Virus record (IMG/VR): IMGVR_UViG_3300023171_000021
Coordinates: 1-45,278 of that record
DNA: 45,278 bases
Direction: 5' to 3' (one strand)
Source: a virus
The first letter of the stretch is position 1. Each line of letters starts with the position of its first letter. The notes under the pieces were generated by a model. That model saw only the letters and a list, made by a program, of their open reading frames with translations. It searched no databases and was not told the origin of the DNA. Position numbers and translations under genes: made by a program. Of the stretch, positions 1 to 45,278 are shown piece after piece.

Positions 1-3000
1 AAGTTAATACTTCATATGTAGCTAAAGGTTTCTTTGCTAAAATAATGGAGTGGATTAAAAGATTATTTACTGGAAGATCATTTACTGATATAGAAAATCT
101 ATTCAGTGATATTGATAATGGTAAATACAGAAATAGTAATTTACAACAAAATCAATTTACCAGGGAAGAATCAAATATGATTACTACACCAGCTTTAAAA
201 GTAATTAAAGTAGGTGAAGATATTGTACAAGATGAAAATGGTAATGATATAGTAATTGACAGATATTTATCTCAACAAGAAGGAGATCAGTTAGCTGCTA
301 GTATTAGTTCTATATTCTATGATAGACTAACTCAAGTAGAGCAATACAATAAAAAACAATTACTAGAAAGTATTTTAGATGAATATAAAGAATTGTATAA
401 TCCTTATAGAGAGGATGATTACTATTCTAATGAAATAGATAGATTATTTCCTGATGAAAGTCAAGAGGCTGACATGGAAAATTATCTTCAAAGATTACAA
501 GATAGATATACAGTCTTCTCTGAAGAAGAAAATAGAGCTTCTTTATTAGAAGCAGTTGATGTACATTTAAGATTAATGGGCTTTAAACAAAGTCTAGATA
601 GTGATGTATTTGATGAAGCTGTTGATGAATATGGAGACAGAGTAACTACTGACTCTTGGAAAGAAACTCATTCCATTGGTGGATTTGGTTCATTATCAAA
701 CTTCTTAAGACAATATATAGCAACAACTACATTTGAATATATAGATGAATTTGGTAATAGTCAATTAAAAGATGGTGTACCTTTATTACAAGCTGTTAAT
801 GCAAATCTTGTATATAACGGTATGCTTAAAGCTGTAGCTAATATTGGTGACCAGAATATGGTTATGAATAGACTTAGATTATTAAAGTCTGATGAAACTG
901 AAACTGGTAAATTTATTACTAAGTTCTTTAATGATGCAGGTATTGAATTTAATGAAGATGGAACTTGGGTATCTACAAATCCTCAAAGAGCTAGACTTGT
1001 ACAACAAGTTATAAAAGGATTTAATCAATACTCAGTAGATTATCTATTTATTAATAAGGATATACGTGAAGAAGCTAAAATGAGTAATGTCATGTTAGCT
1101 AATAGAAGAGACTCTGCTAAAACACAATTCTCTTCATGGCAAAATGCATATATAAGAGTATTCCAAGATCAAGTATTAACTTTAAGAAATGCTGATGCTA
1201 GAAGTGAATTCTATGATGATAGAGTATCTTCATTAAAAGATTTATATACCTTAATGGATAAAGATCTTTCTATAGAAGATGATAGATTAGAAATTGAGTC
1301 TAAAGAAATATCAAATCAACTTAAGAATGACATAGGTATATCATTAGATCCAGCATTTGTTAAGTTTTCTATTGTATCTAATAAAGATGCATCTGTATTA
1401 ACTGAGGCTCAAAAGACTTTAATTAATGCATATGCTGAAACATACTTTGCTACTAGAGAAGATATACAACAAATAATAAGATCTATTCAATCTGGTGAAG
1501 ATCCCTTCTCTAAGAATATTGATGATCAAAGAAATACTGATCCAGTAGATCTTGAAGAGGGTGAGGAAGAAGCTGAAGAGAAAGTTAACGATCTTGGTAA
1601 AGGTGGTGTAATAACACGTATTAACAATTTAGCTAAAGGTAATGGAGTATTTGATGAAACTGTTTATAGTTCATCATGGAAAAATGCTGATGGCGAATTA
1701 GTATATGCTCACCAATTACCTACTTATCACTTAGTAAGAATACAACAACTTAATAGTGATGCTTATATTGATGAACTTAAAGCAGATGCTTTCTTAGAAA
1801 ATAACTATTTATTAAACTCAGAGAAATTTGAAGTACTTCAAGGTGACCTAAGTATTAAACGTATTGATGGAGCTAAGTCTTCTGTATTAAGTAAATCTGA
1901 AGAAGATGGTTCTATAAGAGAAGATAAAGGTATATCAGCTAATAAAAATAAAGGTATTACTTATGGATCATTTTCTAACAGAGAATTCCTAACCAGTTTA
2001 TTTGATATATATGCTTATGGTAAAGAGTATAAAACTGAAGATGGTGGTTCATTTAGAACATCTCAACATCTTATTAGAGTACTAGAAGCTAGTAATACTG
2101 GAGATACATTAGGACTTCCTGTAATTAAAGCGGTTACTTTAGATAAATCAGAAAACGTAAAAGTATCTGATGAGGCTGCTGATATATTATATAACGAAGT
2201 AGTTAATGAATTTGAAAGAATTAAAAGAGTTAAAGATGATGTAAACAATATAGGTGCTGGTGATAGAATAATTGATGAGATTGATGGTTACCACTATGGT
2301 ACTAATAAGACTACAGGTAAAAGAGATTACTCTAAAGGTAGAGGATTAACTCTATATAAAACTGGTCTTATGTTAGGTGATCTTAAAACTTCTATAGAAG
2401 AGTCTGCATTAAATGAAGAGTTTAATATTAGCTCAATGAAATCTGAGATCACTAATCAGATTAAAGCTTATTGGGAAGGTCAGATTGCTGATACTGTTGA
2501 GTTATTATCTTCTACAGGAGTAATTACTAAAAATCAAGTAGATTTAAATTCAGGAGTAAAACAAACATATACAAATAACTTAATTGATAATTATATTCAA
2601 GATGGTTTCTATACTCAAGAAGGTAAAAAGAAAGTATCTAATGAAAGAAAGAACTCTCAATTAAATATTATATATAATAAGATTGAACATAATATTGGTC
2701 AAGTACTAGTAAATGATTATATCAATACATTATCATTAAACCAACTATTATTAGGAGATCAAGCAGCATCATTAAAAGATGGTGTTGATGAAGTTAAAAG
2801 AGCTAGAGGTGCAAATGCATCTGGAGCATCATTAGAAAGTACTGTAATAGCACCACAAGTGGGTATTACTGAACAATTTACTGAAAGTTATATACTTCAA
2901 TTTGAAGATCCTCAATATAGAGGTAAATATAGTGGTGGTATTGGTGAAAAAGCTGATGCTCAAACTTGGGGTACTGTAAAAAGTATGAGATATACTTTGC

Positions 3001-6000
3001 ATGGTCTAGGTAAATTAGATCCATTTACAGCTAAAATGCTTGATAAGATTGAGAATGGTGAACAGCTTACGGCTAAAGAAATCTTTGGTACTACTGATCC
3101 TAAAACTGGTAATAAGATAGATGGTCTTAAAGATCTTCATTCCATGTTCAACTCAATGAAGTTAGTATACTATGATGGAAAGATGTATATCAAGACATCA
3201 TTTGTTATGCTTACTAAAGAATTAACTTCATATAACGATAATGGGACCTGGAAAGCTTTACCAGGTAAACAAGAATTACATGATCTTAGAGAAAAGTTAG
3301 AAGACTTTGAGTCTAGAAATAATACTGTTGCATATTCTGTACCTAAATCAGCTTCTAAAGGATTAAAAGTTAATGTTGCAGCATCTGCTAAAGAAGCTAA
3401 AGATCACAACTTCCAACGTCAGGAAACTAAATTCTGGAGATTACAGTTAGAAAATCCAAGTAATAAGTTAGTTATTACAGATCCAACTCAAGCTAAACAG
3501 TTAATATTAGCTGAACAAAATGATGATACTGAAGTAGATTTCTTAGGTAACAAGACAAGCATAGGAGCTCTTAAACAATTGTATCTTGCAGATACAGCTC
3601 AACGTGTTAAGAATAATTATATGACTGCTAGAAATGAGATCTTTGATATTGAAGGTGCATTTGAAGAGTTATCATCATCTATTAATTTAGAAAATGTAAC
3701 TCCTAAGTTAGCTAAGTTTCAGAAAAGAGCTGTAGATAATCTTAGAGCTACTGGAGCTGACTCACAATTGATTGATTTCTTTGAAGTAGATAAAACTGGT
3801 AAACCTAAGTATAACTTAAATAATCCAATTACTCTAGATAAGTATACTCAATTATTCTTAGCTTATTTCTCTAAAGGAGTAATGAGTGAGAAAGTACCTG
3901 GACATTCAATAGCATTGATGTCTAACTATGGATATAAAGTAGTTAAACGAGTCACTAAGTTAGATCCTGTTACTAATCAACCAATAGCTTGGAATATAAT
4001 CAGAACAGATGAAGTTAAATTATCTCCAAATGATTATGCTGAAGCTAAGGAATGGAATAATGTATTAGACAGAGAGTTTGAAGGACTTAAAGTTGGTGAT
4101 TATTACATAGATGATTTACGTCACAATGTAGCTGAGTATGATGAGAAAGGTAATATAATTGGAAGATACTCTGAATTTGTACTTCCTCCTCACTTTGCTG
4201 AACTAATGGATCTAAAACCTGGTGAAAAAATACCAGAAGCTTTAGCTAAAGCTTTTGGTGTACGTATTCCATCACAGGATAAACACTCAACTATATCATT
4301 AAGAATGGTTGATACAATGCCAGCTTTTTATGGTAGTACAGGTATATATCCACACGAACTTATAGAGATATCAGGAGCCGATTTTGATATTGATAAGCTA
4401 TATATGCATATAGCTGATACTTATCGTAAAGATGGTAAAAGATTAGCTTATGGCACAGCAGTTACTACAGAAGAGAAATTTGATGAATATGTAACTTATA
4501 TGCTTGGTAATAATAAAGATTTTAAATTAACTATTAGAGAACTTAAAAAAGATATTACTGAGTCTACAATATCTGATGATTTAGAACCAGGAGAAGCATT
4601 AGGTATATTATCTGATGTATTATCAGTTGAAACAATTGATGATAAAATGGTTCTATATAAAGAAGCATTGAGACTTATTGGATTACCTTCAACTCCTAAA
4701 GAATATATAGATTACGTTAAAGTAAATGGTGAAATAAACACTGGTGTTCTTAACAACAGAATATTAGCTCAGAAAATTGCTTTAGTTAGTAATGAATATA
4801 TGGTTAATGAACAAGAAGAAGGTAGAGCTCCAATTGCATTTGAAGTTGCATCAGTAGATCCATTAAAAAACATAGTAAATGAATTACTAAGTGACTTCTC
4901 TGAAGTACCTCAAATAGTTGATATTGTTAATGAGGGTGCTGTAGATACAGATAGTATAATAGGTAAGTATAAATCCTTTACAAACAATAAAGAGGGATCT
5001 AGAAATATTGGTCCTGCTGTAAATTCTATCTTAGCATACTCTATCTTAAGTTCATTCAATATAAACTTAAGAAGCTCATACATATCTGCTATATCTGAAG
5101 AAGTAGCTGAAGATGGTAAAGTAACAAGAGTTCCTAATTATGAAGACTTATTCTTATTCAAATTAAATGGTCATACATTTAATACATATTCTCCTAGAGA
5201 TAAATCAGGTAAAGAGTCATTAAAAGCTTTTGATCCTATTACAGGAGATTATACTGGTGATAGAATATTTGGATCTATTTCTACAGTAGTATCTGCAATG
5301 ACAGATAATGCTAAGGAAAGATTAGCAGCTAGATTAGGTCTTAATATAGAAGCTATTGGATATGTTACTAATATGCTTGCACAAGGTGTACCTATTAAAT
5401 CTGCAATTAGATTTTTATTACAACCTTCTATAAGAGAATATTTTGCACAGATTAAGATTGCTAATAACAAAATTAAAACTGGTACAGAACAACAAATTAA
5501 AAAAGGTGAATTATTAGATAATATTATAGAAAAATATAGTAAGCTGAGATCTGAAGAAGAAGTTATGGATCTTACAGATGATTTATTAGATGATGGTCTT
5601 AATACAAATGGAGATAATGCTGATTTACAATATGCAGTATTACAATCATTCAAAGGTATTAAAGCACAAGCAGCTAATTTCTCTAAAGTAGCTAAAGTAC
5701 TTAAATTAACTAAAGGTCTTGGAACAAGCTTTGAAAACTTAGCAGATATTAAAACTACTATAGAAGAGCTTGGGTTAAGAATGGATAATTCAGATTTCTA
5801 TAAATCTAAACTACCATTTGATTTACGTCAAGTATTTATGGCTATAAATAAAGCTAAACCATATCATGAGTTTATGTATAACTATATTCAGACTGCCGAT
5901 CAAATTGATCATATGTCTCAAACTATGTTTATGGAGAAAACTCCCGTATTCCAACGTATATCTACTATAGTCAAAGAAAATCTTAGTGTAAGAAAATCTA

Positions 6001-7883
6001 CAGAAAAAGAATTTAATACAATTCTAAAAAGAGACTTGTTATCTTACCTTTCTATAAAAGCTTATATGAAGTCTTTATTAGACAATAATAAATTGAGAAC
6101 ACTATCTACTTTAGATAATGCAATGATTTATGATGAGTCTGCTAAACTAAAAGGTGAAGATTTCAATGATATTATAGATACATTTAAAACTATCAGAGCT
6201 AAACTTCCTGATAACTACTTTGCTTCTAAATTTGTTAATATTATTTCTACACAAGTAACTAACAATGATAAAGTTACTGCAATGAATGATCTTAACAGAG
6301 ATGGTATTAATAAAGCTGAAGCTAATACTTGGGCTAAATTAAGTGAGTATCAGGTTGAAAAACTTAAAGATAGTTTCTTAGAGATATATCAGAATGATGA
6401 TACTAGAGCTAATGCTGTAGATATATTTAACTATCTTTTAGTTAAAGATGCTGGACAGTTCAAGTCTAATTCATTCATAAGATATATACCTACATTTATG
6501 TTTGGTGATTTACTTAAATCTACTGAACAAGTTAATAGTGTATTGAAAATGCCACTTGATACAAAAGGTATTGATCAGAAATATTCTGATACATTTGGTG
6601 TTCAATCTACTGATTTGTTTAATGAATTTATGAAATCCTATACTTCTCATATAGGTAATACTTTTGAGATTACAAAGATCATGAATAGAAATCCTGTATT
6701 TGAAGAAACGCAAGATCCTGATGTAAAGAAATTTGTTCCTCAATCTTATACTAAATCTGGACAAATTAAAAAAGATGAATCAGTTAAAGAACTTACTTTA
6801 AGAGAAAAGTTAGCCCAACTTGATCCAAAAGTTAAAGATGATACTACTAAAACTCCTGAAGTTGAATTACCTAAAGCTCGTATAACTATTAACTTATGGG
6901 CAGGTATCAGAGATGAAAAAGAAATGTTTGATACTGGTACTACTCAAGGTATAATACAAATAAAAAGAACTGGTAAATTTAATGATGCTGAGAAAGCTAA
7001 ACTTAAAAAAAATAAAGCTTTATTAGATGCTAAAGGTTTTCGTTCTAATGCTCTAGGTAAATATGCATTTCCTTATGTAATTGTAGATAGTAATATTCAA
7101 GGTAAAAGAACTTATTATAAACTTATAGCTGTTACTAAAGATAGTAAAGACAAAAAGAAAGTTGGTGATATTACAGTAGATGAATCAAATCCAAATAGAC
7201 TTATTCAAAAAGGTGAATATGTTGCTAATGGATTAGGAGCTATATATGAAGAATACACTCCTACAGGAAGTAGAAAATCTACTATGATTGGAGAGTTATT
7301 TGGACCTATTCCAGTAATACCTAAGAAACCAAGAGTTAGAAAACAATTTGGTAATGCTCAAGAGAATACTGGAAGATATTCTAATATGGATGCTTCAGAT
7401 ATTGAACAACGTATGGGACTTGCACCTGTTGGTGAAACTGTTAAGAAAACTGGTGCATTATCAGGAAATAATATTAACTTTACAAATAGTGAATCTCCAG
7501 TAGATGTTTTAGCTAAAAAGTTTGGTATAACATCTAAAGTAACAAACAAAGGTGTATCTTTTAGTGGGGGGTTATATAATGACTTAACACAAGAATTAAA
7601 AGATAGTGTCAAAACTCCATTGGATTTACTTAATTTATTTGGATATAATTCAGAAGACTCTGCTGAAGCAATTACAAGTTATCAATCAGAACCATCTGCT
7701 GATATGTATAATGAAGTTCCATTACCAGAACAAGATGATTTAGCATCTAATATGCTCAACTCATTCTTTAATGCTAATGCAGATCAAGCAGATGTTGATC
7801 AAGATAGAATGAAAGATTTTGCAGATCTATTTAAGTCAACGTTTAAGAACAATAATAATCCATTAGATGATAATTGTGCATAA
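1..7883 (+). CDS. Giant virion RNA polymerase of crAss-like phage type, 5'-truncated by the window edge
   Basis: Seen: the frame is open from base 3 with no stop before the first ATG at 45, and the upstream codons read smoothly into the protein, so the gene very likely starts outside the window. At least 2,612 aa are present counting from ATG 45. The motif G-A-D-F-D-I-D-K-L lies at about residues 1444-1452 (D1446, D1448, D1450; bases 4380-4394). Known: D-x-D-x-D is the metal-binding catalytic loop of two-barrel RNA polymerases, and DFDID is the form in the crAss-like phage virion RNA polymerase (phi14:2 gp66), which is injected with the DNA and transcribes early genes. An acidic stretch near residues 500-516 may be a linker. 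The last ~300 residues look like a separate region of unknown role. Inferred: packaged in the capsid and delivered to the host. Polymerase assignment is fairly sure; domain limits are not. Confidence 0.82.
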   Translation, partial: VNTSYVAKGFFAKIMEWIKRLFTGRSFTDIENLFSDIDNGKYRNSNLQQNQFTREESNMITTPALKVIKVGEDIVQDENGNDIVIDRYLSQQEGDQLAASISSIFYDRLTQVEQYNKKQLLESILDEYKELYNPYREDDYYSNEIDRLFPDESQEADMENYLQRLQDRYTVFSEEENRASLLEAVDVHLRLMGFKQSLDSDVFDEAVDEYGDRVTTDSWKETHSIGGFGSLSNFLRQYIATTTFEYIDEFGNSQLKDGVPLLQAVNANLVYNGMLKAVANIGDQNMVMNRLRLLKSDETETGKFITKFFNDAGIEFNEDGTWVSTNPQRARLVQQVIKGFNQYSVDYLFINKDIREEAKMSNVMLANRRDSAKTQFSSWQNAYIRVFQDQVLTLRNADARSEFYDDRVSSLKDLYTLMDKDLSIEDDRLEIESKEISNQLKNDIGISLDPAFVKFSIVSNKDASVLTEAQKTLINAYAETYFATREDIQQIIRSIQSGEDPFSKNIDDQRNTDPVDLEEGEEEAEEKVNDLGKGGVITRINNLAKGNGVFDETVYSSSWKNADGELVYAHQLPTYHLVRIQQLNSDAYIDELKADAFLENNYLLNSEKFEVLQGDLSIKRIDGAKSSVLSKSEEDGSIREDKGISANKNKGITYGSFSNREFLTSLFDIYAYGKEYKTEDGGSFRTSQHLIRVLEASNTGDTLGLPVIKAVTLDKSENVKVSDEAADILYNEVVNEFERIKRVKDDVNNIGAGDRIIDEIDGYHYGTNKTTGKRDYSKGRGLTLYKTGLMLGDLKTSIEESALNEEFNISSMKSEITNQIKAYWEGQIADTVELLSSTGVITKNQVDLNSGVKQTYTNNLIDNYIQDGFYTQEGKKKVSNERKNSQLNIIYNKIEHNIGQVLVNDYINTLSLNQLLLGDQAASLKDGVDEVKRARGANASGASLESTVIAPQVGITEQFTESYILQFEDPQYRGKYSGGIGEKADAQTWGTVKSMRYTLHGLGKLDPFTAKMLDKIENGEQLTAKEIFGTTDPKTGNKIDGLKDLHSMFNSMKLVYYDGKMYIKTSFVMLTKELTSYNDNGTWKALPGKQELHDLREKLEDFESRNNTVAYSVPKSASKGLKVNVAASAKEAKDHNFQRQETKFWRLQLENPSNKLVITDPTQAKQLILAEQNDDTEVDFLGNKTSIGALKQLYLADTAQRVKNNYMTARNEIFDIEGAFEELSSSINLENVTPKLAKFQKRAVDNLRATGADSQLIDFFEVDKTGKPKYNLNNPITLDKYTQLFLAYFSKGVMSEKVPGHSIALMSNYGYKVVKRVTKLDPVTNQPIAWNIIRTDEVKLSPNDYAEAKEWNNVLDREFEGLKVGDYYIDDLRHNVAEYDEKGNIIGRYSEFVLPPHFAELMDLKPGEKIPEALAKAFGVRIPSQDKHSTISLRMVDTMPAFYGSTGIYPHELIEISGADFDIDKLYMHIADTYRKDGKRLAYGTAVTTEEKFDEYVTYMLGNNKDFKLTIRELKKDITESTISDDLEPGEALGILSDVLSVETIDDKMVLYKEALRLIGLPSTPKEYIDYVKVNGEINTGVLNNRILAQKIALVSNEYMVNEQEEGRAPIAFEVASVDPLKNIVNELLSDFSEVPQIVDIVNEGAVDTDSIIGKYKSFTNNKEGSRNIGPAVNSILAYSILSSFNINLRSSYISAISEEVAEDGKVTRVPNYEDLFLFKLNGHTFNTYSPRDKSGKESLKAFDPITGDYTGDRIFGSISTVVSAMTDNAKERLAARLGLNIEAIGYVTNMLAQGVPIKSAIRFLLQPSIREYFAQIKIANNKIKTGTEQQIKKGELLDNIIEKYSKLRSEEEVMDLTDDLLDDGLNTNGDNADLQYAVLQSFKGIKAQAANFSKVAKVLKLTKGLGTSFENLADIKTTIEELGLRMDNSDFYKSKLPFDLRQVFMAINKAKPYHEFMYNYIQTADQIDHMSQTMFMEKTPVFQRISTIVKENLSVRKSTEKEFNTILKRDLLSYLSIKAYMKSLLDNNKLRTLSTLDNAMIYDESAKLKGEDFNDIIDTFKTIRAKLPDNYFASKFVNIISTQVTNNDKVTAMNDLNRDGINKAEANTWAKLSEYQVEKLKDSFLEIYQNDDTRANAVDIFNYLLVKDAGQFKSNSFIRYIPTFMFGDLLKSTEQVNSVLKMPLDTKGIDQKYSDTFGVQSTDLFNEFMKSYTSHIGNTFEITKIMNRNPVFEETQDPDVKKFVPQSYTKSGQIKKDESVKELTLREKLAQLDPKVKDDTTKTPEVELPKARITINLWAGIRDEKEMFDTGTTQGIIQIKRTGKFNDAEKAKLKKNKALLDAKGFRSNALGKYAFPYVIVDSNIQGKRTYYKLIAVTKDSKDKKKVGDITVDESNPNRLIQKGEYVANGLGAIYEEYTPTGSRKSTMIGELFGPIPVIPKKPRVRKQFGNAQENTGRYSNMDASDIEQRMGLAPVGETVKKTGALSGNNINFTNSESPVDVLAKKFGITSKVTNKGVSFSGGLYNDLTQELKDSVKTPLDLLNLFGYNSEDSAEAITSYQSEPSADMYNEVPLPEQDDLASNMLNSFFNANADQADVDQDRMKDFADLFKSTFKNNNNPLDDNCA

Positions 7884-7899
7884 TTTAAATTAATAAAAT

Positions 7900-10800
7900 A
7901 TGGCAGCATGCCAAGTGTATCGTAGTGAAGATAAAATAGAAAAAGTACTAGCTACTAATGAGCAACCATCAATCTTATACAAAGACTTAGTTAAGTATGT
8001 ACAAGATAAAGGTGCAGCAAAAGTAATAGCTAGTACTCCATATATACAATCTGCATTAGCTGAAGGTAAACTATTAAATGATAGTGTTGAAGAAATAGCA
8101 TTAGGTCTTTGGAGTATAGCATACTCTGATGATTATATGAAAATGTTTAAAGGTATGGTTGGATTAGGATTACCTTTTGCAGATGTAAATGGTGAACCTA
8201 AATTCTCAAGCTTTAACAGTACAGTATTAACTGGTGGTAATTTTAAAAAAGGAGGACCATCTTATGTATTAGATGTTGCTACTGCTAAAATAGTTAACAA
8301 AGCTATCTCTAGAGGAAATATCTTACAACAGAGAATAGCTGAAGCTTTAATGATATCTCCAGATAATCCTGTAATACTTGAACCTATAGAACATGTGTAT
8401 CATGATGTAGATGGTAATCCGTATACTTCAACTACAACAGCTATTAAAGGTAAGTTACATGATCCTAATAATCTATATGGTATTAATAGAGAATATGGTC
8501 AGGCATTTGATAAAATCTTAGAAGGTATTATAACAAGAACACCTTGGACAGAACTTCAAAAAGATCCACTATTAGCCGTATTATCTGAGACACAACAAAA
8601 AGAAGCATTTAACGTATTACAAGCTTATATAACAGGACTTACTGCTGATGGGAGTATAGTTATTCCACAAGTAATATTAGGTGATCCTGGGTCACGTATT
8701 GCAGGTGCAATGGATGTTCTAGTAATTAAACCTAATGGTAAATTAAAAATTATTGATTTAAAGGTTTCTAAAAATTCAATTAATGATGATGCATATAGAA
8801 ATAATCCTTATCCAGTAAGTGAAGGATCTTTATTAGAAGGATCATTAACCACTAAACAACAACATGGTATTCAAGTAGCTGTATATAAAAAGTTAGCTGA
8901 GTTACAAGGTTTTGAAGTTGAAGCTACAGAATCTGTACACATAAATTTAAAACTAGATGCTAATAAAGCTATAACTGAATTTATATTTGAAGGTATTGAG
9001 TCACATAGTCCTTCACAAAATGCTGCATTTGTAAATAAAATTATTCCTACTAAAATATCATCTGCATTTAAGTACAATGAATTACGTGAAAAGCTGGGTA
9101 TTAATAATCCAGTAGACAATGATGATTTTTTATCAGAGGAAGAAGCCCTTCCTGAAGAAGAATTAGAAGGAGATATGTTTGATAAACTCTATAATAGAGT
9201 TGAAAAGATTGTTGATGCTTTAGAAGTAAGAAAGGGCTACTTTGAGAAATTAAAAGATTCGATATCATTTAGACCTAAACAAGTTACTGTAGATAAAATA
9301 AATGAATTGATTATTATGCTGGGATCTGATCTTGAACAAGACAAACCTAGTTTAGCATATGGTAGATTTCTTAATTATACTAAAGATGAATTAAATAAGA
9401 TTATTGACTTTGTTATTAATGATGCAAACAAAGACAGAAAAGAATATGCTTCAGTATTAATTGAAGCTGATAAGTTTTTAGAGTCGTATAGAGGATTGAT
9501 TAAGTATCAAGGATTTGGATCTAAAGATCAACAAATACTAATGGGTACTGTATTAGATACTTTAGATGATGCTAAAGATACTATTGATAGAGCATTACAA
9601 GAACATACACAAAGATTATATCAGAAGTATTCTAATGAACCTTTAACTAAAGAACAATTAGATTCTATTCTACAGGAAGTAAATGATATATCATCTGAGG
9701 ATTATTACTTAGGAGATATAGCTACTTCAACAGATCCATTGTTAGCTACTATAGATAAGATTGTTAAGAATGGTGTACAAACTGCATTAGATAAAACTGA
9801 TACTGCTATTGATAATATTAAATCATTAGGAAAATCTTTGCTATCTTCTCTAGGAATAAGTAAACCTAAGTCTGATACTTATGACTTTATGAAAGTATTT
9901 AATGCAGCAGGTAAATGGACTGGTAGATACGTAACAAGAGTAGGACAACAGTACTGGGAAAAGTATTATGAATTAAGAAGTCATCTTAAAGAAAAAGATG
10001 GTACTATGAAACAATATATACCAATCAGTAATGTTAATACTGCCTCTAAAGAAGATATAGCTTACAATAAACAATTATATATTGATAAGACTAATAATAG
10101 AAAGTTTCAATCTGCTGAAATAGGTACTGCTTCAGGTATGGAAGATGGTGATTATCATAAATACAGTGATGCATTTAAAGCTATCAGAGATAAATATGAA
10201 TACTTAGAAGTAGTTGAGAATGCTGATAAAGAAACTAGATACTACTGGAACAAAAAAGAAACAGTATCTCATGAAGACTATGACTTATATAGAGCTAAAT
10301 ACTTTAATAAAGTAGAATATATGGGTCCTAATATTGATCCTAAAACAGGTGAATTTGAAGGAGCTGTATCTTTAAAAACAGGTTTCTTTCCTAAAAGTGA
10401 ATATGTAGAAATTAGAGATGTTGCTAGAAATGGTATGGATCTAAGAGATCCTAAATATGTAAAACTTAGCAATCCTAGTTCTCCAGTGGAAAGAGCTCAA
10501 TCTGAATTCTATAAAGGTTGGACTAATGAAATGGATACTACTTTAGAAAAACTCCCACCAGATGTACAAAGATCTATGAATGGTAAAGTAGGTCGTATTA
10601 GATCATCTTTTATAGAAGCAATGACTAAAAATGGATCAGGTTTCTATGAAGCAGTATCTAAGAAAATGAGAAACTTTTTTACAGCTGATGTTTATACTAA
10701 TCAACGTATAGTAGATGAAAAAGGACAAATTGCAGAATCAGTGCCAATTATGTATGTTGGTAAACTACAATCAGAAAAATCAGTACAAAATATTAAAGAC

Positions 10801-12447
10801 AAGATTACTAAACTTAATGCTGATAAGCTGTCCAAAAAAGTATCCCAAAAAGAATACTTAGCTCAAAAGAAAGATCTAACTAATTGGTTAAGAATAGAAG
10901 AGGGTAAAGTATCTTCTAGTGAACTTGAAGGTGATTTAGTAAACAACTTAATTGCATTCAGAGCTATGGCTGAGAACTTTGAAGCTATGAGTAATGTGGA
11001 AGCTGATATTAAAGCTATCCAACGTGTAGTTGAAGATAGAACTTATATTAAAACAGATTCAACAGGACAAAAGCTATTAAAGAAAATAGGTGGTGGTTCT
11101 GTATTACAACAGGATAAGGAATCATTAGCTGCCCGTAGAGTACGTAAGTATATGAAGATGGTATTCTATGCTGATGAAGAGTTTAATAAGACTACAATGG
11201 CAATGGTAGCTCAACGACTTCAGCAACTTACGTCTTTAAAAGGTATTGGTTTCAACGTATTTGGTGGTGTAAATAACTATGTAATGGGTAGGATTAACAA
11301 TGCTGTAGAAGCAGCAGGTAATCATCACTATACATGGAAATCATCTACTAGAGCTAATATAGCTTTTAATAAAGAATTAGTTCCAGGTTGGTTAGGAAAA
11401 GTAGGACGTAATCCAGGATCATATGCTGAAGAAAAAAATGGATCTAAATATGAAGCTTTAGTAGAAAAGTTTAGAATTGTAAGAAAAAATCAACAAGATT
11501 CAGGTAGAGTAGATCCATTATCTTGGGCATATATCATACAAGAAGGAGGTGAGTATAATGTACAATCTAAGACTGGTATTGCAATACTTATGGATAAACA
11601 GCTAACTAACTCTATTACAGGAGAAACTGAATCTATATATGATGCATATGAATTTAATCCTAATACTAATCAACTTAAATTAAAACCTGGATATACGTTG
11701 TTAGATGAAGAAAGACATAAACAAACCAATTATATATATGAAGTAAATAAAAAGATACATGGTAACTATGCTTTTGGTGATAGAATGGTTATTCAAGAAC
11801 ATTGGATAGGTTCACTAGCAGCTCAGTTTCATAAATGGGTTTATCCTTCATATAAAAATAGATTTAAATCTAGATATATGGATCAGAACTTAGGTGAACT
11901 TGAAGGGAGATATCTTACTGTATGGAGTCTAATTAAATATATAGCTCAATCAGAGGGTGCTATATATGATAGAATTAAATCTGGTTGGGCAAATATGGAT
12001 GATATGCAGATAGCTAATATGAGAAAAAATATGGCTGAACTTGGATTTCTTATGTCTTCAATAGCAATGTATAATATAGTAGCTTTAGTAGGTGCAGGTG
12101 TTCCTGATGAAGATGAAGAACTTAAAAGATTTATGAACTTCTTACAATATCAACAATCAAGACAAGCAAAAGAATTACTTACTCTGGTTCCTATATTTGG
12201 TTTACAAGAACAATTTCAATTGGCTAAATCTCCTATAGCAGTATTAGGTACAGCTAAAGATTTTGGTGATGTATTATTATCTGCATTGAAACTACCTATT
12301 CCTCCTTATGATAAGAACTATTATGAAAAAGGTGTTCATAAAGGTGATTTAAAAGCTTGGAAAGAACTTAAAGATGTTATTCCAGCATTAGCTATGCTCA
12401 ACAGATGGGATTCATTTGAGACTGTTAAATCATTTTATATTAAATAA
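7900..12447 (+). CDS. Giant presumed virion cargo protein with internal PD-(D/E)XK nuclease-like domain
   Basis: Seen: 1,515 aa, starting 16 bases after the polymerase stop. A RecB-like PD-(D/E)XK signature spans roughly residues 145-350: A-M-D at D272, I-I-D-L-K at D286/K288, then Q325-x3-Y329. The rest is long, mostly helical and charged. A hydrophobic stretch near residues 1385-1405 (A-M-Y-N-I-V-A-L-V-G) could contact a membrane. Known: crAss-like phages carry very large proteins beside the virion polymerase, some of which are capsid cargo ejected with DNA. Inferred: this is such a protein, with the nuclease acting on host or phage DNA at entry or during packaging. Linkage to the polymerase gene suggests joint late expression. 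The nuclease fold is reasonably supported; activity and virion location are not shown by sequence. Confidence 0.65.
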   Translation: MAACQVYRSEDKIEKVLATNEQPSILYKDLVKYVQDKGAAKVIASTPYIQSALAEGKLLNDSVEEIALGLWSIAYSDDYMKMFKGMVGLGLPFADVNGEPKFSSFNSTVLTGGNFKKGGPSYVLDVATAKIVNKAISRGNILQQRIAEALMISPDNPVILEPIEHVYHDVDGNPYTSTTTAIKGKLHDPNNLYGINREYGQAFDKILEGIITRTPWTELQKDPLLAVLSETQQKEAFNVLQAYITGLTADGSIVIPQVILGDPGSRIAGAMDVLVIKPNGKLKIIDLKVSKNSINDDAYRNNPYPVSEGSLLEGSLTTKQQHGIQVAVYKKLAELQGFEVEATESVHINLKLDANKAITEFIFEGIESHSPSQNAAFVNKIIPTKISSAFKYNELREKLGINNPVDNDDFLSEEEALPEEELEGDMFDKLYNRVEKIVDALEVRKGYFEKLKDSISFRPKQVTVDKINELIIMLGSDLEQDKPSLAYGRFLNYTKDELNKIIDFVINDANKDRKEYASVLIEADKFLESYRGLIKYQGFGSKDQQILMGTVLDTLDDAKDTIDRALQEHTQRLYQKYSNEPLTKEQLDSILQEVNDISSEDYYLGDIATSTDPLLATIDKIVKNGVQTALDKTDTAIDNIKSLGKSLLSSLGISKPKSDTYDFMKVFNAAGKWTGRYVTRVGQQYWEKYYELRSHLKEKDGTMKQYIPISNVNTASKEDIAYNKQLYIDKTNNRKFQSAEIGTASGMEDGDYHKYSDAFKAIRDKYEYLEVVENADKETRYYWNKKETVSHEDYDLYRAKYFNKVEYMGPNIDPKTGEFEGAVSLKTGFFPKSEYVEIRDVARNGMDLRDPKYVKLSNPSSPVERAQSEFYKGWTNEMDTTLEKLPPDVQRSMNGKVGRIRSSFIEAMTKNGSGFYEAVSKKMRNFFTADVYTNQRIVDEKGQIAESVPIMYVGKLQSEKSVQNIKDKITKLNADKLSKKVSQKEYLAQKKDLTNWLRIEEGKVSSSELEGDLVNNLIAFRAMAENFEAMSNVEADIKAIQRVVEDRTYIKTDSTGQKLLKKIGGGSVLQQDKESLAARRVRKYMKMVFYADEEFNKTTMAMVAQRLQQLTSLKGIGFNVFGGVNNYVMGRINNAVEAAGNHHYTWKSSTRANIAFNKELVPGWLGKVGRNPGSYAEEKNGSKYEALVEKFRIVRKNQQDSGRVDPLSWAYIIQEGGEYNVQSKTGIAILMDKQLTNSITGETESIYDAYEFNPNTNQLKLKPGYTLLDEERHKQTNYIYEVNKKIHGNYAFGDRMVIQEHWIGSLAAQFHKWVYPSYKNRFKSRYMDQNLGELEGRYLTVWSLIKYIAQSEGAIYDRIKSGWANMDDMQIANMRKNMAELGFLMSSIAMYNIVALVGAGVPDEDEELKRFMNFLQYQQSRQAKELLTLVPIFGLQEQFQLAKSPIAVLGTAKDFGDVLLSALKLPIPPYDKNYYEKGVHKGDLKAWKELKDVIPALAMLNRWDSFETVKSFYIK

Positions 12448-12450
12448 AAA

Positions 12451-12469
12451 TGGGGGATTAACTCCCCCA
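12451..12469. terminator. Bidirectional hairpin terminator between converging blocks
   Basis: Perfect 7-bp stem TGGGGGA/TCCCCCA with a 5-base TTAAC loop, A-rich on the left and T-rich on the right (CTCTTTTAT). It sits 3 bases after the stop of the giant cargo gene and 5 bases from the end of the opposing 60-aa gene, so it can end transcripts from both strands. Confidence 0.9.
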
Positions 12470-12474
12470 CTCTT

Positions 12475-12657
12475 TTATAACTCATATAGTGTATATGTAA
12501 ATAAGATAAATAATAATCCTATTTGGATATCTGTAGTCATCATCTTTATGTCTGAAGAATCTTCTTTCTCCATTATCTCATAACCTCTACGAAAGTTAAT
12601 TCCTAAAAGTATTTGAAAAGGACTTAAGAAATCTATTTTTAAATGGTGTGCCTTCAT
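12475..12657 (-). CDS. Small protein with C-terminal membrane segment, unknown function
   Basis: Sixty residues, last gene of the leftward block. Its ATG overlaps the TGA of the upstream gene in an ATGA arrangement, typical of translational coupling. Residues ~43-60 (T-D-I-Q-I-G-L-L-F-I-L-F-T-Y-T-L-Y) are hydrophobic and may form one membrane helix; the first 40 residues are charged. No family recognised. Its position right before a strong terminator with tight coupling favours a real gene, but the short length keeps confidence moderate. Confidence 0.5.
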   Translation of the reverse strand: MKAHHLKIDFLSPFQILLGINFRRGYEIMEKEDSSDIKMMTTDIQIGLLFILFTYTLYEL

Positions 12658-13082
12658 GATTCAAATTTAGTTATTTGTTCATAACAGAAAGAATCAAGTT
12701 TAGCATGTTTTATATAACCATTAATATAACCAACTATATTACTAGTTCCTACAGGATTAAATGAATGTACTAATGATCTAGGGAAGTTCATATCTGGATT
12801 ATCCTGATGTAACTCACATACATATTTAGCACAATCTAATCCTGTCTTTTCTTTATATAAATCATATGCTGGTAGTTGTCTACCAAACTTTCTGAATTGC
12901 TCATAATAGTCATCCATATGTTCATCAGCTAAGTCATGATCATATGATATAAGATCAGGCATACCATTATCAGTAATATATTGAACAAACTCATTATAAC
13001 TCCTTACAATAATCCATTCATCATATTCTGGTATAGTTTCTATAGGTGTTCTTACGTCATCAAGATATAGTGCTTTCTTCAT
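12654..13082 (-). CDS. Cyclic-phosphate processing receiver (cREC)-like domain protein
   Basis: Seen: 142 aa beginning K-A-L-Y-L-D-D-V-R-T-P (D8, D9), then W-I-I-V-R-S-Y-N-E-F and I-S-Y-D-H-D-L (D48, D50), an order typical of the small stand-alone receiver-like cREC family (PF20274). Known: cREC proteins look like response-regulator receivers with an acidic pocket and were proposed to act on cyclic phosphate ends or nucleotides; phage copies are common and not well studied. It overlaps the upstream gene by 23 bases. No histidine kinase is nearby, so two-component signalling is unlikely. Family call is good; biochemical role is inference. Confidence 0.7.
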   Translation of the reverse strand: MKKALYLDDVRTPIETIPEYDEWIIVRSYNEFVQYITDNGMPDLISYDHDLADEHMDDYYEQFRKFGRQLPAYDLYKEKTGLDCAKYVCELHQDNPDMNFPRSLVHSFNPVGTSNIVGYINGYIKHAKLDSFCYEQITKFES

Positions 13083-13350
13083 TTGTTTCTATATTAACCC
13101 AACCTTCATCCATAATGGTATCAAGTTCTTCTTCTACAGCATTCATATCAACTCCATCTTTAATCATTTTCTTATTAAGAAAGATCATTGTTGTTATAGT
13201 TTGATCCTGTAGCTTTTTTAACTTGTCTGCCATTTTCTTTACATCAGGATCTTTACTAACTCTAGCTTCATGAACAGCTACCTCTAAATTTTTTATTAAT
13301 AGACTGCTATATACATAGCTAAGTACTATTGCTTGTTTTTTATGTGTCAT
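13060..13350 (-). CDS. Helical small protein, unknown function
   Basis: Ninety-six residues, predicted mostly alpha-helical by composition: a hydrophobic start (A-I-V-L-S-Y-V-Y-S-S-L-L-I-K-N-L) followed by a charged helix (V-K-K-M-A-D-K-L-K-K-L-Q-D) and an acidic C-terminus. It overlaps both neighbours (23 and 11 bases), which supports translation within the operon. No catalytic motif or family recognised. Confidence 0.6.
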   Translation of the reverse strand: MTHKKQAIVLSYVYSSLLIKNLEVAVHEARVSKDPDVKKMADKLKKLQDQTITTMIFLNKKMIKDGVDMNAVEEELDTIMDEGWVNIETNEESTIS

Positions 13351-13669
13351 TCTCTATTTTTTCTGTAATCATACCTTCTATAAGGTATAAGTAATTATGT
13401 GCATCATTCATCTTTTCATCAATTAATGATACAGATGGTTTAATCCCTTTCTCTAAAGAAGATAATATATCTTTTATAGATTGAAGATGTTTTGATAATA
13501 GCTCCCAAGCATATTTCTCTGGAGTATTATTATATGATATACCTACACCTTGTTTAAAATTAGCAAATACTTCTTCTTCAGAAGCATACTCATCATTCTT
13601 TGATTTAAACACACCAATTGATTTCTCAACTCTGTGTTCTATAATATGGTTAAACCTCTTTCTGTTCAT
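13340..13669 (-). CDS. Nmad1/DUF1599-like nucleotide-modification-associated protein
   Basis: Seen: 109 aa with K-N-D-E-Y-A, N-F-K-Q-G, T-P-E-K-Y-A-W-E-L-L-S-K-H-L-Q-S-I-K-D-I and a D-E-K-M-N-D-A-H-N-Y-L-Y-L-I-E-G-M-I tail. This pattern resembles DUF1599 (nucleotide modification associated domain 1), an all-helical family found next to phage nucleotide enzymes. Context agrees: ThyX and a MazG-like protein are encoded just upstream. A role in the nucleotide pool or in modified bases is inferred from family and neighbours. It overlaps the hidden 52-aa ORF upstream by 20 bases. Confidence 0.55.
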   Translation of the reverse strand: MNRKRFNHIIEHRVEKSIGVFKSKNDEYASEEEVFANFKQGVGISYNNTPEKYAWELLSKHLQSIKDILSSLEKGIKPSVSLIDEKMNDAHNYLYLIEGMITEKIENDT

Positions 13670-13808
13670 CTTTAGTATTTATTTCTCTTACTTTTTCTAA
13701 TAATGTTTTGGTAACATCTACTAAATATTTTTCTGAACATTCTGTTTCTATTTCTAGACCAGGACGTAAAAGAGGTGTTTTTACTTTTACTTTATATATA
13801 TTATTCAT
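13650..13808 (-). CDS. Previously unlisted 52-aa ORF filling the gap after thyX
   Basis: Found by translating the 131-base gap between the ThyX gene and the DUF1599-like gene. ATG at 13806-13808 overlaps the end of thyX by 8 bases, the frame runs 52 codons to TAA at 13650-13652, and it overlaps the next start by 20 bases, exactly the spacing style of this operon. The product starts M-N-N-I-Y-K-V-K-V-K-T-P-L-L-R-P-G and has an amphipathic C-terminal helix (Y-L-V-D-V-T-K-T-L-L-E-K-V-R-E-I). No family recognised. Gap-free tiling is the main evidence. Confidence 0.65.
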   Translation of the reverse strand: MNNIYKVKVKTPLLRPGLEIETECSEKYLVDVTKTLLEKVREINTKDEQKEV

Positions 13809-14481
13809 CTTCCCAGGCTTTTAATGTATGTTCAAATGGATTCCCTGGTATTTCTTTAACTAACTTTAACATTTCAGCAGCAACTTCTCTTATCTCTAAT
13901 TGAGCATGTGGAGAATTACGTAACTTAATGAAATTAGCAAAAGATCTCATATTAAAACTAACATCACCCTGTATCTGTGAAGCATATGTTTTAAAATATC
14001 TAGCAGATTCTTTAGCTCTTTTTCTTCCTAATACAGGAGTAATATCTTCTAAAGCTTGATGATATAATTCATTACCTAATTCGTTATATCTTTCTAAAAC
14101 TTGTGTCCAAGTTTCATAACCATGTAAGAAATTAACTGTATAAGAGTTAAATTTATCAATATCAAATTCGATTCCTATCCAATCTTCAGGTGAATATGTC
14201 TTATCCTCTTTTAACTCTTTATATCTAGCAGATTCACCATTAAATGATGATATTCTATGTTTTAATAAATGTATATGGGATGCAATATCTGTATCTACAA
14301 GAAAGTGAACAACACCCTTTTCGAATGGAGTTTCATGCCCATCTTTCCATAACTGATTAATAAGCTTAGGTATCCTAGCTTTCTTCTCTTCTGATAATTT
14401 TCTACTAGTACTAGTCCAAGCTGAACTTGCAATAACAGTATCAGATCCATAAAAACCTATAAGTTCTACTGTATTCTTCAA
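13801..14481 (-). CDS. thyX: Flavin-dependent thymidylate synthase ThyX
   Basis: Makes dTMP from dUMP using FAD, NADPH and methylenetetrahydrofolate. Seen: 226 aa, normal for ThyX. The signature region reads H-L-L-K-H-R-I-S-S-F-N-G-E-S-A-R-Y; the RHR-x7-S core is present as K74-H75-R76...S84, with the first Arg replaced by Lys. C-terminal F-A-N-F-I-K-L-R-N-S-P-H-A-Q-L-E-I-R matches the conserved ThyX helix that contributes to the active site. The stop is directly before the 66-aa gene's coding end (no gap), so it is co-transcribed. Phage ThyX supports dTMP supply during replication of an AT-rich genome. High confidence in family. Confidence 0.93.
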   Translation of the reverse strand: MKNTVELIGFYGSDTVIASSAWTSTSRKLSEEKKARIPKLINQLWKDGHETPFEKGVVHFLVDTDIASHIHLLKHRISSFNGESARYKELKEDKTYSPEDWIGIEFDIDKFNSYTVNFLHGYETWTQVLERYNELGNELYHQALEDITPVLGRKRAKESARYFKTYASQIQGDVSFNMRSFANFIKLRNSPHAQLEIREVAAEMLKLVKEIPGNPFEHTLKAWEDE

Positions 14482-14682
14482 TTAGTTTTTAGTTTCATAA
14501 TGACCTCTAATGTGATGTTCTAAAATAACTTCATCATCAGTCTTTAAAAAATCTTTAACAAAATCAACAACTTTTTGATCTACACCGACCTTATCTGCTA
14601 GACTTTGTTTCTTTTCTGGTTTCTTATCCTCTTTATGAGTTTTAATCTCTTTCTCTTTATGATCTTCTTTTTTCTCAGTCAT
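14482..14682 (-). CDS. Highly charged small protein, unknown function
   Basis: Sixty-six residues. The first half is almost entirely Lys, Glu and Asp (probably disordered), followed by a helix V-D-Q-K-V-V-D-F-V-K-D-F-L-K and a short H-H-I-R-G-H-Y tail. It is packed between thyX (no gap) and the next gene (2 bases). No family recognised. A DNA- or protein-binding adaptor is possible but not shown. Confidence 0.55.
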   Translation of the reverse strand: MTEKKEDHKEKEIKTHKEDKKPEKKQSLADKVGVDQKVVDFVKDFLKTDDEVILEHHIRGHYETKN

Positions 14683-14684
14683 GA

Positions 14685-14888
14685 TTATTTGATTATAATT
14701 ATATTATCTTTTTGTTCTAACTCTGTACAATAACCTTGTAACACAAGATATGGTTGTATTTTATTTCTTTTAGTTTGACAAGGTACTTTACAATCTACAT
14801 TTTCTGTAGAATAACAACTACCTCTAAAATGAACACTCATCTTTTTATCAGATCTTCTATAATGATAGAAAAATCTATATTGTTTCAT
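14685..14888 (-). CDS. Small Cys-containing protein, unknown function
   Basis: Sixty-seven residues, basic and aromatic at the start (Y-R-F-F-Y-H-Y-R-R), with Cys at about 25, 33, 37 and 54 and a V-H-F-R-G-S-C pattern. The order suggests a small beta-rich fold, perhaps metal-stabilised, but it is not a standard zinc ribbon. It starts on the base where the upstream MazG-like gene stops, implying coupling. No family recognised. Confidence 0.55.
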   Translation of the reverse strand: MKQYRFFYHYRRSDKKMSVHFRGSCYSTENVDCKVPCQTKRNKIQPYLVLQGYCTELEQKDNIIIIK

Positions 14889-15298
14889 TATTTAACTAAA
14901 TGAGTAATATCTACTGGTCTATAAGTAGATGGTTTAAGTATTTTACCTAATGGTCTTTTAGTATCAAGTATTCCATTTTCACCATTAATAATAGGTTTAC
15001 CATTTTCATCTAACTTAGACATATTATTATCATGTATTGCAGCGAATACATCTTCAATAATATTCTGCATACCATGTTTTAATATAGTTCCACATAAGAT
15101 AACTAACTTATCTCCTAGAGCATCTGCTATTTCTACTAAATCATCTTCCTGACAAGCTTTTAAATATTCATCATTTTCTTCTTTCATAAGATCATATCTT
15201 AATAGATAATCTATCTCATCAATATTAGAAGGTGATTCACCATTTTTTACACCAAATGATGTATGGAATTGTTCAATTTTATTTAATTGATCTTTCAT
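14888..15298 (-). CDS. MazG/PRA-PH-like nucleotide pyrophosphohydrolase
   Basis: Seen: 136 aa with the all-alpha NTP pyrophosphohydrolase pattern E-E-x-x-E (E40, E41, E44) then E-I-A-D-A-L-G-D (E56, D59, D63), the Mg-binding residues of the MazG/HisE-like superfamily, followed by the N-N-M-S-K-L-D region seen in phage phosphoribosyl-ATP-diphosphatase-like proteins. Known role: hydrolyses NTPs or dNTPs to the monophosphate, cleaning the pool or lowering alarmones. Near thyX, so feeding nucleotide monophosphates is plausible. Substrate unknown. Confidence 0.75.
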   Translation of the reverse strand: MKDQLNKIEQFHTSFGVKNGESPSNIDEIDYLLRYDLMKEENDEYLKACQEDDLVEIADALGDKLVILCGTILKHGMQNIIEDVFAAIHDNNMSKLDENGKPIINGENGILDTKRPLGKILKPSTYRPVDITHLVK

Positions 15299-15528
15299 TT
15301 TTTACGTTTATAGTCTTCTGAATAATATTCTTGACTTGTTAAGTGATATCCTTGACATCCTTCACAAAAGTAAACTCTTTTTTGTTCTTTCTTTTTAATC
15401 CGTCTATTTCTACGTTGTAATGTGACAGGGTCCCAGTTCCTGAAACCAAATCCAAACATTGAGTCTTTAGCTTCAGAAACTGATTCAAAAGTAGTTTTAC
15501 CCGTCAAATTACATTTATAACGTTTCAT
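15295..15528 (-). CDS. Small basic protein with CxxC element, unknown function
   Basis: Seventy-seven residues, very basic (R-R-N-R-R-I-K-K-K-E-Q-K-R), with a Y-F-C-E-G-C-Q-G-Y-H-L-T element and an early Cys in K-C-N-L-T-G-K. The Cys pair plus His resembles a minimal zinc site seen in small phage nucleic-acid-binding proteins. It overlaps the MazG-like gene by 4 bases. No family recognised; RNA or DNA binding is a guess from charge. Confidence 0.55.
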   Translation of the reverse strand: MKRYKCNLTGKTTFESVSEAKDSMFGFGFRNWDPVTLQRRNRRIKKKEQKRVYFCEGCQGYHLTSQEYYSEDYKRKK

Positions 15529-15529
15529 C

Positions 15530-16339
15530 TCATGAAATAAATATTACACTTGGTATTTTTGATACAAAATCATGATCATCTATTAGTTCTTGATTAACTG
15601 ATTTAGGTGTTTCATTTGGTAAATATAACTCTTTTGGTTTAATTTCTTCAGAGAAACTATCTTGAAAGAATAAATAACTATCAATATGATCATTCATAAA
15701 TTGTTTAGGATGTGAGTCTCTCAATCCTTCAGCAAAAGATTTATATATATCCCAACCTGTTTCTATAGTATTAGTTAATAACCAATCTTTTATTACAGAT
15801 GCTTGAGATGTAGTTAAAATATTAAACTGTACATACAATATACCTAAACTAATAGCAGCTACTTCTAAATTAGCTACAGAACCTTTAAGTGTATCTTTAA
15901 ATTTAATGATTTCATTAAAACTATTAAATATATATGATATTTCTAATTGTAGATCAGAAAATATTTCATCTTTATATTTAATTGCATCAGATGATCTTCT
16001 AGCTTTTGTAACTGGAGTTTGTACACCTTTTACAACTATTAATCCATCTGTAGTAGTTGCTGAGCTATTACATTGAAATCTGATAGCTTTATGATAACTA
16101 TGTGTCCAAGTAAGACTCATAAATATATCTGGATCAGAATTTATACCATCATCTAAAATAAATGTTGCAGTTACTGTATCTCCATTACTACTAGGTTTGT
16201 ATATTACATATTTAACTCTTAAATTCTTTTCTTCTAATAATCTATATGTTTCATCAATTACATCAGAATAAGAGACAAGACCTGTCACTTTGATATCCTT
16301 AATCTCTTGTTCTGTTTTGTATTCTATTTTTATTGGCAT
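15530..16339 (-). CDS. Conserved phage-type protein with weak DUF932-like pattern
   Basis: Seen: 269 aa. The middle part (M-S-L-T-W-T-H-S-Y-H-K-A-I-R-F-Q-C-N followed by T-T-D-G-L-I-V-V-K-G) resembles the N-S-x-D-K...V-x-V-C-x-N-G core of DUF932-type phage/plasmid proteins, with several usual residues changed; the C-terminal part is helical. DUF932 proteins are widespread on mobile elements and poorly understood. It is downstream of DNA polymerase (1-base gap). Treat the family link as tentative; the gene itself is certain. Confidence 0.55.
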   Translation of the reverse strand: MPIKIEYKTEQEIKDIKVTGLVSYSDVIDETYRLLEEKNLRVKYVIYKPSSNGDTVTATFILDDGINSDPDIFMSLTWTHSYHKAIRFQCNSSATTTDGLIVVKGVQTPVTKARRSSDAIKYKDEIFSDLQLEISYIFNSFNEIIKFKDTLKGSVANLEVAAISLGILYVQFNILTTSQASVIKDWLLTNTIETGWDIYKSFAEGLRDSHPKQFMNDHIDSYLFFQDSFSEEIKPKELYLPNETPKSVNQELIDDHDFVSKIPSVIFIS

Positions 16340-16340
16340 T

Positions 16341-18305
16341 TTAAAATAATTCTAATTGTTGTGTTCCTTCTTTTATAACTTCTTCAACTCTATTTTCAAG
16401 ATTATAAATCTCATTATATATCTTCTCTAAGTAATATTCTTTATCTATAGGATAGTCTTCAAACTTTTTATTAACATCAATCTTATTACATTCAATCTGC
16501 ATCCATTTACCTGCCTCTAATTGACTTGTTGTTCCAGATATCTTATTATATTTAAGTAATTTATTACCTTCTTTAGAGATGTAATAACGTACAATCTTAT
16601 TAAGATCTCTTTCTATTACTTCTCCATCTTCAATATACTTTTCATATAATCTAAATCTGCCATCAACTTTAACTCCAGCACAGTAATCAAATATATTTTT
16701 GTTTGATTCTAAATAATCTTCTGGTAATGTACCATTAATAAAATACTCATGAATAGCTTTAGGTATAATTAAAAAGGATTTATTTTTATGAAAATAACCT
16801 ACTTTCTTTTTATCTTGATCTTCCCATTCATATCTACCTTTAGATTTAACATTTCCATTAGTATCTACAGCAATATAACTATTTACGTCACCTATGATCA
16901 TTTTGGTATAATCAGCATACTCTAGTTCTAGTTTAGTAAGCTTACACCATTCATTACATATTTCCATATATAGATCAGTATATTTCTCATCAAACATCAT
17001 TTCTAAACCATCTGTATTCTGCATTAATGGTTGAATACCTGGAATTCTTTCCCCAAGCATTTCATATAACATAGCTAGTAATAATTGACCATTAAGAGTA
17101 ATCTTCATAGTTAATTCTGGATCAAACATAAATGAGTTTGCTTCATTACTTAATCCATAAGTAGCATTTAATATAATCTTATATGTATAGTTAATTGGAT
17201 CTTTCTTAGGAATAAGCTGTCTCTCTGTATAAAAGAATCTGTACTCAGGTATAAATATCTCAGGTGGAATGTGTGCAGGAGACCAATTATTCTGCATAAT
17301 AAGATTAGGATAAAAACTAGTAACATCAGCAGATTTAATAACCTTACCGTTACCAGATTCATATATTCCTGTAGGAGCAGCACCATGTATTCCTCCTAAT
17401 GCAAATTTAGTTTTAGCACCTTTATATTCAAAGTTATATGTATATAATTTCTTACGTTGCTCTTTAGTCATCTTAGTATGAAAATCTATATTAAGATTCT
17501 CAACCCAGGTTTTAACAGCTTCAAACTTCATAGTTTTGAAGTCCACATAATCTAATATAATATCTCTACCTAATACATTATATCTTGGAGTTCTTAAAGC
17601 TTTAAATTCTTTAAGATCCATATTCATTGCAGAAGATAACTTAGGACCTAATATAGCTTTACTAATAGCCGTCTCTGAAGCAGAATATAAATCTAGATTA
17701 TAAAGTTCAGATAATTTAGCTCTTAACTCAATTCCTCCTTTAGAATATTCATATATCTTCTTAGTAGCACCTACATCATTCCAACAATAATCTATTACAG
17801 TTTGTAAATCATCATCATTTTCTATTCTTGTTGTATAATGAATAGGCATCTCTTCAATGTTATACCAATCCATAGAATACTCTGCCCATTTAAGACTAGT
17901 CTTTTTAGCTTTATTATCCCAGTGATTCTGCTTAAATAAATCTATATGTCTATGTTTGAAATTAGCAAAGTAATATGGAGGAAATTCACCTTTATTAATC
18001 TTTTCAATTACACCTCCAGCAAATCTTTGTATATCAGCAGATAATCTTTCTGAATCCATCTTAAGATATCTCCACTTATTCTTTAGAATATGGTGAGTTA
18101 CCTGACCATCAAATGCTAAACCATTAAAACTTATATGCCATTCTACATTAGTAATATTCTGCTCTAGAAAATCTATTAATTTAGCTATATCATTTCTATC
18201 CCTATTAATTACAAACTCATGTCTTTCATCAGTCTTATAATCTTCTGCACATAATATAGTACAGTTGACCATAGTTTCAAAATCTACTATCCAATTCTTA
18301 TTCAT
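16341..18305 (-). CDS. Family B DNA polymerase with 3'-5' exonuclease
   Basis: Seen: 654 aa. Exonuclease motifs: V-D-F-E (D8, E10), S-F-N-G-L-A-F-D, and Y-C-W-N-D-V-G-A. Polymerase motif A: A-D-V-T-S-F-Y-P-N (D327); motif B: Y-K-I-I-L-N-A-T-Y-G; motif C: Q-N-T-D-G with D432, where the first Asp of canonical D-T-D is Asn. Role: replicative copying of the phage genome with proofreading. Crassvirales members use either family A or family B polymerase; this one uses B. The gene sits directly downstream of a hairpin terminator (18323-18344), so it probably has its own promoter or receives read-through. Compact compared with cellular family B enzymes. Confidence 0.92.
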   Translation of the reverse strand: MNKNWIVDFETMVNCTILCAEDYKTDERHEFVINRDRNDIAKLIDFLEQNITNVEWHISFNGLAFDGQVTHHILKNKWRYLKMDSERLSADIQRFAGGVIEKINKGEFPPYYFANFKHRHIDLFKQNHWDNKAKKTSLKWAEYSMDWYNIEEMPIHYTTRIENDDDLQTVIDYCWNDVGATKKIYEYSKGGIELRAKLSELYNLDLYSASETAISKAILGPKLSSAMNMDLKEFKALRTPRYNVLGRDIILDYVDFKTMKFEAVKTWVENLNIDFHTKMTKEQRKKLYTYNFEYKGAKTKFALGGIHGAAPTGIYESGNGKVIKSADVTSFYPNLIMQNNWSPAHIPPEIFIPEYRFFYTERQLIPKKDPINYTYKIILNATYGLSNEANSFMFDPELTMKITLNGQLLLAMLYEMLGERIPGIQPLMQNTDGLEMMFDEKYTDLYMEICNEWCKLTKLELEYADYTKMIIGDVNSYIAVDTNGNVKSKGRYEWEDQDKKKVGYFHKNKSFLIIPKAIHEYFINGTLPEDYLESNKNIFDYCAGVKVDGRFRLYEKYIEDGEVIERDLNKIVRYYISKEGNKLLKYNKISGTTSQLEAGKWMQIECNKIDVNKKFEDYPIDKEYYLEKIYNEIYNLENRVEEVIKEGTQQLELF

Positions 18306-18322
18306 AATCTATAAGATAAAAA

Positions 18323-18344
18323 AAGAGGGGCTGAAACCCCTCTT
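18323..18344 (-). terminator. Intrinsic terminator after the 121-aa gene
   Basis: Perfect 8-bp stem AAGAGGGG/CCCCTCTT around a CTGAAA loop; read on the - strand it is followed by a T-run (complement of A-run at 18318-18322). It lies between the 121-aa gene and the DNA polymerase gene and would reduce leftward transcription into the polymerase gene. Confidence 0.85.
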
Positions 18345-18366
18345 AATTAACATGTGTATGACGACA

Positions 18367-18732
18367 CTAAACTGTTTCAACAGCTTTGTTTTTAAAGGCT
18401 GATTCTAATATATCCTTATAATTATAGGTAAAATCATTATCTGCCATTGACTTAATAAAGTCTACTATCTCTTCTTTTTCCTCTATGAAATACTCATAAT
18501 AAGTATCTAACTTTATTCTTTCTTTTGCACTTTTAACCCCACCAGTTATATCTAGTTGAGGTATCATATGCAGGTTCTTTTTATATTCTTTAGAAACGAT
18601 AGCTAATATACATTCAACTGGATCAAAAATACATTCATTATATATACACCTATCATTAATAGGTAACATTTTAAATGTTTTTTTATCTTCCCATGAAGAT
18701 GTAATTAATATCATTGTTTTATTATCTCTCAT
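18367..18732 (-). CDS. Conserved hypothetical protein, probably its own transcript
   Basis: Seen: 121 aa with Y-N-E-C-I-F-D-P, L-A-I-V-S-K-E-Y, M-I-P-Q-L-D and D-T-Y-Y-E-Y-F-I-E; I associate this pattern with small conserved proteins of Bacteroidales phages but cannot name a function. It is flanked by a candidate host-type promoter (18743-18774) and a strong terminator (18323-18344), suggesting a short, independently expressed mRNA, unusual in this tightly tiled block. Confidence 0.7.
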   Translation of the reverse strand: MRDNKTMILITSSWEDKKTFKMLPINDRCIYNECIFDPVECILAIVSKEYKKNLHMIPQLDITGGVKSAKERIKLDTYYEYFIEEKEEIVDFIKSMADNDFTYNYKDILESAFKNKAVETV

Positions 18733-18742
18733 ATTGTGTGTA

Positions 18743-18774
18743 CAAATTTATATATAATTTGTCTTATATACAAC
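18743..18774 (-). promoter_or_regulatory. Candidate Bacteroidota-type promoter (-33/-7)
   Basis: On the - strand, GTTG (18771-18774) is followed by exactly 20 bases and then TAAATTTG (18743-18750), a full match to the Bacteroides -7 element TAnnTTTG with a 3/4 match to the -33 TTTG. Predicted transcription start is within about 10 bases of the ATG at 18732, giving a nearly leaderless mRNA. AT-rich background makes chance matches possible. Confidence 0.45.
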
Positions 18775-19797
18775 TTATAATTTTACTAATCCTTGTGCAT
18801 ATTTTGCAGGAAGTGTATAATCATTATTTAAATAGTGGTAATCTAGATCATCAGCTAATTTATTTAATCTATCCATCCAAAACATCATTGTTGCAAATTT
18901 AACATGGAAAGGATATACGTTAAAATACTTATCTATTACTACAAAACAGAATTTAATATTATATCCTTTTTCACCAAGTTCTTTGAAATTAGATATTACT
19001 AATTTCATATATATTACAGCTTGCATCCAGTAATTCCAGAATTCAACAGACTCTTCAAACTTATCAAGTGATTTACTTGATGTTTTAAAGTCATTGATAT
19101 AGATCATCTTTTCATCATGATTAATTACTAAGTTATCTAATATTCCTTTTATACCATATGCTTTACCAGTATATTCACCTTCTAAATATAGCTCATTAAA
19201 CACCTCAATATTATCTTCTGTTGTTACACCCATTCCAAGTAGTTTGGGAACTCCAGGGGTACTTTTAATGATGTCTATAGCTTCTTTACAATAGATGAAT
19301 GTTTCTTCATCTAATAACTCTTTATTATTTTTATTTTTTAAGAACTCAAAATAACTTTTGTTCTGCTCAGTTATCACTTTATCAAGTCTAGCTGAATCTT
19401 GTTTTAAACTTTGATGTAAATTAATATCCATCAGAGTTTCTAATATACTATATTCTAAAGTATCAAGTTCAATTGTATTATCAAAACTTATAGCTTTCTT
19501 ATTTTTTCTATATACAGAATCTATAATAGACTTAGATGGATCTTTTGGTAAATTAGTAGGAGAAACAATATATCTATTATTAAACTCATGTGGTTCTAAT
19601 AATAAACAATGTATAACACTTCCAGTTAAGAGATGTTGTTCTCTAGTTTCTGGTCTATGTCCAAGTATATACATTTGATAAAATACAGCAGGACTGTATA
19701 ATAGCTTTGATATACTAGAATATGAGAAGTAAAATGTTTTACTATAGAATTCTTCTTCAAGAATTTCAACTGTTTCCTGTACTAATTCTTCAATCAT
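18775..19797 (-). CDS. PD-(D/E)XK exonuclease, RecB/RecE-like
   Basis: Seen: 340 aa. Signature order: F-S-Y-S-S-I-S-K-L near the start, G-S-V-I-H (H63), G-I-L-D (D221), Y-I-N-D-F-K-T (D236, K238) and Q259-x3-Y263. This is the arrangement of RecB-family and phage RecE-like exonucleases, which resect DNA ends for single-strand annealing or degrade host DNA. A Sak4-like ATPase and a putative SSB are encoded in the same block, so a recombination module is likely. Its ATG overlaps the stop of the YpsA-like gene by 4 bases. Confidence 0.82.
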   Translation of the reverse strand: MIEELVQETVEILEEEFYSKTFYFSYSSISKLLYSPAVFYQMYILGHRPETREQHLLTGSVIHCLLLEPHEFNNRYIVSPTNLPKDPSKSIIDSVYRKNKKAISFDNTIELDTLEYSILETLMDINLHQSLKQDSARLDKVITEQNKSYFEFLKNKNNKELLDEETFIYCKEAIDIIKSTPGVPKLLGMGVTTEDNIEVFNELYLEGEYTGKAYGIKGILDNLVINHDEKMIYINDFKTSSKSLDKFEESVEFWNYWMQAVIYMKLVISNFKELGEKGYNIKFCFVVIDKYFNVYPFHVKFATMMFWMDRLNKLADDLDYHYLNNDYTLPAKYAQGLVKL

Positions 19798-20225
19798 GCT
19801 AAACCTTCTTTTAAAGTTTGTCTATATTTCTCTAAGTCTTCTTTACTTATCTTAGATCCTCTGTTTCCAGCTATATTAATTATATCTTGATATTTCTTGA
19901 AAGCTTTTATTTCTTCTACAGAGGGATTAATAAGATATGGTTTACCATGCTTCTTAAGAAATCTTAATGTAGCCCTACTTCCTGGAGAATTAATATCTCC
20001 AAATATAATAGTACCTCCTGATAATTGTATATTTAACTCTGTTCTTGCATTGTAATCACCACTAGAGTGTTCTTTTATACCATATAACTCAGCCAATTTA
20101 CGTTGACTACCATTTTCAGTTCTAAAGTCTTTAGGTGCAAATCCCCCTGTAGGGAGACCTAATTCTCTAGCAACTTCTAATCCCATTTGGTCAATTCCTG
20201 TCTGAAAACCACTAATTATTGTCAT
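19794..20225 (-). CDS. YpsA/molybdenum-carrier-like Rossmann protein
   Basis: Seen: 143 aa starting I-I-S-G-F-Q-T-G-I-D-Q-M-G-L-E-V-A-R-E-L-G, G-G-F-A-P-K-D-F-R, then N-I-Q-L-S-G-G-T-I-I-F-G and S-P-G-S-R-A-T-L. This matches the putative molybdenum carrier family (PF12694), a SLOG/LOG-like nucleotide-binding Rossmann fold. Despite the name, phage members probably bind or process nucleotides or nucleotide-derived signals. Four-base overlaps on both sides tie it to the nuclease and phosphoesterase genes. Confidence 0.78.
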   Translation of the reverse strand: MTIISGFQTGIDQMGLEVARELGLPTGGFAPKDFRTENGSQRKLAELYGIKEHSSGDYNARTELNIQLSGGTIIFGDINSPGSRATLRFLKKHGKPYLINPSVEEIKAFKKYQDIINIAGNRGSKISKEDLEKYRQTLKEGLA

Positions 20226-20923
20226 ATTGTCAAATCTATTGTATGTGGTTCATTAATTGGTCTATACTTTTCATCACATATAGAAGCATTAATATATATT
20301 GTATCAATAGTTTGTTCAATACCTACCCCACAATGTATATGACCACATACATGCAATATAGGTTTTACTTCTTGTAATTTATAATCAAGTTCTGCACAAC
20401 CAACAAATTCACCTCCTCTATAAGGAACCCAATCTAATTTAGCATATACAGGACCATGTGTTACAACTATATCTGTATCTAAAGGAATTTCATCCCATAC
20501 AGCTTTAATTTTAGTTCCTCTAGCACAATTATGTGCCCAATTCTCAGGATAAAAATCAGGAGTAATAGGAGATCCCCATATATTTAATCCATACAATTGT
20601 ACAGATGAATTATATAATCTAGTTATTGAACCTTCTGGTTTATTTATATTATGTTTATCTATTAACTCTTCAAACCACTTATTTGCACCAGTTTCAGCAT
20701 CAAATCTAGCTTCTGTATGTAAATCATGATTACCTTCAATAACAACTTTAGTGGTACATTGAGTTTGCTCATTTAACCATAAAAAGAAATCATTTACTTG
20801 TTCTTTTTCACCTCTATTAGTGTAATCACCAGAATGAATAAGTATATCACATTCTGGTATTATATGTTTCATCTTACGATGTAAACCATGTGTATCTGAA
20901 ATACAACATATTTTTATTTCCAT
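20222..20923 (-). CDS. Calcineurin-like metallophosphoesterase
   Basis: Seen: 233 aa with all metal-binding blocks: C-I-S-D-T-H (D10, H12), I-H-S-G-D-Y, I-E-G-N-H-D-L, V-T-H-G-P and C-G-H-I-H. This is a complete two-metal phosphoesterase domain without an extra domain. Phage relatives dephosphorylate nucleic acid ends, cyclic nucleotides or other phosphoesters; the substrate cannot be read here. It overlaps the YpsA-like gene by 4 bases and the upstream gene by 10 bases, so the three are probably expressed together. Confidence 0.85.
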   Translation of the reverse strand: MEIKICCISDTHGLHRKMKHIIPECDILIHSGDYTNRGEKEQVNDFFLWLNEQTQCTTKVVIEGNHDLHTEARFDAETGANKWFEELIDKHNINKPEGSITRLYNSSVQLYGLNIWGSPITPDFYPENWAHNCARGTKIKAVWDEIPLDTDIVVTHGPVYAKLDWVPYRGGEFVGCAELDYKLQEVKPILHVCGHIHCGVGIEQTIDTIYINASICDEKYRPINEPHTIDLTI

Positions 20924-21339
20924 AATCCTTGTTCTATTAGAACTTCTCTTATTTTAGCTGCTGTAACTTTATCTGTAGTAGTTGACTCTAATCTTTCTAG
21001 AGTATCTAATAATACTGGATATTGATTACAAGCTACTACTAAATATTTAGCATCTTCTTCATATGGAGCCCAATTTTCATATTGTCTATCACACATAATA
21101 GCCAAACCTTCTGCATCTTTTACAATATATTCGTCACTTATTTTTGTATATTCCCAAGGAAGTTTACTTTCTGGTTGTATCATATTATAGTCTTCTATTT
21201 TTAATTCTTCTTCTAATGTAGGCTGTTTGTTGGATTGGTATAGTCTATTATCTCTACAATATTCACAAGTACCATGACATCTACATGTACTATCAAACCT
21301 TTTTGATCGTGTATACGGTTGTTTATAACTACGGCTCAT
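20914..21339 (-). CDS. Zinc-binding-like conserved hypothetical protein
   Basis: Seen: 141 aa. The N-terminus is basic with a Cys cluster C-R-C-H-G-T-C-E-Y-C (about residues 19-28) that could hold one zinc ion. The C-terminal part (A-K-Y-L-V-V-A-C-N-Q-Y-P-V-L-L-D-T-L-E-R-L-E) resembles a helical segment common in phage hypothetical proteins. Possibly a fusion of a zinc knuckle and a helical domain. No function assigned; overlaps both neighbours by about 10 bases. Confidence 0.6.
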   Translation of the reverse strand: MSRSYKQPYTRSKRFDSTCRCHGTCEYCRDNRLYQSNKQPTLEEELKIEDYNMIQPESKLPWEYTKISDEYIVKDAEGLAIMCDRQYENWAPYEEDAKYLVVACNQYPVLLDTLERLESTTTDKVTAAKIREVLIEQGLWK

Positions 21340-21787
21340 TTAACATATCTTTTTTAAAGTATCTACTTAATATATTACCATTATAGGTATCTTTTCTAAG
21401 AACATCATATTTAAACTGATGTTCAATTTCACAATAAGATAAATACTTTTTAGTATAACAAAACTCAATTATTTCTCTAGTAAAATATTTTAATGGTATA
21501 ATCTTCATATCATCTTTTAAAGGAGTGCATGAACCCCAATACTTAATCCAATCAGATTCTTTTACTACTCTTTTAAATACTTTTCTAGTTGGAGCTTCAA
21601 GTTTCTCCTTCTTTGTTATACGTACTTTACGTGAATGTTGTAAGGACTTCTTACCAATATAAATCTTTTCAGGTCCATTTGAAGACTTCTGTCTTTTAAT
21701 TATATACACAAAACCAACTATCTTTTCATAGTCAGCAATATCTTCTAAACATGTAACTTCTTTTCCTTTATATTTCCAATGAGTCAT
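21329..21787 (-). CDS. GIY-YIG-type endonuclease (Seg-like)
   Basis: Seen: 152 aa with G-F-V-Y-I-I-K-R (residues ~25-32) and K-I-Y-I-G-K-K-S-L (~41-49), the two strands of the GIY-YIG module, then W-I-K-Y-W-G-S-C and S-Y-C-E-I-E-H-Q-F-K-Y-D-V with a Glu at the expected metal site. Known: free-standing Seg-like GIY-YIG enzymes in phages act as homing or genome-exclusion nucleases; some act in repair. Inserted within replication genes. Recognition sequence cannot be inferred. Confidence 0.75.
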   Translation of the reverse strand: MTHWKYKGKEVTCLEDIADYEKIVGFVYIIKRQKSSNGPEKIYIGKKSLQHSRKVRITKKEKLEAPTRKVFKRVVKESDWIKYWGSCTPLKDDMKIIPLKYFTREIIEFCYTKKYLSYCEIEHQFKYDVLRKDTYNGNILSRYFKKDMLNEP

Positions 21788-21810
21788 ATAACAAATATAT
21801 AACTACTTTA

Positions 21811-22779
21811 TTACATATCAAAAGTTTTTAATTCTATCAAAGATATTACACGTGGTCTTATTTCCCTGGGACCTTTATCTTTTACTGCTTCAGCTAAGTC
21901 TTTTCCTATAGTAAGTAGTATACATGGTAAGTTATAAACCTCTCTATACTTCTTCATAGCTTTTATACCAGCTTCATCATTATCAAACATCACAAAAACC
22001 CACTTATATTCTTTCTTATACTTAGCTATTACAGCAGGAAGTATCATTACATTTTCTGAATCAGCAGCTATAGAATCTACTTGAAGTTTTAAACTCTTCA
22101 TAGCTCCAATATCTTTTATACTTGATTGTATAATAAGAACATCATAACCTTTTAATTGTTCTGATCCTTGTATATGTGATTTAACTTTAATAAACTTTCT
22201 TTCTTTATTCTTAGGTTGATATATTTTATAGAGCTCTCCAGCTTTAGTAAAATAACCATACATAAATTGACCTTTCATAGTAAATGAATCACCAACACGT
22301 GACATAGTATACTCTGATAAAGGTTTAACCTCATATTCATTTAAGAATTCACTGCCAATATAAAAGTCTGTCCAAAAAGATTGATCATTAGTATTCCATT
22401 TACGTATTTTATAATCACTTACTGTAAACTTATCTTGAACTACAATTTGTTTTGTTTCTTCTTCGGGGTGAAGTAGTTTATATGTATTATAATCACTTAC
22501 AATTAATAATGCAGCTTGGTTAAAATTTAATCCTTTACTAGCCATTACTAAATTGATAGCACTTCCACCTATTCCTGTAGAAAAATCTTTAAATTTATAA
22601 TCTCTAGTCTTTTTATCTATATAGATACTCATACTAGGATTATTATCCTGATCATTAAATATTGACTTTATTGTAACCTCTTGACCAGTTAGTTTCTCTT
22701 GTAAATTACAGTAGTATTCAAAGATAAATTTAGCTGGAACACTTGTATAATCATTAACAAGATTCTTAGTTGATAACAT
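21811..22779 (-). CDS. DnaG-type primase with TOPRIM domain
   Basis: Makes RNA primers at the phage fork. Seen: 322 aa. The N-terminal part (I-F-N-D-Q-D-N-N-P-S-M-S-I and F-K-D-F-S-T-G-I-G-G-S-A-I) matches the phage primase N-terminal region but lacks zinc-finger Cys residues. TOPRIM core: V-L-I-I-Q-S-S-I-K-D-I-G (about 214-225) and F-V-M-F-D-N-D-E-A-G (D266, D268). The usual TOPRIM Glu is replaced by Ser. A terminator separates it from the SSB-like gene upstream. Helicase, polymerase and SSB in the same block support the role. Confidence 0.8.
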   Translation of the reverse strand: MLSTKNLVNDYTSVPAKFIFEYYCNLQEKLTGQEVTIKSIFNDQDNNPSMSIYIDKKTRDYKFKDFSTGIGGSAINLVMASKGLNFNQAALLIVSDYNTYKLLHPEEETKQIVVQDKFTVSDYKIRKWNTNDQSFWTDFYIGSEFLNEYEVKPLSEYTMSRVGDSFTMKGQFMYGYFTKAGELYKIYQPKNKERKFIKVKSHIQGSEQLKGYDVLIIQSSIKDIGAMKSLKLQVDSIAADSENVMILPAVIAKYKKEYKWVFVMFDNDEAGIKAMKKYREVYNLPCILLTIGKDLAEAVKDKGPREIRPRVISLIELKTFDM

Positions 22780-22802
22780 TATTAAAATTTTAAGACAAAA
22801 AA

Positions 22803-22824
22803 AGGGGAAGATCTCTCCTCCCCT
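22803..22824 (-). terminator. Intrinsic terminator after the putative SSB gene
   Basis: Stem AGGGGA/TCCCCT with a 10-base loop (additional pairing inside possible), followed on the - strand by a T-run (complement of A-run 22796-22803). It directly follows the SSB-like gene and precedes the primase gene, suggesting high, separate expression of the SSB-like protein. Confidence 0.82.
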
Positions 22825-22844
22825 AATTTATCTATTTATAACTA

Positions 22845-23492
22845 TTACAATGCGAACTGACTTTTCTTAGCTGCTTCAAAACCATCTACAGATGCTGCTG
22901 GAGTAGGTTTAATTATATGTTTACTAGCATCAAATTGCATTAATTTAGAATCATCTTCATCTATTGCAGTAAATGCATATTGTCCACCTTTACTTCCAGG
23001 TAAAAACAAATCATGTTGTGTATAACCACCTTTATTAAGGTATTCTTTACCACCAATACATGCTTTAAAATATTCACCACCAGCTAATACTTCTGATGCT
23101 AATGGAATATACTCTTCAATTGTATCTGCTTCTATAGCATCTAACTGAGATAATACTCCACTTACTTTAGCTAAGTTTTGTAGACCTCTTAAAATAGATT
23201 GATCTCTGTCAATCTTAACGCCACTATTAGTTGTTGCATTATTATATGCATACTGTGACATTCTAACTCTTCCCACTTGTCCTTTATATCTGTCTCCAGA
23301 TTTAGATACGTTATCTATAAAAAATCCCTCAAAATCATCACCTAAATCCTCTCCTTCCATATTAAGATTAACTTGATATGAACCTTCTTGATATCCTTTA
23401 GCTAATTCAACAGAGTTGATTTTCACTACTTGATTACCTGGATTTAAAGTTTTTGATACGTTTGCTTGTGGAAGATTATTTGTACTTAACAT
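22845..23492 (-). CDS. Putative single-stranded DNA-binding protein
   Basis: Seen: 215 aa. N-terminal half is beta-rich (Q-V-V-K-I-N-S-V-E-L, Y-Q-V-N-L-N-M-E-G-E, F-E-G-F-F-I-D-N, Y-K-G-Q-V-G-R-V-R-M), consistent with an OB-like fold; the second half has K-E-Y-L-N-K-G-G-Y-T-Q-H-D-L-F-L-P. I associate this pattern with the SSB-like protein of crAss-like phages. Position between primase and Sak4-like ATPase and a dedicated terminator downstream agree with an abundant ssDNA-binding protein. No acidic SSB tail is seen. Function is inferred, not proven. Confidence 0.55.
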   Translation of the reverse strand: MLSTNNLPQANVSKTLNPGNQVVKINSVELAKGYQEGSYQVNLNMEGEDLGDDFEGFFIDNVSKSGDRYKGQVGRVRMSQYAYNNATTNSGVKIDRDQSILRGLQNLAKVSGVLSQLDAIEADTIEEYIPLASEVLAGGEYFKACIGGKEYLNKGGYTQHDLFLPGSKGGQYAFTAIDEDDSKLMQFDASKHIIKPTPAASVDGFEAAKKSQFAL

Positions 23493-23505
23493 ATATTTGT
23501 ATTTA

Positions 23506-23763
23506 TTATTTAATTTGTTTCTTAATTTCTAAAATAGAATCTTTATTTACAAAGTATTCATTTTCATAATCTCCAAAGCCATTTCTAGCTTCTTTGTAAT
23601 CTACTTTACCTTGTTCTGCTGCTAGATCTATAAATTGTGCAGCAAATTCTTTCATTGCTAATTCAGCATCTTCAGTTGATATTACATATTCAGTATAGTG
23701 ATCTGCTATTTCAACTGAAAAACACTGATAAGAACTTAATATCTCATGTGCTGTCTTTATCAT
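23506..23763 (-). CDS. Small acidic protein, unknown function
   Basis: Eighty-five residues, alternating helix and strand patterns (A-H-E-I-L-S-S-Y, E-L-A-M-K-E-F-A-A-Q-F-I-D-L-A). It starts within TAATG overlapping the stop of the Sak4-like gene and ends 13 bases before the SSB gene start. No family recognised; its place between two recombination genes suggests a helper role at most. Confidence 0.55.
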   Translation of the reverse strand: MIKTAHEILSSYQCFSVEIADHYTEYVISTEDAELAMKEFAAQFIDLAAEQGKVDYKEARNGFGDYENEYFVNKDSILEIKKQIK

Positions 23764-24551
23764 TACTTTTCCTCTTTAGGAGCTCTTGGTTGTTTATCCA
23801 AATCTAAGAAAATTTCATCCCAATAAGTGTATAATTTATCACCTATTTTTTCTGAAACTACAATTTCCCTATTACTAAGATGTTCTGGTCTTGCACCACA
23901 TACAACATCTTCACTAGTTTTAAAACTTAGTATAGTTTGATTTTTCTTTCTAAACAAATATCCAATGGAATCTGATTTAGAAGCTATAACTCTTTTTAAC
24001 TTACCAGTTAAATCAATTTCTGATGAAGTTATTTTATTATCATCTTTATCTAAAAAGATATCTTTTATGTGTCCTGCTAGAACTATTCTTGGTGCCATCT
24101 TCTGAATAACACTCAATACTTTTTCAAATGCTTGTCTTAACCAATGATAACCACTTCCTTCAGGAAGAGCTATAATACTTCCATATTTAGCTTTACCACC
24201 AGTATCAGCTACAAACCAATTTTTACCCATTGGTGATCTACTATATAATGTTTCAGCATATCCCACACACATATCCTCTAAAGCAGTCATAGTATCAACT
24301 CCTATATACTCATATGGGAAGTTAGCTGCTGCAATAGCTTCTGCTGTTTTTGTAATATCATCAACTGATTCAATATGAACTCTCATTGCATTTACAAATC
24401 CTGAACCATTTTCAAAGTCTAGGATTAAACAATTAGGTAATCCAGCTAATAAACTAGTCTTACCTGTTTTTGGTTTAGATATAATCACTAAGTTATTTGG
24501 TGATTGATCTACATTTATAGTTGGTGATGTTGGTAATTTAAAATCTGACAT
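23763..24551 (-). CDS. Sak4-like RecA-fold ATPase (AAA_24)
   Basis: Seen: 262 aa. Walker A S-K-P-K-T-G-K-T (residues 25-32, first Gly replaced by Ser), L-I-L-D-F-E-N-G-S, Y-I-G-V-D-T-M-T-A-L-E-D (Walker B), R-I-V-L-A-G-H-I-K-D. This matches phage Sak4/AAA_24 proteins, RecA-like ATPases that work with SSB in single-strand annealing and recombination. An exonuclease and a putative SSB in the same operon complete a recombination set. Start chosen at the ATG giving a normal N-terminus; next gene is 3 bases upstream. Confidence 0.8.
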   Translation of the reverse strand: MSDFKLPTSPTINVDQSPNNLVIISKPKTGKTSLLAGLPNCLILDFENGSGFVNAMRVHIESVDDITKTAEAIAAANFPYEYIGVDTMTALEDMCVGYAETLYSRSPMGKNWFVADTGGKAKYGSIIALPEGSGYHWLRQAFEKVLSVIQKMAPRIVLAGHIKDIFLDKDDNKITSSEIDLTGKLKRVIASKSDSIGYLFRKKNQTILSFKTSEDVVCGARPEHLSNREIVVSEKIGDKLYTYWDEIFLDLDKQPRAPKEEK

Positions 24552-24554
24552 ATA

Positions 24555-25070
24555 TTATAAATTCTGATTTATTAAGTTATTTAACCATGGTCTTGTTGAG
24601 ACTGGTTTCATCCACATTATTGCAGCAAAGTCTGTAATAGTCATGTTACTGATATTATCATCTTTTACTTCATTTAATGTATCAAAATTAACTTCAAAAT
24701 CTTTCTTCTTTTCCTTAACTGGTATAGATGCAACCTCTAGATCTTCTAAAGGAACTGCATAAGAACCTGACTGTAATAAATTATAAATATCTTCATAATT
24801 CTCAGTAGGTTGTAATCTATATAACTTTCTTTCTTTATCTGTAGGATCAAGATTAGAATCTATAAATTCAAGAAAGAAACCATTGTCTTTCTTAAATTCT
24901 GATGGAAATATACCAACAACTTTTTGTCTGGCATCCATAAATTCTTTCTTAAAGTTAAAGTCTGTTGCTTTTGCATTATAATGTTGCAAAATATCTTTAT
25001 GATATTCTCTAGCATCCAATAACTTTTGTTCTTTTTCCTCTTTAGTAAGAAGTCCTTTTGATGTAATCAT
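24555..25070 (-). CDS. Conserved replication-block protein, unknown function
   Basis: Seen: 171 aa, highly charged and helical at the N-terminus (L-T-K-E-E-K-E-Q-K-L-L-D-A-R-E), a middle region with F-F-L-E-F-I-D-S-N and Y-R-L-Q-P-T-E, and a hydrophobic C-terminal helix (I-T-D-F-A-A-I-M-W-M-K-P-V). It lies with 1- and 3-base gaps between DnaB-like and Sak4-like genes, so a helicase accessory or recombination mediator is conceivable. No family recognised. Confidence 0.55.
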   Translation of the reverse strand: MITSKGLLTKEEKEQKLLDAREYHKDILQHYNAKATDFNFKKEFMDARQKVVGIFPSEFKKDNGFFLEFIDSNLDPTDKERKLYRLQPTENYEDIYNLLQSGSYAVPLEDLEVASIPVKEKKKDFEVNFDTLNEVKDDNISNMTITDFAAIMWMKPVSTRPWLNNLINQNL

Positions 25071-25071
25071 A

Positions 25072-26037
25072 TTACGTTCTTAATTTTACTTTTTTAGTTG
25101 CTGGTATTCCCATCTCTTTAATACTCATATGTTCAAATTGAGCTTCAAAGAAACATATTGATCTGTCACCATTACGTGCTTTTACAAAGTGTAAAGCTAA
25201 GGTTTTTTCATCAACAATGTACTGTTCTGGGCCATAAATATCTAAATAATATTCAGATGGTTTATTGATTGCAACCATTAAATCTGAATGTTGTAATAGA
25301 GCATCTGCTCCAAAAACATCAGCTGTTGTAGGATAATTTCCTACTGTTCCAGGAATCTTTCTTTCCTGTGCTTCAATACTACGATTCATCTGTGTTAATA
25401 CAATAAAGATAACAGGGTAAGCTCTTTTAAGCTCTGTCATCATCTCACCTAAATTATATAACATTTCAAATTTATCTTTCTCTGTAGCATCCTTTTTAAT
25501 CAACACACTATGATCTATTGTGATTATAGTAGGTTTACCTTTTTCATGTAGGAATAACAATATTGTTTCCTTCATCTGATCAACAGTCATAGACATATCT
25601 ACTTGATATATCTCTTTATGTTCACCTTTACTTATATAAGTCTTAATAATATTAATATCAGAATCATCAATTCTTCTATCAACACTTACTAATTCTTTAT
25701 AAGTCTTACGTACTATAGAAGAGAATTCTCTTACAGCAGTAGTCTTATTACTCATTTCAAACTGAAAATCAAGAACACAAAAGTCTTGATCTTTATTTAA
25801 GCTATGAGCTTGTCTGGTTATTTGATTTACTATAAGTGTTTTACCACTTCCAGGTCTTCCACCTATAGTATTTATAGTTCCCCATTCAAGCCCACCAATA
25901 CCCGCATCATTAAACTTCTTCCATGGAGTTGCTATTGATTTAACAATACCATCTCTTCTATCTTCCATATAAGCTATACCAGCTTTATGAATATCAGAGA
26001 TATGACTCCACAATTTCAGTTTAGGTTTATCACTCAT
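25072..26037 (-). CDS. dnaB: DnaB-type replicative helicase (C-terminal RecA-like domain only)
   Basis: Unwinds DNA at the replication fork. Seen: 321 aa. Walker A G-R-P-G-S-G-K-T (60-67), F-C-V-L-D-F-Q-F-E-M-S, P-T-I-I-T-I-D-H-S-V-L-I (Walker B Asp), I-V-L-T-Q-M-N-R-S (motif H3), F-V-K-A-R-N-G-D (H4 region). The N-terminal DnaB domain is absent or very short, so ring assembly or primase contact may rely on other proteins, such as the neighbouring 171-aa or winged-helix proteins. Clear family. Confidence 0.9.
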   Translation of the reverse strand: MSDKPKLKLWSHISDIHKAGIAYMEDRRDGIVKSIATPWKKFNDAGIGGLEWGTINTIGGRPGSGKTLIVNQITRQAHSLNKDQDFCVLDFQFEMSNKTTAVREFSSIVRKTYKELVSVDRRIDDSDINIIKTYISKGEHKEIYQVDMSMTVDQMKETILLFLHEKGKPTIITIDHSVLIKKDATEKDKFEMLYNLGEMMTELKRAYPVIFIVLTQMNRSIEAQERKIPGTVGNYPTTADVFGADALLQHSDLMVAINKPSEYYLDIYGPEQYIVDEKTLALHFVKARNGDRSICFFEAQFEHMSIKEMGIPATKKVKLRT

Positions 26038-26046
26038 CTTCCTCCT

Positions 26047-26634
26047 TTATCTTACACTATATAATGATGTAGATTTTCTTTGTAGCTCTTCCATACCACC
26101 CTCTATAAGAAGTTGACAATCTGTAGCTAAATCTGACTCATTATTTTTTGATATATAATATCCCGCAGTTTTCATATACATGTAATCAGATTTACGATAT
26201 TCTTCTACATAATATGTAGTAGCATCTAAAATTGTATCCCAACTATAACTAGGATATTTAATTCTAAATTCAATCATTTTCTTCTTAAGATCATCTATAT
26301 TGGTTCTGGCAGCTTTACCAGACGGTAGTTTTTTATTAGGAAATAGTTCCCTATACTCTTCTAAATTTTGCATAAACTCAGTAGTAATTAGATTATTCTT
26401 TTTCTTGTTACGTGAAATTACAAATAACTTTTGTGTATCCTCTAATAAAGTATAACCACTTACTGTAAGTTTATTATGTTCATCAATGAAATTCTTCTCT
26501 TCTAATACCCTTAATTCCTCTTCTTTGTTCGAAATTAGGTCTTGTGACATTATACCTTCGTTGATGCAATCTAAAAGCACCAACTGGTTTGGTGTCAATT
26601 TGTTTATTATCAATAACTTCATTAATTCTTGCAT
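26047..26634 (-). CDS. Winged-helix-like replication-block protein
   Basis: Seen: 195 aa. Residues ~12-63 (L-T-P-N-Q-L-V-L-L-D-C-I-N-E-G, L-R-V-L-E-E-K-N-F-I, L-T-V-S-G-Y-T-L-L-E) fit a winged-helix DNA-binding domain; the C-terminal half (Y-P-S-Y-S-W-D-T-I-L-D-A-T) is helical. Just upstream of DnaB helicase, so it may be a loader or initiator partner (inference). The start overlaps the end of the DnaA-like gene by 152 bases out of frame; later starts would remove the winged-helix part, so the long overlap seems real. Confidence 0.65.
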   Translation of the reverse strand: MQELMKLLIINKLTPNQLVLLDCINEGIMSQDLISNKEEELRVLEEKNFIDEHNKLTVSGYTLLEDTQKLFVISRNKKKNNLITTEFMQNLEEYRELFPNKKLPSGKAARTNIDDLKKKMIEFRIKYPSYSWDTILDATTYYVEEYRKSDYMYMKTAGYYISKNNESDLATDCQLLIEGGMEELQRKSTSLYSVR

Positions 26635-27058
26635 GTGGATATATTTTTGGATTGACTATTGTTGATATCTGAATATATAATTTCTGAAATTCAGCATCAT
26701 TCTCTAATAAATCATATCCTGCTTTATTATTATAAATAATAGTAGAATGATCTTTATTTAAAAATTTACCTATTTCAACTAAAGTATATCCCATATCCAT
26801 TGATAACATACAAAATATACTTCTAAGAAGAGTAATAGGTCTTTTTCTAGTTTTGATTTTTATAGTTGATAGTTTATTAACTATATCATCAGGAATAAAG
26901 TTATCAATTATTTCTAAAAGACTATTCAAATCGTGTGTTAATAATGTTGGTGTTCTGTCACTTATATCTATCTTAGGGTAATATCCGTACCTAAGAGCAA
27001 AATTCATTTTAAACTTATCTATATATCTTTTCTCTTCTTTTATATCATCATCATTCAT
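26483..27058 (-). CDS. DnaA domain IV-like DNA-binding protein
   Basis: Seen: 191 aa. Residues ~74-120 contain R-P-I-T-L-L-R-S-I-F-C-M-L, G-Y-T-L-V-E-I-G-K-F-L-N-K-D-H-S-T-I-I-Y-N-N-K, the helix-turn-helix and D-H-S-T (103-106) signature of bacterial DnaA domain IV that binds DnaA boxes. No AAA+ domain is present. First gene of the leftward replication block; a perfect TTATTCACA lies 60 bases upstream of its ATG. Likely origin or operator binder (inference). The basic C-terminal ~50 residues overlap the next gene in another frame. Confidence 0.75.
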   Translation of the reverse strand: MNDDDIKEEKRYIDKFKMNFALRYGYYPKIDISDRTPTLLTHDLNSLLEIIDNFIPDDIVNKLSTIKIKTRKRPITLLRSIFCMLSMDMGYTLVEIGKFLNKDHSTIIYNNKAGYDLLENDAEFQKLYIQISTIVNPKIYPHARINEVIDNKQIDTKPVGAFRLHQRRYNVTRPNFEQRRGIKGIRREEFH

Positions 27059-27117
27059 ATGTTATTTATTATATATTTAGGTTTATTAGTTGATTTTTAG
27101 TATATTATATTGTAAAG

Positions 27118-27136
27118 TTATTCACAAATCTACACA
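27118..27136. promoter_or_regulatory. DnaA box pair in the divergent intergenic region
   Basis: TTATTCACA (27118-27126) matches the bacterial consensus TTATNCACA exactly; ATCTACACA (27128-27136) matches 7 of 9. They are direct repeats exactly 10 bp apart, so on the same DNA face. They lie between divergent operons next to the DnaA-domain-IV-like gene. Proposed origin or autoregulatory operator; the region 27059-27164 must also hold promoters for both directions, but I see no clear host-type promoter. Confidence 0.5.
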
Positions 27137-27164
27137 TTTCAAGTTTAAATTCAAACTATATATT

Positions 27165-27455
27165 ATGGCAAAAAAATTAAGATATTTTGCATTAAAAGAC
27201 GAATTGGGCTTCCCTATTCCGTCTACTCTTAGAGGTTACCTTAAAGATCCATGTAAATGTGAACTTATTGAAATCTTAGGTACTCCAGATCAACCAGATG
27301 GTAATGATTCACGTAGATATCATCCTAATGGTCTACATTATTTTTATCAAGTATCAGGAGCCTGTTGTGATGTTTTACCAAACTCACTTATTGCTTCTAA
27401 GAAAAGACCAAAAGGTAAATATAGAGAATTTATATTATTTGATAGTATAGCCTAA
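27165..27455 (+). CDS. Small conserved hypothetical protein, first gene of the lysis operon
   Basis: Start chosen at M-A-K-K-L-R-Y-F-A (27165) rather than the ATG at 27090, because the extra 25 residues are low-complexity and cover the intergenic box region. The 96-aa product has F-A-L-K-D-E-L-G-F-P-I-P, a Cys pair K-C-E-L near residue 32 and C-C near 67, and Y-H-P-N-G-L-H-Y-F-Y. No transmembrane segment. Function unknown; 5 bases before a lipoprotein gene. Confidence 0.65.
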   Translation: MAKKLRYFALKDELGFPIPSTLRGYLKDPCKCELIEILGTPDQPDGNDSRRYHPNGLHYFYQVSGACCDVLPNSLIASKKRPKGKYREFILFDSIA

Positions 27456-27460
27456 TAATC

Positions 27461-28024
27461 ATGAAACCAACAATAATACTACTATTACTTCTAATATTGT
27501 CATCATGTAGTTCAGTTAATCGTACTTTAAAGAAAATTAAAACAGATCCTAAAACATTTAATGCAGTACAAAAGTACTTAATTGAAGATTTAAAGATTTG
27601 TGTTAATGATACTGTAACTATTTCTAAAGATAGTATAACATATTTAACTAAGGATTCTATTATTAGAGACACTGTAGATACACCATGTCCTGATTTTACT
27701 AAAAAAACAAGTAATGGTGCTACAGTAACTAGTAAAAATGGGATTCTAACAGTTGATTATCCAGTAAAAACAAAAGAAAAATTAATTACTAGAACAATTA
27801 CTAATAATATTAGAGATCTTAAATTAGAATCTATGTTAAAAGTAGAACGAGATACAGCACTTAAACAGCTTAATATTACGGAAAGTAATTTAAAAGTAAG
27901 AAATTCAGAATTGAAATCTGCAAAAAATAAATTAACCTTTACATATATTGGCATTGGTTTGGTATTATTGTTGGGGATTGGTATAAAGACAGGTTTGTTT
28001 AAAAAATTTATCCCTTTTCTCTAA
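27461..28024 (+). CDS. Putative unimolecular spanin (u-spanin-like lipoprotein) 1
   Basis: Seen: 187 aa. N-terminal lipoprotein signal with lipobox L-S-S-C (lipidated C16), a periplasmic stretch of ~140 residues, and a C-terminal membrane helix (about 158-178, Y-I-G-I-G-L-V-L-L-L-G-I-G-I). Outer-membrane lipid anchor plus inner-membrane helix is the topology of u-spanins, which fuse the two membranes at the end of lysis of Gram-negative hosts. Endolysin and membrane proteins follow. Function is inferred from topology and context. Confidence 0.65.
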   Translation: MKPTIILLLLLILSSCSSVNRTLKKIKTDPKTFNAVQKYLIEDLKICVNDTVTISKDSITYLTKDSIIRDTVDTPCPDFTKKTSNGATVTSKNGILTVDYPVKTKEKLITRTITNNIRDLKLESMLKVERDTALKQLNITESNLKVRNSELKSAKNKLTFTYIGIGLVLLLGIGIKTGLFKKFIPFL

Positions 28025-28025
28025 T

Positions 28026-28655
28026 ATGATAGCAATGATGAAAAAAGTACTAATTGTATCTTTTATATGTATCGTAGTAAGTTGTGCATTTTCTACAAGA
28101 GGAGGGATTACACAAAGTAAACCATCTACAACATTAATACATTTAAAACAAGATACAGTTATAAAATATGTAGAAAGACAACCTCTTTCAAAAAAAGAAC
28201 AAGCTCAACGTGATACTTCCTTTAGAAGGTATATAGCTAGTATTATACAACCTTATACTGATGATTTAAAAAACTCAAATTATAAAGATATATCTACATT
28301 AACATTCGTCCTACAAAGACAAAGTAAAAGATTAGATAGTATAAATAATTTAAGATACATAGAAACATTAGAATATCAAAAAGCATCAACAGAAAGAGAT
28401 TCTTCTTTATTACAATCAATCGTTAAAGATAAAAGAATTGATTCTTTACAATCCGCAGTAAATAGAATTGAAAATACTAATATAGAAGCAACTAAAATAT
28501 CACAGGGATTGACTAACTTAATAATAACAGTACGTGATTTAGCAATATATTTAATATTAGGTCTTGGATTCATATTCATTAGTTTAACTCTATTTCTTGA
28601 GTGGTTGAGACTTAAAAAACGTAACCGATATAAGATATTAAAACAAGATGGTTAA
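28026..28655 (+). CDS. Putative u-spanin-like lipoprotein 2
   Basis: Seen: 209 aa. N-terminal signal with V-V-S-C lipobox (C20), a charged region with coiled-coil potential (residues ~45-160), and a C-terminal hydrophobic helix (Y-L-I-L-G-L-G-F-I-F-I-S-L-T) followed by basic residues. Same overall topology as the preceding gene but no obvious sequence similarity outside the anchors. Starts 1 base after its stop. It could be a second u-spanin, a partner, or a superinfection-related lipoprotein; start may be the ATG at 28026 or a following in-frame ATG. Confidence 0.55.
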   Translation: MIAMMKKVLIVSFICIVVSCAFSTRGGITQSKPSTTLIHLKQDTVIKYVERQPLSKKEQAQRDTSFRRYIASIIQPYTDDLKNSNYKDISTLTFVLQRQSKRLDSINNLRYIETLEYQKASTERDSSLLQSIVKDKRIDSLQSAVNRIENTNIEATKISQGLTNLIITVRDLAIYLILGLGFIFISLTLFLEWLRLKKRNRYKILKQDG

Positions 28656-28657
28656 TA

Positions 28658-28954
28658 ATGAATACAGAAAAAGAGAAATCAAGTTGGTTACTACGCTTTA
28701 TACAAATAATGCGTCCAATTTCTGCTGTATTGTTACCAAACATGATAGCTGTACTTACAGTAATAACTAAAGGATACTTAGAATTATCATTAGTACAACG
28801 TACATGGTTAGGATCTGTACTTAGTTTTGCAATAATATTCTGTTGGATATTTGGTGGTGGAGATTTATATCTCAAGTTCATCAAAGATAAATGGGCTCTA
28901 ATTCAAAAACTAAATCAATTAGAACAAAAAGATAAAAATGATGCTACCAAATAA
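28658..28954 (+). CDS. Small membrane protein, holin candidate
   Basis: Ninety-eight residues with two hydrophobic segments (about 21-38 and 50-67) and a charged C-terminal tail (K-L-N-Q-L-E-Q-K-D-K-N-D). This matches two-helix holin architecture. It overlaps the endolysin gene by 17 bases. Holin role is inferred from size, topology and position; no holin family was recognised. Confidence 0.6.
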   Translation: MNTEKEKSSWLLRFIQIMRPISAVLLPNMIAVLTVITKGYLELSLVQRTWLGSVLSFAIIFCWIFGGGDLYLKFIKDKWALIQKLNQLEQKDKNDATK

Positions 28955-29480
28955 ATATCAATGGTTACTTAAAGAAAGTGGACCATTAGAATTAAAAGAA
29001 GCTTTAAAGCATTATGGTACTTTAGAAAAAGTAGGTAAAGGATCAAATCCTAATATAACCAGTTGGGCCAAAGAAGTTGGTGTATCAGGTTGGTATGGAG
29101 ATGATGATATACCTTGGTGTGGTTTATTTAAAGGTGTATGTGCTAAAAGAACTGGTTGGTTAGAAAAACCTAAATATGATCTACTTTCTGCATTATCATG
29201 GTTAACATGGGGTGATGCTGTACCTAAAGGTCAAGAATCTCTTGGAGATACTTTAGTATTTATTAGACCTGGTGGTGGACATGTTGGATATTATATTGGA
29301 GAAAATGATAATGCTTTTTTAGTATATGGTGGTAACCAATCTAATGCTGTTGGATTTGCATTTATAGCAAAAGATAGACTAAAAGGATGTCGTAGAGCAC
29401 ATTGGAAAACATCACAACCAGCAGGTGTAAGAAAAATATATCTTAATGAGACTGGTTCTTTATCATCAAATGAATCATAA
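28938..29480 (+). CDS. Endolysin, TIGR02594-type NlpC/P60-like peptidase
   Basis: Degrades peptidoglycan at lysis. Seen: 180 aa. D-D-D-I-P-W-C-G-L-F (nucleophile C61), L-G-D-T-L-V-F, then G-G-G-H-V-G-Y-Y-I-G (H115), and Y-G-G-N-Q-S-N-A-V, the conserved order of the TIGR02594/CHAP-like family. No signal peptide, so it needs holin release. Flanked by two small membrane proteins; the next gene starts at its stop codon. Confidence 0.82.
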   Translation: MMLPNKYQWLLKESGPLELKEALKHYGTLEKVGKGSNPNITSWAKEVGVSGWYGDDDIPWCGLFKGVCAKRTGWLEKPKYDLLSALSWLTWGDAVPKGQESLGDTLVFIRPGGGHVGYYIGENDNAFLVYGGNQSNAVGFAFIAKDRLKGCRRAHWKTSQPAGVRKIYLNETGSLSSNES

Positions 29481-29782
29481 TGGAAACAGGATTTAAATGG
29501 ATTCCAGATAACTTTAAAGGTATATTAGCAGCAACAGTAATTGTATCCTCATTTGCTTATTTCTTTATAATTACTTTTTATGAACGTAAAGCTGATCCTC
29601 AAGTAATAATTGCTATAGTAGCTGCAATGAGTAATGTATTACAATATTACTTCGGTAGCAGTCAAGGAGCTAATAAAAAGGATGAGTTGATAGCAACTAT
29701 GAATGCCAGTCCTACTCCAGTAGCAACAACAAATTCTGGAGATATAAATGTAGATAACAAAATTAAAGAAAAGGGAGAATAA
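29480..29782 (+). CDS. Small two-helix membrane protein, second holin or antiholin candidate
   Basis: One hundred residues, hydrophobic segments about 14-34 and 41-58 (V-I-I-A-I-V-A-A-M-S-N-V-L-Q-Y-Y), then Y-Y-F-G-S-S-Q-G-A-N-K-K and a soluble polar tail, a pattern common in phage holin-like proteins. Last gene of the operon; its stop codon is within the terminator hairpin. Which of the two membrane proteins is the true holin cannot be told. Confidence 0.6.
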   Translation: METGFKWIPDNFKGILAATVIVSSFAYFFIITFYERKADPQVIIAIVAAMSNVLQYYFGSSQGANKKDELIATMNASPTPVATTNSGDINVDNKIKEKGE

Positions 29783-29793
29783 TATCTCCCTTT
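29770..29793. terminator. Bidirectional hairpin terminator at converging operon ends
   Basis: Perfect 9-bp stem AAAGGGAGA/TCTCCCTTT with a 6-base loop ATAATA, A-rich before and T-rich after. The loop includes the TAA of the + strand membrane protein gene, and the facing VWA gene ends at 29795, so both transcripts stop here. Confidence 0.9.
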
Positions 29794-29794
29794 A

Positions 29795-31171
29795 TTATTT
29801 AACAACATTTTCTACTTTAATTCCATCAAATATTATAATTTGTTTGTTTTCAACATATTGTTTTTTTACTCCATTAGCAAATCTGCTAAAATTTGCACCT
29901 TTTACTCCAATAAAATATGTATATTTTGAGTATAGACTGCAATGGTCTTCAGCATCAGTAAGAACAATTGCATTTCTATTAATCTTAGATATATGCTTAA
30001 CTACTTCATTAATATTTGTACCTCCACCACTTTCTATAGAAAGTATATCATGAATACTTTTTCCTGTCTTATCTACAACTGTATCAAAAACATAAAGATC
30101 ATTAATAAGGTTTAGTTCTTTCATCTTAAATACGAATGCTTTAGCAAAATGTATTTTAGTAATTGATTTACCTTCTTTATTGTAAGATCCTGACCATGCA
30201 TCCATAGATCCAGATACATCTAAATATAGATCTACCTTACCTACTTTTTTTACATCTTTTACTAAGATGTCATTAATAAATAATTTCTTTAAATTAGGAT
30301 GAAGTAAATGATAATCTTCTAAACCATCCAAATTATCACTTTCTAATAAATTATTATAAATAACTTCTTCTTTAGAAGAAAAGTAAGATATAGACTTATT
30401 AAGTATCTTTTTAATACTTGATTGTAAAGAACCAAGACTCATTGTTACTTTTTTAAGCTCATATCCTAATAATTTAAGACTTTGAAGATTCATTTTATTA
30501 ATAACATTTGATGGAACAGTAGTTATTTTTAACTCTTCCCACATTTCTTGTAACTCATTTTCAGTATATATCTTAGAAAGTTCTTCAATATTTTCCTTAG
30601 AGTCCTTATCAATAGTATTACTTATAATTTTATTCCAACTATTTTGTTCTTCAAGTAAGTCATTTAACTCTTCTAATCCAGCAGATCCACTTTTATCTTT
30701 AAGATCTTTCATTATCTCATGAAAACTATCATTATCATACTGCTCTATAGTAGATAACATAATTAAATAATATTGGACAAGTCCTCTAGTAAAGATCATA
30801 GATCTAATACTATTATTATTAGTAATAACTTTTATATTAGGATCATTTGCTTTATCAAGTAATCTATATTTACTACCATTTTGTTCTGTTCTTTGTTCAA
30901 ACTTTAAATTCTCAATATGATTATAATATATATTATATATATCATTGACAATTGATCTTGGAAAAGATCTCCAGATTTGTCTTATTTGATTAAATATATC
31001 ATCTGGAGAAAGTATTTCAGTCTTCTTATATTTAGTTATTAACTGAACAAACTTCTTATTATTAGAATTATCATTGATATAAGCATTAATAGCATTAATT
31101 AATGCATTACTATCCATCTCATGTAGATAAGGACTTACTAACTCTTTTTTAAAATGGTGTGTCATCATCAT
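29795..31171 (-). CDS. VWA-domain protein of MoxR/VWA pair 1
   Basis: Seen: 458 aa. The C-terminal von Willebrand A domain has a complete MIDAS: L-D-V-S-G-S (D318, S320, S322), G-G-G-T-N-I (Thr), and V-L-T-D-A-E-D. The N-terminal ~300 residues are helical and charged. Known: MoxR-type AAA+ proteins act with VWA partners to remodel or insert metals into target proteins (CobS/CobT-like, RavA/ViaA-like). Its start overlaps the AAA+ gene by 23 bases. In a phage the target is unknown; modifying a host complex or assembling phage particles are both possible. Confidence 0.82.
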   Translation of the reverse strand: MMMTHHFKKELVSPYLHEMDSNALINAINAYINDNSNNKKFVQLITKYKKTEILSPDDIFNQIRQIWRSFPRSIVNDIYNIYYNHIENLKFEQRTEQNGSKYRLLDKANDPNIKVITNNNSIRSMIFTRGLVQYYLIMLSTIEQYDNDSFHEIMKDLKDKSGSAGLEELNDLLEEQNSWNKIISNTIDKDSKENIEELSKIYTENELQEMWEELKITTVPSNVINKMNLQSLKLLGYELKKVTMSLGSLQSSIKKILNKSISYFSSKEEVIYNNLLESDNLDGLEDYHLLHPNLKKLFINDILVKDVKKVGKVDLYLDVSGSMDAWSGSYNKEGKSITKIHFAKAFVFKMKELNLINDLYVFDTVVDKTGKSIHDILSIESGGGTNINEVVKHISKINRNAIVLTDAEDHCSLYSKYTYFIGVKGANFSRFANGVKKQYVENKQIIIFDGIKVENVVK

Positions 31172-32240
31172 TTTGAGCTTTACTAGGATGTTTATTCATT
31201 ACTTCTGTAATAGCATCTTCAATTATAATTAGATCATCACTGTCAATCTTTTTAGATGCAGTATAACCTTTAATTAAAGCTTCTATTTCATTCATATGAG
31301 CCTCAATTCCTACAGGATCAGTAACTGTATATAATACTTCGATTTTATTTAATATACTTTTTACTTCAGTACTTATTAAACTATTATGAAGCTCAGAAGC
31401 AGCAGCAGATCCAACTATAATAGATGCTAATCTAATTAATGATTTATCTATATTCTCTTCCCATACTTTACTGATAATTTTAGTAAGCTTTGGAATAAAG
31501 GTAAGAGTCCTATCAGAACATTTATTATAACTTACAGTAAGAAACTTATTTAACTTTTTAGAATTTACTTCTATATCATCAATCTCTTCTTTAGTAGGAA
31601 TGTTAATATCAAAACACTCTTTATAACTCTTTTCTCCACCTTCATAGTATTTTAATACATCTGAAGAAGATATTCTATTAACTACTTTCTTTAGAATAAA
31701 TCTATCCCAAAATGGTGATCCTTCCTCTTCTTTAGGGATCTCATTGCATGCACCTATAAAAAGCTTCCATTTACATGGTATTTTCTCTTTACCATTAAAT
31801 ATGAACTTCTCATTCATAACACCTAATAAACTATTTCTAATAGCAGAAGAGGCTTTATCTATTTCATTAACAATAATAATTTCTGCATCTGCTATAGGAG
31901 TATTTAAAGAGTATTTGTTATTAATAAACATATTCTCTATATCAGGAGTACCTTTAATTTCAGAAGCCTTTGTACCTTCATCAGTTTCTAAGATATATAC
32001 TTTATCCATATAGTCATTAGAAGCTTGAGTCATTTCTTGTTTATTACTCTTATCTATATTCTGCATTATCCATGCTTTAGCATAATCCAATGCTATCCTG
32101 GTTTTCCCAGTACCTGGATTACCAATCAATAAGACAGGTAATCCAGATGAATGAGCTAAAGCCAGCATTTTGAATACTTCTTTCTTATTAATAAGATTAG
32201 TATCTATAGTTATATATCTATCTGACTTTGTTTGTTCCAT
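31149..32240 (-). CDS. MoxR-type AAA+ ATPase of pair 1
   Basis: Seen: 363 aa. Walker A G-N-P-G-T-G-K-T (40-47), Walker B I-I-I-V-N-E-I-D-K-A (usual Asp before Glu is Asn125; E126 kept), sensor-like L-F-I-G-A-C-N-E-I-P, and W-D-R-F (Arg finger region). Fits the CobS/MoxR group. Translationally coupled to the VWA gene. The altered Walker B residue could slow or change ATP hydrolysis. A second, diverged pair exists at the right edge of the window. Confidence 0.82.
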   Translation of the reverse strand: MEQTKSDRYITIDTNLINKKEVFKMLALAHSSGLPVLLIGNPGTGKTRIALDYAKAWIMQNIDKSNKQEMTQASNDYMDKVYILETDEGTKASEIKGTPDIENMFINNKYSLNTPIADAEIIIVNEIDKASSAIRNSLLGVMNEKFIFNGKEKIPCKWKLFIGACNEIPKEEEGSPFWDRFILKKVVNRISSSDVLKYYEGGEKSYKECFDINIPTKEEIDDIEVNSKKLNKFLTVSYNKCSDRTLTFIPKLTKIISKVWEENIDKSLIRLASIIVGSAAASELHNSLISTEVKSILNKIEVLYTVTDPVGIEAHMNEIEALIKGYTASKKIDSDDLIIIEDAITEVMNKHPSKAQNDDDTPF

Positions 32241-32608
32241 TATGGTAATTGTTGTTCTACTTCAGCTGAATGTGGATATATACCAGGACCTTTTTGTAAT
32301 AATTCACCTTCTTTAACCATTCTTAAACTAGGAGGAGTTGGTTTTTCTGGTATAACTACCTGATTATCACAAACTTTTTCTTCTACAATTTCTGTAGGTT
32401 TAGTATCATCAACTATTTCAAATATATATTTAGTAACTTGAACATCTTTTAATGCTGGATGTTTCTGTATAGTAAGTATCTGAATATCAGTAGCTTCATA
32501 TTTTTGTTGAATACTACCAGCTCCATTATCATCTTTTTTTAACCAAGATAATCCTGAATTTAAATCTTCTATTAATTGTGTTATGGTTAATTTTACTTTT
32601 TCTATCAT
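32240..32608 (-). CDS. Hypothetical protein in the MoxR/VWA operon
   Basis: Seen: 122 aa; N-terminal helix (T-I-T-Q-L-I-E-D-L-N-S-G-L-S-W-L-K-K), a K-Y-E-A-T-D-I-Q-I-L-T-I-Q-K-H-P-A-L segment, and a Pro-rich linker (P-E-K-P-T-P-P). It starts on the base where the AAA+ gene stops. No family recognised; close packing suggests co-expression with pair 1, not proof of partnership. Confidence 0.6.
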   Translation of the reverse strand: MIEKVKLTITQLIEDLNSGLSWLKKDDNGAGSIQQKYEATDIQILTIQKHPALKDVQVTKYIFEIVDDTKPTEIVEEKVCDNQVVIPEKPTPPSLRMVKEGELLQKGPGIYPHSAEVEQQLP

Positions 32609-32961
32609 TTTATGTTCTGTTCTAATATTTGTAAATTATTTAATATATCATCAATATTATAATCTGGTTCGAGATGACATAATTCTGGACTATATTGACC
32701 ACTATATGTTGATCCAGTTCTATATATTAATCCAAATTCATTTGAATTTACAAGTTTATCTTTCTTAGTATATATATCTATATAAAATGCTGGATTACTT
32801 AATCTATCATAGTATGTTACCTGTGTTTCTTTAATAATTGCATAATGACTAGAATTCATGGTTGATATTCTAGGATTATCTTTTATAATAAAATTAAATT
32901 TTGCACCTATTTTATAATCACTTGCATCAACTATTTTTGTAATTAACTTATCTTCTACCAT
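32605..32961 (-). CDS. Hypothetical protein
   Basis: Seen: 118 aa, mixed strands and helices (F-N-F-I-I-K-D-N-P, Y-A-I-I-K-E-T-Q-V-T-Y-Y, N-P-A-F-Y-I-D-I-Y) with a helical C-terminus (I-L-N-N-L-Q-I-L-E-Q-N). Overlaps neighbours by 4 and 7 bases. No family or catalytic motif recognised. Confidence 0.55.
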   Translation of the reverse strand: MVEDKLITKIVDASDYKIGAKFNFIIKDNPRISTMNSSHYAIIKETQVTYYDRLSNPAFYIDIYTKKDKLVNSNEFGLIYRTGSTYSGQYSPELCHLEPDYNIDDILNNLQILEQNIK

Positions 32962-33659
32962 TTTATTGGAGTTACTTTATTTTGTTCTAAACTTTCATTT
33001 ACTTTATTAAATACATCTTTACAATCCCATTCTAATTGATTAGTATAACCAGCAGACATTGGATGTGATATAATATATTTAGTATGTGAATCACTAACCA
33101 ATCCTTCAAGACTAGCAGCTTCTTTTCCTAAGAAAACAAAAACAACATGTTTCTTATTATTACTAATAGTATCTAAAGTATATGCAATAAATGCTGACCA
33201 TATCTTCTGATGAGTCATTGGTTTATCTATTTGAGTAGTAAGAGCTGTATTTATTAATAATACACCCTGATTAGCTAAATACCTTAAATCAGTTTGTCTA
33301 GGTTCAGGTATTGGATCATATACAGTTCTTTGTATTGCATCTCTCATATATCTTAAACTAGGTTGCTCTTTGTTAGTCTTACTACAACTAAATGCTAGTC
33401 CATCTGCTACTCCTAAAGTAGGATAACTATCTTGTCCAATCATTACTACTCTAAGATCTTCCCATTTAGATTCTTCAAATGCAGTAAATACATCTTTTAG
33501 TACAGGAGTAAACCTCTTACCATCATTAACTTCTTTTTCTAGATCTTCTATAATCTTAACAAAGTCTGATGAGTATATAAATCCCTTAAGTACTGACGCC
33601 CATCCTGATGATTTTAATTTATCTATAAGCTTTTCTTTAATCTCTTCTATGTTAATCAT
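32955..33659 (-). CDS. ung: Uracil-DNA glycosylase
   Basis: Removes uracil from DNA. Seen: 234 aa. V-V-M-I-G-Q-D-S-Y-P (catalytic D77), G-V-A-D-G-L-A-F-S, G-V-L-L-I-N-T-A-L-T-T, W-S-A-F-I, V-F-V-F-L-G-K-E-A, and I-S-H-P-M-S-A-G-Y. This follows Ung order; however the canonical GQDPYH is GQDSYP and HPSPLS is HPMSAG, so activity may be changed. Fits a phage with its own ThyX and dNTP enzymes. Overlaps the macro-like gene by 8 bases. Confidence 0.85.
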   Translation of the reverse strand: MINIEEIKEKLIDKLKSSGWASVLKGFIYSSDFVKIIEDLEKEVNDGKRFTPVLKDVFTAFEESKWEDLRVVMIGQDSYPTLGVADGLAFSCSKTNKEQPSLRYMRDAIQRTVYDPIPEPRQTDLRYLANQGVLLINTALTTQIDKPMTHQKIWSAFIAYTLDTISNNKKHVVFVFLGKEAASLEGLVSDSHTKYIISHPMSAGYTNQLEWDCKDVFNKVNESLEQNKVTPIKW

Positions 33660-34080
33660 TTCTAAATTCGTATTCTCTTGGTAAAATCACATTTGATGGA
33701 AATATAAATGAATGTATCATAAATGCAAGTCTTATTTGTTTTGCAGTATAACCAGCTAATGAACTACCTAATTTTGTTACATAAAATATTTTATCTGGAT
33801 TTTCTATAGCAAAATTTAACATTTTAACTATACCACCAGCTATTTTATCTAAAGAAACTGATTTCAAAGAGTTATTATCCTTTACAGTTAAATCTTTAGT
33901 AATTATAGCATATGATTTACCTTGTAAACCTTCAGCTTGTCCATATATAGCTCCAAATTTTTGTTTGGCTATTAAGGCAGCCCCCTTACCATGTCTACCT
34001 TCTGTATTACTACCAAATACAAATATTCCATTATCTGGTAATGATTCTATATTATCTGGAGTATATTCTCTTTCAATCAT
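33652..34080 (-). CDS. Macro-like phage protein (A1S_2505-type)
   Basis: Seen: 142 aa. I-F-V-F-G-S-N-T-E-G-R-H-G-K-G-A-A-L-I-A, G-L-Q-G-K-S-Y-A-I-I-T-K-D, and Y-V-T-K-L-G-S-S-L-A-G-Y. The first block matches the A1S_2505-type phage non-structural family, macro-domain-like and possibly binding ADP-ribose or related nucleotides. Could counter ADP-ribosylation defence or act on NAD products (inference). Overlaps ung and the next gene by 8 bases each. Confidence 0.65.
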   Translation of the reverse strand: MIEREYTPDNIESLPDNGIFVFGSNTEGRHGKGAALIAKQKFGAIYGQAEGLQGKSYAIITKDLTVKDNNSLKSVSLDKIAGGIVKMLNFAIENPDKIFYVTKLGSSLAGYTAKQIRLAFMIHSFIFPSNVILPREYEFRND

Positions 34081-34342
34081 TTCTTAATGGAGTATATTCT
34101 TTTACATCAGGCATCATATAGTCTCCTACAAAAGGAGTAATACCTGCTAAAGTTTTCTCATTTAAACATTTATCACAAATGGCAATAATATGTTTATTAC
34201 CATCTAACTTACTTCCATATCCAGCATGTATTTCTTGTACAACTCCATCAGAGTAGCATCCTTCCCAAGGTCTACTTACATTAAATGCTATATCAAACTG
34301 TTTTATTTCTATATTACATACTACACATTGATATACTTTCAT
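34073..34342 (-). CDS. Small zinc-ribbon-like protein
   Basis: Eighty-nine residues with C-V-V-C (about residues 6-9) and C-D-K-C (about 56-59), a likely four-Cys zinc site, and a beta-rich middle. Such small phage proteins may bind DNA, RNA or host proteins. Overlaps both neighbours by 4-8 bases. Function unknown. Confidence 0.6.
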   Translation of the reverse strand: MKVYQCVVCNIEIKQFDIAFNVSRPWEGCYSDGVVQEIHAGYGSKLDGNKHIIAICDKCLNEKTLAGITPFVGDYMMPDVKEYTPLRND

Positions 34343-34521
34343 GGTTTTAATTCTTTTACTATCTTAATAATATTATCTATTGAATCAATAGCTTTCAATT
34401 GTTTAACTTTTTCTAACTTTTTAATTAATGTTGATTGAAAATCTTCACATCCTTCAAGATATGATATAGGATGTTCAGCAGCATCAATGTATTTATTCCA
34501 TTTATCATCTAATTGACTCAT
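34339..34521 (-). CDS. Small helical protein, tandem paralogue A
   Basis: Sixty residues: L-D-D-K-W-N-K-Y, E-D-F-Q-S-T-L-I-K-K-L-E-K, then I-I-K-I-V-K-E-L-K-P. The same order of features (L-D-x-x-W, F-Q, K-x-L-E-K, I-K-x-L-K-x-L-K-P) is in the gene directly upstream, so the two look like an old tandem duplication. Four-base overlaps on both sides. Function unknown. Confidence 0.6.
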   Translation of the reverse strand: MSQLDDKWNKYIDAAEHPISYLEGCEDFQSTLIKKLEKVKQLKAIDSIDNIIKIVKELKP

Positions 34522-34724
34522 GGTTTTAAATTCTTAAGTACTTTAATAACTTCTGCTATAGCATCTCTTCCATCAGGAATTTCATCTATTTTCTCTAATT
34601 CTTTTAAAGCTTTCTCTTGAAACTCAGATGCACCTTGTCTATAGTATCCTATTCTACCTAATAACTCTGCTTGAGCTATATTTACTTTTGTAGTGTATTT
34701 CCATTCACTATCTAAATTTTTCAT
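34518..34724 (-). CDS. Small helical protein, tandem paralogue B
   Basis: Sixty-eight residues: L-D-S-E-W-K-Y, S-E-F-Q-E-K-A-L-K-E-L-E-K-I, I-A-E-V-I-K-V-L-K-N-L-K-P. Pattern-matched to the next gene (paralogue A), and both are preceded on the - strand by near-identical A-rich leader/coding ends (AAAACCATG). Probably a helical adaptor or small regulator; no family recognised. Confidence 0.6.
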   Translation of the reverse strand: MKNLDSEWKYTTKVNIAQAELLGRIGYYRQGASEFQEKALKELEKIDEIPDGRDAIAEVIKVLKNLKP

Positions 34725-34969
34725 ATTAATTTTTTAATTTTATTAAATACAAAATCAGCTAATTCTTCATAGTTATCAAATTGAGCATTAAACTCATCTT
34801 GAGAATATAAATGATTAGCTGGACCTCTAAAAACTAATTCTTTATTACTTCCATAAGGTAATTTCCAGAAGTCCATTCCTTGCCACTGATCTGCTCCACT
34901 AGGGCCTTTACCACTTTTATATAAGAATCCTTTTTCTATAAGTAATTCCTTTGTTAATAATGTTTTCAT
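34721..34969 (-). CDS. Small hypothetical protein
   Basis: Eighty-two residues: L-L-T-K-E-L-L-I-E-K-G-F, G-P-S-G-A-D-Q-W-Q-G-M-D-F-W-K-L-P-Y, C-terminal helix E-E-L-A-D-F-V-F-N-K-I-K-K. Its leader (AATACAAATAT before ATG) is shared with the putative SSB gene (start 23492). Divergent start with the + strand gene 11 bases away. No family recognised. Confidence 0.55.
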   Translation of the reverse strand: MKTLLTKELLIEKGFLYKSGKGPSGADQWQGMDFWKLPYGSNKELVFRGPANHLYSQDEFNAQFDNYEELADFVFNKIKKLI

Positions 34970-34980
34970 ATATTTGTATT

Positions 34981-35256
34981 ATGGATAATATAACTGTTAT
35001 AAAAAAGGACGCACTTGTTCCATTAAACTTAGGAACAAGTTTTATAAATAAATTACAACAAGCTTTTGTTTATTTTATGAATCAGAAGACTGATGAAGAG
35101 GTACAGGCATTTACAGATGCTCTCAAGGGAGAAACTTCTTTAAGTGAATGGATGACTCATTATGAGACTTTAGCTCTTCTAATCAAAGCTATTGAAGACT
35201 CAGCTATGCAATCTAATTTAACTGAAGAAAAGGATGTTACATCAATGGGTAGTTAA
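34981..35256 (+). CDS. Lone + strand small gene inside the leftward operon
   Basis: Start chosen at M-D-N-I-T-V-I-K-K (34981); an earlier ATG at 34951 would overlap the divergent gene and add a poor hydrophobic lead. The 91-aa product has A-L-V-P-L-N-L-G-T-S-F-I-N-K-L-Q-Q-A-F-V-Y-F-M and acidic helices. I associate this with a small conserved crAss-like hypothetical type, but cannot name a function. It ends overlapping the opposing gene by 20 bases. Confidence 0.6.
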   Translation: MDNITVIKKDALVPLNLGTSFINKLQQAFVYFMNQKTDEEVQAFTDALKGETSLSEWMTHYETLALLIKAIEDSAMQSNLTEEKDVTSMGS

Positions 35257-35638
35257 GTTCATCACCTAAATTATAACATTCTTGTATAGCAGCTGATAAA
35301 TCTTCTTTAGATGCATCACCGAAGGAAGGGCAGATAAATATCTCCTTTCCTTCTTTTTCTCTAGTAATACATAATCCAGCTTTCTGTTTAATTACTAACT
35401 TAAGATCAGATGTACTTATACCAGTATGTCTAGATAAATCTCTAATCATAGCATGAATCTTTGATAATTGAGCTAAGTTAGCATCGTCATCTACAATCTC
35501 TGCATATAAATCAACATAACTTCCTTCAGGGATAAGTGATTTAAACTTCTCATAATCATTCGTATCTCTATCTTTAATATAGACTAATTGTCCATTCTCT
35601 TTCTTAAGTCTACCAAAAAAATTATAATTCAAATTCAT
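35237..35638 (-). CDS. Hypothetical protein with possible NinB-like segment
   Basis: Seen: 133 aa. The middle block A-Q-L-S-K-I-H-A-M-I-R-D-L-S-R-H-T-G, D-L-K-L-V-I-K-Q-K-A-G-L-C resembles the pattern of phage NinB-like recombination proteins, but the match is weak. The C-terminal part (A-A-I-Q-E-C-Y-N-L-G) is helical. Overlaps DUF7448-like gene by 17 bases. Function unproven. Confidence 0.5.
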   Translation of the reverse strand: MNLNYNFFGRLKKENGQLVYIKDRDTNDYEKFKSLIPEGSYVDLYAEIVDDDANLAQLSKIHAMIRDLSRHTGISTSDLKLVIKQKAGLCITREKEGKEIFICPSFGDASKEDLSAAIQECYNLGDELNYPLM

Positions 35639-36023
35639 CTTCTTCTGTTTCGTTTATCTCACTAATGTATACTGACTCACTATAATAACCATTAGATTGA
35701 CCATACCATCTTATAGTTACATATCCTTTAATAGTAGCAAACTTATAGAATGTCCAAGTACATGATTCTACACTATAATCATCTTCATCATCTGTAGTAG
35801 GTTCAGCTAGATTATTAGTTTCCTCATCTGCCATATGTAATGGATATCCAATAAGATCATTTATATCTCCTATAATATCATCAATAGTGACAGATTCACA
35901 ACAATCCTGAGAATGATACATTCTAAACTGTTTTCCATCATCTCTTGTAAAGATGATTTCATTATTTACTTTATCAACTTTTATATCTGTTAAAATTCTA
36001 TGGAATAATTCTTTAATGACCAT
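35622..36023 (-). CDS. DUF7448-like protein
   Basis: Seen: 133 aa. M-Y-H-S-Q-D-C-C-E-S-V, D-D-I-I-G-D-I-N-D-L-I-G-Y-P, S-C-T-W-T-F-Y-K-F-A-T, V-T-I-R-W-Y-G-Q-S-N-G-Y-Y-S: this is the characteristic sequence order of the DUF7448 phage family. Function unknown; beta-rich, with a conserved CC pair. Ends with an acidic tail. Two bases after the helicase gene. Confidence 0.72.
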   Translation of the reverse strand: MVIKELFHRILTDIKVDKVNNEIIFTRDDGKQFRMYHSQDCCESVTIDDIIGDINDLIGYPLHMADEETNNLAEPTTDDEDDYSVESCTWTFYKFATIKGYVTIRWYGQSNGYYSESVYISEINETEEDEFEL

Positions 36024-36025
36024 AT

Positions 36026-37120
36026 TTAATCTTTAAACTCCTTATATGTAATTTTACTCTGATCTAAACTAGATAAAGCTTTTTCTATCCATTGCTCATC
36101 TACTGTATCTTTATAACATAATAAATGTATATTAGACATATCATCTGTAGTAAGATTAAGAGCTCTAGCAAACCTTTGTAAAAATTTATTATCTGATGCA
36201 AAAGCATGTAATATAATAGATTCTTTAAGTCCAGGAATAGTAACTCCTTCAGATAATTGCAATACACATCCTAGTTTTTCTATTACTCCAATTTTAAATA
36301 ATTGAAGATTAGCTTCACTTTCTGAATTACTACTATGATATGTGTGATCACATAATTTATCAGCTTGATCTTTAGTGTTAGCAAATACAATACATTTATG
36401 TTCCATCTTTTCTAGAAGATTCTTAGCATATACTTCTTTTGATTTAAAGTTCTGCATTGTCTTCATTCTATTTATATTAGCCCAAGAAGTTCTAGTCTCT
36501 TCTACAGATTTCGTAGCATACTCATAAGCTTTTATCTCATTAGTATAAAAATCATGTTTAGCTGTTTTTACATGAATATCCCTCTTTTGTGATAGAGGAA
36601 TCATATGTACTATAATTCTATAATCATTAAGAATATCCGCATCTATTGCATCTTCAGTATGATAAGTATATTGAATAGGAGCATAATGCTTAATCATCTT
36701 ATATTGCTCACTATGTTTATTTGTTGGTGGTGTACCAGTAAGACCTAATATCTCTCCTTTAAAAGTATATAATTCTTGAGTATTATGACTCATTTTAAGA
36801 GCATGTATTTCATCGAATACTATAATTTTATAATCTGATAATTTTAATTTACTAAATGATCTATATGTTACATAATCAATATGTTCATTTAAGTAATGAT
36901 AATTAAACTTCTTTATATCATCTTTCCATCCTTTAAAGATTGAAAGCTTAGGAGCAACTATTAATACTTTACCTTCAGTTCCTTTAACTATTTTATTTAT
37001 TACTTCAAGACCTATCTTAGTCTTACCAACTCTCATACTTATATTAAGAGTTCGTTTTGTATATTTTGAAGCTTCAGTAATTGCTTCTTCCTGAACCTTT
37101 TCTCTATTCTGATTCTGCAT
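36026..37120 (-). CDS. SF2 DNA/RNA helicase (DEAH/D-type)
   Basis: Seen: 364 aa. Motif I S-M-R-V-G-K-T (28-34), Ia L-I-V-A-P-K-L-S-I, II I-I-V-F-D-E-I-H, III L-G-L-T-G-T-P, IV C-I-V-F-A-N-T, and V/VI F-L-Q-R-F-A-R-A-L-N-L. Shortened compared with typical SF2 helicases, as in phage UvsW/Rad25-like proteins that remodel DNA in recombination and replication. Overlaps the upstream 129-aa gene by 17 bases. Confidence 0.85.
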   Translation of the reverse strand: MQNQNREKVQEEAITEASKYTKRTLNISMRVGKTKIGLEVINKIVKGTEGKVLIVAPKLSIFKGWKDDIKKFNYHYLNEHIDYVTYRSFSKLKLSDYKIIVFDEIHALKMSHNTQELYTFKGEILGLTGTPPTNKHSEQYKMIKHYAPIQYTYHTEDAIDADILNDYRIIVHMIPLSQKRDIHVKTAKHDFYTNEIKAYEYATKSVEETRTSWANINRMKTMQNFKSKEVYAKNLLEKMEHKCIVFANTKDQADKLCDHTYHSSNSESEANLQLFKIGVIEKLGCVLQLSEGVTIPGLKESIILHAFASDNKFLQRFARALNLTTDDMSNIHLLCYKDTVDEQWIEKALSSLDQSKITYKEFKD

Positions 37121-37493
37121 AGAATTCTGTATCTGTATTTAACAAAGATACGATTTCTTTTGTTTCTGTATTTACTACTCTAAACTTTCTTCCAGCAAAC
37201 CTCCAATGTTCATTAATTGCAGTTTTACCTTTACCAGCTAACATTGTAGTTCTAGCTAATTTATTCATTTGTTCTATACAGTGTTTAACTGATAGCATAT
37301 TACTAAACCATGAGTCTTTAACCCAAGTATCTTTTTTAAACTCTTTATAAAAGAAAGCATGTTCTTTAACTACATTTTCATCTATCATCATAGCTTCTAA
37401 TTGCCATGGTTTAGGTACTTTCTTTCTTATAACATTCTCTCCTGGAGGAACATCAGCATACTCTTCATATTTCTTCTTTTCTACCTTCTTCAT
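37104..37493 (-). CDS. Hypothetical protein
   Basis: Seen: 129 aa; basic N-terminus (K-K-V-E-K-K-K-Y-E-E-Y), P-P-G-E-N-V-I, W-Q-L-E-A-M-M-I-D, an A-G-K-G-K-T-A-I-N loop that resembles a P-loop but lacks the required preceding strand and the following Walker B, so I do not call an ATPase. Ends with a beta-like R-K-F-R-V-V-N-T-E-T-K-E-I-V. No family recognised; coupled to the helicase gene. Confidence 0.55.
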   Translation of the reverse strand: MKKVEKKKYEEYADVPPGENVIRKKVPKPWQLEAMMIDENVVKEHAFFYKEFKKDTWVKDSWFSNMLSVKHCIEQMNKLARTTMLAGKGKTAINEHWRFAGRKFRVVNTETKEIVSLLNTDTEFYAESE

Positions 37494-37840
37494 ATCTTTT
37501 TCTTTTTATTAAGTATGTTTTGCTCTAATATAAAAAAGCTACTATAAAAAGCAGCTTCTTCACATTCTTTTCTACTCTCATAAGGTTTATTATCTGAAGA
37601 TTGTCCTTTAAAGGATGTACCATTATTAATAGTAAAAAACCATCTTTTAATATTTACATACTCTTCTCCAAAGTTATATTCAGGACATACTTCAATCCAT
37701 ATTCTTTTCTTATCAAAGAATGTATATAAATCTCTTACTATAACGAAATGTCTGCTTCCACTAGTTACTTCTTTATCTTTCCAAAATTTGAAGTTACTGT
37801 ATGCATTAGGACATTTTTCTTTAATAACCTTTAAGTCCAT
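37490..37840 (-). CDS. Hypothetical protein
   Basis: Seen: 116 aa; H-F-V-I-V-R-D-L-Y-T-F-F, R-I-W-I-E-V-C-P-E-Y, R-W-F-F-T-I-N-N-G-T, C-terminal helix and polybasic end (N-K-K-K-K-I). Aromatic, beta-rich. Overlaps the ATP-grasp-like gene by 10 bases. No family recognised. Confidence 0.55.
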   Translation of the reverse strand: MDLKVIKEKCPNAYSNFKFWKDKEVTSGSRHFVIVRDLYTFFDKKRIWIEVCPEYNFGEEYVNIKRWFFTINNGTSFKGQSSDNKPYESRKECEEAAFYSSFFILEQNILNKKKKI

Positions 37841-38568
37841 TTTCTATATTCTGTCATTTGAAACCACCTATCTCTTAGCATTTTAGCATATGTTAGTGGA
37901 TCTAATCCATAATGTCCTATACTCCAAAAATCATTACATTCAATTAGTACAGTTTTTTGAGGATTAGGAGTACTTATTACTGCTACATCTATAGTATATG
38001 CTATAGGACAATATGCAAAACCTTTATATCTATAAATCATTTTATCTATAATTGCTATATCTGGAAATTTATCAAATTGACCACTATAATGTTTTAATCC
38101 TACTAATTCTTTATTATATACAAAGCCTCTCCATTCAGATACTATATCTATAATATTAGATACAAAAACAGCAGTAGCATCTGGTTGATCAATTAAATAA
38201 TGAATATTAGATCCATGTTTAATAACACCTGAAGAAAACTGTTTAACTTTTTCAAATGGTTTAATAAAGACAGGTGTAGTAATAGCAGCAACCTGTTTGA
38301 GTGTTAGAGTTTTTACTTTTCTTTGTAAATAATCATCTTCTCTTAGACATGCTGGTATATTTAAAGGTCTTGGATATTTTATATTATGCTTATCCATATA
38401 TTCAATAGTAGGTTCTACATCAGCTACTACTATATTATCAGGAGCATAAGGTATATCATTTACATTAGTAAAGAATATAATTTCTGCTTGTAATTCCCGA
38501 AAACCTTTACATGCTGCAAAAATCCAATCAGTTTCTATTTCTTTATTTTTATAAATATATACTTTCAT
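37831..38568 (-). CDS. ATP-grasp protein, R2K-clade-like
   Basis: Seen: 245 aa. V-F-I-K-P-F-E-K-V-K-Q-F-S-S-G-V-I, S-E-W-R-G-F-V-Y, Y-T-I-D-V-A-V, and L-I-E-C-N-D-F-W-S-I-G-H-Y-G-L, then M-L-R-D-R-W. This matches the R2K-type ATP-grasp family (metal-binding E-C-N-D core with upstream Lys and Arg). Known: R2K proteins are proposed to modify peptides or proteins by ATP-dependent ligation, and some are linked to phage and conflict systems. Substrate not readable; no peptide precursor is obvious nearby. Confidence 0.72.
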   Translation of the reverse strand: MKVYIYKNKEIETDWIFAACKGFRELQAEIIFFTNVNDIPYAPDNIVVADVEPTIEYMDKHNIKYPRPLNIPACLREDDYLQRKVKTLTLKQVAAITTPVFIKPFEKVKQFSSGVIKHGSNIHYLIDQPDATAVFVSNIIDIVSEWRGFVYNKELVGLKHYSGQFDKFPDIAIIDKMIYRYKGFAYCPIAYTIDVAVISTPNPQKTVLIECNDFWSIGHYGLDPLTYAKMLRDRWFQMTEYRKWT

Positions 38569-38570
38569 AA

Positions 38571-39017
38571 TTACTCTTCTTCGTATAATAACTTATGTAA
38601 GAAATCTTTTTCTTGTTCTATTCTTAATTTTTCTGCTTCCTTAGCTTGTCTTTTAGCTAATTGTTTCTCAGCATACTCTTTAGCTTTAAGATTACGTTCT
38701 TCTTTAGCTTTTTTCTCTCTTTCATGTCTTTTAATCCAACCTTTTTTAGCAGCTTCAGACATTTTCTCAGAATAAGCTTTATTACGTGCAATACGTTCAG
38801 CTTCTTTCTTTTCAGCAGTTATCCTAATTTCTTCTTTTAACTCTTCAGTTAATTCCCTATAATATGTTATTCTAAATGAGTTTATACTATAAGGTCTTAT
38901 ATGTATACGACATAAAGTAATATTATCTTTAAGATATGACTCTTTTATTAATTTAATATGTTCTTCAATGTCATCTATAACACTAATAAAAATACTATTT
39001 ACTTCTAGTTCTTCCAT
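38571..39017 (-). CDS. Long basic coiled-coil protein
   Basis: Seen: 148 aa; N-terminal ~65 residues folded-looking (I-F-I-S-V-I-D-D-I-E-E-H-I), then a long Lys/Glu/Ala-rich helix (residues ~68-140) with G-W-I-K-R-H-E in the middle. A coiled-coil DNA- or protein-binding role is plausible; no family recognised. Overlaps the next gene by 23 bases. Confidence 0.55.
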   Translation of the reverse strand: MEELEVNSIFISVIDDIEEHIKLIKESYLKDNITLCRIHIRPYSINSFRITYYRELTEELKEEIRITAEKKEAERIARNKAYSEKMSEAAKKGWIKRHEREKKAKEERNLKAKEYAEKQLAKRQAKEAEKLRIEQEKDFLHKLLYEEE

Positions 39018-39219
39018 TATCTTTTACTAACATATATTCTGGATGAATAAATACAGTTCCAGAATCCCAATCAAATCCTTCATGTAACATAACTATATTA
39101 GCAGAAGAAGATGGTCCTACACTATCATTATTAGTTGATATTACTACTCTTAAATCATTCTTAGATGGGTCATCTATAAGTATGTTATCTATATGTTGTC
39201 TTAATTCTCCTAGTGTCAT
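38995..39219 (-). CDS. Small phage protein of GFDWD type
   Basis: Seen: 74 aa; M-T-L-G-E-L-R-Q-H-I-D, a middle D-L-R-V-V-I-S-T-N-N-D-S, and H-E-G-F-D-W-D-S-G-T-V-F-I. I recognise the general form of small phage proteins with this order, but no function is attached to it. Overlaps both neighbours by 4-23 bases. Confidence 0.55.
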   Translation of the reverse strand: MTLGELRQHIDNILIDDPSKNDLRVVISTNNDSVGPSSSANIVMLHEGFDWDSGTVFIHPEYMLVKDNGRTRSK

Positions 39220-39605
39220 AATATATCTTTAAATTTTTCTTGAAGTTTTACTAATTCAATATAATCAGGATCATCTTGTGCAAGCTGTAATCTAGTTTTC
39301 CTAACTTGAATAGCTCTTTCTTTGTCATCCTTTTCTTGTTGTTTTTTAGCTTCGTAACCTTCTCTTTTAATTTTCTCTTCAGGTGTTTCAGATCTATAGA
39401 AATTTACTTCTATATAAGAATTATCTTCATTTCCAGCTATATTAAGAACATATTCAAATTGAAATTCATCAGGTGGATATGTTATATAGATATCTTTAAG
39501 ACCATCATTATAGATCTGTAATACTTCTTTACTTAATTCATCTAAAGAATTATATTCACCTTTTTCTAATTCTATACCTTTAATATATTGTCTATTCTCA
39601 ATCAT
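39216..39605 (-). CDS. Hypothetical protein with charged C-terminal helix
   Basis: Seen: 129 aa; N-terminal mixed fold (I-K-G-I-E-L-E-K-G-E-Y, D-I-Y-I-T-Y-P-P-D-E-F), followed by a charged helix (E-K-I-K-R-E-G-Y-E-A-K-K-Q-Q-E-K) and L-V-K-L-Q-E-K-F-K-D-I-L. Overlaps neighbours by 4 bases. No family recognised. Confidence 0.5.
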   Translation of the reverse strand: MIENRQYIKGIELEKGEYNSLDELSKEVLQIYNDGLKDIYITYPPDEFQFEYVLNIAGNEDNSYIEVNFYRSETPEEKIKREGYEAKKQQEKDDKERAIQVRKTRLQLAQDDPDYIELVKLQEKFKDIL

Positions 39606-39835
39606 AAGTATTCTATTTTATATGTTGAATTAGCAGTTTTAAATGTAGAGTCATCAATAATCTCTTCTATAGGAGAAGTAGAAAACCATGTACCAAGGGT
39701 TAAAATCATAACACATTCTCCAACTCTTAATTCGCTATTAATCATATCTCCAGTCTTTTCATAACCAGTATTTATTTTATTAGGATGATTATCATTAAAC
39801 TTATCATCTAATATTTTTGTTACTTTAACTTTCAT
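39602..39835 (-). CDS. Small beta-rich hypothetical protein
   Basis: Seen: 77 aa; V-K-V-T-K-I-L-D-D-K-F, R-V-G-E-C-V-M-I-L-T-L-G-T-W-F-S-T-S, I-I-D-D-S-T-F-K-T-A-N-S-T-Y-K-I. Its strand pattern resembles a small OB/SH3-like barrel, but this is a guess. Overlaps both neighbours by 4 bases. Confidence 0.5.
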   Translation of the reverse strand: MKVKVTKILDDKFNDNHPNKINTGYEKTGDMINSELRVGECVMILTLGTWFSTSPIEEIIDDSTFKTANSTYKIEYL

Positions 39836-40155
39836 GAATCAAATTCTTTTATTTCTTTACTATAGTAGGATTTAGCTCCACCTAAAAATGCACATACTAA
39901 ATGCTCCTCTAGAAAATATACTTGTTTATTATCAGTCATTATAAAATATGGACCTGATTTAACACTATCCCATCTACTTTCAAATCTACTTTGTGTAATA
40001 ATATTAAGTTCTGCTAATCCAGCTGCTAATCTTCTTATTAAAGTCTTTTCACCTAAAGTTTTTTCAGTAAAATATCTCCACTCATTTTCAAACTCAGCTT
40101 GTTTATATTGAGGCATATAAGCATTACCTGTTTTTATATATCTAAATTCTATCAT
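39832..40155 (-). CDS. Hypothetical protein
   Basis: Seen: 107 aa; Y-I-K-T-G-N-A-Y-M, F-E-N-E-W-R-Y-F-T-E-K-T-L-G-E-K-T-L-I-R-R-L-A-A-G-L-A-E-L, Y-F-I-M-T-D-N-K-Q-V-Y-F-L-E-E-H-L. Helix flanked by strands. No family recognised; starts on the stop base of the upstream gene. Confidence 0.5.
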   Translation of the reverse strand: MIEFRYIKTGNAYMPQYKQAEFENEWRYFTEKTLGEKTLIRRLAAGLAELNIITQSRFESRWDSVKSGPYFIMTDNKQVYFLEEHLVCAFLGGAKSYYSKEIKEFDS

Positions 40156-40403
40156 TATTGTTTAAACTTTAATTCTTTAACAATATTTTCAAATCCTTCT
40201 AAATGATCTTTATGAAGTATTACTTCTTCAAAAGCCCCATATGTAGATTGGTATCCAAATATATATTTAATACCATACTTAAGTCTATCTAAAAAAGATC
40301 TCTTAGTTAAATTTACACCTAGATATACATCATCATCATCATATCTAATAACTACTACATGTTCTAAACTAGAACATTCACATACTAATATTTCATTTTT
40401 CAT
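40155..40403 (-). CDS. Hypothetical protein
   Basis: Seen: 82 aa; I-L-V-C-E-C-S-S-L-E-H-V-V-V-I-R-Y-D-D-D-D-V-Y-L-G-V-N-L-T, C-terminal H-K-D-H-L-E-G-F-E-N-I-V-K-E-L. A compact beta start with two Cys; no family recognised. Overlaps upstream gene by 4 bases. Confidence 0.5.
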   Translation of the reverse strand: MKNEILVCECSSLEHVVVIRYDDDDVYLGVNLTKRSFLDRLKYGIKYIFGYQSTYGAFEEVILHKDHLEGFENIVKELKFKQ

Positions 40404-40654
40404 TGTGAATTTATTTTATCTAGTGTATCATTATACTCTTTAGTATAATGATTATATATATTAACTGCTTTTAATAATTTATATGGTAATTCTTTTACTC
40501 CAATACCACTTAATCTTCTATATGCAGTTAAATCAATTTTCTTATTATCTGTTGGTAAATTATATGCAGCATTAGTTAAATGTTTATAATACTGTTGTGA
40601 TGCAAACTTTATTCTAGTATGTACTTCATTCCTTATCTTCATCTTCATCTTCAT
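40400..40654 (-). CDS. Small helical hypothetical protein with repeat-encoded start
   Basis: Seen: 84 aa starting M-K-M-K-M-K-I-R-N-E. The three possible ATGs come from a GAAGAT hexamer repeat that in the other frame encodes the acidic end of the HNH protein, so the real start could be any of them. Body is helical (Q-Q-Y-Y-K-H-L-T-N-A-A-Y, Y-K-L-L-K-A-V-N-I-Y). No family recognised. Confidence 0.5.
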   Translation of the reverse strand: MKMKMKIRNEVHTRIKFASQQYYKHLTNAAYNLPTDNKKIDLTAYRRLSGIGVKELPYKLLKAVNIYNHYTKEYNDTLDKINSQ

Positions 40655-41123
40655 TGTATTTATCTAATCTATTATAACTTATACCTAATTCTTTAGCTTC
40701 TTTAGGGTGAAGCTCACAATATTCATGACATGCATGACATAAAGGTTTCCACCATTTTTTATCCAAATACAAATCACCAACTCTACCTCTTGAGTGATGT
40801 ACTTCCGTTGATTCATGTGTACATATAAATCTTATATTAGCTGCACATATAGGATTTGCTACTAAAAATAATAATCTTTCTATACCATATTCTTTTTGTT
40901 CTATCTTTCTCTTTAATGAAACTATTTTAGGGAACTTAGTCCTCTTCAATGGTTTATATTTCATAGGTTGAGTAGAGACTGGAGTTTCATATGAATCTAC
41001 AGCCTCTTTAGTATCTAATTTCAGTTTATTCCAACATGAAATGCAATACTTCTCACCCAGTTTGCTTGACCAGATGAACTTTTCTAGTTTACATCCGTAG
41101 CATAGTTTTTTCTTATTTTCTAT
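40626..41123 (-). CDS. HNH endonuclease with N-terminal zinc ribbon; start codon not standard
   Basis: From the ATG at 40964 the product is 112 aa with H-H-S-R-G-R, W-W-K-P-L-C-H-A-C-H-E-Y and P-K-E-A-K-E-L, a typical HNH core. The frame is open upstream to the previous gene's TAA (41130-41132) and encodes L-C-Y-G-C...Y-C-I-S-C-W (Cys 8, 11, 27, 30 counting from the ATA at 41121-41123), a convincing zinc ribbon of the kind placed before HNH cores in related phage enzymes. No ATG, GTG or TTG exists there. Either a rare ATA/other start is used, the start was lost by mutation, or only the short form is made. Confidence 0.62.
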   Translation of the reverse strand: MENKKKLCYGCKLEKFIWSSKLGEKYCISCWNKLKLDTKEAVDSYETPVSTQPMKYKPLKRTKFPKIVSLKRKIEQKEYGIERLLFLVANPICAANIRFICTHESTEVHHSRGRVGDLYLDKKWWKPLCHACHEYCELHPKEAKELGISYNRLDKYNEDEDEDKE

Positions 41124-41129
41124 AAGTAC

Positions 41130-41645
41130 TTATTTTAATTCATAATAGTTATTTGGTAATAACTTAGCTAATATAAGCTTTTTAACTATCATATCTTTTG
41201 TAATACCTAACTCTTTAAAATCTAATTTATTCTTATTATTTGAATCATAATAATCATAATTAGCTAATTCAGATGCTAGTTTACTATGTGAAAAGAAAGT
41301 AGTAAGAAAACTACCTAATTTTTGATGACATATTTCTTGTTTCCACTTATCAAGAAATTGCTGTACTTTTTGTTGATTGTTTGTAATTTTAGCCTTCTTT
41401 AGGAATGGCATTTCTTTAACTTCTTCAGGAGTAAATACAGATAATCCATACAATGCTACTCTATAAGCTTGTTGTTGAGCTTTATTTTGATAGAACTTAC
41501 CTTTGTATTTATTTCCATGTAACTGAATACTATTTAATATTGATTCTTTTTCATAAGGTAGATTAAAGTGTTTACACGTGTCAGTATATGATATTGTTAT
41601 ACCACGACTGTTTGCTGAAATAGCTTTGTTAGGATTGTGTTTCAT
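41130..41645 (-). CDS. Conserved hypothetical protein
   Basis: Start chosen at M-K-H-N-P-N-K (41645); an earlier ATG at 41705 would begin inside the terminator hairpin 41678-41706 and adds an unlikely hydrophobic lead. The 171-aa product has Q-Q-Q-A-Y-R-V-A-L-Y-G-L-S-V-F-T-P-E-E-V, then F-L-D-K-W-K-Q-E-I, and is mainly helical. I associate this with a crAss-like hypothetical type but know no function. Same frame as the following HNH gene. Confidence 0.6.
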   Translation of the reverse strand: MKHNPNKAISANSRGITISYTDTCKHFNLPYEKESILNSIQLHGNKYKGKFYQNKAQQQAYRVALYGLSVFTPEEVKEMPFLKKAKITNNQQKVQQFLDKWKQEICHQKLGSFLTTFFSHSKLASELANYDYYDSNNKNKLDFKELGITKDMIVKKLILAKLLPNNYYELK

Positions 41646-41677
41646 GTTACATGGATTTATAGTTAGTATAAAAAATA

Positions 41678-41706
41678 AATGGGGCTGTATTCCTACAAAC
41701 CCCATT
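41678..41706 (-). terminator. Intrinsic terminator after the 160-aa gene
   Basis: Stem AATGGGG/CCCCATT with a 15-base loop, followed on the - strand by a T-rich run (complement of A-rich 41669-41679). It lies 7 bases after the stop of the 160-aa gene. Confidence 0.75.
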
Positions 41707-41712
41707 CTGGTA

Positions 41713-42195
41713 TTATTCTGTTATGGTATCACCATTTACTACATTGTCTGAGTAGTATCTACCCATTTTTTTTAGATAAACTATTTCTTTTCTTATCTCT
41801 TCACCATTATCATGTTGAATTAACTCATCTTTATCATTAAAATCTGGTGTATACACAACTTGTCTATAAATTGGATCACCTTGAAAAGTACATATAATTC
41901 CTGTATTTCCAGCTATTTTTAAATCATGATCAGGATCTTCAGTATTGAATGGTATTAAAGATTCTTTAATTACTATTCTTCCTTCTAATTCTTGTCCATC
42001 TCTATATTTAGCTTTCTTTAAATCATCTAATGTACCTTTAATTAATGCTGATCTGGGATCAAAGGTTAACCAACCTTTGTTACTAATTAAAGGAGTGTTC
42101 TGTTCTACCCTAATATAACCATATTCTGGATTATTAGGTGATATTCCTATAATTGCCCCAGTAACATCAGCAGTTATTGTTACTGGACTTCTCAT
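41713..42195 (-). CDS. Conserved hypothetical protein, possible OB-like fold
   Basis: Seen: 160 aa; I-T-A-D-V-T-G-A-I-I-G-I-S, P-E-Y-G-Y-I-R-V-E-Q, L-E-G-R-I-V-I-K-E-S-L-I-P-F-N, L-K-I-A-G-N-T-G-I-I-C, P-I-Y-R-Q-V-V-Y. Mostly strands, which could form an OB-like barrel, though the nucleic-acid role is only a guess. I associate the pattern with a conserved crAss-like phage protein. Own terminator downstream suggests substantial expression. Confidence 0.6.
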   Translation of the reverse strand: MRSPVTITADVTGAIIGISPNNPEYGYIRVEQNTPLISNKGWLTFDPRSALIKGTLDDLKKAKYRDGQELEGRIVIKESLIPFNTEDPDHDLKIAGNTGIICTFQGDPIYRQVVYTPDFNDKDELIQHDNGEEIRKEIVYLKKMGRYYSDNVVNGDTITE

Positions 42196-42196
42196 T

Positions 42197-42451
42197 TTAT
42201 TCCATAAATAAATCTATGTCAATATCTGGATCTAATAGCTTTTCTTCATCTGTTACAGAAGTAAGATCTTCAAGAATTTCTTCTTCTATATCATCTGGTA
42301 TCTGTCTTCCTAATACTGAACCATGCCAAGGATTCTCTATATAGTCACCATGATAGGTACTATTTAAATAATCTAATTCTGAATCTGACATGTTTAAATA
42401 TTGTTCTACAGACATCTCAATAGTTGTCCCGTTTTTTAATGAATAAGTCAT
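42197..42451 (-). CDS. Small acidic hypothetical protein
   Basis: Seen: 84 aa; M-S-V-E-Q-Y-L-N-M-S-D-S-E-L-D-Y-L-N-S, P-W-H-G-S-V-L, and an acidic end (I-D-I-D-L-F-M-E). Preceded by an 80-base non-coding stretch with a short ATGATA/TATCAT inverted repeat next to its start; no recognisable promoter there. No family recognised. Confidence 0.55.
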   Translation of the reverse strand: MTYSLKNGTTIEMSVEQYLNMSDSELDYLNSTYHGDYIENPWHGSVLGRQIPDDIEEEILEDLTSVTDEEKLLDPDIDIDLFME

Positions 42452-42531
42452 TTGATGATAATTTGTATCATAAATGTAAACTCTATTAACTGTATTAGCA
42501 ATAGATGAGTTTATCTAACGGGAGAATATAG

Positions 42532-42732
42532 CTATAGTTTATTTCCTTTCTTAGTTCTAATTACACCTTTCCAGTATGAATTAGTCTTATTGATATTTTC
42601 TTGACAATTTTTGTTTCTTTCCTCTAGATCTTTAACTACTTTAGTCAAATTATCTCTGTCTTTTGTTATTTCATCTAGTTGTTTATAATATTCAGGAAGT
42701 AATTTCCTTTTTAACCACTCTAATGGATTCAT
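42532..42732 (-). CDS. Small coiled-coil protein
   Basis: Sixty-six residues: P-L-E-W-L-K-R-K-L-L-P-E-Y, a heptad-like D-E-I-T-K-D-R-D-N-L-T-K-V-V-K-D-L, and basic end K-K-G-N-K-L. Likely one coiled-coil helix. No family recognised; the 80 bases downstream hold nothing else I can support. Confidence 0.5.
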   Translation of the reverse strand: MNPLEWLKRKLLPEYYKQLDEITKDRDNLTKVVKDLEERNKNCQENINKTNSYWKGVIRTKKGNKL

Positions 42733-42734
42733 AC

Positions 42735-43073
42735 TTAGTTTTTATAGTGAAGTACCATTCTATTCTCAATTAATTTTATCTCATCTCTGTAAATAGGTTC
42801 TTCTGTAGTAAATGAATTAATTGCACTTCCTTCCCATGTTTTAGCTTTATTTCTAACTTCAACAAGTTCAAGATAACACTCACCTCCATCCTCTACTATA
42901 CTGATTAAATCATCTTCTGTAATAGGTTTATACTTACGTGGTATATGATCCATAATAATTTGGATTGATTCACTTACCCAGCCAATATTTTCTATTTTTA
43001 TAATCTGATCCTCAAACTCTACAACAAATTCCTTGTTTACTATTTTAAGAATCACTGGTACTTTTTTGTTCAT
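42735..43073 (-). CDS. Hypothetical protein
   Basis: Start chosen at M-N-K-K-V-P-V-I-L-K-I-V-N-K (43073) because an earlier ATG at 43118 would translate through the terminator hairpin. The 112-aa product is beta-rich at first (F-V-V-E-F-E-D-Q-I-I-K-I) and ends N-R-M-V-L-H-Y-K-N. No family recognised. Confidence 0.55.
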   Translation of the reverse strand: MNKKVPVILKIVNKEFVVEFEDQIIKIENIGWVSESIQIIMDHIPRKYKPITEDDLISIVEDGGECYLELVEVRNKAKTWEGSAINSFTTEEPIYRDEIKLIENRMVLHYKN

Positions 43074-43080
43074 AATTAAA

Positions 43081-43110
43081 AAGCTGGTACAGATTTCTCC
43101 ATACCAGCTT
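43081..43110 (-). terminator. Intrinsic terminator after the second VWA gene
   Basis: Perfect 9-bp stem AAGCTGGTA/TACCAGCTT around a 12-base loop, followed on the - strand by TTTTTAATTAT. It ends the rightmost MoxR/VWA operon, 8 bases after the VWA stop codon. Confidence 0.85.
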
Positions 43111-43112
43111 AT

Positions 43113-43129
43113 GATCATTAGTAATGATC
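43113..43129. repeat. 17-bp palindrome over the VWA stop codon
   Basis: GATCATTA-G-TAATGATC is a perfect 8-bp inverted repeat with one central base. It covers the last codons and stop of the second VWA gene and sits just before its terminator hairpin. Could be a protein-binding site or a second mRNA stem; function unknown. Confidence 0.6.
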
Positions 43130-44362
43130 TTGTTTACCATCAATAGATATGAATTTTCCACCTGTCTTTTTACATAAGGCTTCTAATTCAGGATTATTAC
43201 CATATAAGGTAATTGCATTGGTCTTCCATGTTAACTTATCAGTTTTAACACTATCTTGACCATCATTAATCACTAAGATTTCAGGTTTCTCAAAAGATAA
43301 ATCAACATCAAGATTAAATAGACGTTTATTGTCCATAATCTCTTCTCTGATTAATTCAATTACATGTCCAACTTCAGTGTCACCACCAGAAGGAGCTGTA
43401 CTTAACTCTTTAAAGAACTTAAGAGCTGTTTCTCTATTATAAATGTGTGTGAATTTAAAGTTTTTGTTCTTTACATCACGTGCAGTTAAAAAGAAACTAA
43501 AGAAAATTTCACACTCCTCTTTGACACAATATCTAAGTCTATCTGCTAATATAGATAAAACCCAGTCTTGTTTCTGTATCATTGACATACTACCACTATA
43601 ATCTACCAAAATAATAATCTTTTGTTTAGATTCTTCATATACTACAGGAGTATTAATTACTAGATCTTTACTGATTAATTTGGCTTGATAATTAGGAAGT
43701 ATTTTTTGATACAAAGGAGAATTAATTAATTCTTCATACTCAACCATTCTTTTCTGTTTGTGTATACGAGAATTAGTTACTCTTTTCTCAGAGATGATTT
43801 TCTTTACATCAAAGGTTTTACCAAACTTTTCAACCATAGCAATCTTATTCATAAGATTGATTTTCTTATCAAAGTCATCCAAACCTTCTTTACGATCAAA
43901 GATTTCATTTAGAGTAGAGGATTCAAATATCTCTTTCTCAGGAACGTGTTCCAAAGCTTTTTCAATATCTACATCCATTAACTCATTTCTTCCTCTTTGA
44001 CCACCAACTCCACCAGATGCATCATGTTGTTTCTTTAGTAAAGCTAATAAATTTAAAGCCTTATCTAAAGGAGACATTCCAGGAACATATTTCTCCCACA
44101 TTTTTGCATAAAACTCCTTTGACTGGTTAGCTTGTTCTAACTCAAATGCATTAAGTTTAGTTTCATCTGCAAAATATGGATCAACATATTCTTTTTCTTG
44201 AATCATCTTATGATAATAAAATCTAGATAATTCTTGAGCAAAGTGGACATTATTAATGCCCAACTTTCTCATTTTTAATCTCCACTCAACATTCCACTCA
44301 CTTGGTGTCCAATACCAATCATGGTCATTAATATAAAACTTCTTATTATCCTTCTGTAGCAT
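43118..44362 (-). CDS. VWA-domain protein of MoxR/VWA pair 2
   Basis: Seen: 414 aa. C-terminal VWA with MIDAS V-D-Y-S-G-S (D254, S256, S258), G-G-D-T-E-V, and L-V-I-N-D-G-Q-D. The N-terminal ~230 residues contain a Gly-rich loop (A-S-G-G-V-G-G-Q-R-G-R) and helical segments. Not closely similar to the VWA of pair 1, so an independent system rather than a recent copy. Translationally coupled (17-base overlap) to the AAA+ gene upstream. Confidence 0.8.
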   Translation of the reverse strand: MLQKDNKKFYINDHDWYWTPSEWNVEWRLKMRKLGINNVHFAQELSRFYYHKMIQEKEYVDPYFADETKLNAFELEQANQSKEFYAKMWEKYVPGMSPLDKALNLLALLKKQHDASGGVGGQRGRNELMDVDIEKALEHVPEKEIFESSTLNEIFDRKEGLDDFDKKINLMNKIAMVEKFGKTFDVKKIISEKRVTNSRIHKQKRMVEYEELINSPLYQKILPNYQAKLISKDLVINTPVVYEESKQKIIILVDYSGSMSMIQKQDWVLSILADRLRYCVKEECEIFFSFFLTARDVKNKNFKFTHIYNRETALKFFKELSTAPSGGDTEVGHVIELIREEIMDNKRLFNLDVDLSFEKPEILVINDGQDSVKTDKLTWKTNAITLYGNNPELEALCKKTGGKFISIDGKQDHY

Positions 44363-45278
44363 GTTGAATCTCTTTACCTTTAGTTACTAAATAATTCTCA
44401 AATTGACTTGTGTTTGCATTAATAGTTTTCATTAAATCATCATCAACTTTTTTAGCTTTTAATGTTTTAGTTTCACTATCAATACTACGCAATAATGTTT
44501 TAACATTTTTGATATTATCAAGTGTATCTAATTTAAGAGCATCACATTGAGTCATCATAGATTTAACACTATCAATAATAACATCAACTTGCTCAACTGT
44601 TTTGTATTTAGCAATTTCAGTTTGAACCATTTTCTGGTTTTTACCTGCAAAATCTGCAATAAATTCTAAACAGCTATAATCACCTCCATTTGCATCAAGA
44701 ATTTTAGCTGCTTTAACAGCAGTCCTTGGTGATACAATACTATCTGCTTGAGCTAATTTCTCTAAGATATATTCAAGAGTTTTATAGTTTTTACCAAATA
44801 GTGTTTTGAACATGAATCCGTAAGTAGTTCTGTTATATGAATCCCATTCTACTTTTTGCTCTAAAGGAAACCTTTCCATCAATGCTTTCAATGAATCATT
44901 TTTAGAGAATTCATCCCTAGTACGGTTAGTACAGCAGATGATAAGTTTAGTTTTGATATGGAATACTTGACTACCATTTCTAAATTTCTTAGAAGTGATA
45001 ATATCTTTCAATTGCTCTAAGATATAATCAGGTGCATCCATTAACTCTTCAAAAATAACATACTCATGATTCATGAACGAATTTTCAACTAAGTACTCTA
45101 ACATACCTGTGTCATTGAATTTTTTAATATCCATACCACCAAATAGACTTTCTGTAGTAGTACCAGCACCCATAGTTTTAACAAATGGAGTAATTCCTTT
45201 GTTATGTAAAAACCATTCAACAAGTTCTGACTTACCATGTCCACCTTTACCATAAAGAATGATATTCTCATTGCAATT
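44346..45278 (-). CDS. MoxR-type AAA+ ATPase of pair 2, 5'-truncated by the window edge
   Basis: The frame stays open past the ATG at 45173 to the window end. The extra 35 codons encode Walker A Y-G-K-G-G-H-G-K-S (G-to-S at 45228-45251), so 45173 is not the start. Then V-I-F-E-E-L-M-D-A-P (Walker B with E-E), L-I-I-C-C-T-N-R-T (sensor 1) and E-R-F-P-L-E (finger region). The C-terminal ~100 residues are a lid-like and helical extension. Works with the VWA protein downstream. The rest of the N-terminus is outside the window. Confidence 0.82.
   Translation of the reverse strand, partial: NCNENIILYGKGGHGKSELVEWFLHNKGITPFVKTMGAGTTTESLFGGMDIKKFNDTGMLEYLVENSFMNHEYVIFEELMDAPDYILEQLKDIITSKKFRNGSQVFHIKTKLIICCTNRTRDEFSKNDSLKALMERFPLEQKVEWDSYNRTTYGFMFKTLFGKNYKTLEYILEKLAQADSIVSPRTAVKAAKILDANGGDYSCLEFIADFAGKNQKMVQTEIAKYKTVEQVDVIIDSVKSMMTQCDALKLDTLDNIKNVKTLLRSIDSETKTLKAKKVDDDLMKTINANTSQFENYLVTKGKEIQHATEG

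Follow-up and report, generated by a model that had tools for sequence, protein, structure and literature searches.

MoxR-type AAA+ ATPases and their VWA partners constitute widespread machines for which, to our knowledge, the targets are known in very few cases. In Escherichia coli the ViaA gene lies beside that of RavA, and the two gene pairs described here, from a 45,278-nucleotide stretch of viral DNA (IMG/VR record IMGVR_UViG_3300023171_000021; hereafter the window), show the same adjacency of MoxR and VWA genes. The family profiles of both phage ATPases, MoxR1 and MoxR2, find RavA as their sole match in the PDB at E 0.001 or better (8.6e-10 and 8.1e-10, respectively), though the AAA module alone aligns, the NCBIfam RavA model scores below its cut-off of 681 (43.2 bits for MoxR1, 36.6 bits for MoxR2), and pair 1 differs from RavA-ViaA in its neighborhood of a uracil-DNA glycosylase (UDG) and a small gene, orf122. 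CbbQ-CbbO likewise combines a MoxR motor with a MIDAS-bearing VWA adaptor, and Acidithiobacillus is described as having two paralogous CbbQO sets with separate substrates, each serving one form of rubisco (PMC4660213). CbbO, however, is ~770 aa long and its target is rubisco, and no CbbQ model was among the NCBIfam matches listed for the phage proteins.

Phage MoxR-VWA pairs have already been published, and those of the window are a variant of a known machine. Group 2.2 jumbo phages encode a MoxR AAA+/vWA chaperone-cochaperone pair whose vWA protein is reported to carry an N-terminal metallopeptidase (PMC7824862); in contrast, the Pfam scan of the window proteins gave no peptidase domain above cut-off in VWA1 or VWA2, and a single one of 48 VWA1 proteins matched Peptidase_M91, weakly (E 0.0095). 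Acidianus two-tailed virus has a MoxR ATPase, p618, with a VWA partner, p892, and its similarity to the window proteins is distant (26% for MoxR1, over 47% of its length); p618, however, is described as a major virion component (PMC4124505), whereas the window pairs lie among non-structural genes. A two-subunit MoxR-type chaperone has also been reported from Bacillus phage 0305phi8-36. The VMAP ternary systems resemble pair 1 in their bpMoxR-family MoxR and in the order third gene, MoxR, vWA, but their effectors are described as fused C-terminally to the vWA protein (PMC7159879), and the third gene of the window encodes 122 aa without a Pfam match. No effector domain exceeded its cut-off in the 48 VWA1 proteins scanned against Pfam, and in the models of VWA1 and VWA2 it is the VWA domain that is C-terminal. 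A search of the open-licence PMC literature returned no paper on crAss-like phages with MoxR or on Crassvirales with von Willebrand domains; the available portion of one crAss paper (PMC7886860) mentions UDG and an AAA+ ATPase, and no von Willebrand domain.

Two anciently separate pairs

The four genes of the two pairs are as follows.

29795-31171, minus strand: VWA1, partner of MoxR1, 458 aa; N-terminal part helical, VWA domain C-terminal with a complete MIDAS
31149-32240, minus strand: MoxR1, the pair-1 AAA+ ATPase, 363 aa; Walker A GNPGTGKT, Asn-Glu in Walker B, DDDTPF at the end of an acidic tail
43118-44362, minus strand: VWA2, partner of MoxR2, 414 aa; C-terminal VWA domain with a complete MIDAS
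44346-45278, minus strand: MoxR2, AAA+ ATPase of pair 2; Walker A GKGGHGKS, 5' end beyond the window

The full MoxR2, of 364 aa, is encoded in the near-identical contig G001 (25073-26167). In each pair the ATPase gene comes first and overlaps the VWA gene, by 23 bases in pair 1 and by 17 bases in pair 2. Both ATPases exceed the cut-off of 27 bits for bpMoxR (PF20030; MoxR1 78.4 bits, E 5e-22; MoxR2 51.7 bits, E 7e-14), a Pfam family whose title names MoxR-vWA ternary systems. Neither VWA1 nor VWA2 reaches a cut-off in the Pfam scan, and no family was found for the N-terminal half of VWA1; in AlphaFold models, the C-terminal parts of both proteins adopt the VWA fold (VWA1, residues ~308-458, best Z 11.9; VWA2, best Z 12.9), a comparison that bore chiefly on these C-terminal parts. 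The five residues that we take to form the MIDAS in each protein are invariant in all 48 aligned VWA1 and all 27 aligned VWA2 sequences. These results confirm the initial annotation in its description of two MoxR/VWA pairs, AAA+ before VWA, with two different Walker A forms.

The two pairs are real and anciently separate, each belonging to a phage-specific family. MoxR1 and MoxR2 share 23% identity over one 206-column stretch, VWA1 and VWA2 give no significant BLASTP match (best E 0.27), and the profiles of the two families align weakly (hhalign probability 78 and 55). This rules out a recent duplication, and the divergence claimed for the pairs thus stands. Chimeric assembly of the window is also ruled out, since G001, G002 and G003 each have both pairs; G001, which matches the window at 97.8% over 1-35631 and at 96.6% over 36022-45278, has an exact terminal repeat of 127 bases at its end, as expected of a complete genome. 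Between the window and G001, synonymous changes per site exceed non-synonymous ones in VWA1, VWA2 and the available part of MoxR2, and MoxR1 has zero changes of either kind. The MoxR1 and VWA1 of the window and G001 are without N-terminal stretches that most relatives have, and pair 1 could therefore be partly reduced in this lineage; the purifying selection on VWA1 against G001 counts against such a reduction.

Relatives of the pairs were sought more widely. Among ~85,000 prokaryote genomes, 103 and 107 pattern matches to MoxR1 and MoxR2, respectively, yielded no relative confirmed by the profiles, a search in which distant cellular kin could be missed because the peptide patterns used were short. 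The named phages gave no near DNA match to window positions 25000-45278, only distant AAA relatives for MoxR1 (19 records) and MoxR2 (4 records), and no match for VWA1, VWA2 or the VWA2 of the family-2 locus L134. The bpMoxR cut-off was exceeded in all 16 contigs G001-G016; G015 has a third kind of AAA protein at the Pfam level.

Neighborhood and distribution of the pairs

Pair 1 lies in a conserved cassette, and three further genes of its neighborhood are as follows.

32240-32608, minus strand: orf122, small conserved third cassette gene, 122 aa; stop codon overlapping the start of MoxR1 (TAATG)
32955-33659, minus strand: UDG, 234 aa; conserved upstream neighbor of the cassette
36026-37120, minus strand: helicase; ResIII and Helicase_C domains above cut-off

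The order UDG - orf122 - MoxR1 - VWA1 characterizes family 1. VWA1 follows MoxR1 in all 80 loci and is the next ORF in 79 of them; in the remaining one, L045, it is next but one, with a small opposite-strand ORF listed between. Upstream of MoxR1 and on the same strand, orf122 is present in 77/80 loci and UDG in 76/80, and the loci without one or the other are contigs cut off no more than 505 bases from where MoxR1 matches. Of the 78 other family-1 loci counted, 72 have a match to the helicase. The UDG assignment is based on a Pfam score of 26.5 bits (cut-off 24.3) and on the match of the family profile to UDG in the PDB (6e-38); the NCBIfam ung models gave strong scores, the best being 145.9 bits (E 1.6e-42), though below their cut-offs (162 for that model). 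No Pfam match and no family was found for orf122, and two of the opposite-strand genes beyond VWA1 gave no Pfam match above cut-off.

In family 2, VWA2 comes next after MoxR2 in 43/44 loci, the remaining locus being cut off, and pair 2 occurs at different sites in two phage groups. MoxR2 was absent from all 13 long contigs chosen for MoxR1 in a profile search with G001 as positive control, MoxR1 was absent from all 12 long contigs chosen for MoxR2, and in the second phage group only 9 of the 17 contigs selected by their terminase have family 2. Within this sample, pair 1 is standard in the related phages of the window, and pair 2 is optional and shared with a different phage group. Only G001-G003 among the long contigs examined have both pairs, all of them of the window lineage. 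Neither of the findings that the initial annotation named as refuting, a recent duplication or frequent joint inheritance with an established role in assembly, was obtained. The expectation that phages seldom need two such machines holds to the extent that the combination is rare among the relatives searched; a single pair is not odd, given the precedents in the jumbo phages, the Acidianus virus and 0305phi8-36 and its standard or common presence in its own group. In a quick tree of family 2, built on 43 rows without the near-copy in G003, L134 and the window lineage grouped apart from the rest with support 88, a node that was not starred in a tree with long branches, of which L173 and L174 are extremely long and flagged by a program warning. 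A recent transfer of pair 2 from the second phage group into the window lineage is not supported by this placement. The terminase large subunit of the phage matched 90 phage records (45 'uncultured', 29 Flavobacterium and 16 others), the best 30 of them at 22.8-24.3% identity; 15 of these 30 are uncultured 'cr' phages or Bohxovirus, which we take to be crAss-like, and by this comparison the window phage appears to be distantly related to the crAss phages of the gut.

Candidate roles of the two machines

Assignment of both pairs to the MoxR-VWA mechanism class is well supported. By analogy with CbbQ-CbbO and RavA-ViaA, the MoxR protein would form a hexameric AAA+ motor, and the VWA partner would use its MIDAS to bind one chosen target, which it would hand to the motor. 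The best explanation overall, which we consider probable with considerable room for doubt, is that the phage has two MoxR-type machines with separate substrates, pair 1 belonging to core replication and repair and pair 2 being optional. The pairs would represent two old phage-specific families, much like the two CbbQO sets of Acidithiobacillus. Pair 1 would be the standard machine of the group, inherited as UDG - orf122 - MoxR1 - VWA1 within a replication and repair block, and its target most likely takes part in the replication or repair of DNA, be it of the phage or of the host. Pair 2 would be an exchangeable machine kept beside pair 1 in the window lineage only, presumably owing to a different substrate.

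Phage assembly factors had been suggested as targets, and virion-assembly roles are proposed in publications for the jumbo-phage pairs (PMC7824862) and for p618/p892 (PMC4124505); one or both window pairs might accordingly mature a capsid or tail component. A terminase gene lies within the 10-kb flanks of 16/43 family-2 loci other than that of G001, and in BFVD the VWA2 model finds ORF892 of Acidianus two-tailed virus at rank 17 (E 1.9e-5), though the BFVD matches are low in TM-score and the VWA domain is widespread. Two observations weaken the suggestion: UDG and helicase genes neighbor pair 1 at almost every locus, and in G001 the capsid, portal and terminase genes are encoded on the other strand from pair 1. 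We consider an assembly role unlikely. Dismantling of host defense or metabolic complexes, with two pairs for two host targets, seems to us just as unlikely. MoxR-VWA chaperones are described as the core of proposed bacterial conflict systems (PMC7159879), and the accessory, patchy occurrence of pair 2 at varied sites is what one would expect of a gene for host interaction. The host defense complexes named in the initial annotation nevertheless gained no direct support, since defense-family matches are confined to weak ones for MoxR1 (best PADLOC E 0.0027; MoxR2, VWA1 and VWA2 none), the VWA proteins scanned have no effector domain above cut-off, and the near universality of pair 1 in sampled relatives is more housekeeping-like.

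A somewhat less unlikely alternative is that the two pairs amount to a single machine in interchangeable versions, both of which the window lineage has after a transfer. The rarity of contigs with both pairs fits this, as does G030, which keeps UDG without the pair-1 cassette behind it in the 43.7 kb available and has a family-2 pair in the same gene block; such a contig may indicate that one pair substitutes for the other in the same job. Against this, G001 and G002 each retain both pairs although their copies are 41-62% identical with synonymous sites near saturation, a depth of divergence at odds with brief redundancy. One infected cell would contain two MoxR-VWA machines whose targets are directly comparable, a natural experiment in which one family is locked with UDG in a cassette across a large phage group and the other is exchangeable. 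Gene neighborhood is no proof of function; in G001 a gene for a glucosaminidase, a lysis-type enzyme, precedes pair 2 by ~1 kb.

The acidic tail of MoxR1

The acidic tail of MoxR1, with its PF end, resembles the docking tip of bacterial SSB, in which acidic residues precede a Pro-Phe-COOH end. The protein ends in PF in 39/80 MoxR1 sequences and in F in 57/80; after de-duplication these counts are 20/41 and 28/41, with 13/41 having no F end. Among other mechanical ORFs of at least 100 aa in the same loci, a PF end occurs in 3/1,534. Speculatively, and with low probability, the flexible tail may mimic the SSB tip, such that the tips of a single AAA+ ring attach to SSB-binding proteins and VWA1 selects the one to be pulled apart or released. 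The docking partners might then be the phage UDG encoded beside MoxR1 or host repair and restart enzymes, a proposal that we regard as equally doubtful, and it is quite improbable, though conceivable, that pair 1 is an ATP-driven remodeler of DNA-repair complexes conserved throughout a large set of crAss-related phages from the environment. No mimic of the SSB tip on an AAA+ protein of a phage was among the matches listed from the open-licence PMC literature, as judged by titles and abstract openings. If real, the tip would provide a short and testable address by which to trace the target. The DDD codons of the window MoxR1 also hold the VWA1 start codons.

The two gene pairs and their phage

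Two gene pairs, each an AAA+ gene of the MoxR type followed by a VWA gene, lie in the window, which is the whole virus record (45,278 bases):

31149-32240, minus strand, MoxR1 (pair 1)
29795-31171, minus strand, VWA1 (pair 1)
44346 to the window end, minus strand, MoxR2 (pair 2); complete in the related contig G001, 364 aa
43118-44362, minus strand, VWA2 (pair 2)

The VWA start overlaps the MoxR end by 23 bases in pair 1 and 17 bases in pair 2, and the stop of orf122, a small preceding gene, is overlapped in the window by the MoxR1 start. MoxR1 and MoxR2 both exceed the Pfam cut-off for bpMoxR, and for both family profiles RavA is the sole PDB match at E 0.001 or better. The canonical Walker B form is Asp-Glu; MoxR1 has Asn-Glu in all 38 aligned members, and MoxR2 has Glu-Glu at the corresponding place in all 27. 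The residues that we take to be the sensor 1 Asn, arginine finger and sensor 2 Arg are invariant in the aligned MoxR1 members. Neither VWA1 nor VWA2 has a Pfam match reaching cut-off. The C-terminal parts of their AlphaFold models (mean pLDDT 76.0 and 83.6) fall into the VWA fold (VWA1: 4fx5, Z 11.9, rmsd 2.9, 131 aligned; VWA2: 6pyx_A, Z 12.9, rmsd 2.6, 147 aligned), in searches that barely probed the N-terminal helical parts, and the residues of the metal site, MIDAS, are invariant in aligned VWA1 and in aligned VWA2.

G001 (IMGVR_UViG_3300022932_000001; 134,893 bases, including an exact terminal repeat of 127 bases) is 97.8% identical to the window over 1-35631 and 96.6% over 36022-45278. 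Its terminase, portal and major head proteins have matches among the head-and-packaging families of PHROG, and the terminase has 90 matches in phage records (45 'uncultured', 29 Flavobacterium and 16 others), at 22.8-24.3% identity in the best 30 of the 90; many of these records bear names that we take to be crAss-like. One strand of G001 carries both pairs and the replication-side genes, the opposite strand carries the capsid genes, and the junction holds giant ORFs of up to 4,497 aa. In the window, the replication-side genes include those for a DnaB-type helicase, a DnaA C-terminal domain protein, a Toprim (primase-like) protein, a DNA polymerase, an exonuclease and a thymidylate synthase. 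Two giant ORFs (45-12447; 2,612 aa and 1,515 aa), the first corresponding to part of a 4,497-aa G001 ORF, have no PHROG match. A DUF7448 protein (35622-36023, E 9.7e-29) lies in the gene block shared with the helicase and pair 1, and G001 encodes a glucosaminidase-type lysis enzyme (23521-24048, or 3521-4048 of locus L010; PF01832, E 3.5e-16) some 1 kb ahead of pair 2.

Two families and their distribution

Pair 1 is a core cassette, UDG-orf122-MoxR1-VWA1, in which UDG is a uracil-DNA glycosylase. A MoxR1 profile search of viral contigs matched 108 stretches, from which 80 loci were kept (41 after removal of near-copies of MoxR1). In 79 of the 80 the ORF that follows MoxR1 is VWA1, and in L045 VWA1 comes second, after a small ORF listed on the opposite strand; contig ends truncate VWA1 in four. 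Upstream, orf122 lies on the same strand in 77/80 loci and UDG within 2.5 kb in 76/80, and all loci missing either gene start within 505 bases of the MoxR1 match. The window UDG scores above the PF03167 cut-off, its family profile matches a uracil-DNA glycosylase in the PDB at 6e-38, and NCBIfam ung models reach up to 145.9 bits, below their cut-offs. The helicase was matched in 72/78 loci (L002 and L047 left out). Beyond VWA1, the first ORF of at least 90 aa has the opposite orientation in 65 of the 80 loci and the same orientation in nine; six loci have none. Because MoxR1 and VWA1 are separated in the relatives (median gap 82.5 bases, negative in G001 only), the pair-1 overlap is a feature of the lineage and not of the family. 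MoxR1 is also shorter in the window and G001 (363 aa against a median of 504), N-terminal stretches being missing, as in VWA1; a YKNxYTILE-type motif, with which VWA1 opens in 72/80 loci, is missing from all three frames immediately before the window VWA1 (around 31149-31171).

Pair 2, which the initial annotation had called distinct, is a second, separate family. A MoxR2 profile built from three rows found 44 loci, with VWA2 directly after MoxR2 in 43 and the remaining locus cut off. Without the locus of G003, which the tree omitted, 43 loci remain: 18 hold, or share a contig with, the terminase of a second phage group, three lie in gene blocks like those of the window group, 19 have no group assignment, and the remaining loci are those of L134 and of the window lineage. 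Terminases, matched in 25/28 contigs searched, are 28-30% identical to that of G001 in the second group and 61-66% within the window's group, whose terminase is found in the MoxR2 carrier G020. Family 2 is accessory in the second group, MoxR2 being present in nine of 17 contigs (those of 95 kb or more sampled out of 80 kept by a terminase search) and absent from eight, one of which has another bpMoxR protein; 9/17 is likely an over-estimate, because the terminase profile derived from MoxR2 carriers. MoxR1 was found in none of the 17.

Both pairs occur together in the window lineage. G001, G002 and G003 each have two separate bpMoxR genes, and G004-G016, 13 contigs of 100 kb or more picked for carrying MoxR1, each have one; MoxR2 was found in none of the 13, and a repeat search with a positive control agreed. 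Conversely, MoxR1 was found in none of 12 long contigs picked for MoxR2 (G001 as control). A window-group terminase search, with a profile mainly from MoxR1 carriers, kept 80 contigs; among the eight of 55 kb or more that were checked, MoxR1 is present in four (every one of the three longer than 119 kb, plus a 57-kb contig) and absent from four fragments of 55-93 kb, and MoxR2 is in none. G030 carries its family-2 pair between the helicase and UDG genes, the gene right after UDG is a replication-side gene homologue, and neither MoxR1 nor VWA1 was found in its 43.7 kb. G020 likewise has pair 2 behind the helicase, the contig stopping about 4 kb past VWA2, before any UDG is visible, whereas pair 2 of G001 is located upstream of the helicase. 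The site of pair 2 thus varies with the lineage, as would be expected of an exchangeable cassette. A quick MoxR2 tree separates G001, G002 and L134 as one group (support 88) from both the G020/G030 type and the second phage group; the window copy therefore seems not to have been imported recently from any of the relatives sampled. L134 (contig G017, 8.2 kb, with just three proteins in common with G001 by BLASTP) has another AAA protein (402 aa) directly after its pair-2 relative (2476-6548). Contig G015, which also carries pair 1, has a third kind of pair at L128 281-2208, in which a DUF7192 protein (281 aa) follows an AAA_5 ATPase (338 aa).

Between the window and G001, MoxR2 (930 bases available) and VWA2 together show 15 synonymous changes and one non-synonymous change, and VWA1 shows 12 and 11 (pN/pS about 0.21). 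MoxR1, orf122 and UDG (31149-33659) are identical, against 95 changes in the nearby helicase gene (36026-37120), an unevenness that suggests recombination. The comparison of G001 with G002 finds synonymous sites close to saturation (pS 0.82-0.98; pN 0.28-0.39).

Probable mechanism and possible targets

Beyond the gene pairing, AAA motifs, MIDAS conservation, family distributions and predicted VWA fold established here, a MoxR hexamer would work with a VWA adaptor that grips its target by the metal site. This model was devised for CbbQO, which exists as two isoform sets for two rubiscos; the authors of that work predict it for similar systems (PMC4660213). The analogy suggests that a phage with two pairs has two substrates; judged by its neighbourhood and strand, pair 1 more probably acts on a replication or repair substrate than on a capsid one. 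MoxR-VWA pairs have already been published for jumbo phages (PMC7824862) and Acidianus two-tailed virus (PMC4124505), as has a two-subunit MoxR-type chaperone for Bacillus phage 0305phi8-36. New, as far as the literature searched extends, are two MoxR-VWA families in crAss-related phages, the UDG-orf122-MoxR1-VWA1 cassette and a lineage carrying both pairs.

A possible clue to the target is the MoxR1 tail, whose sequence resembles the SSB tip, DDDIPF (PMC5872125), which recruits at least 17 partners (PMC7145534). The tails vary in length and sequence, with acidic residues before an end that is Pro-Phe in 39/80 and Phe in 57/80 (20/41 and 28/41 after de-duplication); in these loci, just three of the 1,534 remaining mechanical ORFs with 100 aa or more share the Pro-Phe end. 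We set aside the Fisher value, which ignores common descent. Against this likeness, 13 of the 41 de-duplicated MoxR1 proteins lack a terminal Phe, G002 MoxR1 ends ...AATI, no G004 or G005 protein of at least 80 aa ends in Pro-Phe, and the DDD codons of the window include ATG triplets starting VWA1. Alternatively, the acidic tail may serve as a ligand for the metal site of VWA1 itself. A Phe-x-x-Leu end is conserved in orf122 (22/23 aligned members, the exception being G001). A ...PF ending also occurs in proteins of 194-198 aa whose ends are similar (L044 18062-18646, L089 18326-18922, L100 14137-14733); the L044 copy has no Pfam match, and our guess is that these could be an unrecognised phage SSB.
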